Below the pieces are notes generated by a model that ran no database searches, was not told where the DNA came from, and saw nothing but the letters and a program-made list of their open reading frames with translations. DNA of 40,372 nucleotides from a virus. How positions within the stretch are numbered: position 1 is the stretch's first letter; each line of letters begins with the position of its first letter. The DNA is taken from IMG/VR virus record IMGVR_UViG_3300029983_000048, positions 1-40,372 of that record; one strand, given 5' to 3'. This document shows positions 1 through 40,372 of the stretch, in pieces. Position numbers and translations under genes: made by a program.

Positions 1-663
1 TTTTTTAAAGATGTTATGATAATTACTTGTTATAATGGGAATAATACTGGAGTTGGTAGTATATCAAAATCAAACACATGGCAAGAAAATAGAAATGTTA
101 AAACATATATACCTGAAATAAAAGAAGCATTAGGAGATGTTAATATAGAATATAAAAATTTATGTTTAATTATTAGAAAATCTTTAAATGAAAATTTTTC
201 ATTAAAAACTCAAAATGGTTCAATTATAAAAAGATCAAAATTTGGTGTTGGAAAAGATATTGGAGATAGTATTTATATTCATAAAAATTATGTTAATGAT
301 GTAATATCAGACGATTTATATAATAAATTTTTAATTCATGTTAAAAATTTTCAATTTAATATTCTAAAAATAAAAAAAGATTTTACTTCTATTACTTTTA
401 TTAATTCAAAAAATTTTGATACAGCAGATGAACCATCGTTATATGAATCTATGAAAGTTGATATTACTGGAAACACAAAATATGCTAAATATGATGAATT
501 TAATCCACCAATTTATCATCATAAATGGTTATTTGTAAAAGATGATTATAAAAATTTTGACGTTGAAAAATCAAAGCAAAGAAGTCAAGAATGGTTAAGT
601 AAAAAAGATATTGATTTTACTAGAATTGGATATAAAAAATATTGGGATAATTGGATAAAATAA
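1..663 (+). CDS. Conserved phage-type protein, cut at left edge
   Basis: The reading frame is open from base 1, and the first ATG is at base 16, so the gene probably begins outside the window. The visible 215 or more residues are rich in Lys, Asn and Ile. The C-terminal third has a compact conserved-looking stretch with IYHHKWLFVKDDYKNFDV followed by a Trp/Tyr-rich end (GYKKYWDNWIK). I recognise no catalytic motif and assign no function. It is followed after about 45 nt by the small Lys-rich genes of the left cluster, on the same strand. There is no KL tail. Confidence 0.75.
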   Translation, partial: FFKDVMIITCYNGNNTGVGSISKSNTWQENRNVKTYIPEIKEALGDVNIEYKNLCLIIRKSLNENFSLKTQNGSIIKRSKFGVGKDIGDSIYIHKNYVNDVISDDLYNKFLIHVKNFQFNILKIKKDFTSITFINSKNFDTADEPSLYESMKVDITGNTKYAKYDEFNPPIYHHKWLFVKDDYKNFDVEKSKQRSQEWLSKKDIDFTRIGYKKYWDNWIK

Positions 664-711
664 AAATGACTTTTTTTTATTAATATATACTAAAAAAACA
701 ATTGAAATTTT

Positions 712-984
712 ATGAAGAAAATTTTAAATTTTAAACAATATAATGATGGTGTAAATGAAAAGTTATCACCTTTACAAGAAGAATATAGAGAATATTTTAA
801 GTGTATTCTTGATTGTTATGGTGTTAAATCGCCAGCTAAACTTTCAGATGATAAAAAGAAAGAATTCTTTGACAATATAAATAAATATTGGACTAAAGGA
901 AAAGGTGCTACTAAGGATCTTGATAAAATTAAAGAAGATATTTGTGGTAAAGGTGTTAAAGATAAAAAAAATGAAAAAAAATAA
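712..984 (+). CDS. Small Lys-rich protein, possible internal head protein
   Basis: A 90-residue basic protein. Its start MKKILNFKQYNDGVNEKLSP resembles the short N-terminal signal of T4-type internal head proteins (for example MKTYQEFIAE in T4), which target a protein into the prohead and are cut after an (I/L)xE site. Here the equivalent is VNE, a near match. The middle (LSPLQEEYREYF, then YGVKSPAKLSDDKKKEFF) is predicted helical and charged, and the C-terminus is a run of Lys, Asp and Glu. It sits with two similar Lys-rich genes before a shared terminator. The head role is inference from the N-terminus and neighbours. Confidence 0.8.
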   Translation: MKKILNFKQYNDGVNEKLSPLQEEYREYFKCILDCYGVKSPAKLSDDKKKEFFDNINKYWTKGKGATKDLDKIKEDICGKGVKDKKNEKK

Positions 985-1017
985 TAATATATAACATATA
1001 AAAATAATTTAAGAAAA

Positions 1018-1626
1018 ATGAAAGATGCAAAAAAATTAAATAATCTTCTTGGTATAGAAGAAATGTCAGCAGATAAAGTTTTAGGTAAAAAAGCTAAACC
1101 AACAAAACGTACTGAAGTTGCAAAAGATGTTCTTCAGGAAAATGCTTATGTACTTGGTAAAGATGTATTAGGTGGAAAATTACCAAATAAAGAATTTCAT
1201 GCTGCAAAAGGATTGAATAATTTAATCAGTCTTGAAGATTTCACAAAATCTGTTCCTAATACAAGTGCTAAACCTACTAAAAGAACAGAAGTAGCAAAAG
1301 ATGTTATTAAAGAAAATGCTTATGTACTTGGTAAAGATGTATTAGGCGGAAAATTACCAAATAAAGAAGATCATATTAAGCCTGGTAAAGGTTTGAATAA
1401 TTTAATATGTATTGATGATTTTACAAAAAATTCACCTGCAACTGCTTCAAAAGCAACTAAACGTACTGAAACTGGAAAAGATGTTCTTTTAGAAAAAAAG
1501 AAAAAAGAAGTTTGTAAGAAAGATGATTGTGACGATGATGACGATTTAAAAGGCTTGACTGCAAAACAAAAAAAGCTTCCATTAGCATTCCAAAAATCTA
1601 TATTAAAAAGACAAGGTAAAAAATAA
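1018..1626 (+). CDS. Repeat protein, about 2.6 copies of a 60-residue unit
   Basis: A 202-residue protein made of tandem repeats. Each unit runs from KxLNNLxxIEDF through a basic KPTKRTEVAKDV block to ENAYVLGKDVLGGKLPNKE; units one and two are nearly identical and the third is truncated. A Cys/Asp patch (CKKDDCDDDDD) and a basic end (LTAKQKKLPLAFQKSILKRQ) follow. It contains several (I/L)xE triplets (IEE, LQE, LLE) that would suit a T4-type prohead protease. With its Lys-rich neighbours it may be a virion-internal or scaffold-like protein. No enzyme domain is visible. Confidence 0.8.
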   Translation: MKDAKKLNNLLGIEEMSADKVLGKKAKPTKRTEVAKDVLQENAYVLGKDVLGGKLPNKEFHAAKGLNNLISLEDFTKSVPNTSAKPTKRTEVAKDVIKENAYVLGKDVLGGKLPNKEDHIKPGKGLNNLICIDDFTKNSPATASKATKRTETGKDVLLEKKKKEVCKKDDCDDDDDLKGLTAKQKKLPLAFQKSILKRQGKK

Positions 1627-1636
1627 TAATAATATT

Positions 1637-1963
1637 ATGAAACGCATACAATTATTTGAAGGATTTACTTATAATCTAATTTTAGAAAATAAGAAAAAAA
1701 AGGATAAAAAATGGATAAAAAAAGCAATTAAACATACAGGCGCTCTCCATAAATCATTAGGTGTAAAAAAAGATGAAAAAATTCCTTTGGAAAAAATAAC
1801 TTCTAAAATTGAAGAGTTGGAAAAAGAAGCTAAAGGTGATAAAAAATTAGATAAAAAAGAATCTAAATTATTAAGAAGACTTAATCTAGCTAAAACTATG
1901 AAAAAATTCAAAAAAGAAGAACCTCCAAAAGAAAAAGAAGAAGATAAAAATACCACTCCTTAG
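1637..1963 (+). CDS. Small Lys/Glu-rich protein, possible internal head protein
   Basis: A 108-residue, highly charged protein with predicted coiled-coil character in the middle (EKITSKIEELEKEAKGDKK). The start MKRIQLFEGFTYNLILENKK has the MKxxxxFxxF pattern followed by ILE, a fit to the (I/L)xE cleavage rule of T4-type prohead proteases. It is the last gene before the terminator at 1981, so it closes the left transcription unit. The open minus-strand frame over the same bases is a low-complexity shadow. The head role is inferred. Confidence 0.8.
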   Translation: MKRIQLFEGFTYNLILENKKKKDKKWIKKAIKHTGALHKSLGVKKDEKIPLEKITSKIEELEKEAKGDKKLDKKESKLLRRLNLAKTMKKFKKEEPPKEKEEDKNTTP

Positions 1964-1980
1964 ATAGTATCTCTGGATAG

Positions 1981-2015
1981 ATGCCTCAACCAAAAGTTGA
2001 GGCATTTCTTTTATT
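1981..2015 (+). terminator. Rho-independent terminator
   Basis: A perfect 10-bp stem (ATGCCTCAAC pairs with GTTGAGGCAT at 1996-2005) with a 5-nt loop, followed directly by a T-rich run. It ends the left Lys-rich cluster and separates it from the converging endonuclease gene. Confidence 0.9.
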
Positions 2016-2759
2016 TTACTCATTACTAAATTTTATAATACATATTGATAAATCTTCATTTATTATAATAAAATCACATTTTAAAAAATTAATTATATTT
2101 TCTCTTCTTTCAGTATCTTTTTCAGTTCTATAATTATGATGCTTTTCATTAAATTCAATAACTATATTTTTTTCAATATCATAACCATCTAACCAATATC
2201 CTAATTTTTCAATATAATACTCACCACCATTTTCAGCATGTATAATATTAAAATTATTTTGTATAGAATATTCTTCTATAATTTGAATTGATTTTTTATT
2301 ATATGATGGATAAAATTGATTACCTTCAAATTTAGCAATAGATATTCTTTTTATTGCAGATAATCTCATTTTGTTTTTTGTTTCATTTGTATGTTTTTTA
2401 CCAAGTGTTGTTCCATTATGTGTTTTATAATATTCTTTTAGAGATTTACTCAGTTTTTCAGAACTTTCTTTAGAAAATATTTTTCCTTTATTTCCATTAC
2501 TAATTTTTTCCAAACTTTCTTTTGTGTGTTTTTTACCTATAAATCCAGATTTGCCAAACATAGGATTATTTTCACCAGAAACATCTGCATGATTTTTCTT
2601 TATGTTTTCTTTATGTTCTTTTGAAAGTATTTTACCTTTTTGACTACAACTTAAACAAGGAGAATTTTTTATAATAGATAATTTAGCATGATAGTTAGAA
2701 CTATATGTTAGTACTTTTTGACATTTCGGACATAATTTTTCATTATCTTTTAATTCCAT
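2016..2759 (-). CDS. NUMOD3-containing homing endonuclease, PD-(D/E)xK-like
   Basis: A 247-residue protein. Residues about 11-40 have two CxxC pairs (CPKC, CLSC), a likely zinc finger. The middle carries repeated NUMOD3-type DNA-binding segments (GKKHTKESLEKIS and GKKHTNETKNKM). The C-terminal domain has YWLDGYDIEKNIVIEFNEKHH split as an Asp then E-x-N-E-K-H-H, which looks like a Vsr/EDxHD or PD-(D/E)xK nuclease core. Such genes are selfish elements that cut and copy themselves into related phages. It stands alone between a terminator and an RHH gene. The nuclease subclass is uncertain. Confidence 0.8.
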   Translation of the reverse strand: MELKDNEKLCPKCQKVLTYSSNYHAKLSIIKNSPCLSCSQKGKILSKEHKENIKKNHADVSGENNPMFGKSGFIGKKHTKESLEKISNGNKGKIFSKESSEKLSKSLKEYYKTHNGTTLGKKHTNETKNKMRLSAIKRISIAKFEGNQFYPSYNKKSIQIIEEYSIQNNFNIIHAENGGEYYIEKLGYWLDGYDIEKNIVIEFNEKHHNYRTEKDTERRENIINFLKCDFIIINEDLSICIIKFSNE

Positions 2760-2760
2760 A

Positions 2761-2919
2761 TTATATAATTATGTTTTTGACATCTTTATTATTTTTAATC
2801 AAATCATTATATATAAGCCATTCAATATATTTAGATTTATTTGTTATACTCTGTTCAACAATATCATACAATTTTTTATTTATACCTATTGTGGTGATTA
2901 TTTTAGTTTTCATAAACAT
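2761..2919 (-). CDS. Small ribbon-helix-helix-like protein
   Basis: A 52-residue reading frame starting at 2919 (or at the second Met, 2913) and ending just before the endonuclease start. The pattern is a short beta strand (KIITTIGINKKLYDIV) followed by two helices with KSKYIEWLIYNDLI. It closely parallels the divergent gene at 3012 (TICIDEKLFNIF, then KTKYIEKLIREDLI). This is the layout of Arc/MetJ/CopG repressors, in which the strand inserts into the DNA groove. Together with the downstream endonuclease it may form a self-regulated unit. Confidence 0.65.
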   Translation of the reverse strand: MFMKTKIITTIGINKKLYDIVEQSITNKSKYIEWLIYNDLIKNNKDVKNIII

Positions 2920-2969
2920 TTTTATTATTTTTTTATATACTTTATATATAAAAATTTGAAAGTCAAAAC

Positions 2970-2991
2970 AGATTAATTTTAGATTAATTTT
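2970..2991. repeat. Tandem 11-bp repeat between two RHH genes, possible operator
   Basis: AGATTAATTTT occurs twice head to tail (2970-2980 and 2981-2991) in the gap between two divergent RHH-like genes. RHH repressors commonly bind tandem short operators next to their own genes, so this is a natural binding-site candidate. The AT-rich background lowers certainty. Confidence 0.45.
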
Positions 2992-3011
2992 AGTTAAAAA
3001 ATGTTAAATAT

Positions 3012-3200
3012 ATGAGAAAAAAACTAACAGAAGAAGAGAAAAAAAAGAAAATGACAATATGTATTGATGAAAAATTATTTAACATATTTGAAGATTATAT
3101 GTTAGAAATTGGGAACTCAAATAAAACAAAATATATTGAAAAACTTATTAGAGAAGATTTGATAAGTAGAAATATGATAAAAAATAATTTTATTGAATAA
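3012..3200 (+). CDS. Ribbon-helix-helix-like regulator
   Basis: A 62-residue protein: a basic N-terminal arm (RKKLTEEEKKKK), the strand MTICIDEKLFNIF, then two helices with the Gly turn LEIGNSNKTKYIEKLI. This fits CopG/Arc-type DNA-binding proteins. It overlaps the next gene by one base (TAATG), which suggests translational coupling with the methyltransferase. It may repress its own unit and the divergent paralogue through the 11-bp repeats. Confidence 0.75.
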   Translation: MRKKLTEEEKKKKMTICIDEKLFNIFEDYMLEIGNSNKTKYIEKLIREDLISRNMIKNNFIE

Positions 3201-3937
3201 TGTTGAAATTAGATGAAGTATATTTAGGTGATTGTGTTCAGGTGATGAAAGATATTGATAATGGCTCTATTGACATGATTTTAACAGATTTGCCTTATAA
3301 TGTTACAAAAAACAAATGGGATCAAAGTATTATTCCATTAGATTTATTGTGGAATGAATATAAACGAGTGATTAAAAAAAATGGAGCAATACTTCTTTTT
3401 GCTCAAGGTATGTTTGCTGCTAAATTAATTATGAGTAATGAAAAATGGTATAAATATGATTTAGTTTGGAAAAAAGGCGAAAGAGTTAGTGGTTTTCTAA
3501 ATGCAAAAAAACAATTTATGAGGAATCACGAACAAATTTTATGTTTTTATAATAAGCCACCGCTATATTTGCCAATTATGGAGGAAGGTGCACCATTGCA
3601 CGGAAAAGGTAAAAAATATTTAAATAAAGAAGGTGTAAATAATAATTATGGATATTATGATACAACATTACCAGAAACTAGAAAAGGTTCAACTCAAAAA
3701 TATCCTAAATCAGTTTTAAATTTTGACAAACCTCATCCATCAATTCATCCAAATGAGAAGCCAGTGGCTCTTTTGGAGTATTTAATTAAGACTTTCACCA
3801 GAGAAGATGAAATTGTTTTAGATAGCACTTGCGGTTCAGGTAGTACTCTAGTTGCCGCAAAAAAAATAAATAGACGATATATTGGAATTGAAAAAGACCA
3901 AAATTGGGTTAATATATCAAAACAAAGACTGAAATAA
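3200..3937 (+). CDS. Site-specific DNA methyltransferase, N6-adenine or N4-cytosine type
   Basis: A 245-residue beta-class-like methyltransferase. The catalytic motif IV is DLPY at residues 30-33 (usual form DPPY), near the N-terminus. The S-adenosylmethionine-binding motif I is near the C-terminus (LDSTCGSGSTLVAAKKINRR then YIGIEKD). The order catalytic motif first, AdoMet motif last, is that of the N6_N4_Mtase family. It modifies phage DNA, probably against host restriction. No restriction gene is adjacent, so it is an orphan. It is coupled to the upstream RHH gene and ends at a terminator. Confidence 0.9.
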   Translation: MLKLDEVYLGDCVQVMKDIDNGSIDMILTDLPYNVTKNKWDQSIIPLDLLWNEYKRVIKKNGAILLFAQGMFAAKLIMSNEKWYKYDLVWKKGERVSGFLNAKKQFMRNHEQILCFYNKPPLYLPIMEEGAPLHGKGKKYLNKEGVNNNYGYYDTTLPETRKGSTQKYPKSVLNFDKPHPSIHPNEKPVALLEYLIKTFTREDEIVLDSTCGSGSTLVAAKKINRRYIGIEKDQNWVNISKQRLK

Positions 3938-3957
3938 TTTCAGTCTTTGTTTTTTAT
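3922..3957. terminator. Terminator between converging genes
   Basis: A 13-bp perfect stem (ACAAAGACTGAAA, 3922-3934, pairs with 3938-3950) with a 3-nt loop and a T-run on the plus side. It covers the ends of the methyltransferase and of the converging minus-strand array, so it probably serves both. Confidence 0.85.
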
Positions 3958-4122
3958 ATTATTTATTTTATCTAATTTTTTCAATCTATTTTCTTTTAAT
4001 CTTTTTTTCTCAGACTCTTTATTAAGTTTAGACCAATATTGTAGATGCTCCGCAACAGAAATAGAATTTTCTAATTCTGTTGGTAATATAAATACAAATT
4101 CAGATTTAAGATTTATTTCCAT
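3940..4122 (-). CDS. Small KL-tailed protein
   Basis: A 60-residue protein, the last gene of the minus-strand array. The body includes ISVAEHLQYWSKLNKESEK and is mostly helical; the end is the KL tail (KENRLKKLDKINNI). Its start lies within the end of the gene upstream (17-nt overlap). No known domain is visible. It stops at the bidirectional terminator. Confidence 0.7.
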   Translation of the reverse strand: MEINLKSEFVFILPTELENSISVAEHLQYWSKLNKESEKKRLKENRLKKLDKINNIKNKD

Positions 4123-4336
4123 TTATTTTATCTAATTTTTTTCTTCTTTCTAATTTTAGAAGTTCTTTTTTAACTATTTCGCAATAAGAATTTTTATTTT
4201 CAAATATTTCTTCTATTGTGTGATTGAACTTTAACCATTTTTCTATATTATAATATTCTGCGGCTGTTACAAAATCTTGATATTTGTACGCTCTTTCATT
4301 TTTCAGATCAATTATTATTTGAATCCAATCTGTCAT
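4106..4336 (-). CDS. Small KL-tailed helical protein
   Basis: A 76-residue protein starting MTDWIQIIIDLKNERAYKYQ. It is predicted mainly helical and ends in the KL tail (KLERRKKLDKINGNKS). It overlaps both neighbours, as is typical of this array. Function is unknown. Confidence 0.75.
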   Translation of the reverse strand: MTDWIQIIIDLKNERAYKYQDFVTAAEYYNIEKWLKFNHTIEEIFENKNSYCEIVKKELLKLERRKKLDKINGNKS

Positions 4337-4599
4337 TTACTTAACTTATTTAATTTTTTCAATTTTTCTAATCGTGGATTATATTTAATATACTTATGAC
4401 ATCTTTTACATGCCCATTCTTTTGGCTCATATCTTTTATCAGGCTGATATGCATTATGCCCTTTAATTTTACATATTATTGGTCCAAATGTATCACCATA
4501 AGTAACTTTATCAAAATTCTTAATTAAATACCAAACTCTTTTGTAATTTTTTATTTTAATAAAAAAAAAGATATCTTGTGATTCTCTACATGCTCCCAT
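4333..4599 (-). CDS. Small zinc-finger-like protein with KL tail (DUF1660-like)
   Basis: An 88-residue protein. The segment CKIKGHNAY, then WACKRCHKYI, gives a Cys-x-x-x-x-His and CxxCH set like that of short DUF1660-type phage proteins, which probably bind one zinc ion. The C-terminus is a KL tail (PRLEKLKKLNKLSK). A 4-nt overlap with the next gene suggests coupled translation. The DUF1660 match is by eye. Confidence 0.75.
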   Translation of the reverse strand: MGACRESQDIFFFIKIKNYKRVWYLIKNFDKVTYGDTFGPIICKIKGHNAYQPDKRYEPKEWACKRCHKYIKYNPRLEKLKKLNKLSK

Positions 4600-4853
4600 T
4601 ATTCTATAACTATTAAGTCTGTGTTATTGATTGAACACATATCCCATTCACCAGGACCAAATGTGAATGTTAATTGTTCACATTCAAAAATTTCAACTGA
4701 TATAACATTATAGTCATTTATAAAATCATAACTGGTATTTTGATCATTATATTCATATAATTTAATTTTTTTACCTACTATCAATTTTTCTAATTCTTCA
4801 CAAACATAATTTAAGTCACCGTTTTCAAACATTTCTGCTACGTTAATTTTCAT
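4599..4853 (-). CDS. Small acidic protein of unknown function
   Basis: An 84-residue acidic protein (MKINVAEMFENGDLNYVCEE...) that, unlike most neighbours, has no KL tail. The second half alternates beta-type stretches (NVISVEIFECEQLTFTFGPG). It shares one base with the following gene and overlaps the preceding one by 11 nt. No family recognised. Confidence 0.75.
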   Translation of the reverse strand: MKINVAEMFENGDLNYVCEELEKLIVGKKIKLYEYNDQNTSYDFINDYNVISVEIFECEQLTFTFGPGEWDMCSINNTDLIVIE

Positions 4854-5199
4854 AATTTTCTTTTATTTTTTCTAATTTATTAATTCTAAATTTTCTTATT
4901 ATTTCAGGACATTTTTCCGGAGTCATTAATTTTTTACTCCAACTAGATATATTTATATGATTGCTAAACATTTTTTTAAAAACTTCTATTTTATATAAAT
5001 AAAGTTTTCCTTTTCTTTCTGAATTAAAATTTTTTTCAACAAATTTTATACAATCTGATATTAAATGTTCTAAAAATTCATCATAAATAAATTGATATTC
5101 ACTTTTTCTATATATGCCGTATATTTTAAATATATTATAATATACTGATGTATATAATTCATTATCAGATGTAAAACCGTTAATATATAGATTGTCCAT
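4843..5199 (-). CDS. KL-tailed protein of unknown function
   Basis: A 118-residue, mainly helical protein rich in Tyr and Lys. The end RKFRINKLEKIKENYEN is a KL tail. It overlaps the upstream gene by 20 nt and the downstream gene by 11 nt, so it belongs to the same operon. No catalytic or metal-binding motif was seen. Confidence 0.75.
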   Translation of the reverse strand: MDNLYINGFTSDNELYTSVYYNIFKIYGIYRKSEYQFIYDEFLEHLISDCIKFVEKNFNSERKGKLYLYKIEVFKKMFSNHINISSWSKKLMTPEKCPEIIRKFRINKLEKIKENYEN

Positions 5200-5428
5200 T
5201 TATTTTTTCTAATTTTTTCTTTCTATATTCTTTCAATCCTATAAAATCTTTTTCATCATACCAAGTTGTTTCAGCTCCATTTTTATGTTTAACACCATAA
5301 TACATAATACCCATTTTGTCAAATGCTCTATTATTAATAGTATATTCTTCATAATCATTTAATGGCCAAGCATCTTCTTTATAAGATTTTTTAAAAAAAA
5401 CTACTTTATCTCCAATTTTATATTTCAT
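5180..5428 (-). CDS. Small GD-barrel-like protein with KL tail
   Basis: An 82-residue protein starting MKYKIGDKVVFFKKS, the KxGDxV opening seen in SH3-like or KOW-like small barrels. The middle has further beta-type stretches (EEYTINNRAF, MYYGVKHKNG). The end KEYRKKKLEKINGQSIY is the KL tail. Several array proteins share this plan, which suggests repeated duplication of one body type. Confidence 0.75.
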   Translation of the reverse strand: MKYKIGDKVVFFKKSYKEDAWPLNDYEEYTINNRAFDKMGIMYYGVKHKNGAETTWYDEKDFIGLKEYRKKKLEKINGQSIY

Positions 5429-5606
5429 ATTTTTGATTAAGTTTTTCTAATTTTTGTTTCCTAATTAAATTTATTGAAATACAGACACAATTATTAGGAT
5501 AATAATCGCAGATTAAATCACATTGTTCACTTTGTATGTGTGGGATTTTGTGTGAGCACTTTATTTTACTACAACTTTGCCAATTAATACAAATTTTTTT
5601 GCTCAT
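5418..5606 (-). CDS. Cys-rich small protein with KL tail
   Basis: A 62-residue protein with eight Cys in the first two thirds (CINWQSCSKIKCSH, then CDLICDYYPNNCVC), probably a compact zinc-binding fold. It ends in a clear KL tail (LIRKQKLEKLNQKYEI). It overlaps its neighbours by 11 and 23 nt. Function is unknown. Confidence 0.75.
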   Translation of the reverse strand: MSKKICINWQSCSKIKCSHKIPHIQSEQCDLICDYYPNNCVCISINLIRKQKLEKLNQKYEI

Positions 5607-5775
5607 TTTTATTTTCTGTTATAAACATTTGATCAAATTGTCTTTTGGTGAATTCTGAATTACCATATTGACCATCTACAAAATATTTTTTTGTGTTGTT
5701 TTCGTATGAGTAAAAATAATTATATTTTTTATTATACTCAAATTGCCCGTAATCTATTCGACAAATAGCTCTCAT
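5584..5775 (-). CDS. Small Tyr-rich protein
   Basis: A 63-residue protein rich in Tyr and Asn (YGQFEYNKKYNYFYSYENN). No KL tail; the end is KNEQKNLY. It lies directly downstream of the GIY-YIG gene, which may have been inserted in front of it. No known family. Confidence 0.65.
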   Translation of the reverse strand: MRAICRIDYGQFEYNKKYNYFYSYENNTKKYFVDGQYGNSEFTKRQFDQMFITENKNEQKNLY

Positions 5776-5784
5776 TAATTTAGA

Positions 5785-6636
5785 TTATTTTTTATTTTCA
5801 TAATTATAATATTTTTTGTTATAAAGTTTATAATCAATATTTTTTTTATTTTTTATATCGTAATTTAGACATTCTTCTAAATTATCAAAAATAATAATTC
5901 TTCTTTGATTTGTTTTTAGTTCTTTTAATGCTTTTGTTCTTCCTCCTAAAATTTCTAATATGAGATTATTTTCTTTATCATAAAAAAACCAATATCTAGC
6001 ATTTGGATGAATTTCAAATTTTTTAGGTTTATAACCTATCATTGATTTTTTTATATTTGATTTGTGCTCTTCTGAAAGTTTTTTGTTTTTACATCTATCA
6101 CTTGTATTTTTTTTACTCATTATGCCATCAGATGTTTCATAGAATTTTTTAAGTGATATGCTTATTTTATTTTTTTGTTCTTCTGTTTTGAAAACTTTAC
6201 CATTTATTGCTTTACTTATTTTTTCACCAACTTCTTTAGCAGTTATATTTTTATACGGTTTCTTTTTACCTTTTCTTTGTTCTGAAAATTTTTTCTTTAT
6301 TTCAATGGCCTTTTCAATGCCATAATATTCTTCATATGTTTTACCTTTTTTAGCTTCAATTTCAACTAATTTTCCACCAGTACCACCTTCAGATAAATTA
6401 TAGCCTATTTTTAAATCTCTAGAATTATAATACTTAATCCAATATTTTTCCTTATCATTTAATTCATCTTTGGTTAAACACTCTTCTAATATTTCTTTAA
6501 TAAAGTTTTGTATACCATGTTTTTTTATAGATAGTGTTAATAAAAGTCCAGAACCTAAATATGTCGGATCATTTGTTGAATTTTGACCTATGTATATTTT
6601 TCCATTTACAAGGTTTGTAGTTTTGTAGATTATCAT
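5785..6636 (-). CDS. GIY-YIG homing endonuclease with NUMOD3 repeats
   Basis: A 283-residue protein. Residues 1-90 form a GIY-YIG nuclease: MIIYKTTNLVNGKIYIGQN supplies the two Tyr-containing strands, KEKYWIKYYNS supplies the conserved Glu helix, and GYNLSEGGTGG ends the domain. NUMOD3-type DNA-binding repeats follow (GEKISKAINGK, SEEHKSNIKKSM). It lacks a KL tail and sits in a gap of the tailed array, consistent with insertion of a selfish gene between two array genes. Confidence 0.9.
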   Translation of the reverse strand: MIIYKTTNLVNGKIYIGQNSTNDPTYLGSGLLLTLSIKKHGIQNFIKEILEECLTKDELNDKEKYWIKYYNSRDLKIGYNLSEGGTGGKLVEIEAKKGKTYEEYYGIEKAIEIKKKFSEQRKGKKKPYKNITAKEVGEKISKAINGKVFKTEEQKNKISISLKKFYETSDGIMSKKNTSDRCKNKKLSEEHKSNIKKSMIGYKPKKFEIHPNARYWFFYDKENNLILEILGGRTKALKELKTNQRRIIIFDNLEECLNYDIKNKKNIDYKLYNKKYYNYENKK

Positions 6637-6672
6637 AAATTTTAACCTCGCACTTTATAAAAAACAATAATA

Positions 6673-6963
6673 TTATAGTATTTTTGTTATTTTACCATAT
6701 ATTTGTTTGGACCACCCATTTATACCACCTTTATTGTTGCCTATTAGAACTCCTTTAATTGGGTCTTTTGCTTTTACTAAGTGTGTGTAAAATGCGGATT
6801 TAACTTTACAATACACTATATCATCAATTTCAACATTTTCCCATGTTGCTGGTGTTATTTCTACTGGTTGCTTTGATTTAATTATTGGTAACATCGAATT
6901 ACCTGGTTCTTTGCTGATAATAGTTTCACCAGCTAAGAGCTTTTCTACTTTAAAATTTTTCAT
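6673..6963 (-). CDS. S24/S26-like small phage protein
   Basis: A 96-residue protein. The start (KVEKLLAGETIISKEPGNSM) places a Ser in the GNSM motif typical of LexA/signal-peptidase-like folds, followed by an IDDIVYCKV strand and the phage-typical end IGNNKGGINGW. The Lys that acts as general base in true S24/S26 peptidases is not evident; YTHLVKAK lies in that place. It may therefore be a non-catalytic relative. Similar short proteins are common in phages, with no established role. No KL tail. Confidence 0.8.
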   Translation of the reverse strand: MKNFKVEKLLAGETIISKEPGNSMLPIIKSKQPVEITPATWENVEIDDIVYCKVKSAFYTHLVKAKDPIKGVLIGNNKGGINGWSKQIYGKITKIL

Positions 6964-6967
6964 TTAT

Positions 6968-7213
6968 TCATTGTTTTTCATCATCTTTGAGCAAAGATAA
7001 TTTTTTTAATTTGTTTTTACGTAAAATTCTTATATTTATTGGAATTAATTCACCATCATATTCAGTGCAAGTCTTATCTGCACACCATAGTGCTGTTCCT
7101 CGTGATCCATCAGTATCTTTACAACGGAGATAAAGATTATGAATATCATCACCACTAATTACTGTATATATATTATTTTCTTTATCTTTTAATTTTAATC
7201 CTTTATAAAACAT
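6968..7213 (-). CDS. Small barrel-like protein with KL tail
   Basis: An 81-residue protein with short beta-type stretches (YKGLKLKDKENNIYTVISG, then LYLRCKD) and two further Cys (WCADKTC). The end RILRKNKLKKLSLLKDDEKQ is a KL tail. It lies 4 nt from the S24-like gene. Function is unknown. Confidence 0.75.
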   Translation of the reverse strand: MFYKGLKLKDKENNIYTVISGDDIHNLYLRCKDTDGSRGTALWCADKTCTEYDGELIPINIRILRKNKLKKLSLLKDDEKQ

Positions 7214-7235
7214 AATCTTATAAATTTAAAAAATG

Positions 7236-7541
7236 TTATTCTTCATTGTCCCATAACATTTTTAATTTCTTGATTTTTTCTGGTCTGGTTGGTCTAACAT
7301 CACCTTTGTAAGTGTAATTAACTTTATAATAATCATTAACTGTACACCATGTCCAAGATGGCTTGCCTTTTATAATTTGTTCAACATCATATGATACATA
7401 AAAATACTCCATATTTTGTTCAAGATGAAATTTGAAATTTGAACTTTCTGTTAATTCTTTTATGAATTCTTCAGTTACTTTTATAAATTTTAAGGAGTTT
7501 TCTATTCCTTCACTAACAAATATTTTATAATAATATTTCAT
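7236..7541 (-). CDS. KL-tailed protein of unknown function
   Basis: A 101-residue protein (MKYYYKIFVSEGIENSLKFI...) with alternating strand and helix character and a Trp-rich stretch (KPSWTWCTVNDYYKV). The C-terminus RPEKIKKLKMLWDNEE is a shortened KL tail. It overlaps the upstream gene by 17 nt. Confidence 0.75.
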   Translation of the reverse strand: MKYYYKIFVSEGIENSLKFIKVTEEFIKELTESSNFKFHLEQNMEYFYVSYDVEQIIKGKPSWTWCTVNDYYKVNYTYKGDVRPTRPEKIKKLKMLWDNEE

Positions 7542-7740
7542 ATATATATAATTTTAATGAAATCCAATGTTTATTTTCCATATCACCTCTAAAATATACA
7601 CCGTCACCTTCATCATCATATATCCAAAAGCAGGTGGTTTCTCTTATAAAATTATCAACTTTATAAATTCTATAATACTTATTATGTGTATAATATTGAT
7701 GGCTTACACCAGTAAAAATTAAAATATCACCTGCTTTCAT
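7525..7740 (-). CDS. Small GD-barrel-like protein
   Basis: A 71-residue protein opening MKAGDILIFTGVSHQYYT, with further beta-type stretches (KYYRIYKVDNFI, TCFWIYDD). It has the same small-barrel plan as the other GD proteins but lacks a recognisable KL tail (end SLKLYIYEILL). One nt separates it from the upstream gene. Confidence 0.75.
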   Translation of the reverse strand: MKAGDILIFTGVSHQYYTHNKYYRIYKVDNFIRETTCFWIYDDEGDGVYFRGDMENKHWISLKLYIYEILL

Positions 7741-7741
7741 T

Positions 7742-8086
7742 TTAATTTCTATATTTGGCTATTTTTTGTAATTTTAATTTTCTAATTTCTTTTGGCGTCA
7801 TAAAAGTGTTAGATAATATACTTTCTGAAAAATCCTCATTACCAATTCTATATAATATAATAATAACATAATCATTATTAAATCTACTAATTGAACATAC
7901 TTTATTATAAATAAATTCAATTTTATATTTTTTACCTTTTTTGTATATTGGAGTTCTAAAAAATTTATTATTAATTTTTTCCATAAAAGATGGTATATTT
8001 TCTTTAGGATGCTCTTTATTAGGATAAATAGCGTCTCTAAAATCATAACAAGTTCTTTTACAAACTAAAAAATCACCTTCTTTCAT
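7742..8086 (-). CDS. GD-barrel-like protein with KL tail
   Basis: A 114-residue protein: MKEGDFLVCKRTCYDF opening, then a typical YKKGKKYKIEFIYN strand and a hydrophobic strand NDYVIIILYRIG, ending in the KL tail KEIRKLKLQKIAKYRN. The opening plus GKxYKI pattern is common in small phage proteins and is shared here with the genes at 15075 and 26147. An overlapping frame within it is a shadow. Confidence 0.8.
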   Translation of the reverse strand: MKEGDFLVCKRTCYDFRDAIYPNKEHPKENIPSFMEKINNKFFRTPIYKKGKKYKIEFIYNKVCSISRFNNDYVIIILYRIGNEDFSESILSNTFMTPKEIRKLKLQKIAKYRN

Positions 8087-8216
8087 TTAATTTATTTAAT
8101 TTATCTTTTCTTAATTTTCTTTTTTCTTTTAATTCCTGCTCTTTATAATAAATTTCATTTTCTTTCATAACCTCAATCCAATATCCTTCATTTTCCATAC
8201 CTAATTCATTTTGCAT
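8073..8216 (-). CDS. Small KL-tailed protein
   Basis: A longer frame exists upstream, but it would run deep into the DUF1848 gene. The ATG at 8216 gives a 47-residue protein that overlaps that gene by only 11 nt, the normal spacing here. The body is helical (GYWIEVMKENEIYYKEQ) and the end is a textbook KL tail (RKLRKDKLNKLNERR). Confidence 0.65.
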   Translation of the reverse strand: MQNELGMENEGYWIEVMKENEIYYKEQELKEKRKLRKDKLNKLNERR

Positions 8217-8973
8217 AGCAATATATACATTTATGTTCACAGGATCTAAATGAGCCAATGTCGGTGCTTTTTGAACAACCACATAATTCTCTTTGAGTTT
8301 TATCTTTTGTATTTGTGATCCATTTTTGTTTACCACAAATTCTTGTAACCAATTCTGGATCAACACATTTATTATGTTCTATTCCTTCAAGATTAAGTCC
8401 TTCAGCACAAGTTCCTAATTTAAGATTCCATTTCTTATTAAATTCTATAAGTTTCTTTGCAATTTTTACTTGAGTATCATTATCAATTTCATTAAATAAA
8501 TTGCCAAGTTTTTTATACGGATCTACAAAACTAAAAACTAATTTTTCTGTGTAATTGTATAACTGGTTTCCAATATTTTCTATTCTTTCAAGAATTTCAT
8601 CTGAGCGTAATTTTTGATTTACTATTATGGGGTCGTGTCTCCATATCAAGCATCTTTTACCTATTCTATCTGATAATTCTTTAAAAGTTTTAATTCTTTC
8701 TTCCAATGATGGGATATTTAATTCATATTCTGGATAATCATTTAATGTGAATTGAAAATAATATTTATATGGTATTTTATCTAAATATTCTATTAAAGGT
8801 CGTGGATTTTTGGTCCAAAATACTATTAATTTTATTTTTTCAAATGATATTTCATAGTCTGTGAAAGAACTACTCATAATAACTTTACCTTCTTTTAATC
8901 TATCAACAAACCATTCTGATTTAAAAGCTGGTATATCCTCCCTTCTACTCGCTGATATTATATATGGTGTCAT
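8206..8973 (-). CDS. DUF1848 family protein
   Basis: A 255-residue protein with the DUF1848 N-terminus (TPYIISASRREDIPAFKSEW) and the characteristic Cys-rich C-terminus (CGCSKSTDIGSF, then CEHKCIYCYAK). The final C-x3-C-x2-C motif resembles an iron-sulfur site of radical SAM type, and the family is thought to be radical-SAM-related, though no reaction is established to my knowledge. It is full length and lacks a KL tail. It overlaps the upstream gene by 29 nt. Confidence 0.85.
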   Translation of the reverse strand: MTPYIISASRREDIPAFKSEWFVDRLKEGKVIMSSSFTDYEISFEKIKLIVFWTKNPRPLIEYLDKIPYKYYFQFTLNDYPEYELNIPSLEERIKTFKELSDRIGKRCLIWRHDPIIVNQKLRSDEILERIENIGNQLYNYTEKLVFSFVDPYKKLGNLFNEIDNDTQVKIAKKLIEFNKKWNLKLGTCAEGLNLEGIEHNKCVDPELVTRICGKQKWITNTKDKTQRELCGCSKSTDIGSFRSCEHKCIYCYAK

Positions 8974-9595
8974 TTAATTCTTTAATTGTTTTTAATTTTA
9001 AAAATCTTATATATGATGGCGTTTCTTGATGCTCATAATATTTCCAAACTTTTTTTAATTGTGTTTCATCTTTAATAAAAGATTCAAAATCATCTGGTGC
9101 AATTTCTTGTTCTATTACATCTATATAAAATGTTTTTGGATAAAATGGTATTTTTTTTATTATTTGACTACTTTTAATTCTTTCTCGTTTTGAATTAAAT
9201 GCAGAGCCAGTAAATGTGTTTCCATTTTGATTTTTCCAAACTATTGCATCACCATAATATGGTTTTCCATCTTTTCCGTTTTTAAAAATTGAATAACAAC
9301 GATTATTTTGATATGATTCATTGGAGGGTGGCGGCATAGTTATTGATAAATCGTCAGTATTCCATTCATCATCAGAGCACATTATTGGCGCTAATGGCTC
9401 AAAATTTGCTAATTTTTTAAACATATTTATTGCATATGGTGCTGAAGAACCAGAATGTCCTTGCTTAGAAAATACTTCTAAAAGTTCTAATACATTTTCT
9501 TGAATCCATTTATCTGGATCATCATCACATTCAGCAATAGGTTTATAACCTAATTTTAAAAATTCTCTTTTTGCGTATTCTATTAAATTACTCAT
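8945..9595 (-). CDS. Conserved phage protein, QGHSG type
   Basis: A 216-residue protein. The N-terminal helix (MSNLIEYAKREFLKLGY) and the motif EVFSKQGHSGSSAPYAINMF, followed by a Cys/Asp/Trp patch (CSDDEWN) and YQNNRCYSIFKNG, mark a protein type I associate with many tailed phages but which has no assigned function. The C-terminus (RFLKLKTIKELNDTIYN) looks like a degenerate KL tail. Start chosen at the first Met. Confidence 0.8.
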   Translation of the reverse strand: MSNLIEYAKREFLKLGYKPIAECDDDPDKWIQENVLELLEVFSKQGHSGSSAPYAINMFKKLANFEPLAPIMCSDDEWNTDDLSITMPPPSNESYQNNRCYSIFKNGKDGKPYYGDAIVWKNQNGNTFTGSAFNSKRERIKSSQIIKKIPFYPKTFYIDVIEQEIAPDDFESFIKDETQLKKVWKYYEHQETPSYIRFLKLKTIKELNDTIYNISE

Positions 9596-9598
9596 ATT

Positions 9599-9632
9599 AA
9601 AATATAATTCTTTTTAAAATATAATTCTTTTT
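9599..9632. repeat. Tandem 17-bp duplication
   Basis: AAAATATAATTCTTTTT occurs twice head to tail (9599-9615, 9616-9632). The repeat spans the stop codon of the gene ending at 9614 and the leader of the next gene, so it looks like a recent slippage event rather than an operator. Confidence 0.7.
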
Positions 9633-9856
9633 TTAATTATTATATCAAAATCATTATGATTATTGAAATTCCATTTTATATTTTTAACTTTTTCTTGTTT
9701 TATTATTAAAATGCTACCTAATTTATTATTTATAAGTTTAGTTGCTATACAATATCCAAAATATCTTAAAATAGGATTAAATAATACTTTTAATAATGAT
9801 CTATGATTTACAATTTTTTTATCTTTATATAAAATACCTAATTTTAATTTATTCAT
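9614..9856 (-). CDS. Small basic protein of unknown function
   Basis: An 80-residue basic protein (MNKLKLGILYKDKKIVNHRS...). The middle has a hydrophobic stretch (PILRYFGYCIATKLINN), and the end IIIKKRIIF has no KL tail. The 17-bp duplication at its 3' end may have altered the original C-terminus. It overlaps the upstream gene by 8 nt. Confidence 0.65.
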   Translation of the reverse strand: MNKLKLGILYKDKKIVNHRSLLKVLFNPILRYFGYCIATKLINNKLGSILIIKQEKVKNIKWNFNNHNDFDIIIKKRIIF

Positions 9857-10148
9857 TTATTTTTGATAATTTTTCTAATTTTTTAAGTCTGCTATATTTT
9901 ATACATTCAAATTTTTCAAATAATTCATTTTCTGAAAGCCAGAACATCAATGCTCCGTTACCTTTTATTTTCTCTATTAGTTTAATTTGCCATGCATGAG
10001 TGCCACTTTTTTCATACCAAACAGGTAAATATTTTGGAATTTTATATTTATGACCTTTATAAAAATAAAATGTCATACCAGTTCCAGGTATAATAAAATC
10101 TTCTTTTACTATTATTATATCATTCTTATTTAATTTAGGATTGCTCAT
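9849..10148 (-). CDS. Barrel-like protein with KL tail
   Basis: A 99-residue protein with a KNDIIIVKEDF opening (an ND variant of the GD opening), then FYFYKGHKYKIPKYL and HAWQIKLIEKIKG strands. It ends in the KL tail KYSRLKKLEKLSKINE. A 4-nt overlap with the upstream gene indicates coupled translation. Confidence 0.75.
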   Translation of the reverse strand: MSNPKLNKNDIIIVKEDFIIPGTGMTFYFYKGHKYKIPKYLPVWYEKSGTHAWQIKLIEKIKGNGALMFWLSENELFEKFECIKYSRLKKLEKLSKINE

Positions 10149-10786
10149 ATATAATTTGACATTTGTATTTTGTTTATTTTTAACATTCTTTTTATTTTTA
10201 ACAAATCTTTTTCATTTATATAATTTGAAAATGAATATTCATCAATATTATCAATAGAAAAAAATAAAAAATATTTATCATTAAATTTTACTACAATATC
10301 ATATAATGAGTTTAGATAAAATCTAGCAAAAAAACTATTTATTTTTTTAATTTTAAATTTGTCACTTAAATATAATGTAGGATCTATTTCTTGATTTTTA
10401 TTTTTTACTTTGTAATCAAATGTCAATTTATCTAATTCTTCTATTATCCAATTTCCTTTTTGTTTTTCAATTTTTATTTTAGATACTTCTTTTTTATTTC
10501 TTAAAAAAATAGCATTGTCATTATCATCAAAATAAATAAAAATATCTTTAACTTTTGAATAACCAATATAACATTTTTTAGTAAAAATAGATAAATTAAT
10601 TTTTTCAGTAAAGTATTTTTTTGGTATTCCTGTTTTTTCTTCAAATTTACTTGATTTTTCAATATATTCTTTAATAAACATTTTGAATTTTTCTAAATCA
10701 AATAAATTTTCATATTTTTTATAAATTTGAAATAAAAATTGTGGATCAAAATCTCCACAATCAAGTAAAGTTGTTAATTCACTCAT
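10145..10786 (-). CDS. Protein of unknown function
   Basis: A 213-residue protein rich in Phe, Lys and Ile. The N-terminal third is helical, the rest alternates strands (KDIFIYFDDNDNAIFLRN, DIVVKFNDKYFLFFSI). No catalytic motif stands out. The end (LLKIKRMLKINKIQM) resembles a diverged KL tail. It overlaps the methyltransferase gene by 8 nt. Confidence 0.75.
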   Translation of the reverse strand: MSELTTLLDCGDFDPQFLFQIYKKYENLFDLEKFKMFIKEYIEKSSKFEEKTGIPKKYFTEKINLSIFTKKCYIGYSKVKDIFIYFDDNDNAIFLRNKKEVSKIKIEKQKGNWIIEELDKLTFDYKVKNKNQEIDPTLYLSDKFKIKKINSFFARFYLNSLYDIVVKFNDKYFLFFSIDNIDEYSFSNYINEKDLLKIKRMLKINKIQMSNYI

Positions 10787-11606
10787 TTTTCAATCTTTCT
10801 TCTAACATTTTTATACAATTTTCATTAATATCAAAAACAATGTAATTTCTATTCAGTTCTTTAGCAGCAATGGCAGTTGTACCTGATCCAGAAAAATAAT
10901 CAACTATTAAATCATTTTCATCTGTAGATGCTAAAATACATCTTTTTACTAAATCTTTTGGTTTTTGAGTATTATGCTTTGTTAAAGTATTATTTGGTGT
11001 CTTTTTTGTTTTCGCATATGATTTAACTTCATGCATTGACCAAAATGGTACTGTTAAATCAATCCAAAGATTAGATGGATGTGTTAGTCTAATTTTTTCA
11101 CCATCTCTCTCAAACCAATCCTTAGGCTCACCATTTTCATCTCTATAAGGTGCGATTACTTTTTTTTCTGTTTTGATTCTATCTACATAAAACTTATATT
11201 GTTTTTCATTTTTAACTGCGAACCAAACATCTTCGTGCATTGATTTAAAATTTCTATTTGCGCCTCTACCTTTATCTCTTTTCCAAGTGATTCTATTTAT
11301 TATTGTAAAACCACAATTTTCTAATATTTCCTGAATTTTACCTGAATGTTGCCAAACCGTGCAAACATAAATAGAGCCTGTATTTTTTAATTGCTTATAA
11401 GATAATGATAACCAATCTTTTGTCCAATTATAATAATCTTCTTTATTATTCCATTGCTTATCCCAGTCATATCTATCACCTTTTTCTAAATCAAGATTTT
11501 TTGATCTATTACCAGAAATAAAATATGGCGGATCACAAAAGAAAAAATCAACAGAATTTTCTTTTATATAAATATTTGATTCATTATAATTTAGATTGTA
11601 GTGCAT
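10779..11606 (-). CDS. Site-specific DNA methyltransferase, DPPY type
   Basis: A 275-residue N6_N4_Mtase-type enzyme. The catalytic DPPY is at residues 25-28 (VDFFFCDPPYFISGN) and the AdoMet-binding motif near the C-terminus is DYFSGSGTTAIAAKELNRNY. This is again the order of beta-class enzymes. It is distinct from the enzyme at 3200, so the phage carries at least two specificities. No restriction endonuclease is adjacent. It lies inside the KL-tailed array but has no tail. Confidence 0.9.
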   Translation of the reverse strand: MHYNLNYNESNIYIKENSVDFFFCDPPYFISGNRSKNLDLEKGDRYDWDKQWNNKEDYYNWTKDWLSLSYKQLKNTGSIYVCTVWQHSGKIQEILENCGFTIINRITWKRDKGRGANRNFKSMHEDVWFAVKNEKQYKFYVDRIKTEKKVIAPYRDENGEPKDWFERDGEKIRLTHPSNLWIDLTVPFWSMHEVKSYAKTKKTPNNTLTKHNTQKPKDLVKRCILASTDENDLIVDYFSGSGTTAIAAKELNRNYIVFDINENCIKMLEERLKNE

Positions 11607-11904
11607 TTAATTTTTCTAATTTTTGTTTTCTAAATTTGTGTTTAGCACTGTTTAAGTACTCACATACTTCATGTAATTCAAATTGTCTCAAATATTTAAT
11701 ATATTTAGTTATTTTTTCAAATTTTAATTCTTTATTTTTTAAATCTTGATCTATTAAGGTGATAAAATTATCTGTTGCCCATTCTAGAGACGTTCTATTA
11801 TCTGGAGTTTTATCAGTCACCTTATTTTTATTTTTAATTAGTATCATATATGCTTTTTTAAAATTGTCATTTTCAAATAACTCTATAAATTGCTCAGTTG
11901 TCAT
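11584..11904 (-). CDS. KL-tailed helical protein
   Basis: A 106-residue, mainly helical protein (TEQFIELFENDNFKKAYMIL...). The arrangement of short helices, including LRQFELHEVCEYLNSAKHKF, suggests a small helical bundle. The end HKFRKQKLEKLNALQSKL is a clear KL tail. It overlaps the methyltransferase gene by 23 nt. Confidence 0.75.
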   Translation of the reverse strand: MTTEQFIELFENDNFKKAYMILIKNKNKVTDKTPDNRTSLEWATDNFITLIDQDLKNKELKFEKITKYIKYLRQFELHEVCEYLNSAKHKFRKQKLEKLNALQSKL

Positions 11905-12175
11905 AATTTAATTTATTAAGTTTTTCTTTTCTAATTTCTTTTATTGGCGCATAATTAAATGATACACTATTAAATTTGCCATTAATTCCATTTAATTCAA
12001 TTTTTGTGTGCCAACTATGAACTTCAACATTTGATATTTCATATATAGTTTCAGTGTTTAATATTCCATTCGGATCACTATTTGAACCCCAGCACACCTG
12101 ATCTATTGTTGATCCTATAAATTTTATTCTATCTCCAATTTCAAATTCCATACTATTATCCTTGCTGATTTTCAT
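11894..12175 (-). CDS. GD-barrel-like protein with KL tail
   Basis: A 93-residue protein; the body begins MEFEIGDRIKFIGSTI, so the start could be the second Met (12151) rather than the first (12175). The first overlaps the upstream gene by 20 nt, as others here do. Beta-type stretches follow (TIYEISNVEVHSW, KIELNGINGKF). The end is the KL tail KEIRKEKLNKLNYDN. Confidence 0.75.
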   Translation of the reverse strand: MKISKDNSMEFEIGDRIKFIGSTIDQVCWGSNSDPNGILNTETIYEISNVEVHSWHTKIELNGINGKFNSVSFNYAPIKEIRKEKLNKLNYDN

Positions 12176-12317
12176 TTAATTTATTTAATTTTTCTTTTCG
12201 TTCTGTTCTTAGTCTTTCAGATTTTACTAATGAAATACTTGTCCAATAAAATTTTTCTTTTCCATCCCACATTAAGCATTGTCCAGACTTTACTATTTCT
12301 CCAAAATTTGTTTCCAT
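12156..12317 (-). CDS. Short KL-tailed protein, first gene of the minus array
   Basis: A 53-residue frame beginning METNFGEIVKSGQCLMWDGK and ending in the KL tail RTERKEKLNKLNENQQG. It overlaps the next gene by 20 nt, in the style of the array. It is the promoter-proximal gene of the minus-strand block; I found no convincing minus-strand promoter upstream. Confidence 0.7.
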   Translation of the reverse strand: METNFGEIVKSGQCLMWDGKEKFYWTSISLVKSERLRTERKEKLNKLNENQQG

Positions 12318-12378
12318 AATTTTTATATGAATTTGTTTCTATAAAGTTTTAATGATTTTTTTATTGATATTTTTTATT

Positions 12379-12386
12379 TATATTTG
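12379..12386 (+). promoter_or_regulatory. Possible Bacteroidota-type -7 promoter element
   Basis: TATATTTG matches TAnnTTTG, the -7 element of the Bacteroidota housekeeping sigma factor. It lies 41 nt before the first gene of the plus-strand array, in the gap between divergent gene blocks. Chance matches are common at this base composition. Confidence 0.45.
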
Positions 12387-12426
12387 GTATTAAATATGAA
12401 ATTATGCAGTATAAAAAAATTAAATA

Positions 12427-12711
12427 ATGATTACACACCAAACACCTGATAGAAATCTTCTTTATATTGGTAAATCAAATAAAAGATTTACTCACAATAA
12501 AATATATAATTATTGGAGTTTATCTGAGTCTAAAGATAGATTTCATATATCAGTTTTTTACAATGATAAGCAATTAATGACTTTCAGATATTTTGATTAT
12601 TTTAATAAAAAATTTAAATTTATTACAGAGAATGAATATAATCAATTAATTATAAAATCAAATAGAAAATTAAAACTTAAAAAAATATGTCGGTTCAAAA
12701 ACAATTTATAA
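12427..12711 (+). CDS. Small KL-tailed protein, first gene of the plus array
   Basis: A 94-residue protein (MITHQTPDRNLLYIGKSNKR...) with beta-type stretches (RFHISVFYNDKQLMTFRYF). The end SNRKLKLKKICRFKNNL is a KL tail. It overlaps the next gene by 25 nt and follows a possible promoter. Function is unknown. Confidence 0.75.
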   Translation: MITHQTPDRNLLYIGKSNKRFTHNKIYNYWSLSESKDRFHISVFYNDKQLMTFRYFDYFNKKFKFITENEYNQLIIKSNRKLKLKKICRFKNNL

Positions 12712-13412
12712 TGACTTGGGTTTTAATATTTAGTGTTATACTTGTATTTTTTGTTATTAAGTATATAGTTGAAAAGCTAATAAAATTAGGAAGAAAAAAT
12801 ATAATTGTTGTGGAAAAAAATAATTTGTCATTTTTTGAGGAATATGATTATTCTTATAATTATTTTTCTGAAAAAAGAATGCGACCTCAATATTTACATA
12901 AAATTCTTGATAGTTTTAAAACTAAGACAAATGTAGATGGTCTGGTTACTATTGAATCTAAATTTAATAATATTCATTATGCTATTTTTGATTTAGATTC
13001 TGGTGATAATTTAGTTTTATTTAGACATTTATATCAAGATACACCTTATGCATTATTTTCTAGTAGTGCAGATCATTATTGGGGTATAATAGATTTACCA
13101 TTTAATAATATTAAAGATATTTTTTATGATACGAATTGGAAAGTATGTAATGATCAAAATTATGTGTCTTTTTCTAGAAGATCAGAACTTCTATTATTGA
13201 GAGGAGTATATGAAACTGAAGACAGAAAACCGAAATTACATTCAACTAAAGGAATTTTTTCAAAAAATTTTCAACTTTTTATAGATAAATTGTGTATATA
13301 TTATAACAACGAGGGATTAGAATTTTCAGTATTAAGATTCAAAGATCCAAAAATGTTGATTAAATTTAATAGAAGAAGAAAATTGCAACAATTAAAAGAT
13401 ATAGAAAAATGA
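12687..13412 (+). CDS. Membrane-anchored protein with KL tail
   Basis: A 241-residue protein. Residues about 8-27 form one transmembrane segment (FIMTWVLIFSVILVFFVIKY), then a basic stretch and a soluble domain of about 190 residues rich in Tyr, Phe and Asp. The soluble part is probably cytoplasmic by the positive-inside rule (basic residues just after the segment). It ends in a KL tail (KFNRRRKLQQLKDIEK). No catalytic motif seen. Confidence 0.75.
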   Translation: MSVQKQFIMTWVLIFSVILVFFVIKYIVEKLIKLGRKNIIVVEKNNLSFFEEYDYSYNYFSEKRMRPQYLHKILDSFKTKTNVDGLVTIESKFNNIHYAIFDLDSGDNLVLFRHLYQDTPYALFSSSADHYWGIIDLPFNNIKDIFYDTNWKVCNDQNYVSFSRRSELLLLRGVYETEDRKPKLHSTKGIFSKNFQLFIDKLCIYYNNEGLEFSVLRFKDPKMLIKFNRRRKLQQLKDIEK

Positions 13413-13684
13413 AAATATCAGAATTTAAAAATTCAATTGATTGGAAAATGTTTGGAAAAATTATGTCTATAATTTCTTTTATTATATTATTTTCAATATT
13501 ACAACCAAATAGTATTTTAAATTTGGCACAAGGAATTTCGTTTATATTAATAATATCTGTATCACTTTTGAGTAGAGTATATATTGAATTAAAATTAAGA
13601 GAAACCTCAAAAATTCTCACTATTAAAGAATTAAGAATTAAAAAATTAAAAAAATTAAATAGATGGAAATTCCTAAAAAATTAG
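13409..13684 (+). CDS. Two-helix membrane protein with KL tail
   Basis: A 91-residue protein with two predicted transmembrane segments (MSIISFIILFSIL and ISFILIISVSLLSRVYI) and a basic cytoplasmic C-terminus ending in the KL tail KELRIKKLKKLNRWKFLKN. It overlaps the upstream gene by 4 nt. Together with 12687, 16243 and 22237 it shows that the tail also occurs on or near membrane proteins. Confidence 0.75.
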   Translation: MKISEFKNSIDWKMFGKIMSIISFIILFSILQPNSILNLAQGISFILIISVSLLSRVYIELKLRETSKILTIKELRIKKLKKLNRWKFLKN

Positions 13685-14034
13685 AAGAGTGCTATTTAGT
13701 ATTAGAAAACATTGAAGACCTTACTACTTGGTTAAACAACTCAGAAAATTCAGCAACTGCCAATGCTCATCATTCAATAGGACAATGGATTAGAAATAAT
13801 TGGGGGTTATGGAAAGAAGAAGGTGAATTGTATAAATGGTTTAAGGAAAATGAAATAAATCATCCTGATGATATGAGTAGTATAATATTAACTTCATTTT
13901 ATCGTTATAAGAAAAACCAAGATATTAGATTAGTGGAGCAATTTGAAAATATAATTGATTTTTATTTAAATGATAAAGAAAAATTATTGAGAAAAAGAAA
14001 GAAAAAATTAAATAAAATAGAAGATGTTAAATAA
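13663..14034 (+). CDS. DUF6794-like phage protein with KL tail
   Basis: A 123-residue protein. The core ANAHHSIGQWIRNNWGLW followed by EINHPDDMSSIILTSFYRY is the signature of the DUF6794-like proteins of phages and bacteria, of unknown function. The end LLRKRKKKLNKIEDVK is a KL tail that other family members, as I recall them, do not have. This would make it a good case of the tail being added to an existing domain. Confidence 0.8.
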   Translation: MEIPKKLEECYLVLENIEDLTTWLNNSENSATANAHHSIGQWIRNNWGLWKEEGELYKWFKENEINHPDDMSSIILTSFYRYKKNQDIRLVEQFENIIDFYLNDKEKLLRKRKKKLNKIEDVK

Positions 14035-14272
14035 GATAAATCTAGATTTTGAGTCGTTATATCAAACTGTTATAAGAGATTTTACAAAAGATCAAAAATT
14101 TATGGCAGAATTAAAAAGAATAGAGACTGGATGTCCAAGTGGACCACAAGGAATGCCTGGTATTCCTGGTATGACTAAAGCTGAAATTAGAGCATTAGAA
14201 ATAAAAAGACTTAAAGAAGAACGAATAAAAAAACTTGAAAAAATAAATAAATTAAATGAAAAAAACGATTAA
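14024..14272 (+). CDS. Small protein with collagen-like triplets and KL tail
   Basis: An 82-residue protein. A helical N-terminal half is followed by CPSGPQGMPGIPGMT, four Gly-x-y triplets of collagen type, then a basic helix with a double KL tail (RIKKLEKINKLNEKND). Four triplets are too few for a stable triple helix on their own. Overlaps: 11 nt upstream, 17 nt downstream. Function is unknown. Confidence 0.75.
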   Translation: MLNKINLDFESLYQTVIRDFTKDQKFMAELKRIETGCPSGPQGMPGIPGMTKAEIRALEIKRLKEERIKKLEKINKLNEKND

Positions 14273-14768
14273 TTATTGTGGCAACTGTCCATTCTCATAT
14301 TCAGATTATGATGATTTTGCAATAGGCTATTCAACTGCTGACATTTGTACTTTATCAAGATTTTTAAAATTAAAAGATGATTGTATTTTAGTTAGTAATG
14401 GTGACGAAGAATTAAAAACACCTAATTGGTGCCCTCTTAAAACTGAAGAATTTACATTTGGTTATAAAGAATTTTCTACTAAAAGACAGCAAGAAATAGA
14501 ATCTACTAAAGAAGAATTAGAGATTTTACAAAATTGTGTTGAAAAATATGAAGATTATGATAATCCAATTGCAATAGAAATGAGTAACAATATACAAAAT
14601 TTATATAACAGATTAGGTGAACTTCAAAGTAATGAAAATGAAGAAGATTCTGAAAATTATTTTCAAACTGAATTAAATGAAAATATAAATGAAATAAAAG
14701 ATCAATTATTTAAATTGGAAAATGCTGGAAATAAATTACAAGATTTTTTTAATAATTTGGATAAATGA
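14256..14768 (+). CDS. Zinc-binding-like protein with coiled coil
   Basis: A 170-residue protein. The N-terminal part has CGNCPF, then a distant Cys and WCPL, a likely single zinc site seen in small phage proteins. Residues about 80-165 are strongly charged helix and probably coiled coil (REL/ELQ-type stretches, EINEIKDQLFKLENAG). It has no KL tail. It shares ATGA with a possible start of the next gene. Confidence 0.75.
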   Translation: MKKTINYCGNCPFSYSDYDDFAIGYSTADICTLSRFLKLKDDCILVSNGDEELKTPNWCPLKTEEFTFGYKEFSTKRQQEIESTKEELEILQNCVEKYEDYDNPIAIEMSNNIQNLYNRLGELQSNENEEDSENYFQTELNENINEIKDQLFKLENAGNKLQDFFNNLDK

Positions 14769-15075
14769 TAACTTATACAATAGAGCAGCAAATTGTGTTG
14801 GAATTGATAGAATATTATTATTAGATAAAAGAAAAGAATTACTATATTCTGCGGCTATTGCTTTATTCAATCAAATATGGAATTGTAAATTTGAAATTAT
14901 AAATAGTACATATCACAGTTTTAAATTTAAAAAAATAGAGTCGTTATTTATTAGAAATTTTACTTATAATCTATTTGAGCTTATTGATAATCAACTTTAC
15001 TATTTTGACACTGAATATGAACGTAAAGTATTTTTAAGAAAATATAAATTAAAACAATTAGAAAATATAAATTAA
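14722..15075 (+). CDS. KL-tailed protein with doubtful start, possible frameshift
   Basis: The main frame has no Met after 14722, and that start would overlap the upstream gene by 47 nt, more than usual. In the -1-related frame an ATG at 14765 sits in the usual ATGA overlap and encodes MITYTIEQQIVLELIEYYY before a TAG at 14822. Joining the two at the ATTATTATTAG run would give a natural protein continuing LDKRKELLYSAAIALFNQIW and ending in the KL tail VFLRKYKLKQLENIN. The choice is a frameshift mutation, a sequencing error or recoding. Confidence 0.6.
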   Translation: MLEINYKIFLIIWINDNLYNRAANCVGIDRILLLDKRKELLYSAAIALFNQIWNCKFEIINSTYHSFKFKKIESLFIRNFTYNLFELIDNQLYYFDTEYERKVFLRKYKLKQLENIN

Positions 15076-15347
15076 TGAAAAAATTAAGTTATAAAGATTT
15101 CAAAATTGGTCAAAAAGTTACTTGTGCTAAAACTTGTCATGATGGTAATAATGATGATTTTTATGAACAGCATTTGACTGTTGGTAAACAATATAAAATT
15201 GAGGATCTTGATTTTCATTTTCCAGAAAAAATGTGTATTCGTAGTGATAATAATAAAGTTAGTATGTTTATGCCTATTGAGTTTTTTGATAATATTAAAT
15301 ATATTCGGAAATTGAAATTAGAAAAAATTAAAAATGCTCAAAAGTGA
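15075..15347 (+). CDS. GD-barrel-like protein with KL tail
   Basis: A 90-residue protein with a FKIGQKVTCAKTCHDGNN opening, then VGKQYKIEDLD, matching the plan of the genes at 7742 and 26147. It ends in the KL tail KYIRKLKLEKIKNAQK. One-base overlap with the upstream stop (TAATG). Probably a small beta barrel of unknown function. Confidence 0.8.
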   Translation: MKKLSYKDFKIGQKVTCAKTCHDGNNDDFYEQHLTVGKQYKIEDLDFHFPEKMCIRSDNNKVSMFMPIEFFDNIKYIRKLKLEKIKNAQK

Positions 15348-15741
15348 TAGATATATAATAACACCATTTTTAAATAATTCTTTTGATTCTTCTATGAAAG
15401 AATTAATCAAATTTGTTGTTTCTGAATATAAATTAATATATGAATTATTTGATTTTGGTAATATTACATATAGTCTCTGTTGTATAGATAAAACTACAGT
15501 TGGCTCAAATTTTTCAAACATGAAAACACCTGATATAATTTATATTAGTGTTAATTTTATGAACGAAGGAAGTTGGACTAATTCAGGAGGGTTAATATAT
15601 TGCACAATAATATTAAATTTTCGCACCAAAATTGAAGTACGATGGGATACTTCACCTCGTGGGTATAATTATGAATATTTTAATATTACAAAACTTAGAA
15701 GATTAAAACTTGAAAAATTGAATGAAATAAATGAAATATAA
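15334..15741 (+). CDS. KL-tailed protein of unknown function
   Basis: A 135-residue protein with a helical N-terminal half and a strand-rich C-terminal half (GGLIYCTIILNFRTKIEVRW). The tail TKLRRLKLEKLNEINEI uses CTT, TTA and TTG for its leucines, a direct example of synonymous variation in the tail. The opposite-strand frame here is a shadow. Confidence 0.75.
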   Translation: MLKSDRYIITPFLNNSFDSSMKELIKFVVSEYKLIYELFDFGNITYSLCCIDKTTVGSNFSNMKTPDIIYISVNFMNEGSWTNSGGLIYCTIILNFRTKIEVRWDTSPRGYNYEYFNITKLRRLKLEKLNEINEI

Positions 15742-15982
15742 AATATATTGTATTAAAAATCGTGATAAACGTGATAAACCATGGAAATTTAAAAAAGGTA
15801 AGTTTTATACATCACATTACGATCCATATATTGAGCCTGATTTGAGGACATATAATATTTATCATGATGATTGTGGTTATGCAGTAATGCATATGCCTCA
15901 TGAAACATATATAAAATATTTTTTAAATATTAAAGAATTAAGAAAATTAAAATTAAATAAATTAAATGAAAGTTCTTTGTAA
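15731..15982 (+). CDS. Small KL-tailed protein
   Basis: An 83-residue Tyr/Lys/His-rich protein (MKYKIYCIKNRDKRDKPWKF...) with a strand-rich body (FKKGKFYTSHYDPYI), ending in the KL tail KELRKLKLNKLNESSL. It overlaps both neighbours by 11 and 17 nt. Function is unknown. Confidence 0.75.
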   Translation: MKYKIYCIKNRDKRDKPWKFKKGKFYTSHYDPYIEPDLRTYNIYHDDCGYAVMHMPHETYIKYFLNIKELRKLKLNKLNESSL

Positions 15983-16259
15983 AAAAACATATGATCTTGA
16001 TGGCGTGATAATTTTTATAAAAAATAATTGGTATCATATATTATCTAAATATGACACATATGATAAAAATAGTATAGTTGCCAGTGTTTTTGTTGAATCT
16101 AAGAAAAAATATGGCACTAGATTTTATAAATCTAATTATAAAAATAATTATAATTATGAAAATTTATCATTTGAAGAATATTTTTATTCAGCGCAAGAAT
16201 TAAGATATAAAAAATTAAAAAAATTAAAAAAATTAAAATTAAATGAACAAAATAACTAA
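15966..16259 (+). CDS. Barrel-like protein with extended KL tail
   Basis: A 97-residue protein opening MKVLCKKTYDLDGVIIFIKN, similar to the CKxTY element of other array proteins. The tail is longer than usual, with three KL steps (QELRYKKLKKLKKLKLNEQNN split over 16195-16256), as if the LKK unit had been repeated by slippage. Confidence 0.75.
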   Translation: MKVLCKKTYDLDGVIIFIKNNWYHILSKYDTYDKNSIVASVFVESKKKYGTRFYKSNYKNNYNYENLSFEEYFYSAQELRYKKLKKLKKLKLNEQNN

Positions 16260-16410
16260 TTGGATAAGATATTTAATAGGTATATTAATAGGCATGATAG
16301 GTGAATATTTATATAGGTCTGAATTTTATACATCGGCATTTACAGTTTTAATTTGTCTTGTATGGCTTATGTTAATTGATATCACAGACAATATTGGTAA
16401 TAAAAAATAA
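16243..16410 (+). CDS. Small two-helix membrane protein
   Basis: A 55-residue frame that starts inside the tail of the preceding gene. Two hydrophobic segments are visible (IRYLIGILIGMIGEYLY and FTVLICLVWLMLIDI). No KL tail. It is the last gene of the plus array before dnaK. Confidence 0.65.
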   Translation: MNKITNWIRYLIGILIGMIGEYLYRSEFYTSAFTVLICLVWLMLIDITDNIGNKK

Positions 16411-16541
16411 ACAAAACTGACAAAATGACATATAAAATATCGTGAAAATAAACGATAAAGTGTATTTATTGTGTTTTAAGACGATAAATAAAAATGGCAC
16501 AAAAATTGAAATAAAATAAAATAAAATAAAAAAGTAAAATT
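16411..16541 (+). promoter_or_regulatory. dnaK leader region with ACGATA repeats
   Basis: This gap holds TATCGT (16438-16443) facing ACGATA (16452-16457), a second ACGATA at 16481, and an AAAATA-type repeat run just before the start codon. No CIRCE heat-shock operator and no TAnnTTTG match was seen. It may hold the dnaK promoter, but no element is certain. Confidence 0.3.
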
Positions 16542-18407
16542 ATGGGAAAAATTATTGGAATAGACTTAGGATCGTATAATTCCGCTGTTTCTATTGTAGA
16601 GGGTGGACAGACTGTTATTATACCAAATTCAGAAGGATCGTTAACTACGCCTTCTATTGTTTCATTTGATAAAAAAACAGGTGAAATTAAAGTTGGAGAA
16701 AGTGCTAAACGCCAAGCAGCATTAAATCCAAAAAATACAATTTTTAATATTAAAAGATTAATGGGTCGTACATATGATGAAGTTAAACATCTTAAGCGTC
16801 CTTATGAAATTGTTAACAATAATGGTAAAGCTGCAGTTAAAGTAAATGACAGAATTTATTCGCCAGAAGAAATATCAGCTATGATTCTTCAAAAAATGAA
16901 AAAATCAGCTGAAGAATATTTAGGCCAAACTGTTGAAAAGGCAATTATTACAACTCCGGCTTATTTTAATAGTGATGAGAGAAAATCCACTCAAATTGCA
17001 GGAGAAATTGCTGGTTTTAAAGTTGAAAGAATTATTTCTGAGCCAACAGCTGCAGCATTAAATATTAAAGATAAAAAAGGTAAATTATATATGGTTGTTG
17101 ATTCTGGAGGTTGTACATCAGATTTTTCAGTAATTGATATAGAGGATGGATTATTCGAAGTAATATCAACAGATGGAAATTTAGATTTAGGTGGTAATTT
17201 AATAGATGATGCATTAGTAAATTATATTGCAGATGATTTTTTAAAGGATACTGGCACAGATTTGAGAAAAGATCCAATGGCACATCAAAGATTAATCGAA
17301 GCATCTGAAAAAGCTAAAATAGAATTATCAACTACTACACAAACAGAAATAAATTTACCTTATATTACAGTTGTAGATAATATTCCAAAACATTTGGTAA
17401 AAACTATAAATCAAGCAAAATTTAATCAATTGATTCAATTTTATATTGATGATACTATAAAATTAATAAAATCATCTATGAAAAAAGGTGATAAAAAAGT
17501 TACAGATATAGATAATATCGTTTTGGTTGGTGGTAGTACACGCATACCATATTTGGTAGAAAATATTGAAAAATATTTTGGTAAAAAATGTGATAAAAGT
17601 TTGAATCCAGATACTAGTATCGCATCTGGTGCTGCAATACAAGGGTCAGTAATTACAGGTGAAAATTCTGATATTTTATTATTAGATGTTTGTGCATTAA
17701 ATTTTTATATTGAAACTATGGGCGGAATTGCAACAAAAATGATAGAATCTAATACCACAATACCGACCAGCAAAACACAAATATTTAGTACTGCTGTAGA
17801 TTCACAACCAAGTGTTCAAATTAATGTGGCTACAGGTGAAAGAGAATTATTTAAAAATAATAAATTTTTAGGTACATTTAGTCTTGATGTTATGCCTGCG
17901 AGACGTGGTGTTCCACAAATTGAAGTAGAATTTAATATATCAGCAGATTCTATCTTAACTGTAAAGGCAACAGATAAAGGAACAGGAAAAGCAAATAATA
18001 TTAGAATTGAAGGAAGTTCAGCATTAACTAAAGATGAAATTGAAAGAATGAAAATGGAAGCAAAAGAAAACGCCGAATCAGATAGAATAGAAAAAGAAAA
18101 GATTGATAAATTAAATCAAGCAGATTCTTTAATTTTCCAAACAGAAAAACAAATTGAAGAATTTGGTGATAAATTAACTGATACCGATAAATCTGAATTA
18201 AATTCTGCTGTTGAAAAACTAAAAGAATCTCATAAAACACAAAACTTAATAGATATACAAAAGTATTCAAAAAATTTAAATGAGGTTTGGAATAAAATTT
18301 CCGCTAAGTTATATGAGAATAAAGAACCAAAAAATGAAACTCACGAAGCTAAGACTGATGATAAGTATGGTGAAGCTACAGATGTGGATTTTGAGGAAGT
18401 TAAATGA
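16542..18407 (+). CDS. dnaK: Hsp70 chaperone DnaK
   Basis: A 621-residue DnaK with ATPase domain (1-375), linker-type DILLLDVCAL, substrate-binding domain (ETMGGIATKMIESNTTIPTS, GERELFKNNKFLGTFSLD), helical lid and a typical EEVK-type end (DVDFEEVK). Conserved residues include the catalytic Lys in NIKRLMGR (about 71), Glu in SEPTAAA (about 167) and GGSTRIP. Two phosphate-binding motifs deviate: GTTNS is GSYNS (11-14) and DLGGGT is DSGGCT (187-192). It folds proteins with ATP and normally works with DnaJ and GrpE, which are not in this window. Phage-encoded Hsp70 is rare. It is monocistronic with its own terminator. Confidence 0.97.
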   Translation: MGKIIGIDLGSYNSAVSIVEGGQTVIIPNSEGSLTTPSIVSFDKKTGEIKVGESAKRQAALNPKNTIFNIKRLMGRTYDEVKHLKRPYEIVNNNGKAAVKVNDRIYSPEEISAMILQKMKKSAEEYLGQTVEKAIITTPAYFNSDERKSTQIAGEIAGFKVERIISEPTAAALNIKDKKGKLYMVVDSGGCTSDFSVIDIEDGLFEVISTDGNLDLGGNLIDDALVNYIADDFLKDTGTDLRKDPMAHQRLIEASEKAKIELSTTTQTEINLPYITVVDNIPKHLVKTINQAKFNQLIQFYIDDTIKLIKSSMKKGDKKVTDIDNIVLVGGSTRIPYLVENIEKYFGKKCDKSLNPDTSIASGAAIQGSVITGENSDILLLDVCALNFYIETMGGIATKMIESNTTIPTSKTQIFSTAVDSQPSVQINVATGERELFKNNKFLGTFSLDVMPARRGVPQIEVEFNISADSILTVKATDKGTGKANNIRIEGSSALTKDEIERMKMEAKENAESDRIEKEKIDKLNQADSLIFQTEKQIEEFGDKLTDTDKSELNSAVEKLKESHKTQNLIDIQKYSKNLNEVWNKISAKLYENKEPKNETHEAKTDDKYGEATDVDFEEVK

Positions 18408-18690
18408 AAAAAAGCCAGAAATTAATTCTGGCTTTTTTTATTGTGTGATTTTCAAATAATTCATTTAGTATATTTAATCTAAATGCTGCTTTGTATGCGC
18501 ATTTATTATTTTTAAAAAAATCACTTTTATTTATATATTTATCAGATTCTTTTTTAATATTTTCTTTTATCCAATATCCTTTTTTAACCTGTGTGACGGA
18601 ATACCCTTCATTTGAATGATAAGATAATTTGTCCAGTTTTTTAATTAATAAACTGGACAAATATATATATTTGCAGAAAATATATTTCAA
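18400..18690 (-). CDS. Probable fragment of a homing-endonuclease-type gene
   Basis: A 96-residue frame. The core KKGYWIKENIKKESDKYINK, then FFKNNKCAYKAAFRLNILNE, matches the short AYxxAxxxxxLDE-type DNA-binding repeat often found with phage HNH endonucleases. The first 25 codons run through the inverted repeat at 18628-18661 and look unnatural, so the original N-terminus may have been lost when the adjacent foreign DNA arrived. It also runs through the dnaK terminator. Probably a remnant. Confidence 0.4.
   Translation of the reverse strand: MKYIFCKYIYLSSLLIKKLDKLSYHSNEGYSVTQVKKGYWIKENIKKESDKYINKSDFFKNNKCAYKAAFRLNILNELFENHTIKKARINFWLFFI
18407..18440 (+). terminator. Terminator after dnaK
   Basis: GCCAGAA (18414-18420) pairs with TTCTGGC (18426-18432); the flanking A and T runs extend the stem. 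A T-run follows. It ends the dnaK transcript and may also act on the converging minus-strand frame. Confidence 0.9.
18628..18661. promoter_or_regulatory. Inverted repeat overlapping a promoter, possible operator
   Basis: TTTGTCCAGTTT (18628-18639) is the perfect complement of AAACTGGACAAA (18650-18661), with a 10-nt AT spacer. It ends 4 nt before a TATATTTG element and 28 nt before the AbiEi/DUF6088-like start. AbiEi-type antitoxins repress their own promoters at inverted repeats, so this may be the operator that came with the gene. No T-run follows, which argues against a terminator. Confidence 0.5.
18666..18673 (+). promoter_or_regulatory. Possible Bacteroidota-type -7 promoter element
   Basis: TATATTTG matches TAnnTTTG and lies 16 nt before the ATG of the truncated AbiEi/DUF6088-like gene, directly behind the inverted repeat. 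The arrangement operator, -7, short leader, gene is plausible for an autoregulated gene. Confidence 0.45.
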
Positions 18691-18827
18691 TGAAAGTAAC
18701 TGAATACATCGAATTTAAGATTGATAGACTTCCAAAGGGGTATGTATTCACCTATGATGATTTTATTACAGAGGTAAGCAAGAAGGAAGCAGTTATTAAA
18801 GCATTAAACCGCATGGTAGCCGGATAA
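18690..18827 (+). pseudogene. N-terminal fragment of a DUF6088/AbiEi-like antitoxin gene
   Basis: 45 codons encode MKVTEYIEFKIDRLPKGYVF, then TYDDFITEVSKKEAVIKALN and RMVAG, the winged-helix start of the DUF6088 / AbiEi-type antitoxins of Bacteroidota. The full proteins are several times longer. The reading ends at a TAA just where the sequence changes into helicase-coding DNA, so the gene is cut at about 18820. It probably entered from a host or mobile element. Confidence 0.7.
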
Positions 18828-19351
18828 CGGATTATTACCGGGATTTCGACAGGCACAAGGGCACGCAGTTTGTCTTTTCCGACCTCGGAACGTACCATCC
18901 CGGTCATTGGAATGTGTACAGCGAAATAAAACGTAAGTTGGTTGAAGACCACGGTATTCCGGCACACGAGGTGCGTTTTATACAGGAAGCCAAAACTGAA
19001 AACGCCCGTAAAACGATGATTGCCGGGATGAATGATGGGAAAATACGTGTACTTTTTGGTAGTACCGAAATGCTTGGAACCGGCATTAATGCCCAGAAAC
19101 GGTGTGTTGCTATTCATCACCTCGATTGCCCATGGCGACCGTCCGACCTGGAACAGCGTGATGGTCGCGGTATCCGGAAAGGTAACGAGGTTGCCAAACT
19201 CTATGCAAACAACAAAGTCTATGTTATCCTGTATGCGGTCGAAAAATCGCTCGATGCCTACAAATTTGGGTTACTGCATAACAAGCAACTCTTTATCCGG
19301 CAACTCAAAACCAATTCGCTTGGTTGTCGCCACATTAATAAAACCAACTAA
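18828..19351 (+). pseudogene. Internal fragment of a SNF2-type helicase/methylase gene
   Basis: The frame reads DYYRDFDRHKGTQFVFSDLG, then NVYSEIKRKLVEDHGIPAHE, VLFGSTEMLGTGINAQKR, HHLDCPWRPSDLEQRDGRG and EKSLDAYKFGLLHNKQLFI. This is the C-terminal helicase lobe (motifs V and VI) of the very large SNF2-helicase/N6-methylase proteins on Bacteroidota conjugative elements. About 170 of well over 1,000 residues remain, with no start. Base composition differs sharply: 32 of 60 bases are G or C at 19081-19140 against 7 of 60 at 19441-19500. The last residues after about 19325 are already phage-like DNA. Confidence 0.8.
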
Positions 19352-19472
19352 AAGGAAAAGAATTCTTAAAGATGCAACAGAGGCTAATGGTATAAATATG
19401 AGTATGCTAAAAAATTCACCAACATTTATCGAAATATTGGATAATTTTAATAAAATTATGAATTTTTTATGA
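19334..19472 (+). pseudogene. 3' remnant of a disrupted phage gene
   Basis: Right after the GC-rich piece, an AT-rich frame reads KPTKRKRILKDATEANGINM and ends in NFNKIMNFL. It has no own start near the junction apart from an ATG at 19399, and overlaps the next gene by 4 nt as an intact operon gene would. It is probably the end of a phage gene whose front was replaced by the insertion. Confidence 0.45.
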
Positions 19473-19696
19473 AATTAATAAGTCAAACAATTATACAAGA
19501 TAATATTGATATCAAATCTATTAAGTTGGAATCAGTAGGAATTATGAGACTTTATTCAACATATAAGGGAAAATATTCAGAATATTTTAAAAGATATGAA
19601 TATCAAAAACTTCCAGGTGATAAAAAATCGTCTATAGAAAAATGTAAATCAATATTGGATATATTAAATAAAATATCAAGAAATCAAACCTCTTAA
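19469..19696 (+). CDS. Small protein of unknown function
   Basis: A 75-residue Lys/Ile/Ser-rich protein (MKLISQTIIQDNIDIKSIKL...) with a Tyr-rich centre (YSTYKGKYSEYFKRYEY). The start overlaps the preceding remnant by ATGA. No KL tail. It ends at a terminator. No family recognised. Confidence 0.65.
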   Translation: MKLISQTIIQDNIDIKSIKLESVGIMRLYSTYKGKYSEYFKRYEYQKLPGDKKSSIEKCKSILDILNKISRNQTS

Positions 19697-19712
19697 TTGA
19701 GGTTTTTTTTAT
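19686..19712 (+). terminator. Rho-independent terminator
   Basis: AAACCTC (19686-19692) pairs with GAGGTTT (19699-19705) around a 6-nt loop, followed by a T-run. The stem overlaps the last codons of the gene at 19469. Confidence 0.85.
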
Positions 19713-19747
19713 TTTAAACAAATTGTATTCGAATTAATATATAAAAT

Positions 19748-20044
19748 ATGTCGTCACACTGGAATTATAGAATATTAGCAAAAAGAACTCCTGGTGAAAT
19801 TCAATATGGTTTATATGAAGTTCATTATGAGAAGGATATTCCTATTGCTTGTACTGAAAATAATATTGCACCTGTAACATTTAGTAGTGATATTGAAGAT
19901 CCAATTGAATCTTTAATATGGAAGATAGATGCTATGAAATTAGCTTGCTCAAAAAAAATATTAGATTATGATAAATTTCCACAAGAATATTTACCATATT
20001 ATAGGAAAAAGAAATTATTAGCTATTGAAGAACTTATTAAATAA
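19748..20044 (+). CDS. Conserved phage-type protein
   Basis: A 98-residue protein: SSHWNYRILAKRTPGEIQYG, then LYEVHYEKD, IAPVTF and a final helix. The WNYRxxxK...GLYEVYY-type pattern is one I associate with small phage proteins of unknown function. The end (YYRKKKLLAIEELIK) is a weak KL-tail variant. Confidence 0.8.
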   Translation: MSSHWNYRILAKRTPGEIQYGLYEVHYEKDIPIACTENNIAPVTFSSDIEDPIESLIWKIDAMKLACSKKILDYDKFPQEYLPYYRKKKLLAIEELIK

Positions 20045-20270
20045 AATTTTTGGTATTTCACAAAGAGCAATAGGTAACGTTGATGATAAAGGAAATGTGG
20101 GCATTACAGAAATTATATCTTATGATATAGTTGCAAATCCACATTTTTCTAATGCTAGAATAGATTTTTCTGAAATAAATGAATTAAATAAGCAAATTCA
20201 AACAGAAATAAAAAGGCAAGAGTTACTAAAAACTCGTAAAGAAAAAATTCAAAAATTAAATAATATTTAG
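20025..20270 (+). CDS. KL-tailed protein resembling the end of a prohead protease
   Basis: An 81-residue frame with no ATG; the only usual start is TTG at 20025. The segment GISQRAIGNVDDKGNVGITE, then SYDIVANPHFSNARI, resembles the strand region after the catalytic Ser in T4-type (S80) prohead proteases, which read like SSRAVGxV...TxDIVxxPSF. The catalytic His and Ser part is missing. The end LLKTRKEKIQKLNNI is a KL tail. It may be a duplicated protease fragment or an unrelated small protein. Confidence 0.5.
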   Translation: MKNLLNKIFGISQRAIGNVDDKGNVGITEIISYDIVANPHFSNARIDFSEINELNKQIQTEIKRQELLKTRKEKIQKLNNI

Positions 20271-20293
20271 TTTTTTATTTAATTTTATTTTTA

Positions 20294-20301
20294 TATCTTT
20301 G
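20294..20301 (+). promoter_or_regulatory. Bacteroidota-type -7 promoter element (TATCTTTG)
   Basis: TATCTTTG followed by TG lies 16 nt before the ATG of the gene at 20317, in a 46-nt gap. The same octamer occurs before the genes at 27090 and 29335, which makes a real promoter more likely than chance. Confidence 0.6.
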
Positions 20302-20316
20302 TGAAAATGGTATATT

Positions 20317-20823
20317 ATGGCAAAAAGTAAGGTGTTGGAACGGTTATTGAAAGAATTGACTCCAGAAAAATTGGAGAAAATGAAGCAAAAACGTCTTGAA
20401 GAAAAAAATAAATTGACAACCGAATACCAATTTGGATATTATGTTGGTGAAAATATTGTTAATCGCTATCTTCCTACATTGAGTGTTGAATCAGGAACAA
20501 GAACTCAAATTGAAGTTTCTGAAGAAGATTCAAATGAATATAATAGGATTGAAAAGGAATGGTCCAATAAGTATCAAAACAACAAATCTTCTGATGTTGA
20601 GTGGAATGATTATCAGAAATATAGAGAAAATTTAAATAAAAAATATCTTCCAAATCCTTTAATTTGTCATATAAGTCCATTAAATATAGAAGAATTTAAA
20701 AAAGGTCTAATTTGGTCATTGTATGATTCAGACCATTGCAGCTATAATCTTGATCCAGATAAAATTAAGATTTATGATGATGAAAATCTTTACTTTACAA
20801 TTATTGAATTTGAATTAAATTAA
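20317..20823 (+). CDS. Charged protein of unknown function
   Basis: A 168-residue protein with a basic helical start (SKVLERLLKELTPEKLEKMK) and an acidic second half with several Trp and Tyr. No motif recognised and no KL tail. It is the first gene after a TATCTTTG promoter, with a leader of about 10 nt. Confidence 0.8.
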   Translation: MAKSKVLERLLKELTPEKLEKMKQKRLEEKNKLTTEYQFGYYVGENIVNRYLPTLSVESGTRTQIEVSEEDSNEYNRIEKEWSNKYQNNKSSDVEWNDYQKYRENLNKKYLPNPLICHISPLNIEEFKKGLIWSLYDSDHCSYNLDPDKIKIYDDENLYFTIIEFELN

Positions 20824-20833
20824 AATTTAAAAT

Positions 20834-21187
20834 ATGGAATTACTTAAAAAAGGAGACAAAATGTACCTTAGAGGTTCAATGTCAATTAGTCATGGCTCAG
20901 ACGATGTTGCAGGTGGCTTAGCAACTATTAAGAAAATTAAAATTGATGAAAGATTAGGCGCTGATCATTTCAATGGAATATTTGTAGAATTTGAAGAAGT
21001 TCCTGGGCACTCTTATAATTATAAGAGTTTAATGTCAGAACAAGATAAACTTGCAGAACAATATGAGGGTAAAGTTGCTCATCCAGATCCTGATATTGAC
21101 ACACCTTGGATTGAAGAAGGTGATTGGGTTGGCGGTATTGGTGGCATTTCTGGCGGCGGAATTTATCATGGCCCAGATATTTGGTAA
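20834..21187 (+). CDS. Conserved phage protein with GSDDVAGGLA motif
   Basis: A 117-residue protein. LKKGDKMYLRGSMSISHGSD, then DVAGGLATIKKI, GIFVEFEEVPGHSYNY and the acidic HPDPDIDTPWIEEGDW mark a protein type I associate with diverse tailed phages, with no assigned function. The start has the GD barrel opening. The C-terminus is Gly-rich (GGIGGISGGGIYHG). No KL tail. Confidence 0.8.
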   Translation: MELLKKGDKMYLRGSMSISHGSDDVAGGLATIKKIKIDERLGADHFNGIFVEFEEVPGHSYNYKSLMSEQDKLAEQYEGKVAHPDPDIDTPWIEEGDWVGGIGGISGGGIYHGPDIW

Positions 21188-21369
21188 TGAAAAATCATAA
21201 ATGGAAATATGATCCTAATATTGGGGAGACAGTCTGTATAAATTGTGGAATTGCTAAAATGAAAAATAAATGGACTGGTGAGGTTATTTATGTTGATTTT
21301 ACAAAAGATTCATATTTTCAATGTAGAATCAAGACGGAAAGACCTGAATGTATAAAAATTGACAAATGA
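21187..21369 (+). CDS. Small CxxC protein
   Basis: The frame is open further upstream, but the ATG at 21187 forms a one-base TAATG overlap with the preceding stop, so the protein has 60 residues. It has one CxxC (CINCGIAK) with later Cys residues (QCRI, PECI) that could complete a zinc site. Function is unknown. Confidence 0.65.
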   Translation: MKNHKWKYDPNIGETVCINCGIAKMKNKWTGEVIYVDFTKDSYFQCRIKTERPECIKIDK

Positions 21370-21785
21370 AATGTAATGTAGAAAAAATAAATGCATTTTT
21401 TAATGATGATAAATTTGATAAAGAAATTAAAGATTTCGTAATTAATTTATTCATTCATTTTTTTAAAGAAGAATCGCGATACTCTTTAGAGCCAATTCAA
21501 ATAAAATTTTTATTTTTAAGTTTAAATTTTTTTAAAGAGGAAAAAGATGATTTTGATAACTATTATGAAGACGGATTTTATGTTATTGATTTCTATACAT
21601 TATCATTATTAAATATAGTATTTAAAAAAGAAATAATAAAATTATTTGAAAGTCATTTAAAAAATGGTGATACAAATGATTTTTTTGAAGATTTTATGAT
21701 AAATGATTTAAAAATTTTAGTTCCTTATGATAAATGGGAAAAAACTAATAGAAAAAATAAATTAAATAATATAAATAAATTATGA
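21366..21785 (+). CDS. Helical protein with KL tail
   Basis: A 139-residue, mainly helical protein rich in Phe, Asp and Lys. It ends in NRKNKLNNINKL, a KL tail. A 4-nt overlap exists on both sides. No known domain. Confidence 0.75.
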   Translation: MKCNVEKINAFFNDDKFDKEIKDFVINLFIHFFKEESRYSLEPIQIKFLFLSLNFFKEEKDDFDNYYEDGFYVIDFYTLSLLNIVFKKEIIKLFESHLKNGDTNDFFEDFMINDLKILVPYDKWEKTNRKNKLNNINKL

Positions 21786-22216
21786 GTACAAGTTATGATT
21801 CAGGTGTAATATTAGGTGTTAAATTATTTGAAATTGGTGTTGAAATTGAAAACATTTCAATACCGTATGTCGTTCATAATAGAAAAGGTATACCAACAGG
21901 TATTATTGATCATGATAAATCAGTAAAAATTACATTTCAAGGAAAAGAATCTATTGAAAAAAAGGTATATTCTGAAGTTATTGAAGAACTTATAAATGTT
22001 AAAAAGCCATTAATTTTTCAAAATATTAGCTATGATGAATGTGATATTGACAATATTATTATTGGTATTAATATTGTAAATCGTGAATACGACGATTGGA
22101 ATATTGTAAAAGAAATTAGCATTGATGATAAAGTTGATTTTGTTAAAGCAGAATTAAAAAATCAGTTTGGAGTTGATGTTGAGCCAAAATTATATTATTA
22201 TTTTCAAGTTAGTTAA
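21782..22216 (+). CDS. Protein of unknown function
   Basis: A 144-residue, strand-rich protein (SGVILGVKLFEIGVEIENIS...). The opening YDSGVILGVKL and the late motif KAELKNQFGVDVEPKLYYYF suggest a compact alpha/beta domain. No KL tail and no known motif. Confidence 0.75.
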   Translation: MSTSYDSGVILGVKLFEIGVEIENISIPYVVHNRKGIPTGIIDHDKSVKITFQGKESIEKKVYSEVIEELINVKKPLIFQNISYDECDIDNIIIGINIVNREYDDWNIVKEISIDDKVDFVKAELKNQFGVDVEPKLYYYFQVS

Positions 22217-22236
22217 ATTACAAATAATTAAAAACC

Positions 22237-22527
22237 ATGACATTTATAGGTAAAAGATATTTTAAAAGTAGAGTAAAATTTTTTGGCATATTGAGCTATA
22301 TATCACTTATTTTAAGTTTTATATTTTTAATATTTGCACTTAATGAATCCTTAACTGAAAGTAAAATTACTACGAATCTACACATATTTTTATTTGCATT
22401 TTTAATATGTCTTGCATTATATGGAATTTGTGCAGTAAAATCATTACAATTTTTGAAACCAAGATTAGATTATTTATCAAAAATTAAAGAGAATAGAATA
22501 AAATTGCATAAAAATGAGTTACGATAG
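22237..22527 (+). CDS. Two-helix membrane protein
   Basis: A 96-residue protein with two transmembrane segments (ILSYISLILSFIFLIFAL and LHIFLFAFLICLALYGI) and basic ends. The C-terminus (LSKIKENRIKLHKNELR) is only a weak relative of the KL tail. It overlaps the next gene by 14 nt. Confidence 0.75.
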   Translation: MTFIGKRYFKSRVKFFGILSYISLILSFIFLIFALNESLTESKITTNLHIFLFAFLICLALYGICAVKSLQFLKPRLDYLSKIKENRIKLHKNELR

Positions 22528-22798
22528 TTATTTTTCTGATAAGTACGATAGTTTTTGTGAGTGTGTAATTGATGGTGTTAGACAACCATATGATGCTTGT
22601 AGTTCTGGGTTATTAACAGATGCAATATCTTATTATAAAAATTTTGACTATATAGGTTCAAACGACGGAATTATTTATATTAATGGTGTTCTAAATGATT
22701 TTAAGACAAAGCATTATTTTTTTATTTATAAGTCTTTAAAAAAAATAAGATTAAAAAAATTAGAAAAAATAAAAAAATTATCAAATGATATTTTATAA
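22514..22798 (+). CDS. Small KL-tailed protein
   Basis: A 94-residue protein (MSYDSYFSDKYDSFCECVID...) with a Cys-containing N-terminal half and a Tyr/Gly-rich centre. The end KKIRLKKLEKIKKLSNDIL is an extended KL tail. It overlaps both neighbours by 14 nt. Confidence 0.75.
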   Translation: MSYDSYFSDKYDSFCECVIDGVRQPYDACSSGLLTDAISYYKNFDYIGSNDGIIYINGVLNDFKTKHYFFIYKSLKKIRLKKLEKIKKLSNDIL

Positions 22799-23204
22799 AT
22801 GGAATGATGTATATAATTATAAGGATAAGATGTTTATCCTTGTAGATGATAAATTTGAATTTACAGACAACTGCCTACGTTCTTTTTCTGGATTTGATAT
22901 TTATAATAAATGTGATTATGTTGACAATTCTCATAATAATTTATTATTGTATTTTGCATATAAAAGAGAAGAAGATATTAATAAATGGAACTCGCAAGAG
23001 ATTTTTAAAAAAGTTTTACCTATTAAACAACATTTTGATACATTTATTTTTATGAGAAACAAATTATATAATTTCCCAGTAATTTATGATGAAATGGGCA
23101 ATAGGGCTGATGATATATGGTATGAACCATTGTTATTTGTCAAAGAAATAGATTATAAACAAGCTATTAGGGCTTTAAAATTAAAAGCAATAAAAAAACA
23201 ATGA
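22785..23204 (+). CDS. Protein of unknown function before gltX-like gene
   Basis: A 139-residue protein rich in Asp, Tyr and Phe. The end (AIRALKLKAIKKQ) is a weak KL-tail variant. It shares ATGA with the glutamyl-tRNA synthetase-like gene, so the two are co-translated. A smaller overlapping frame is a shadow. Confidence 0.75.
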   Translation: MIFYKWNDVYNYKDKMFILVDDKFEFTDNCLRSFSGFDIYNKCDYVDNSHNNLLLYFAYKREEDINKWNSQEIFKKVLPIKQHFDTFIFMRNKLYNFPVIYDEMGNRADDIWYEPLLFVKEIDYKQAIRALKLKAIKKQ

Positions 23205-23971
23205 TAACAAGAGTAGCCCCTTCACCAACCGGATATATGCACATAGGAAATCTAAGAACTGCACTATTAAATTATTTAATGGCGCGGGCAAATAATGGTA
23301 TTTTTATTTTAAGAATTGATGACACCGATCAAGATAGAAACCAACCACAATATATTGATTACATTTATGATCAGATGAAATATTTTGGATTAGATTATGA
23401 CATTACATTTAAGCAATCTGATAAATTAGACAGATATAAATATATTGCTCAAAAAATTGGCACATTGACTGATAATGGATATGAATTGAATATGAATGGT
23501 TATAATATGATTATTCTTAGAAATAATGGCTTTCCAACTTATAATTTTTCTTCTATATTAGATGATTATGATAGTAGTGTGACACATATTATTAGGGGTG
23601 TGGATCATATTGCAAATTTAGATAAGCAAAAATTTATTTGGGATAAAATTTGTCAGGTTGATAATAATAAAACATTTCCGGATGTTATACATGCTGGATT
23701 ATTATTTGATAAAGGCAAAAAATTCTCTAAAAGAGATGGTACAACAGCAGATTTTGACATTTTTGATAAAGATGCAATTTTAAATTGGCTTGTTAAATTT
23801 GGTTGGTCCCATTCAGATCCTAATTTTGATAGAGATTATCCAATTTTGAGTATGCAACAAATGATTGCGGTTTTTAATGATGGTAATATTTCAAATAGAA
23901 ATTGTAACGTAGATAGAAATAAATTAAATTTTTTAGATAAAAAATTTAAATGGCTGAAAAAACAAAGTTGA
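23201..23971 (+). CDS. Catalytic-domain-only glutamyl-tRNA synthetase
   Basis: A 256-residue class I synthetase core. Residues 4-17 (RVAPSPTGYMHIGN) hold the HIGH motif, RIDDTDQDRN follows, THIIRGVDHIANLDKQ is the active-site strand, and KFSKRDG (174-180) is the KMSKS motif. All catalytic elements are present. The anticodon-binding domain is absent (normal GluRS is about 470-500 residues). It differs from GluQ-RS in lacking the four-Cys zinc site. It may charge a tRNA without reading its anticodon, or glutamylate something else. Translationally coupled to the preceding gene. Confidence 0.9.
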   Translation: MITRVAPSPTGYMHIGNLRTALLNYLMARANNGIFILRIDDTDQDRNQPQYIDYIYDQMKYFGLDYDITFKQSDKLDRYKYIAQKIGTLTDNGYELNMNGYNMIILRNNGFPTYNFSSILDDYDSSVTHIIRGVDHIANLDKQKFIWDKICQVDNNKTFPDVIHAGLLFDKGKKFSKRDGTTADFDIFDKDAILNWLVKFGWSHSDPNFDRDYPILSMQQMIAVFNDGNISNRNCNVDRNKLNFLDKKFKWLKKQS

Positions 23972-24214
23972 AATTAAATTGTCATTCATTTTTATACATT
24001 AAAAAGAGTTGAGATGAGATAAATTTAAAAAAGTTCAAAATTCTGAAAATTAGTGATATATTAAATTTGTTAGTCATTGGTATTTTCATATTGTTCATTA
24101 TAATAAGGTTTTATAATTTGAAAGAAGAACGAAAAATAAATTGAAAATAAATTGAAAAAAATAAAACAATTATTATAAAATATAATACATTTTTAAAAAT
24201 AAAAATAAAACCAT
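23972..24214 (+). other. Gap with possible small membrane peptide and leader
   Basis: No ATG-started gene is visible. A frame ending at 24144 encodes a membrane-like peptide (LKISDILNLLVIGIFILFII, then RFYNLKEERKIN) but has only CTG or TTG starts. TAAATTTG at 24062-24069 is a TAnnTTTG match. The last 60 nt are an A-rich leader before the ParB-like gene. No tRNA was found here. Confidence 0.25.
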
Positions 24215-24976
24215 ATGAAAGAATTTTTTAACAGATTTAAAATTTATGATTATAATAGGGATGTTGTGCCAAAATCAGTAATTAAAATTAAAAATAGCAT
24301 TATAACTAATGGCTATTTACCAGAAGAAAGAATATTGGTAACACCAATAACAAACGAAGTTAGCCCAGGATTTCACATTATATTGGATGGACAGCATAGA
24401 TATACTGCTTGTGTAGAACTTAATGTTGCATTCACATATACTATAGTAAACGAAGCAACCACAAAAGAAGAAATTGAAAAAAGAATTAAGATTTATAATG
24501 TTGATAGATTAAATCTAAAATCTCAAGATTATGTGAAATTAAATAAAGAAAATTCAAATTATAAAATATTAGACAAATTAGTAATTGAAACTAATTTTAG
24601 TATAAGTAGCATATTACGGATGACAGACAGAAATAATGTTGGTGCCATTACAGCCACTTTTAAAAACGGTGAATTCGAAATATCGAATGAACAATATGAT
24701 GAGGTACTGAAAGTCTACAAATTGAATAAGATTATAAATAACAATAACAATATAAAAAAATCAAATGATGTTTTTTCTGTTCCTTTATCAAGGGTAATTA
24801 GTGATTCAAATGTACAAATAAATATATTAGAATCAAAATTAGAAAAATTTTCAAGATTATTAAATAAAGGAACAATGATACAAAATATAATAGGATTGTA
24901 TAATATATATAATCACGCTTCAAGAGAAAGAGATAGAATTTTGATTCCAGAAAAATATACAAAAAAAATAAAATGA
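24215..24976 (+). CDS. ParB-like N-terminal domain protein
   Basis: A 253-residue protein. The N-terminal region (VVPKSVIKIKNSIITNGYLP, then FHIILDGQHRYTACVEL with DGQHR at 58-62) matches the ParB/sulfiredoxin fold, with the nucleotide-binding GxHR-type box. The rest is helical, with an Asn-rich linker (INNNNNIKKSN). ParB-like proteins bind CTP or DNA in partition, but stand-alone phage versions have varied roles. It overlaps the next gene by 4 nt. No KL tail. Confidence 0.8.
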   Translation: MKEFFNRFKIYDYNRDVVPKSVIKIKNSIITNGYLPEERILVTPITNEVSPGFHIILDGQHRYTACVELNVAFTYTIVNEATTKEEIEKRIKIYNVDRLNLKSQDYVKLNKENSNYKILDKLVIETNFSISSILRMTDRNNVGAITATFKNGEFEISNEQYDEVLKVYKLNKIINNNNNIKKSNDVFSVPLSRVISDSNVQINILESKLEKFSRLLNKGTMIQNIIGLYNIYNHASRERDRILIPEKYTKKIK

Positions 24977-25308
24977 TATATAAGCATAAATCTCTGATAA
25001 TACTTGAAAGAAGTGAAAAATATCAGAAAATTAAAGCAAAAAGAAATATAACAAAAATTGCAACTCCAGAGATAATTGTAGAACCAATTGTAGAACCAAT
25101 TGTAGAACCAATTAAAACAATTGAGTCAATTGCTTCGGACAAAAAGATTATAACTGAAACTAAAGTTTGTAAAAGATGTAATGAACCAAGATCATTAGAT
25201 GATTATTATATTCACAAAAATGGTCACAAAAATGGTTATTTAAGAAATGTGTGTAAAGTATGTTGCCGTAAAGAAAGTAAATTGAGAAGAAATAATTTTT
25301 TTTTATGA
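24973..25308 (+). CDS. Zinc-ribbon protein with EPIV repeats
   Basis: A 111-residue protein. A basic start is followed by three EPIV(E) repeats from an 18-bp tandem repeat (25077-25112), then a zinc ribbon: CKRCNEPRSLDDYYIHK and CKVCCRKES. This CxxC...CxxC form often accompanies HNH nucleases or DNA-binding phage proteins, but no nuclease motif follows. Cotranslated with the ParB-like gene. Confidence 0.75.
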   Translation: MIYKHKSLIILERSEKYQKIKAKRNITKIATPEIIVEPIVEPIVEPIKTIESIASDKKIITETKVCKRCNEPRSLDDYYIHKNGHKNGYLRNVCKVCCRKESKLRRNNFFL

Positions 25309-25348
25309 AAATTTGTATTTATATTTAGTAAAATTTAATTTAAAAATT

Positions 25349-26143
25349 ATGAACATAGTAGAAAAAATTCACAATGAGATTGATACTGCACAAGATCGTC
25401 TCTACAACGAAGCGATTTCGTTTATTAACAATACGGAAATATTTAAAGAGAAAATTGCAAGGGCGCAAAGATTAAAAAATATTGGATTTACCAATACTGA
25501 AACTGTTATTCAAACAGAAAAAGAAAAACAAATTAGTGACGATGCTAAAAAGAAGGCTGATCTTATTGTTTATTATAGAACAGCATATCCTTTTTTGAAA
25601 TTTTTAACTTTGAATGAAATGGATAAAATTTGTGAAAAGTATGATTTAGTTTATGCTCCAGTTCAAAATTATAAGAAAGATGTTCCTGAAAAAAATTTAA
25701 TGGATATAGAAAATGCCCAAGTTCTGAATAGAAAAGACCTTAGACCTGTAACATATTCGTATGATATTACAGGTCATTTTTCATATGTTCCAGATGCTGT
25801 AATAAAATTTATCAGAAATTTAGTTACTGAAAAAGAACTAAGTTCAGAAAAAGAATTTAGAGATTTGTGCCCAATAAAATATAGTGATCCATGGCTATGG
25901 ACTGTTGGTGGATTTACCAAAAAAAGAACATATTATGATGGACTTTTCATCGCTGCACCTAAATCACATTTTGATTTAGATAATTTAACAGAAAAGAAGA
26001 AAGGATTTTTTAGAACAGAAATATTTAAACAAGAGCCGAAAGATCCAATTGTATTTAGACACGTTGCTGGTGGAGTTCAAGTACTTACTAAATGGGGCGA
26101 GGAGGCAAATGATCCAATGCTAATCAATCCTATTAATAATTAA
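25349..26143 (+). CDS. Conserved phage-type protein of unknown function
   Basis: The ATG at 25349 is preferred over a frame extension to 25313, because the protein then starts MNIVEKIHNEIDTAQDRLYN. It has 264 residues. A helical first half is followed by a strand-rich second half with LFIAAPKSHFDL and FRHVAGGVQVLTKWGEEAND. I associate this pattern with Bacteroidota phages, without a known function. Codon use is slightly less AT-rich than in the array genes. No KL tail. Confidence 0.8.
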   Translation: MNIVEKIHNEIDTAQDRLYNEAISFINNTEIFKEKIARAQRLKNIGFTNTETVIQTEKEKQISDDAKKKADLIVYYRTAYPFLKFLTLNEMDKICEKYDLVYAPVQNYKKDVPEKNLMDIENAQVLNRKDLRPVTYSYDITGHFSYVPDAVIKFIRNLVTEKELSSEKEFRDLCPIKYSDPWLWTVGGFTKKRTYYDGLFIAAPKSHFDLDNLTEKKKGFFRTEIFKQEPKDPIVFRHVAGGVQVLTKWGEEANDPMLINPINN

Positions 26144-26146
26144 TTA

Positions 26147-26398
26147 ATGTTGAAAGTTGGTGATATATTAATTTGTCATACTGTAGTGGTTGTATCCAGG
26201 ACTTATATAAATTCTGAAAAAATAAGAACTACAGTTAATAAATTGTATAAGATTATTGAAATAAATAATGAAGGATTTTCTTTAATAAATGATCTATACG
26301 ATTGTCATTTTTTTTCTTTTGATCGTTATAATGAATGGTTTTATTCTTTAAAAGATATGAGACGTAATAAACTTAAAAAAATAAAAGCAGCAATTTAA
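26147..26398 (+). CDS. GD-barrel-like protein with KL tail
   Basis: An 83-residue protein opening MLKVGDILICHTVVVVSRTY, then VNKLYKIIEINNEGFSL, the plan of the other GD proteins. The tail KDMRRNKLKKIKAAI is followed directly by a terminator, not another gene. This case shows that the tail does not need a following start codon. Confidence 0.8.
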   Translation: MLKVGDILICHTVVVVSRTYINSEKIRTTVNKLYKIIEINNEGFSLINDLYDCHFFSFDRYNEWFYSLKDMRRNKLKKIKAAI

Positions 26399-26411
26399 GC
26401 TGCTTTTATTT
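26383..26411. terminator. Terminator between converging genes
   Basis: AAAAGCAGC (26383-26391) pairs with GCTGCTTTT (26399-26407) around a 7-nt loop, with A and T runs on the two sides. It ends the plus-strand unit and probably the converging glucosaminidase gene. Confidence 0.85.
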
Positions 26412-26412
26412 G

Positions 26413-26880
26413 TTAATCTAAAGTTGTTTGTTTGTCTAATTCGTATAATTTATATTTTTCAATATAATACAAAACTTTGGTTTTCCAGTTTTTTGATTCT
26501 GAATATCTACCTCCTTGAATTTTTGTTAACCATATTTTATAATCCATTATGTTATTTTTTATTAAAACATCATAATATTTTTTTCTTGATATGATTTTAC
26601 AAAAATCTTTAAAAGATGCCGAATCGCTTTCATACCCTCTATAAGATTTTCCTTTTTTAACGCCAAAATAATTATGTTTATTTTGACTTAATTTACTGGT
26701 TCCATTTCCACTTTCAAGCATCGATATTCCTAGTATTACACTTACTGGAATATTGTGATTTTTCATTAATTCTTGTGCTATAGGATTGAATTTATCAATA
26801 TAAGATATTTGATTTTGTGATTCAATTTTTAGAAAAGACAAGAAAACCATTACTATTACTAGTATAATTTTAATTTTCAT
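26413..26880 (-). CDS. Secreted GH73-type glucosaminidase (endolysin candidate)
   Basis: A 155-residue protein. Residues 1-22 form a signal peptide or signal anchor (MKIKIILVIVMVFLSFLKIE). The rest is a FlgJ/LytG-like glucosaminidase: GISMLESGNGTSKLSQNKHN with the catalytic Glu at 56, then YFGVKKG, GYESDSASFKDFC and a helical end. It should cut the glycan chains of peptidoglycan in the periplasm, and may be the lysis enzyme or a wall-remodelling enzyme. It stands alone on the minus strand; no holin was recognised next to it. Confidence 0.88.
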   Translation of the reverse strand: MKIKIILVIVMVFLSFLKIESQNQISYIDKFNPIAQELMKNHNIPVSVILGISMLESGNGTSKLSQNKHNYFGVKKGKSYRGYESDSASFKDFCKIISRKKYYDVLIKNNIMDYKIWLTKIQGGRYSESKNWKTKVLYYIEKYKLYELDKQTTLD

Positions 26881-27059
26881 ATTTTTTATTGTTTTTTGAT
26901 GATAAAAACGAGCTACTGTGATGTTGTTAGTGCTTTTTGTTGTTTTTAATCATTTTAATTATAGTAAAACTATAATTTTATTTTTCTATCATAATATTTT
27001 TCATATTCTCTATATATAAAAATATATGGTTTTTGTTTTTTTATTTAAAAATATTTGAT

Positions 27060-27067
27060 TATCTTTG
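27060..27067 (+). promoter_or_regulatory. Bacteroidota-type -7 promoter element (TATCTTTG)
   Basis: TATCTTTG followed by TG, 22 nt before the ATG at 27090. It lies in a 209-nt gap between a divergent pair, where a promoter is expected. The rest of that gap holds no convincing gene. Confidence 0.6.
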
Positions 27068-27089
27068 TGATTAATCTTAAATAAAATAT

Positions 27090-27305
27090 ATGTGGCACAT
27101 AATTTATCCAGGCGGCAAAAAATCTGAAATAACCGTTATTGAAATAACCGATAATTCAGAATATGAACTTAGTGACTATGCAATTGCATCAAGATTTGGT
27201 TTTGATAATGAAGATGACGCGGTAATTTATGCTAAACAATTAGCAATTACTAATAATAAATTCTATATTGGATCAGAATTTGATGGTAATTATTATTTAG
27301 ATTAA
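27090..27305 (+). CDS. Small acidic protein of unknown function
   Basis: A 71-residue protein (MWHIIYPGGKKSEITVIEIT...) with the centre FGFDNEDDAVIYAKQLA, reading like a small alpha/beta domain. It is the first gene after a TATCTTTG promoter. No tail and no motif. Confidence 0.75.
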   Translation: MWHIIYPGGKKSEITVIEITDNSEYELSDYAIASRFGFDNEDDAVIYAKQLAITNNKFYIGSEFDGNYYLD

Positions 27306-27315
27306 ATTGAAAAAT

Positions 27316-27612
27316 ATGAAATTAAAAAACATGAAATTAATTAAAGCTATTAGATTACATAGAAAGCTTAGAATCAATCAAGAAATATATTGTAATAGAG
27401 TTGTAAAAAATTCACAAGATATTTATTTTGTTGATCATGAACTTAGAGATTATGATACAAATTTATCTGATTGTAATGACTTAAGCTCACATAATAGAGC
27501 AGTGAAAAAAGTTGAAAGTAAGCTACCTTGGCTATATTTTTTTATTAGTGATTTATTTGGTGGTGCATCAAGTATTAAAAAACAAGCAGAAAATAACAAT
27601 TTAAAAAAGTAA
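27316..27612 (+). CDS. Small basic protein of unknown function
   Basis: The ATG at 27316 is preferred over a TTG at 27307, giving 98 residues. The start is basic and helical (MKLKNMKLIKAIRLHRKLRI); a hydrophobic PWLYFFISDLFGG segment lies near the end. Unlike the array genes, the KL-like residues are at the N-terminus. Function is unknown. Confidence 0.7.
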   Translation: MKLKNMKLIKAIRLHRKLRINQEIYCNRVVKNSQDIYFVDHELRDYDTNLSDCNDLSSHNRAVKKVESKLPWLYFFISDLFGGASSIKKQAENNNLKK

Positions 27613-27616
27613 AATT

Positions 27617-28642
27617 ATGATCGAAAAAAGTATTTGTTTGCCAGGTAATGTTTTTGTTGTAAATAACAAAGTGTCAGTAGAAAATGATAATAGATTGTAT
27701 GAAGAAGATAAACTTAAAAGTAAAAATGGATTGTATTCTTTTGTTGCTGGTGTTAATTGGAAATTTTTTGAGATTCCAGTTGGCTCAAAAATTGAGATTG
27801 TAAAAATGATAAATGGTGAAGTGTATTTTAAATTTGAAGATGTAATTTATACTGCTTGGTGGAATGCATTTCGAGTTAAAACAGATAAAATTGAAGGTCA
27901 GGAAATTAAAGAACATACTAAAGAGGTTGTACGTTATAAAATCTATAAAGATGGTAAACCATATAAACCAAAATATTTTAACGACCTTGGTAAAATTAAA
28001 GCGTCATTATTGATTGCTATTGGTTATTACAATAACCAATATGAAATGTTTGAAAAATACAAAGACCGTAATCCAGAATTACAGGACAACCAAATTCCAG
28101 AATGGTTTAGTTATGGCAATGATTTTAAAAGAGAAGATTGCGAATCTATAGAGATTATGTCATTTATCGGTAAATCAAGAACTCCAATTAAAACAGATTT
28201 TAATGTATTAGAATATTATGATCAATCAATGAGATTGATTAATGTTACCGCCCAATTTGGTAGTGCGGCGAGAGAATTATTTAAAAAATGTATGGAAACA
28301 AAAGAATATTCATATATGCTTATTTATTCTCCTGATGAATATCGTGATAAAAATAATGTTGGCAAATATGGATATAATAATTTTGATTTTAGTACATTGA
28401 AAGAAAATCAAAAAATTAAAGATGTTATGAAAGCATCTGGTGTTAAAGATTCTAAAAAATGCACAAAATTTGGAAAAACCGCAATTGTATTTAAAACCGT
28501 AGATGATCTTAAACAAGTTATGTTAAGACTCGACCCAAAAGAATATTTTATTCTTGATTGTGATGGTGAACAATTAGTTGAAAAAAATACAAGATTTGTT
28601 AAATTAATTATGCTACAGAAAGTAGCAGATGAACAAGAATAA
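27617..28642 (+). CDS. Large protein of unknown function
   Basis: A 341-residue protein. The N-terminal 90 residues are strand-rich (GNVFVVNNKVSVEN, GSKIEIVKMINGEVYFKFED); then comes RYKIYKDGKPYKPKYFNDLG and a mixed C-terminal half ending with AIVFKTVDDLKQVMLRLDPK. No catalytic motif recognised. Base composition is slightly less extreme than in the KL array. No KL tail. Confidence 0.8.
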   Translation: MIEKSICLPGNVFVVNNKVSVENDNRLYEEDKLKSKNGLYSFVAGVNWKFFEIPVGSKIEIVKMINGEVYFKFEDVIYTAWWNAFRVKTDKIEGQEIKEHTKEVVRYKIYKDGKPYKPKYFNDLGKIKASLLIAIGYYNNQYEMFEKYKDRNPELQDNQIPEWFSYGNDFKREDCESIEIMSFIGKSRTPIKTDFNVLEYYDQSMRLINVTAQFGSAARELFKKCMETKEYSYMLIYSPDEYRDKNNVGKYGYNNFDFSTLKENQKIKDVMKASGVKDSKKCTKFGKTAIVFKTVDDLKQVMLRLDPKEYFILDCDGEQLVEKNTRFVKLIMLQKVADEQE

Positions 28643-28664
28643 TCATTTACAAAAAATAAATAAC

Positions 28665-28991
28665 ATGAAAATTAAAAATGTAAAAATGATAGACGTAGAA
28701 GATTGGGACAATTTAGTTTCAAGTACTTATAATAGAATTTATCAGTTCCAACAACAAGAAGGTTGCAAAGATAGGGGTACATTTAATCTTACTATACCAT
28801 CTAAATATACTGAGGATGATGAAATGCATGATAAAATACCAGAGATATTTAATGGTGATATTATGGGTGTTAAATTTGATGTCTGGTTAAACCGAGATCC
28901 AAAAGAGCCACTGAATCCTTCCAAAGAAGAACTTAAAGAGTGTAATTATTATTGGGGAAAATCGGAAGAGGACGAAAACGAATGGAAGTAA
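28665..28991 (+). CDS. Conserved phage protein, FQQQ-GCKDRG type
   Basis: 108 residues from the ATG at 28665; an ATG at 28629 would add 12 residues and overlap the preceding gene by 14 nt. The motif DWDNLVSSTYNRIYQFQQQE, then GCKDRGTFNLTIP, IPEIFNGDIMGVKFDVWL and RDPKEPL is a type I associate with many phages. Function is unknown. Confidence 0.75.
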   Translation: MKIKNVKMIDVEDWDNLVSSTYNRIYQFQQQEGCKDRGTFNLTIPSKYTEDDEMHDKIPEIFNGDIMGVKFDVWLNRDPKEPLNPSKEELKECNYYWGKSEEDENEWK

Positions 28992-29009
28992 GATAAAAGT
29001 CATATTGAT

Positions 29010-29117
29010 ATGTTTTGGGAAAGAAATTTTTATCCAGATACTTATACTGTCGCAAATGACCTTTATGACAAAGGTTTAATTGAGGCTGGTGATTATATTA
29101 TAAATATTGATTGGTAA
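29010..29117 (+). CDS. Very short protein
   Basis: A 35-residue frame (MFWERNFYPDTYTVANDLYD...), in the same frame as the preceding gene and 18 nt after its stop. The composition is natural (Trp, Tyr, Asp) and it fills the gap between two genes. It could also be a readthrough extension of the preceding gene. Confidence 0.45.
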   Translation: MFWERNFYPDTYTVANDLYDKGLIEAGDYIINIDW

Positions 29118-29121
29118 TATT

Positions 29122-29298
29122 ATGCAAACATTTAATAAAAAAATATTATCAATTTTATCTTTACTGAATATATCAGGCATGATATTGATGCATTATTTTT
29201 GGGGATCAAATTTAGTTTTAATTCCAATTGTAATGTGTGCAATTGGCGGATTATCTTTTGGAACTCTTATTGGAAAAATTGTGAATAATGAAGATTAA
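29122..29298 (+). CDS. Small two-helix membrane protein
   Basis: 58 residues from the ATG at 29122 (a TTG at 29107 is less likely). Two hydrophobic segments: ILSLLNISGMILMHYFW and LVLIPIVMCAIGGLSFG. The glycine-rich second helix could pack tightly. A holin-like role is possible but not supported by context. Confidence 0.65.
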   Translation: MQTFNKKILSILSLLNISGMILMHYFWGSNLVLIPIVMCAIGGLSFGTLIGKIVNNED

Positions 29299-29322
29299 AT
29301 TTAAATATGTCAAAATAATACT

Positions 29323-29330
29323 TATCTTTG
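29323..29330 (+). promoter_or_regulatory. Bacteroidota-type -7 promoter element (TATCTTTG)
   Basis: TATCTTTG ends only 4 nt before the ATG at 29335. If it is used, transcription would start at or next to the start codon, giving a leaderless or nearly leaderless message. Confidence 0.55.
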
Positions 29331-29334
29331 TAGA

Positions 29335-29547
29335 ATGAAAAATGAAAAATATTGTGTAGCGTTATTAATTTCTGATTATGAAGGCTCAACTGCAATTTGT
29401 AAGAAAGAATGTACTGTAGATGAACTTGATGCTCTTAAAAAAGATCATGAAAAAGATTATATTTCATTGATTGGCTGGTTGCCATATGAATTTTATAATG
29501 GTGGAGATGTTAGTGTTGATGATAAAAATTTTGTAAATTTTGATTAA
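29335..29547 (+). CDS. Small acidic protein of unknown function
   Basis: A 70-residue protein (KYCVALLISDYEGSTAICKK...) with one helix (VDELDALKKDHEKDY) and an acidic end. It is the first gene behind a TATCTTTG element, possibly leaderless. No family recognised. Confidence 0.75.
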   Translation: MKNEKYCVALLISDYEGSTAICKKECTVDELDALKKDHEKDYISLIGWLPYEFYNGGDVSVDDKNFVNFD

Positions 29548-29558
29548 AAAAAATAAAA

Positions 29559-29939
29559 ATGAAAAAAGAAGATTTAGCATTTATTTTGAATGGTCGTAAA
29601 CGTGGCGACGAAATTAGGAAAGAAGAAATTAAAATAGCTAAAGATAGCGGATTAGTTGTTGTTTATGGCTATTCAGATGATAATTTGGAGTTTAACGGTG
29701 CTATTGATGATGAAGTGGATTCTTATGATGGCACTAAAGTTTATATCAATCGTAAACTTGAGATTAAGAAAAAACCTAAAGAGGGACGTAAGTTAGTTGA
29801 AGCAATTTGGGCTCCAATGGATTTGTATTGTTCTTGGCTAATTAAATCAGATATCCCAAATGTAACTTTCGATATTATTGATAGTGAAGAAAATGAACTA
29901 TTTTGCCGTGGTATTATATTTAGTATTGAAGATATTTAA
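29559..29939 (+). CDS. Conserved phage protein, GLVVVYGYSDD type
   Basis: A 126-residue acidic protein. GDEIRKEEIKIAKDSGLVVV, then YGYSDDNLEFNGAIDDEVDS and a CSWLIKSDIPNVTFDII region, matches a protein type I associate with tailed phages and prophages, with no known role. No KL tail. Confidence 0.8.
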   Translation: MKKEDLAFILNGRKRGDEIRKEEIKIAKDSGLVVVYGYSDDNLEFNGAIDDEVDSYDGTKVYINRKLEIKKKPKEGRKLVEAIWAPMDLYCSWLIKSDIPNVTFDIIDSEENELFCRGIIFSIEDI

Positions 29940-29944
29940 TTAAA

Positions 29945-30187
29945 ATGGCAAAATTTAAGTTTCAAATTAATGTTGGGTTTCTAATTATAAAGCAATCTAA
30001 GATAGAATTGGAACGCTCTAAGGAAAAATTAGAATATTATTATCCAGGTTCTTTAGTTACAATTCGAGAAGAAAAAAACTGGTTTGATAGTACGTTTTTT
30101 GTTCAAGGTACTAATTTTCCTGATACTGAAGAATTTGAATTACAGATAAAAAATTGGGAGAAAAAACTTAAATCTTGTGAAAATTGA
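29945..30187 (+). CDS. Small protein of unknown function
   Basis: An 80-residue protein: a strand-like start (AKFKFQINVGFLIIKQ), a helix (KIELERSKEKLEYYY), strands, and a charged end. It shares TTGA with the next gene, which then starts with TTG. No motif recognised. Confidence 0.75.
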   Translation: MAKFKFQINVGFLIIKQSKIELERSKEKLEYYYPGSLVTIREEKNWFDSTFFVQGTNFPDTEEFELQIKNWEKKLKSCEN

Positions 30188-30396
30188 AAAGAAATAATTC
30201 AGAAAAAAATATTATAAATTGCGCAATAAGACCATTTGATTGTTCTTATTCTAATCCTATTTTTACTGATGATCTTCTTATATCCAAGCATTTATGTAAT
30301 TTGATTGAAACTGATTGTGATCATGCTTATATAGATATAAAAGATGAACGAAAAGCAAAACTAAATAAGATAAATGATATTGATAGAAAATTATAA
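30184..30396 (+). CDS. Small KL-tailed protein with TTG start
   Basis: The frame has no ATG near its front; the TTG at 30184 overlaps the preceding TGA (TTGA), a natural coupled start. The 70-residue protein is Cys-containing (NCAIRPFDCSYSNP) and ends in a KL tail (KDERKAKLNKINDIDRKL). Its last codons lie inside the first copy of the 66-bp duplication. Confidence 0.65.
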   Translation: MKRNNSEKNIINCAIRPFDCSYSNPIFTDDLLISKHLCNLIETDCDHAYIDIKDERKAKLNKINDIDRKL

Positions 30397-30505
30397 AAAA
30401 TCATTAGATGCTATTTATGAATATACTGAATTTAAAGAAATGATATTGATAGAAAATTATAAAAAATCATTAGATGCTATTTATGACCATGTTGGATTTA
30501 AAGAA
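30374..30505 (+). repeat. 66-bp tandem duplication
   Basis: Two adjacent copies (30374-30439 and 30440-30505) that differ at only a few positions near the end of the unit. Each copy carries an in-frame ATG. The copies are close enough to suggest a recent event. Confidence 0.85.
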
Positions 30506-30865
30506 GATTGGGTTGTTTGTCCAATAGATGATTCAACTGAGTATTATTGGTATCTTGATCCTAATATAAAATTTGTAAGATTTGCTGAAACCATTAAAAA
30601 ATTAATTAGTAAAGAAATTGATGAACTTACTGATATTAATGATATTGATGAAGATTCAGGTGCTTATTATCAGGATTCTATTTATACTCAAAGATTTTAT
30701 AATAAATGGGTTTATAATGGCTCTGATTTTACTATGATATTTTGTGATCCTCATAGTGATGGTATGACATGGTTTCGATTATTTGATAATTCTAAAAGAA
30801 TTATGAGTTTAGAACAAACCAGATTGAGAATAGAGAGAAAAAATAAATTAAATAGAATAAAATGA
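30374..30865 (+). CDS. Conserved phage-type protein with duplicated N-terminus and KL tail
   Basis: A 163-residue protein. Residues 1-22 and 23-44 repeat (MILIENYKKSLDAIY in both), from a 66-bp tandem duplication. The second copy, with start at 30440, is followed by the conserved GFKEDWVVCPIDDSTEYYW, then YYQDSIYTQRFYNKWVYNG and FTMIFCDPHSDGMTWFRLFD, which I associate with a phage family of unknown function. The end RIERKNKLNRIK is a KL tail. Confidence 0.8.
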   Translation: MILIENYKKSLDAIYEYTEFKEMILIENYKKSLDAIYDHVGFKEDWVVCPIDDSTEYYWYLDPNIKFVRFAETIKKLISKEIDELTDINDIDEDSGAYYQDSIYTQRFYNKWVYNGSDFTMIFCDPHSDGMTWFRLFDNSKRIMSLEQTRLRIERKNKLNRIK

Positions 30866-31137
30866 AAGTAAGGGTATTAACAAAAGAAGAAGAAGATTTA
30901 CTTTATGGTGATAGAAAAATAGAAATTAATTTAACATTTAAATCTGATGATCATTATTATTTACAACGAGAGAATGACGTTCTTCATATAAATGATGGAA
31001 TAATAAATAATTTGCATGTGGGTCATTTAAATGATGTAAAAAATTTAATACCAATTAAATACACTGAGTTTGAAAATAAAATTAAAGAAACTATCTATGA
31101 ATTAGATATTGATAAATTTTGGAATAAAATAATTTAA
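30862..31137 (+). CDS. Small protein of unknown function
   Basis: A 91-residue protein (MKVRVLTKEEEDLLYGDRKI...) with strand-rich character in the middle and a helical end (ENKIKETIYELDIDKFWNKI). A 4-nt overlap with the upstream gene. No tail and no motif. Confidence 0.75.
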   Translation: MKVRVLTKEEEDLLYGDRKIEINLTFKSDDHYYLQRENDVLHINDGIINNLHVGHLNDVKNLIPIKYTEFENKIKETIYELDIDKFWNKII

Positions 31138-31150
31138 ATTTAAAAAATAA

Positions 31151-31333
31151 ATGGATAAATATAGAGTAAAAATTCATAGTTTTGCAACACCTACTATTCA
31201 ATACGAAATTCAAAAGAAATCAATATTTGGATTTTGGTATAATCCTGATAATGTTGATGCTTACACCACTGGATTTTTTGACACATCAAAAGAAGCTGAA
31301 TATTGTATAGAATCTAAAATAGTGATAAAATGA
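31151..31333 (+). CDS. Small strand-rich protein
   Basis: A 60-residue protein (YRVKIHSFATPTIQYEIQKK, then FGFWYNPDNVDAYTTGFFDT) with a final helix. It resembles short phage proteins of the type strand-hairpin-helix, without a known role. It shares ATGA with the next gene. Confidence 0.7.
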   Translation: MDKYRVKIHSFATPTIQYEIQKKSIFGFWYNPDNVDAYTTGFFDTSKEAEYCIESKIVIK

Positions 31334-31641
31334 GTGAGTCTATTAAAATTTTATATGTTGATAATATAGAGAAATTTGATTATAACTTTTTACCAATTTA
31401 TAAAAAATGTGATAATGGTAAATATTTTCAATTGTGTATATCTTCATTAGGTGAAGATGTTTTGAAAGAAAATGCTGATCCTACAGATTTAATTTTTGCG
31501 ATTGAAGGATTTTCAATTTCAACATTTAATGCAATATCTAAAAAAATGAATGTTAAATTTGTTAATGATAAAGAAAAAGAAGTAATAGAAGAAAAGGTAA
31601 TAATTATTAAAAAATATATTAAATATAATAAATATGAATAA
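31330..31641 (+). CDS. Protein of unknown function before radical SAM gene
   Basis: A 103-residue protein (ESIKILYVDNIEKFDYNFLP...) of alpha/beta character with a basic end (KVIIIKKYIKYNKYE). It overlaps the radical SAM gene by 8 nt, so the two may act together, possibly as enzyme and partner or substrate. No Cys-rich or leader-peptide motif was seen. Confidence 0.7.
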   Translation: MSESIKILYVDNIEKFDYNFLPIYKKCDNGKYFQLCISSLGEDVLKENADPTDLIFAIEGFSISTFNAISKKMNVKFVNDKEKEVIEEKVIIIKKYIKYNKYE

Positions 31642-32851
31642 AACAGCGGAAAAGTTAAGTGAAATAGAACTTATTGATGGTTCTATTGCAAAAATTAAAG
31701 ATACTAAAGATTATAAAGCATTAAAAAGTGATGGCTATAATTTTTTCTTTAATAAGAAAGACGGCTATTTTGTTAGATGGGGAAAATTTTCTGATTATTC
31801 AAAAAAATCAGGTGAAATACAAAATTTAGATTTTAAAATGAAATTTTTGCCATTATGGTCTAAAATTTGGAACGAAAAATTCAATTTAAGAGAATTTTTT
31901 GCTGATTTAGATACTGATGCAGATTATCATAAAATGATTCCAGATATCGTAGATTTTGAGGTCTCTACCAAGTGTGATTTTGGTTGTAGTTTTTGTTATA
32001 AATCTAATAAAAGTAGTGGTGAATATATATCAACAGAAGATTTTACTAATGCTATAGATAAGTTACCAAAATCAATTTGTCAATGTGCATTGGGTATTGG
32101 AAATGTTGATCAGCCTAATTTATTAGAATTAATGAATGTCCTTATTGATAGAGGAATTAAGCCAAATATAACAATAAATGGTGATAAGTTAACAACAGAA
32201 ATATTGAATATGCTAAGTTCTAAATGTGGGGCCATCGCAATTTCACATTATTCTGATAATCTAACATTTAATACTGTTTATGAGTTGGCTACTGTTAGAG
32301 GAATGAAACAAATTAATATACATTCTTTTTTATCCGAAAATACATATGAAAAATGTCTTGGTCTTGTTGAAAAAATTGAAACTGATAGTAGATTGAAAGA
32401 TTTAAATGCTGTAGTTTTTCTTTCTATGAAAAAGAAAGGAAATGCACTAAAAAATAATTATTCTACATTGAGTAAAGAAAAATTTGATTTTTTATCTAAC
32501 CTATTATTAGAAAAAAAATTAAGATTCGGTTGGGACTCCTGTTCGTGCCAGAACTTCATACGCTCAATTGAACACAGAGAAGATAAAGAAAAAATTATAG
32601 AGTGTTGTGATCCATGTGAGGCTTCAATTGCGTCTAGTTACTTCTCATTAGAAGATGGCGGTACATATTATCCATGTAGTTTTTGTGAAGGAGTTGAATA
32701 TGCGCCTGGTGATTGGAAAAAAGGTATAAGTTTAAAGAATTGTAATGATTTTTTGAAAGATGTTTGGTTCCATAAAAAAACTAGAGAATTTGCAAATAAT
32801 AACATTGAATGTAGAAAAAAATGTATTTCTTGCCCAGTTTTTGAAATATAA
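31634..32851 (+). CDS. Radical SAM protein with Cys-rich C-terminus
   Basis: A 405-residue protein. The radical SAM iron-sulfur motif C-x3-C-x2-C is at 114-121 (STKCDFGCSFCYKSN), followed by the barrel. The C-terminal part has many Cys (WDSCSC, CCDPCEA, YPCSFCEG, and CRKKCISCPVF at the end), the layout of SPASM/Twitch proteins with extra clusters. Such enzymes modify peptides or act as anaerobic maturases; the substrate is unknown. It ends at a terminator. No KL tail. Confidence 0.88.
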   Translation: MNKTAEKLSEIELIDGSIAKIKDTKDYKALKSDGYNFFFNKKDGYFVRWGKFSDYSKKSGEIQNLDFKMKFLPLWSKIWNEKFNLREFFADLDTDADYHKMIPDIVDFEVSTKCDFGCSFCYKSNKSSGEYISTEDFTNAIDKLPKSICQCALGIGNVDQPNLLELMNVLIDRGIKPNITINGDKLTTEILNMLSSKCGAIAISHYSDNLTFNTVYELATVRGMKQINIHSFLSENTYEKCLGLVEKIETDSRLKDLNAVVFLSMKKKGNALKNNYSTLSKEKFDFLSNLLLEKKLRFGWDSCSCQNFIRSIEHREDKEKIIECCDPCEASIASSYFSLEDGGTYYPCSFCEGVEYAPGDWKKGISLKNCNDFLKDVWFHKKTREFANNNIECRKKCISCPVFEI

Positions 32852-32852
32852 A

Positions 32853-32886
32853 AAAATACCAACTTTAAAGTTGGTATTTTTTTTTG
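32853..32886. terminator. Terminator between converging genes
   Basis: AAAATACCAAC pairs with GTTGGTATTTT around TTTAAA (32853-32880), with a T-run behind. It lies between the radical SAM gene and the converging endonuclease and overlaps the end of the latter. Confidence 0.88.
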
Positions 32887-33431
32887 AATTCTTCTTCTAT
32901 CAATTCTCTTTTTTTACTATTTATATATCTTTTAGTTATACATAAATTTTCTATTTTTGATATTTCTTCAACTGGTATATTATTTAAAAATCCATACATT
33001 ACACTATTTTTATGATCTATTGTTGGGTATAATCTATTTTTTTGTGATAAATTATAATTATCTTTAATATACTCATTATCATAATAATCATAACCATCCC
33101 AATTAATTAAAAATTCTTTTTTAATTCGTTGTATTGCATTAGTACATGATGCTTTATATCTTGAAAAGTCTAGAATATTATCACTACAAACATTTCTTCC
33201 ATTTTTTATTAAATTTTCCCTTAATTCAAGTTTAAATATATCAAATTTGAAATAATTATCAACACCAAATTTTTCTAAACAATGTTTTTTATATTTTTCT
33301 TTAAATTCTTCTGTTTGAACAAAATGTTCAACACCATATTTTTCTAAACAATCTTTTTTATTTTTTATTTTAAATTGATTAGATTGAAAATAATATTCAA
33401 ATCCAAAATTTTTAATACAAGTTTTTTTCAT
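32865..33431 (-). CDS. Homing-endonuclease-like protein with KYGVE repeats
   Basis: The ATG at 33431 is chosen; the open frame before it has membrane-like, unnatural sequence. The 188-residue protein has three copies of a DNA-binding repeat (CIKNFGFEYYFQS, CLEKYGVEHFVQTEEFK, CLEKFGVDNYFK), typical of phage HNH endonucleases. The C-terminus has YPTIDHKNSVMYGFLNNIP and SKIENLCITKRYINSKK, which fits an HNH-type core with D-H and a later N. It lies alone on the minus strand beside the remnant of a tailed gene. Confidence 0.75.
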   Translation of the reverse strand: MKKTCIKNFGFEYYFQSNQFKIKNKKDCLEKYGVEHFVQTEEFKEKYKKHCLEKFGVDNYFKFDIFKLELRENLIKNGRNVCSDNILDFSRYKASCTNAIQRIKKEFLINWDGYDYYDNEYIKDNYNLSQKNRLYPTIDHKNSVMYGFLNNIPVEEISKIENLCITKRYINSKKRELIEEEFKKKYQL

Positions 33432-33439
33432 TTTTTCTT

Positions 33440-33490
33440 TTAAAAGATTGTAGAAAAATGAAATTAAATAAATTAATAGATAAATTATAA
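33440..33490 (+). pseudogene. Remnant KL tail of a disrupted gene
   Basis: A plus-strand frame reads LLKDCRKMKLNKLIDKL and then stops at 33488. It is a near-perfect KL tail with no gene body, directly behind the start of the minus-strand endonuclease. It may be the 3' end of a gene split by the endonuclease insertion. Confidence 0.45.
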
Positions 33491-33497
33491 TTTTAAT

Positions 33498-33725
33498 ATG
33501 AATTTTAATTATGAACATATTTTTATGAATAGATTTAATAGTTTTAATATAGGAGATGAAGTTATAATGAATAAGGATCTTATTATTAAAGGATTTTCTG
33601 GAACCCCACCATGGCTTAGTAATGAAATTTTTATAATAAAAAAAATTGTACGTGAAAATAATAATAATCAAGTAGTACAATTGGATAGAGATTTATATTA
33701 TAATGATGGTGTTATCAGAGTGTGA
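33498..33725 (+). CDS. GD-barrel-like protein ended by an in-frame TGA
   Basis: A 75-residue protein; the start may be 33498 or the Met at 33525. The body FNIGDEVIMNKDLIIKGFSG, then EIFIIKKIVRENNNNQVVQL, is of the GD-barrel type. The frame stops at TGA (33723-33725) but continues in the same frame for 38 natural-looking codons to a KL tail. Reading TGA as Trp gives GVIRVWQPTDNPFYRREISS, so a TGG to TGA change or stop readthrough is likely. Confidence 0.7.
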   Translation: MNFNYEHIFMNRFNSFNIGDEVIMNKDLIIKGFSGTPPWLSNEIFIIKKIVRENNNNQVVQLDRDLYYNDGVIRV

Positions 33726-33842
33726 CAACCTACTGATAATCCTTTTTATAGAAGAGAAATATCTTCAGCATGGCTTAAGTTATCAGTAAAATATCAACGA
33801 AAACAAAAATTAAATAAAATATTAGAATTAAAAAATAAATAA
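33726..33842 (+). pseudogene. In-frame continuation of the gene at 33498 after TGA
   Basis: Same frame as the preceding gene, without its own ATG. It encodes QPTDNPFYRREISSAWLKLS and ends in the KL tail KYQRKQKLNKILELKNK, stop TAA at 33840. Other genes here do use TGA as a stop, so general recoding of TGA is unlikely. Confidence 0.6.
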
Positions 33843-33848
33843 AAAGAT

Positions 33849-34079
33849 ATGAATAGATTTTTTGGAATGATGCCTTCAAGTGAGATTAAAATGAGTAAGA
33901 TGTATATTGATGATTTAGGTCTTAAAATCACAATAGATGCTGGAGAAAATGGTTGGACTATATTATATGCTGATAGTTCTTCTGAGTATAAAGACGTTGT
34001 TGATACGACGTTAAATAATTTTGATAAGGCATTAAAAGTGTTAAAAGGACATTTTAATGTTAGAGAATTAAAAAAATAA
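33849..34079 (+). CDS. Conserved phage-type small protein
   Basis: A 76-residue protein: NRFFGMMPSSEIKMSKMYID, then DLGLKITIDAGENGWTILYA and DSSSEYKD, with a final helix. The GWTIxYADSS pattern is one I associate with small phage proteins of unknown function. The end VRELKK may be a shortened KL tail. Confidence 0.75.
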   Translation: MNRFFGMMPSSEIKMSKMYIDDLGLKITIDAGENGWTILYADSSSEYKDVVDTTLNNFDKALKVLKGHFNVRELKK

Positions 34080-34087
34080 AAAAAGAT

Positions 34088-34261
34088 ATGGAAAATTTAA
34101 AATGGAATGGTGTAGATGAAAAAACAGCAGTAAAATTGTTTAATCTATCAACTAAAGAAACTGCGATTGAAATAGTTAAAACAATTGTTTTACCAACAAT
34201 TGGATCAGAAGCAGATATTTGTTTTTGGAATGATGTAATATCACATTTAAATAAATTATGA
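34088..34261 (+). CDS. Small helical protein
   Basis: A 57-residue frame (MENLKWNGVDEKTAVKLFNL...) ending SHLNKL, a minimal version of the tail. It overlaps the next gene by ATGA. The LxNLSxKETAIEIVKTIV helix looks natural. Function is unknown. Confidence 0.6.
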   Translation: MENLKWNGVDEKTAVKLFNLSTKETAIEIVKTIVLPTIGSEADICFWNDVISHLNKL

Positions 34262-34929
34262 TCAAATTAGATGCGACCAAAGATGGCTTAGGTAATATTA
34301 TAATTACTGAGTATTCATTTGATTTTTTATTAAGTTGTTTAGATAGTCAAAAGTATATCCCCCATCCAACATTAAGATCCGATCCTGATGGTCAAAAAGT
34401 TATAGATATTTGTAAACGTGAGTGTAAAAAAATATTAGGACAAAAATATATTTTTGAAACTTGTGAGGATGATTATTTTTTATTTAAAAAATATTTATAT
34501 CAAGATAAGATAATTCCTTGGTTTGGTGATGATGTTTACAAAGTTTGTGAATTATTTAAAGATACTAGAATAAAATATAAAATACCAGAAAATTTAAAAC
34601 CAATAACTAATGAAGAGTATAAATTTGGCGATGATCCATTAGGAGTTACTGAAGATGGTTGGATAGTATGTGAACCTAAGCCAAGACCATGGTTGATTGA
34701 GAGAGCACTTAGATATGATGGTGATTATTTAACTATTTCAGAAGATGGTCTAAATAATAGACCGTGGAAAAAAGAAGAAATAGAAAATATTAAAAATATA
34801 TTTGATGGTCTTGAAATTAAAGAAAATAGTTATTATATAGAAGAATTATGGAAAGATCAGTTATCTAAAATGAATATTTCTGTAGTAGAAAGTTATTTAA
34901 GAAAAATTAAATTACAAAAATTATTATGA
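34258..34929 (+). CDS. Protein with DGWIVCEPKP motif and KL tail
   Basis: A 223-residue protein. The motif GVTEDGWIVCEPKPRPW (about residues 123-140) recurs in another context in the gene at 37457 (IDNDGWMICEPRPDN). The N-terminal half is helical. The tail is SYLRKIKLQKLL. A 4-nt overlap on both sides. Not a recognised enzyme. Confidence 0.75.
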   Translation: MIKLDATKDGLGNIIITEYSFDFLLSCLDSQKYIPHPTLRSDPDGQKVIDICKRECKKILGQKYIFETCEDDYFLFKKYLYQDKIIPWFGDDVYKVCELFKDTRIKYKIPENLKPITNEEYKFGDDPLGVTEDGWIVCEPKPRPWLIERALRYDGDYLTISEDGLNNRPWKKEEIENIKNIFDGLEIKENSYYIEELWKDQLSKMNISVVESYLRKIKLQKLL

Positions 34930-35174
34930 GTGGTTCTTATGAAATAGGTCTGTGTGATATATGTAGAGAAATAAAACCATTACAACGAACATATTTTCAT
35001 TATAATATTAAATGTGAATGTCATTATCCGAATCATGTTGAAGTTGTTTATCATTGCTCAGATTGTATCGCTGTTGAGCCAAAAGAAACTAAAATAATTT
35101 TAAAAACTGATTATTTGAAGAATATAGATCAAGAAATTCGTAAAGAAAAATTAAATAGAATTAATAATTTATAG
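34926..35174 (+). CDS. Zinc-binding-like phage protein with KL tail
   Basis: An 82-residue protein: GLCDICREIKPLQRTYFHYN, then IKCECHYPNHVEVVYHCSDC. This CxxC...CxC...CxxC type is one I associate with phages and probably binds zinc. The end QEIRKEKLNRINNL is a KL tail followed by a promoter-like gap, not an overlapping gene. Confidence 0.8.
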   Translation: MSGSYEIGLCDICREIKPLQRTYFHYNIKCECHYPNHVEVVYHCSDCIAVEPKETKIILKTDYLKNIDQEIRKEKLNRINNL

Positions 35175-35202
35175 TTAATTTTTTTTATTGAGATAATTTC
35201 AT

Positions 35203-35210
35203 TATATTTG
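35203..35210 (+). promoter_or_regulatory. Possible Bacteroidota-type -7 promoter element
   Basis: TATATTTG lies 21 nt before the ATG at 35232, in a 57-nt gap after a tailed gene. It matches TAnnTTTG. Confidence 0.5.
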
Positions 35211-35231
35211 AATGAACAAATACTAAAAAAT

Positions 35232-35384
35232 ATGGGAACAATATTTAGAGTTTATCATGATGATACCCAAAATGATGTAGTTGATGCTATATCTGAACAA
35301 TTGGCGGATTTTGGATTAGAGATTATTTGGATTGAAGCTGTAAATGATGGCTTTGATGACTATGAAATTAAAAAAATAGATTAA
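35232..35384 (+). CDS. Small acidic protein
   Basis: A 50-residue acidic protein (MGTIFRVYHDDTQNDVVDAI...) with natural alpha/beta character. It is followed one base later by the next gene. The start is the first ATG behind the promoter that gives an open frame. Confidence 0.65.
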   Translation: MGTIFRVYHDDTQNDVVDAISEQLADFGLEIIWIEAVNDGFDDYEIKKID

Positions 35385-35385
35385 T

Positions 35386-35703
35386 ATGGGACTTGATATA
35401 AAGAGAAATAGAAAAGGCTTATATAAAGCTAAAAGTTCAGTATCTGATGAATCAGTTACCAAAGATTGGGTAACTGAAGATGAATTTAAAAAAATTCTCA
35501 TTGAAAAAGCGTATTATAAATTTATAGAGGAAACAATTAAAATTGATATGGAATTTCCAAGTGGTTATTGTGTTAATGATAAATATCAATGTGTAGATGA
35601 ACTACATTGTGCTGACTCAATTTGGATGTTAAAAAATTGGAATGATGAAGCTTTTAATAATAAATTTAAAGAAATTTGCGAAAGATTAAAAATTGAATTA
35701 TGA
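35386..35703 (+). CDS. Conserved phage-type protein, MGLDIKRNRKGLY type
   Basis: A 105-residue protein: GLDIKRNRKGLYKAKSSVSD, then KDWVTEDEFKKILIEKAYYK and MEFPSGYCVND. It reads like a small phage protein type seen widely, without a known function. It shares ATGA with the next small frame. Confidence 0.8.
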   Translation: MGLDIKRNRKGLYKAKSSVSDESVTKDWVTEDEFKKILIEKAYYKFIEETIKIDMEFPSGYCVNDKYQCVDELHCADSIWMLKNWNDEAFNNKFKEICERLKIEL

Positions 35704-35860
35704 ATATAATATATTATGAAGTTGTTCGTGAATTGCCATTTGCTAAAATAGACATCAAAGTAATATTAAAAAAAACTTTATTAAATTTATAATGGAAAAA
35801 CAAGGAGTTAATGAAGATGACGCTGAAAAATTGAGTAAAGATTTTTGGAAATTAAAATAA
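35700..35860 (+). CDS. Two small frames joined by a possible -1 frameshift
   Basis: The first frame (35700-35792) encodes 30 residues, MNIIYYEVVRELPFAKIDIK and VILKKTLLNL. The second (from ATG 35792 to 35860) encodes MEKQGVNEDDAEKLSKDFWK and LK. A -1 shift in the A8 run at 35768-35775 would join them as a 53-residue protein with VILKKNFIKFIMEKQG across the joint. The run fits an A-AAA-AAA slippery site in the right phase. A plain deletion or sequencing error in the run is equally possible. Confidence 0.5.
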
Positions 35861-35862
35861 TT

Positions 35863-36723
35863 ATGAAAAAAGTAAATTGGATAATAGATAAATATATTTT
35901 TGAAGATTATGAAGATAAATTAGCTACTGCTATTCTAAATAGTGGTAGCAATTTACTTTTTTATGATGATTTAATGAGTATTACTATTGGTGAATTTTTA
36001 ATAAAAAAGAAATTAACTGAATCTGATATTATATTTTTTCATGGATCTTTACAGCATGGTAGAAGAGTTAACAAATTGCCTTATTATCCAGGTATTTATT
36101 TAACATTAGAAAATTATGAATGTTATAAATATTATGGTTATTTTGGTGATAATTTGCTTAACTCTAATTATAAAATGATGGGGTTAAATGATGTTCTTAG
36201 AAATAAAGGTAGAATTTTTGGTGATTTTGGAACAGATTCAATTTTTATTAGACCTTCCGATGGTTTTAAATCATTTCCTGGACAGACCTTACCTTTTAAA
36301 AATTTTGATCAAGAGTTTAATATTTTAACAAAATCATATGGTGGATTAGAAACAGATATTTTATCCGTAGTGTCACCAGTGAAAGATATTGTTGAGGAGT
36401 ATAGATTCATCGTTATTGATGGAAAAGTGATTTCTGGCTCTTTATATATGGATAGAAATAATCGTAAAGAATGGAAAGCATACTATGATAAAATTTGTGA
36501 AGATCAAAAAGCATTTGATTTTGCAGTTGAAATGTCAAAAATTTATCAGCCAGATAGAATGTATACCATAGATGTTTGTAAATTATCAAATGACGAATAT
36601 AAAATGATAGAATTAAATTCATTTTGCTGTGCTAGTATGTATGGTAATGATTACGATAAAGTAGTTAATGCTGTAAATGAATTATGTATATCAGATTTTA
36701 ATGATACGCTATCGCCCCGCTGA
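35863..36723 (+). CDS. ATP-grasp family protein (DUF4343-like)
   Basis: 286 residues from the ATG at 35863 (a TTG further upstream is rejected). The N-terminal part has IIFFHGSLQHGRRVNKLPYY; the ATP-grasp region includes DSIFIRPSDGFKSFPGQ, VEEYRFIVIDGKVISGSLY and MIELNSFCCASMYG, with the Glu-x-Asn metal motif. This matches the DUF4343-type ATP-grasp ligases of phages. ATP-grasp enzymes join a carboxylate to an amine or thiol; the substrate is unknown. It ends in a GC-rich hairpin region. Confidence 0.85.
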   Translation: MKKVNWIIDKYIFEDYEDKLATAILNSGSNLLFYDDLMSITIGEFLIKKKLTESDIIFFHGSLQHGRRVNKLPYYPGIYLTLENYECYKYYGYFGDNLLNSNYKMMGLNDVLRNKGRIFGDFGTDSIFIRPSDGFKSFPGQTLPFKNFDQEFNILTKSYGGLETDILSVVSPVKDIVEEYRFIVIDGKVISGSLYMDRNNRKEWKAYYDKICEDQKAFDFAVEMSKIYQPDRMYTIDVCKLSNDEYKMIELNSFCCASMYGNDYDKVVNAVNELCISDFNDTLSPR

Positions 36724-36760
36724 TGAAAATAGCAACCCGGAGTATGGGTCGGGTCATCAA
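36712..36760 (+). ncRNA. GC-rich hairpin, possible RNA element
   Basis: A GC-rich patch in AT-rich DNA. CGGGTCATCA (36750-36759) can pair with ACCCG (36735-36739) and TGATG (36721-36725), leaving a 9-nt bulge and a 10-nt loop. TGA of the ATP-grasp gene is inside the structure and the next gene starts 12 nt behind it. No T-run, so it is not a normal terminator. A role in expression of the next gene is a guess. Confidence 0.35.
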
Positions 36761-36771
36761 TATAATTAAAA

Positions 36772-36942
36772 ATGGAAAATGAAATCAAAGAGTATGATAC
36801 TGTGATTGTGGATGGTAATAAATTTGCATCTGTAGTTCATTGCTATCCAGATAACAATACATATGAAGTCGAGATTATGTATTTTAATGAAAATGAGGTT
36901 AAAACTGTAACTAAAGATCAATTAATACTAGTAAAAAATTAA
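36772..36942 (+). CDS. DUF4926-like small protein
   Basis: A 56-residue frame: EIKEYDTVIVDGNKFASVVH, then CYPDNNTYEVEIMYFNENEV. The pattern D-x-V-x-V...VV..Y....YEVE is that of the small DUF4926-type barrel found in toxin-antitoxin and phage contexts. The start follows the GC-rich hairpin by 12 nt. Confidence 0.65.
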   Translation: MENEIKEYDTVIVDGNKFASVVHCYPDNNTYEVEIMYFNENEVKTVTKDQLILVKN

Positions 36943-36958
36943 GATAACTAAGATAAAA

Positions 36959-37127
36959 ATGGAAAAAGAAAAATTGATAATTGAACTTAATAGAATATTT
37001 ATTGCCTATGTTAAAAGATTTACATACTAAATGTGATTTTCCAAAATGGTTTTCAACCCCATTTCAACATTATTTTATAATGTTGAAAGAAAAAGAAAAA
37101 CTAGAAAATAAAATTAAAAATTTATGA
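36959..37127 (+). CDS. Small frame pair, probably frameshifted
   Basis: A first frame (36959-37030) gives MEKEKLIIELNRIFIAYVKR and FTY. A second, from ATG 37008 to 37127, gives 39 residues (MLKDLHTKCDFPKWFSTPFQ...). Upstream of its ATG the second frame reads LIEYLLP, which aligns with the end of the first frame's natural part (IIEL). One protein of about 58 residues is likely split by a single-base indel near 36990. The second frame alone may also be the true gene. Confidence 0.5.
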
Positions 37128-37303
37128 AAATTATAAAATTTACAGATGAAGAAATAAATTTTTTGTTTGATTCTTTACACGAAACTTGGCATAGATGTAA
37201 TAAGGAATTACAAAATCCTGAAAAATTTAGAATTCCATATTTGTCTGAAAGCAAAAAAATTGCTAATGAATTAATGACTAAAATTTCTAAAAAACAAATT
37301 TAA
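37124..37303 (+). CDS. Small helical protein
   Basis: A 59-residue frame (MKIIKFTDEEINFLFDSLHE...) with one Cys-His-containing stretch (ETWHRCNKELQNPEKFR) and a basic end (MTKISKKQI). It shares ATGA with the upstream frame. The MKIIxFTDEEIxFLxxxL opening is common in small phage proteins. Confidence 0.65.
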   Translation: MKIIKFTDEEINFLFDSLHETWHRCNKELQNPEKFRIPYLSESKKIANELMTKISKKQI

Positions 37304-37304
37304 A

Positions 37305-37460
37305 ATGAAAAGAATATTATTAGATGAAAATGATTTTGAACAATTAACCAACGGTGAAATTGTTAAAAAAGATGATGTAGAAATTGCATTATCAGATATT
37401 GGATTCAATTTAATGATTCAAATAGTAAAAGAAAACATATACAAATCCGATAAAAAATGA
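37305..37460 (+). CDS. Small acidic protein
   Basis: A 51-residue frame (MKRILLDENDFEQLTNGEIV...) with VKKDDVEIALSDIGFNLM in the middle. It begins one base after the upstream stop and shares ATGA with the next gene, so it is well embedded in the operon. Function is unknown. Confidence 0.65.
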   Translation: MKRILLDENDFEQLTNGEIVKKDDVEIALSDIGFNLMIQIVKENIYKSDKK

Positions 37461-37990
37461 AAAGAATTGACGTAACAAAAATTGTTGATTGGAAAGTTGC
37501 TAAAAAAACAAAAAATATTAAAGCTAAACCATTAATTTCTATAATGGTAGATAAGAGTGTTTTAAGTAAATTTTTAGTTGATACTTTAGAAGGTAAAGAG
37601 AATTTAGGTGATGGTTCTATTATCTGTATTGGTGAAAGTAATGATATTTGGCAACAAATGCCAAAAAAATTACTTCAGAAATATAGTGTAATTCAAATTG
37701 ATAATGATGGCTGGATGATTTGTGAGCCAAGACCTGACAATTCGGTTAATTGTGTAGAAATAACTGAAAAATTGCTTCCTGTAATTGATAAAGTTGATTT
37801 GTGGATTAGCAAAGAAGAATTTTTTATTATAGGACAATGGGGCGAAAAAATGTTACTTCCTGATAATAAATCAATAGATATTCAACGTGCTGATATTGGC
37901 GATTTTATTTGTCAAAATAGAGAAGATGCTACAGATTCATGGATTGTAAAAAGAAAAATATTTATTAACACATATAATATTATATCCTAA
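37457..37990 (+). CDS. Protein with WQQMPKKLL and DGWMICEPRP motifs
   Basis: A 177-residue protein. GSIICIGESNDIWQQMPKKL, then IQIDNDGWMICEPRPDN, form a conserved-looking core; the second motif is shared with the gene at 34258. I associate the WQQMPKKLL part with phage proteins of unknown role. No KL tail. An ATGA overlap upstream. Confidence 0.78.
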   Translation: MKRIDVTKIVDWKVAKKTKNIKAKPLISIMVDKSVLSKFLVDTLEGKENLGDGSIICIGESNDIWQQMPKKLLQKYSVIQIDNDGWMICEPRPDNSVNCVEITEKLLPVIDKVDLWISKEEFFIIGQWGEKMLLPDNKSIDIQRADIGDFICQNREDATDSWIVKRKIFINTYNIIS

Positions 37991-37991
37991 T

Positions 37992-38402
37992 ATGGAATTG
38001 ACTCAAGAAATATTGGAAAAAATTCCAGAAAAAAATTGGATAAATTTTTTAAAAAAGAAATATAATGATGATTGTTGTGAAATATCACATTTTATGATTG
38101 GTGATGCTGCTGAAAATGGGTTTTTAGAATTTAAAACATTTTGTGTAGGATCAAATCAAACATTTTGTGATGTTACAGAAGAAGAATTTATTCTTATTCA
38201 AAATGATACATATTCTAATATGTATGATAAAAATAAAAAAATAACAATTCAAACAGCATTATTAGAAGCTGTTTGGATATCAAGATGGACTCAAAGTGGG
38301 CAAGGATTATCTGCTGTCCTAACAGAGAGCGAAGCACAACACATTGTAGATAATATATTTGACGAGTTGGAAAAAATTGGATATGAAATTAAGAAAAAAT
38401 GA
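37992..38402 (+). CDS. Protein of unknown function
   Basis: A 136-residue acidic protein. The N-terminus (TQEILEKIPEKNWINFLKKK) is helical; the middle has several Cys (DDCCEI, FCVGSNQTFC) that could bind metal or be coincidental. It overlaps the next gene by 4 nt. Confidence 0.75.
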   Translation: MELTQEILEKIPEKNWINFLKKKYNDDCCEISHFMIGDAAENGFLEFKTFCVGSNQTFCDVTEEEFILIQNDTYSNMYDKNKKITIQTALLEAVWISRWTQSGQGLSAVLTESEAQHIVDNIFDELEKIGYEIKKK

Positions 38403-38857
38403 TTAAATATTTTACATATAATATTTCTAATTTCAAAGGGTATAGACTTAAAGTTGAAGAATCAAATCTTAAATGCTTTAAAAAGATAATTTATAATGGT
38501 TTTAAGATTATTGAAAGTTCATTAGATTTCATAAATTATGAGATTGATTTTAAATTGATTAGATGCCTTAAATTAAAAAAAATAAATGATATAATTCGTC
38601 CAATTAGTGTAGAAGATAGAATACTTAAATTATTGGAGAGTTCAAAAGAGGTTGATAAAAGTTTTATTTACCCTTCATATTCTGGATATGGTGGATATGG
38701 TACTTTTTCTAATATTACAACATATTATTATGATAATGGTGATGATGATGAAATTGTATATAATAAATCTCAAAATAAAGAAAGGAATAGATATCAATCT
38801 AAAATATATGCTCAAAAAGCAAAAATATATGAAAATACGTCAAGGTTTTGTAAGTAA
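38399..38857 (+). CDS. Protein with an internal KL-tail-like motif
   Basis: A 152-residue protein. At about residues 56-66 it has LIRCLKLKKINDI, which would be a good KL tail if the protein ended there, but about 85 further residues follow, with a Gly/Tyr-rich part (YPSYSGYGGYGTF) and an acidic run (DNGDDDE). Its last 29 nt overlap the start of the next gene. It may be a fusion of a tailed gene with other coding sequence. Confidence 0.65.
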   Translation: MIKYFTYNISNFKGYRLKVEESNLKCFKKIIYNGFKIIESSLDFINYEIDFKLIRCLKLKKINDIIRPISVEDRILKLLESSKEVDKSFIYPSYSGYGGYGTFSNITTYYYDNGDDDEIVYNKSQNKERNRYQSKIYAQKAKIYENTSRFCK

Positions 38858-39287
38858 TTCTTCATCTAGTTCTTTTCTTATTATAGGAAAAGAGATAGAA
38901 ATTAAAAATATCACACCAAAGATGATTAAAGAGAAGAAAATAATAGCATTAGGTGAAGATATAATTGAAGAAGGTGTTGATGTCTTTCAAATAAAAACAG
39001 TTGAAGAATTAGCATTTTTGAAGTCTATGTTTGATAAGTATGGTGAATATTTTAATTTTTTAGATGTTTTTGTATATAAAATTGATGATGATGGTAATGG
39101 AGAAATTGATTTTTCTAATTCACCAAAAACAGGAATATTAAAATATTTTACTGGATTTAGAGATTATAAATTTTCAGATGATTTAAATAAATTAAAAAAT
39201 AGATATGATGAATATGATGAATTTGAGCATGGAATGCAAAAATATTTAAGATCAAAAAAGATAAACAAAATAGAAAAATCACAATAG
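38829..39287 (+). CDS. KIRxGFVSNSSSSSF-module protein 1
   Basis: The frame is open much further upstream, but the Met at 38829 starts the module MKIRQGFVSNSSSSSFLI shared with two downstream genes, so it is the real start. The 152-residue protein continues with an acidic alpha/beta body unlike the other two. The end YLRSKKINKIEKSQ resembles a KL tail. The module is widespread, in my experience, in small bacterial and phage proteins of unknown function. Confidence 0.8.
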   Translation: MKIRQGFVSNSSSSSFLIIGKEIEIKNITPKMIKEKKIIALGEDIIEEGVDVFQIKTVEELAFLKSMFDKYGEYFNFLDVFVYKIDDDGNGEIDFSNSPKTGILKYFTGFRDYKFSDDLNKLKNRYDEYDEFEHGMQKYLRSKKINKIEKSQ

Positions 39288-39488
39288 ATGAATAGCATTA
39301 AGGAAATTTGTAGTATTACTTGTTGCCCCATTTGTGGTAGTGATGTAAAACATGTAAGACAATCATTTTTATTTAGTTGTCAAAATTGTAGTTGGACAGG
39401 ATTTGATGATAATTTAATAACTAAAATAAAATATACAAAAAATCAAAGAAAATATAAATTATTAAAAATAGAAAAAAATGAAAATTAG
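39288..39488 (+). CDS. Zinc-ribbon protein with KL-like tail
   Basis: A 66-residue protein with a CxxC pair (CCPICGSDVKH) and another (FSCQNCSWTGFDD), a four-Cys zinc ribbon. The end NQRKYKLLKIEKNEN is a KL-tail variant. It directly follows the preceding stop and overlaps the next module gene by 11 nt. Confidence 0.75.
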   Translation: MNSIKEICSITCCPICGSDVKHVRQSFLFSCQNCSWTGFDDNLITKIKYTKNQRKYKLLKIEKNEN

Positions 39489-39831
39489 ACAAGGCTTTGT
39501 AAGTAATAGTAGCAGTAGTTCTTTTGTAGTTTTTTTACCAGAAAATTTTATTGAAACGATAGATTTTGATAAAATTGCAAATGGTGATGAAAAGTTCCCA
39601 ACAAAGAATTTTAAAAAATTAATTGAAAAATTAATTGAAGATGAAGGATTATACATGGAAGAAATGTATGACTTCTTCAAGAAGAAAGAACGTGATTATG
39701 ATCTTAGAGATATTTTAGATGAAATTCTTGAGCCATATGTTATTGCATCAATGGAAACTGGACCAGATGAAGGTCAAATAATGGTAGCTGATAGAGTGCA
39801 AATTGAAAAAATATTAGCATTAAAAAAATAA
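39478..39831 (+). CDS. KIRxGFVSNSSSSSF-module protein 2
   Basis: A 117-residue protein starting with the module MKIRQGFVSNSSSSSFVV. The body is helical and acidic (LIEKLIEDEGLYMEEMYDFF), unrelated to the bodies of its two module neighbours. No KL tail. The opposite-strand frame here mirrors the Ser run and is a shadow. Confidence 0.8.
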   Translation: MKIRQGFVSNSSSSSFVVFLPENFIETIDFDKIANGDEKFPTKNFKKLIEKLIEDEGLYMEEMYDFFKKKERDYDLRDILDEILEPYVIASMETGPDEGQIMVADRVQIEKILALKK

Positions 39832-39836
39832 ATAAT

Positions 39837-40235
39837 ATGAAAATTAGAACAGGTTTTGTATCGAATAGTAGTAGTAGTTCTTTTATTTTAAGAGGAACTA
39901 AATTGAAAAGTGATGATATTATCAGAATCTTGAATATTTCTCGCGAAGATATGACGGATATTGACGATAACAATGAATATGAAATTTATGAGTTTTTGGA
40001 GGAAAAACTTGCTGGTTTTACAGTACATGTAGATGGTAATTATTTTGGTAATCAAGATTTTAGTACACTTATTGTAGGTGAACGTCTTGGTAGATTAAAT
40101 GATGGTGATGTTGTAGAATTAAAGGAATATACACCAGAAGAAAATCAAAAACTTATTGAAAAATTCGAAGCAATTGGTTTTAAAGATGTTAAGTTAAAAA
40201 CTTATGTACAAATGGTCTCAAACGATAATTATTAA
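39837..40235 (+). CDS. KIRxGFVSNSSSSSF-module protein 3
   Basis: A 132-residue protein starting with the module MKIRTGFVSNSSSSSFIL, followed by an alpha/beta body (SDDIIRILNISREDMTDIDD, then FTVHVDGNYFGNQDFSTLIV). Different from the other two after the module. It ends directly before the IMP dehydrogenase-like gene. Confidence 0.8.
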   Translation: MKIRTGFVSNSSSSSFILRGTKLKSDDIIRILNISREDMTDIDDNNEYEIYEFLEEKLAGFTVHVDGNYFGNQDFSTLIVGERLGRLNDGDVVELKEYTPEENQKLIEKFEAIGFKDVKLKTYVQMVSNDNY

Positions 40236-40372
40236 ATGATAAAAAAAGAATATTTGACATATGATGATATACAACTTATTCCAAAGTTTTCATCAATAAA
40301 AAGTAGAAGGGATATTAGTTTAAGAACGTTAGTTAGTAAACGATATGGCTTATATATACCACTTGTTGCATC
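40236..40372 (+). CDS. IMP dehydrogenase / GMP reductase, N-terminal part
   Basis: The start IKKEYLTYDDIQLIPKFSSI, then SRRDISLRTLVSKRYGLYIP and LVA, matches the IMPDH/GMPR barrel start (LTFDDVLLxPxxSxVxSRxDVxL). Only 45 residues are in the window, so dehydrogenase and reductase cannot be told apart. Either enzyme acts on guanine nucleotide supply, useful to a phage making much DNA. Confidence 0.88.
   Translation, partial: MIKKEYLTYDDIQLIPKFSSIKSRRDISLRTLVSKRYGLYIPLVA

Follow-up and report, generated by a model that had tools for sequence, protein, structure and literature searches.

An AT-rich phage of Bacteroidota carries, at about 18621-19330, a foreign segment of about 710 bases that consists of two unrelated, broken pieces of mobile-element genes lying end to end. 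The window analyzed here is the complete IMG/VR record, 40,372 bases in length, and represents a fragment of the phage. Because a near-identical sister phage lacks the insert, the segment is most likely a real and recent recombination scar. Judging from sequence comparison, this scar probably arose through an illegitimate, microhomology-type joining event that took in fragments of host DNA and deleted phage DNA. Illegitimate recombination joints are an already known kind of event in phages, and the scar described herein would be a further instance. It offers an unusually clear snapshot of the random uptake of bacterial DNA by a phage, with two donor scraps, defined edges, a near-identical allele that lacks the scraps, and a homing-endonuclease remnant still on site.

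Two gene fragments from bacterial mobile elements

The first piece derives from an AbiEi-like (DUF6088) antitoxin gene (Table 1). Translation of positions 18690-18824 gives MKVTEYIEFKIDRLPKGYVFTYDDFITEVSKKEAVIKALNRMVAG, followed by a stop. This 45-residue peptide shares 69% identity with a protein annotated as DUF6088 on the Runella plasmid pSP2_1, where an AbiEii toxin gene is next downstream, and 77% with the 241-aa DUF6088 protein of MAG nzgw134; judged by Pfam alone, the match is weak (E 0.022). Homology to the antitoxin stops at 18817-18823 in several Bacteroidota genomes, and the fragment ends short of the full wHTH (before the wing) and of the C-terminal domain. The foreign DNA begins at 18621-18626, ahead of the coding region, because the operator/promoter region was captured too. 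The inverted repeat at this location is also present upstream of DUF6088 genes in two related loci (L174 and L175), and AbiEi represses its own promoter via inverted repeats (PMC3985639). The proposal that nzgw134 represents a unique donor type is weakened by the genome G693, whose match to the antitoxin piece is slightly closer.

The second piece is 86.5% identical in nucleotides (18819-19329) to the gene for a 1812-aa methylase/SNF2 protein (L005) and 84.9% identical to a second relative (L006) with the same end points, and its identity to the best relative at the protein level is 92%. It corresponds to about codons 1360-1530 of the 1812 in L005, whose gene sits after a DUF3945/DUF4099 gene. 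Differences between the piece and its relative are distributed 11/3/55 by codon position, and there is no internal stop. Given this preponderance of third-position differences and the uninterrupted frame, the divergence appears to have arisen in a selected, working donor gene, and the capture would be recent. The G+C content is 47.7% across 18820-19330 and 22-24% in the flanking phage DNA, and the composition edges coincide with the homology edges at the pieces.

Beyond the helicase/phage joint at about 19330, composition is phage-like again. The frame at 19332-19472 matches the middle of an RNase_T/DnaQ exonuclease domain and includes neither of its ends. No member of the RNase_T family was found in the closest phage relatives, and 19331-19660 may be either native phage DNA or a third scrap. 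A weak exonuclease match in one genome (G018, locus L176) was dropped, since by inspection it is not an exonuclease frame. Viral searches using the exonuclease fragment and the ORF at 20317-20823 as queries found no relatives.

The earlier note on this DNA had described a truncated AbiEi/DUF6088-like N-terminus abutting a truncated internal piece of a SNF2-helicase/methylase gene, with an abrupt change in composition and AT-rich phage coding that resumes mid-gene. These descriptions are borne out, and the resuming gene is the exonuclease fragment. The region it outlined also stands, with its limits now redrawn at 18621-18626, 18817-18823, and about 19330. Additions to that description are the recognition of the left flank as the C-terminal end of a GIY-YIG homing-endonuclease-type gene and the capture of the AbiEi operator/promoter region.

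Table 1. Features of the scar and its surroundings (window coordinates).
Feature	Position	Strand	Evidence or remark
Phage dnaK (HSP70), conserved left neighbour	16542-18407	+	PF00012 E 2.5e-191
C-terminal remnant of GIY-YIG homing-endonuclease-type gene (WTKE repeats), cut by scar	18403-18620	-	phrog_20046 E 6.6e-6
Foreign piece 1: AbiEi-like (DUF6088) antitoxin gene, operator/promoter region plus codons 1-45	18621-~18820	+	80% nt identity to L175/L181 from 18626
Inverted repeat ATTTGTCCAGTTTTTTAA/TTAATAAACTGGACAAAT, putative AbiEi operator	18627-18662		arms 94% complementary
Truncated antitoxin ORF, 45 codons	18690-18827	+	stop 18825-18827 created by joint
Foreign piece 2: Helicase_C stretch from inside an N6-methylase/SNF2-helicase gene	18819-19330	+	PF00271 E 2.2e-9
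DnaQ/RNase_T-type exonuclease frame fragment	19331-19472	+	PF00929 positions 37-82 of 164, E 1.1e-5; phrog_192 E 1.8e-4
Segment absent from sister contig L094/L198	18621-19660		125 bp endonuclease-gene repeat there instead
orf75, no assigned function	19469-19696	+	last 36 bases and following terminator kept in sister contig
orf98 (phrog_21321), conserved right neighbour	19748-20044	+	collinear with dnaK in L100

The slot between dnaK and orf98

A search with DnaK identified the sister contig IMGVR_UViG_3300030943_000220 (L094; L198 when taken whole). Over window positions 1-18620, the alignment of the two shows 6 substitutions and 10 gap bases (99.9% identity); dnaK identity is 100% in this contig and 73-76% in the relatives L095-L102. 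The sister rejoins the window at 19661, with 55 bp identical to 19661-19715, and then the contig ends. The right-hand adjacency in the sister therefore depends on a contig end, as only these 55 bp follow the rejoining, and 55 bp is a common assembler k-mer length. Both the 125-bp repeat in the sister and window positions 18403-18620 are part of a minus-strand WTKE-repeat gene. This contig provides the comparison with sister phages lacking the insert that the earlier note had recommended. Two further features emerged from aligning these contigs: a 9-base indel (AAATTAAAA) at 16230-16238, and off-diagonal matches at 1093-1496 that reflect direct repeats, now diverged, with a spacing of about 174 bases.

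The WTKE repeats at 18403-18620 match three of the relatives (L101, L102, and L095). Directly after dnaK, L095 and L102 carry an intact minus-strand ORF in which a GIY-YIG nuclease domain lies between WTKE-type repeats. This domain is recognized in L102 by Pfam (PF01541 E 3e-5) and in L095 by inspection; with L102, a whole-protein Pfam search misses the nuclease domain and the cut-out domain passes. The two proteins (L102 7900-9198 and L095 7915-9063, both on the minus strand) belong to phrog_20046, which has no assigned function, and resemble GIY-YIG nucleases flanked by WTKE-type repeats. A more distant phage, L100, carries neither the endonuclease gene nor the insert, and its dnaK and orf98 are adjacent and collinear. 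Because L095 and L102 keep the gene and L100 lacks it, the space between dnaK and orf98 can be regarded as a variable slot for a homing-endonuclease-type gene. By these comparisons, the scar appears to sit in a decayed homing-endonuclease locus.

In addition to dnaK, the phage genome encodes methylases as well as ParB-like and radical-SAM genes, the latter including a protein at 31634-32851 (plus strand; phrog_7293, E 7e-62). The dnaK/HSP70 gene is complete, and such genes are common to many large IMG/VR contigs of up to about 600 kb. A GIY-YIG protein is encoded at 5785-6636 and a NUMOD3-bearing homing-endonuclease-like protein (phrog_314) at 2016-2759, both on the minus strand, so this phage has several genes of the kind. 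The protein encoded at 8945-9595 (minus strand) strongly matches Tad3, an inhibitor of type I Thoeris (PF25185 E 1.5e-32), and its gene is likely an anti-defence gene. A DUF1848 protein is encoded at 8206-8973 (minus strand; E 1.1e-81). A megablast search of window positions 1-25000 against named phages gave no match.

Origin of the joints

Judged from relatives of the donors, the joints exhibit little or no homology. The antitoxin/helicase joint at 18817-18823 shares at most about 5 bases, a length estimated from relatives because the true donor was not found, with best donor-type matches of 86% for the helicase and 79-80% for the antitoxin. When so few bases are shared, illegitimate end joining or template switching would be expected, and not homologous or site-specific recombination. 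Transposition was rejected because no terminal inverted repeats or target duplication were found at the insert ends and no transposase or recombinase was found in the insert.

An assembly or library chimera, wherein bacterial fragments were wrongly joined into a phage contig, would be compatible with the absence of the segment from the sister contig. It would also fit the outcome of an IMG/VR search with 34-39-mers from the right flank and from the joint, none of which turned up in another contig. However, one contig holds three joints with few shared bases each, unlike k-mer assembly errors, and the internal joint overlaps are shorter than an assembler overlap. Moreover, the insert lies precisely in the slot that varies among relatives, and both flanks are of the same phage type and collinear in L100, which argues against a contig made by fusing two different phages. 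These observations, and the 99.9% identical sister that joins the flanks without the insert, make the assembly join that the earlier note had offered as one of its two readings unlikely. Its other reading, acquisition of mobile-element DNA followed by deletion, gains support.

It seems equally improbable that the phage made a single acquisition of a pre-rearranged bacterial element whose pieces had been joined before entry and were trimmed later. Two Bacteroidota genomes (G001 and G693) contain both genes, so one host could supply both, but in each genome the pieces reside on separate contigs rather than side by side in one element. Joined antitoxin and helicase pieces were found in none of the genomes, plasmids, or phages searched. 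Likewise, no single match extended across both pieces in 395 + 393 genomes (~790), in agreement with the earlier suggestion that such a joining is not expected in one source.

Very unlikely is functional cargo, wherein the captured promoter and operator drive a useful short peptide or helicase fragment, or the operator lures away the AbiEi antitoxin of the host: the inverted repeat of the operator and the rest of the upstream region have been well preserved, but the antitoxin ORF stops before its full wHTH and C-terminal domain, the helicase frame has no start codon at the joint and covers a small part of the motor, the exonuclease piece lacks large parts of its domain, and the segment is kept in no other phage found. 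With AbiEi from S. agalactiae, no truncation mutant autoregulated, and antitoxicity lay in the C-terminal domain (PMC3985639). Thus, the scar is probably functionless.

Proposed history and comparison with known systems

For the favored reading, illegitimate joining with loss of phage DNA, we infer that a break was the trigger and that host DNA fragments were the source. The break may have occurred in the slot after dnaK, where relatives hold a free-standing GIY-YIG gene. The phage would have lost most of the endonuclease gene and the start of an exonuclease-like gene, and the gap would have been filled by two unlinked Bacteroidota mobile-element scraps, namely an antitoxin start with its operator and an internal helicase piece. 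These scraps could have been joined as the double-strand break was closed, either by illegitimate end joining or by template switching. Because the sister keeps the end of orf75 and the terminator, the simplest history might involve an ancestor that had orf75 together with the endonuclease and exonuclease genes, each allele being the product of its own deletion.

The scar points to a Bacteroidota host in which an AbiE system is present along with a mobile element of the methylase/helicase kind. We speculate, with considerable reservation, that homing-endonuclease loci might be break-prone landing pads that capture unlinked, degraded host DNA as end-joining filler, such that scars record host mobile-element genes.

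The likeness of the first piece to AbiE type IV toxin-antitoxin systems lies in the N-terminal 45 residues and the upstream inverted-repeat operator, which is putative here. In contrast, the antitoxin of AbiE systems is a full-length protein comprising a wHTH and a C-terminal domain, whereas the scar ORF stops after 45 codons compared to 241 aa in the relative, and the AbiEii nucleotidyltransferase toxin that should follow downstream is replaced by a helicase fragment. Similarly, what is common to the Bacteroidota mobile-element N6-methylase/SNF2-helicases found beside DUF3945/DUF4099 genes is an internal Helicase_C segment, with up to 92% amino acid identity. In the full gene, a single long ORF encodes both an N6 methylase and the entire SNF2 motor, whereas the scar has the Helicase_C part only, amounting to ~170 of ~1,800 codons with no start codon.

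Phage genome mosaicism includes illegitimate-recombination joints (PMC2327257), and illegitimate double-strand-break repair in phage T4 leads to microhomology joints and extensive nucleolytic loss (PMC2988022). The scar resembles such T4 repair at homing sites in that little sequence is shared at the joints, DNA is missing next to a homing-endonuclease locus, and the site lies between conserved genes. It differs from the T4 events in that the break is presumed and in that two unlinked bacterial gene fragments stand in tandem at the site.

Follow-up and report, generated by a model that had tools for sequence, protein, structure and literature searches.

Three neighboring genes of a virus contig code for proteins that share a 16-residue N-terminal module on otherwise unrelated bodies, and this module, MK(I/V)RxGFVSNSSSSSF, probably serves as the substrate sequence for a radical-SAM maturase dedicated to it, with the modification expected within the module, at or near N10-S11-S12. 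The module and the enzyme are linked, distributed together, and vary together; the module is selected at the protein level and is restricted to the N-terminus, and the enzyme has a maturase-like fold. Systems in which a radical-SAM maturase acts on substrates that have a conserved N-terminus are known; what is proposed to be new is its use by phages on whole proteins, in arrays, and with a Cys-free NSS motif. The stretch analyzed (the window) is a contig of 40,372 bases with a GC content of 24.6%, and its features are the following.

31634..32851, plus strand: radical-SAM protein of 405 aa, the proposed maturase, with CX3CX2C (CDFGCSFC) and cysteines C303, C328, C348, and C397/C400
38829..39287, plus strand: module protein 1, 152 aa, body cluster 10 (11 members), N-terminus MKIRQGFVSNSSSSSFLI
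38829..38876, plus strand: module copy 1, MKIRQGFVSNSSSSSF
39478..39831, plus strand: module protein 2, 117 aa, body cluster 8 (12 members, the LPENF family), N-terminus MKIRQGFVSNSSSSSFVV
39478..39525, plus strand: module copy 2, MKIRQGFVSNSSSSSF
39837..40235, plus strand: module protein 3, 132 aa, body cluster 14 (7 members), N-terminus MKIRTGFVSNSSSSSFIL
39837..39884, plus strand: module copy 3, MKIRTGFVSNSSSSSF

The three module ORFs (38829-39287, 39478-39831, and 39837-40235) all start with ATG, and their shared consensus is MKIRxGFVSNSSSSSF. The original prediction, made from the sequence of the window, described three neighboring proteins with a common module and unrelated bodies, and this is confirmed, as all three ORFs are present and their bodies belong to three separate clusters. 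A search for further module proteins, also suggested there, finds exactly these three copies in the whole window (40,372 bases) and none with the reversed pattern. The module occurs beyond these three genes and this phage, and each of the window bodies has module-bearing relatives elsewhere. No family scores above its cut-off for the three window proteins in Pfam or NCBIfam, or for ten body representatives in Pfam, and the AF2 model of the protein encoded at 39478 (pLDDT of 51, lowest in the module part) is too poor for use. The segment between module genes 1 and 2 (39288-39488) codes for a small module-less protein with two CxxC pairs (CPICGSD...CQNCSW). KL-rich C-terminal tails (e.g., RKLKLEKLN) are found by a crude rule on ∼24 of the 83 window ORFs of at least 70 aa, with examples at 13409-13684, 15075-15347, and 38829-39287; the last of these, module protein 1, bears both tags, the module and the KL-like C-terminal tail LRSKKINKIEKSQ.

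A degenerate DNA pattern of the module matches at least 120 stretches in IMG/VR viral contigs, with up to seven exact copies within ∼3 kb among the matches listed, and a four-serine version of the pattern has no matches in these contigs, so the recurrence of the module is not due to chance. Phages code for 1 to 10 module proteins each, organized in arrays. The 431 complete, distinct module proteins taken from the fetched loci form 100 body clusters at a blastp E value of 1e-3, 67 of which are singletons, and the remainders behind the module are mostly ∼65 to 470 aa, some with zinc-ribbon-like cysteines. With one representative for each of the 100 clusters, information is ∼4 bits in the module and <1 bit past position 18, and M1, K2, R4, N10, S11, and S12 are present in 100/100 representatives, some of them being fixed by the collecting expression. 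In a set of 652 modules spanning three types, all have N10 and S11 (partly fixed by the search expression) and 650 have S12, S13 and S14 accept T, A, and C, and G6 is replaced by D in 77 copies, which represent a second module type. Only six stretches do not lie directly behind a start codon, and all six have a single extra residue (MAKIR or MGKIR), showing that the module is strictly N-terminal. A module that is part of one conserved fold, the alternative raised with the original prediction, is not supported, in view of the ∼100 body clusters, of conservation that ends past F16 and two aliphatic residues, and of a paralog that is without the module and keeps its body, as described below.

In the proposed mechanism, a maturase that is normally encoded once per genome (31634-32851 in the window) would act on an array of 1 to 10 small phage proteins with a common N-terminus. 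The enzyme would bind the module, with specificity at positions 2 to 9 (K2-R4-x-G/D6-F7-V8-S/T9) that varies with the enzyme clade, and would carry out a modification by radical chemistry. The most likely site of this modification is within the module, around the invariant N10-S11-S12, and epimerization, oxidation, or a cross-link to F7 or F16 are candidate chemistries. The bodies may be diversified effectors that need the modified N-terminus for function or stability, and the phage module proteins probably act on the host. The module is without Cys, so no thioether is expected within it; D at position 6 indicates that glycine is not required there, and T, A, or C at positions 13 and 14 makes those two serines unlikely to be essential. 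A glycyl-radical site was considered and rejected, as G6 is D in the 77 copies of the second type.

The module could alternatively be a docking leader only, with the radical-SAM enzyme acting on the body or the C-terminal tail; this is rather unlikely, but it would follow the established logic of multi-precursor RiPP systems, in which one leader serves many bodies. Some body families, such as those of the window gene 39837-40235, L170, L021, and L195, have C-terminal ends whose conservation equals or exceeds that of the remaining body (QMVSNDNY, GAGRNG, SxH, and GTRxC), and the QMVSNDNY C-terminus of module protein 3 is nearly invariant within its cluster. However, there is no conserved tail in other clusters, among them the clusters to which window proteins 1 and 2 belong, the bodies have no common residue pattern to modify, and the strict invariance of N10-S11-S12 appears to go beyond what a leader usually needs.

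The fold predicted for the protein encoded at 31634-32851 is nearest to those of two peptide maturases, SkfB and SuiB. No curated family model in Pfam or NCBIfam reaches its cut-off for the window enzyme, which scores 24.5 bits with PF04055 (E value of 3.4e-5; cut-off, 29.5) and 15.6 bits with the SPASM model TIGR04085 (cut-off, 27). Its relative L130 scores 57.3 bits with PF04055, and L130 and L141 both pass TIGR04085 (35.4 and 31.5 bits, respectively), with PF13186 passing too. The window enzyme matches PHROG 7293 (E value of 7e-62), and its AF2 model has a pLDDT of 92.7 and matches known peptide maturase folds in Foldseek with an E value of 5e-12. The model aligns with SkfB (Z of 22.5, 300 aligned residues, 3.6 Å) and with SuiB (Z of 22.5, 307 aligned residues), which is also solved with its SuiA precursor peptide (Z of 22), and the other near solved folds are CteB, anSME, PqqE, ChlB with leader, and EpeE, all of which act on peptides or proteins. 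Of the radical-SAM triad, C118 and C121 are present in 57/57 enzyme homologs and the C114 column in 51/57, and C303, C328, and C348 (57/57) with C400 (49/57) are enough for one auxiliary cluster. The N-terminal domain has five strands in the model, and Pfam and NCBIfam report no PqqD-like domain. Triad spacing varies within the enzyme family, from CX3CX2C to CX18CX2C, and is CX7CX2C in the KP27 enzyme.

An improbable alternative is that the enzyme acts on a small molecule, such as a nucleotide analog in the manner of viperin, and that the module proteins bind to the enzyme via the module as its partners or regulators, without being modified. The viperin family does give weak matches (NF038283, E value of 1.9e-7; PADLOC pVip, E value of 7e-8) and viperin-type folds align with a Z of ∼19, but these come later than SkfB and SuiB, which outscore them and align over more residues. 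The putative auxiliary-cluster cysteines are conserved, and 5 to 10 different partners per enzyme would be odd for regulators. Viperin identity is rejected, with 30.6 bits against the NF038283 cut-off of 180.

A maturase that modifies the module is also consistent with the distribution of the two genes in phages. Of 50 records picked by the module alone, 38 encode an enzyme of the window type (E values of 1e-31 to 1e-125), and in the reverse direction, 37 of 41 new records picked by the enzyme alone carry the module in 1 to 8 copies each, with zero matches for the reversed-pattern control. In a background of 36 large phages picked by thymidylate synthase (ThyA), a shorter form of the module pattern is present in one, as a weak match (GFISNSSCT), and the enzyme is strongly matched in none (at most a weak E value of 4e-5); Fisher tests of the co-distribution of module and enzyme against this background give 3e-16 and 1e-12. 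The two are also close together, with a median of 485 bp between the enzyme gene and the nearest module start and 26/36 within 2 kb, whereas randomly placed genes give a null median of ∼24 kb and at most 10/36 within 2 kb in 20,000 draws; in the window, the enzyme and modules are ∼6 kb apart. Records with the enzyme have a mean of 5.2 module copies, versus 1.8 in those without it. Among the roles offered for the module by the original prediction, a signal for modification is thus supported, indirectly but strongly, by a radical-SAM enzyme that is linked to it genome by genome.

Of the 50,697 phage records in GenBank, only 172 contain the enzyme, and nearly all of these are relatives of RB43 and KP27 (Slopekvirus/Pseudotevenvirus and kin), and RB43 and KP27, one tested per genus, have two module genes each. 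The RB43 enzyme gene (L167:7959-9105, corresponding to RB43 92712-93858) is annotated as two overlapping ORFs, the first of which loses similarity near its C-terminus, whereas KP27 has one intact frame; the split may reflect sequencing error or decay.

The linkage is not complete. The enzyme is undetected in 12 of the 50 module-picked records, also by profile search, although several of these may be fragments and two are >210 kb; the module is absent from 4 of the 41 enzyme-picked records. The enzyme-less records G007 and G047, from related phages of >210 kb, keep one module protein, and a neighboring paralog has lost exactly the module with its body kept (MKIEPSSFVVSKK, compared with MKIRNGFVSNSSSSSFVVIKD in the sister gene). 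The body thus persists without the module, and loss in one copy accompanies absence of the enzyme. The tandem paralogs, one with the module and one with a clean in-frame module loss, are at L013:6676-7520 (and in L072), in records in which the enzyme is undetected. Modules that appear intact are kept in other enzyme-less records, which speaks against a strict need for the enzyme, except if these contigs are incomplete or an enzyme is provided by the host.

The same pair is present in cellular genomes, and the enzyme shares a short locus with the module in 17 of 24 module-bearing cellular contigs, with most of the others being cut near the module. Six cellular genomes that were checked have one genuine module gene each; another match in G160 is interrupted by a stop codon and does not count as a module. 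A profile search by the enzyme alone through 291 genomes of Acetatifactor's class identifies six loci, one of which is the known Acetatifactor operon, and in five of the six a module gene with a body of ∼130 to ∼490 aa is directly adjacent. Several of the cassettes in Treponema, Clostridia, and Deltaproteobacteria metagenome-assembled genomes (MAGs) have ordinary chromosomal genes around them. In three Clostridia loci (L458, L459, and L460), the module is on bodies of 276 to 490 aa, and the translation at the edge of the L459 locus ends with HELAHVIEE, a metallopeptidase-like motif.

These chromosomal locations bear on the other roles offered by the original prediction, targeting, packaging, and cleavage, for which no support was found. 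T4 internal proteins have a fixed N-terminal capsid-targeting sequence on clustered, diverse small proteins, and the module is likewise a fixed N-terminal tag on such phage proteins, but it is very improbable that it is a signal of this kind with the enzyme linked for other reasons, as the module has no (I/L)xE prohead-protease site, contigs of Treponema, Clostridia, and Deltaproteobacteria have the same module-enzyme pair next to ordinary genes of the chromosome, and both the enzyme linkage and the matched variation would be left unexplained. A T4-type capsid-targeting sequence is specifically rejected by the lack of any E within the 16-residue module in all window copies. The KP27 module copies lie among uncharacterized genes without known virion roles.

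The matched variation of module and enzyme is more readily accommodated by a module that the enzyme recognizes. When the body of a single cluster is used as the query, with the module left out, the search finds relatives starting with MK(I/L)(K/R)xDF(V/I)TNSSS(A/S)SF, in which G6 is changed to D and S9 to T. In records with this xDFVTNSSS type, the enzyme is also encoded but belongs to a divergent clade (profile E values of 1e-64 to 1e-73, versus ∼1e-105 to 1e-123 for records of the G6/S9 type), and its gene adjoins the module genes in several cases. The three module types require 4 changes on a tree of 128 enzyme sequences, compared with 21.2 when the labels are shuffled, although joint inheritance of a linked cassette could yield part of this signal and the tree alone is no proof of contact. 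The modules of a locus show concerted residues at positions 4, 6, and 9 (0.95 to 0.99, versus 0.71 to 0.88 shuffled), which is not the case at positions 13 and 14.

The original prediction noted that the serine codons differ between the window copies and proposed that the protein sequence is what is kept, and this holds in the larger sample, in which residues 9 to 16 are encoded by 398 different DNA sequences among 431 proteins. Both AGY and TCN codons are used at every Ser position, at near 50:50 at positions 12, 13, and 15, and this free exchange of codons indicates that the protein sequence is under selection; a nucleotide-level signal is rejected. It is scarcely credible that the module and enzyme are a mere recombination unit whose shared N-terminus is kept by gene conversion and not by function, as the arrays of neighboring copies and the within-genome similarity might suggest, because neighboring copies have 26% nucleotide differences but only 10% residue differences across the module, silent sites in the module are less conserved than amino acid sites, one octapeptide has 398 DNA versions, and positions 13 and 14 are not concerted.

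The proposed maturase is similar to SPASM/twitch maturases (SkfB, SuiB, CteB, MftC, PqqE, EpeE, and anSME) in its fold, radical-SAM triad, and putative auxiliary-cluster cysteines, and in its gene arrangement, in which a single enzyme gene neighbors the gene of a substrate whose N-terminus is conserved. It differs from them in that no family cut-off is reached and the spacing from the first to the second Cys ranges from CX3C to CX18C, and in its proposed substrates, which are whole proteins of 80 to 500 aa, many per genome, mostly phage encoded, and with a Cys-free motif. Multi-substrate RiPP systems such as the prochlorosins, with a single lanthionine synthetase and one conserved leader, similarly combine one enzyme and one conserved N-terminal sequence with many divergent downstream sequences; here, however, there are 16 nearly invariant residues with three fixed ones (NSS), the bodies are large, the enzyme is of the radical-SAM type, and the carriers are mostly viruses. 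A module gene works like a RiPP precursor gene, in that it lies near the maturase gene (at a median of 485 bp, and in 5/6 cellular enzyme loci) and codes for a conserved N-terminus and a variable remainder, but with bodies of 80 to 500 aa instead of the usual short core it is not a classical precursor. Both partners are in the PHROG library, the KP27/RB43-type module protein family as PHROG 7397 (E value of 8e-116) and the enzyme as PHROG 7293, each of "unknown function," but the library links them neither together nor to a function, and PHROG 7397 is one of ∼100 body families. No mention of the motif string and no description of the module-enzyme pair was found in the open-access papers searched.

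A single enzyme would provide a common explanation for many "hypothetical" phage proteins, corresponding to ∼100 body families in this sample and including RB43 and KP27 genes. Phages would then encode a RiPP-like system of general modification that acts on proteins instead of short peptides, with a Cys-free motif that points to chemistry other than thioethers, and if the chemistry is confirmed, this would be a new virus-run protein modification system. The module also offers a search handle for phage accessory-gene arrays and for what seems to be an unrecorded variant of Avs-type defense operons.

Lytic phages often use arrays of diverse small proteins to take over the host or to counter its defenses, and by analogy the module arrays may do the same; several bacterial copies are located in Avs/Lamassu-like operons. 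A broader scenario, which is possible but put forward tentatively, is that large phages have their own modification system, in which one maturase and an NSS tag serve diversifying anti-host proteins, and that Avs/Lamassu-type immune operons carry the same pair for defense.

Some of the cellular module-enzyme pairs are, like the genes of Avs1/Lamassu-type operons, located directly behind an Avs1a/LmuA-like hydrolase gene and a trypsin-NACHT gene. Unlike in those operons, the large NTPase scores only 12.8 bits against an Avs1b cut-off of 1500 and matches Avs2 only partly, and the Avs1/Lamassu-type models searched are without the module protein, the enzyme, or two further small genes. The operon is a candidate for an unrecorded defense system of the Avs/Lamassu type. 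Its conserved order is a metallo-beta-lactamase (MBL) hydrolase (Avs1a, 9e-68; LmuA, 3e-62), a trypsin-NACHT NTPase, a ∼140-aa protein, the module protein, the radical-SAM enzyme, and often a ∼310-aa protein. The operon is present in L130, L134, L137, L142, and L148 (Acetatifactor, Clostridia, Lachnospiraceae, Lachnobacterium, and Veillonella, respectively) and partly in L141 (Sulfuricurvum), and it is whole where the locus is uncut.
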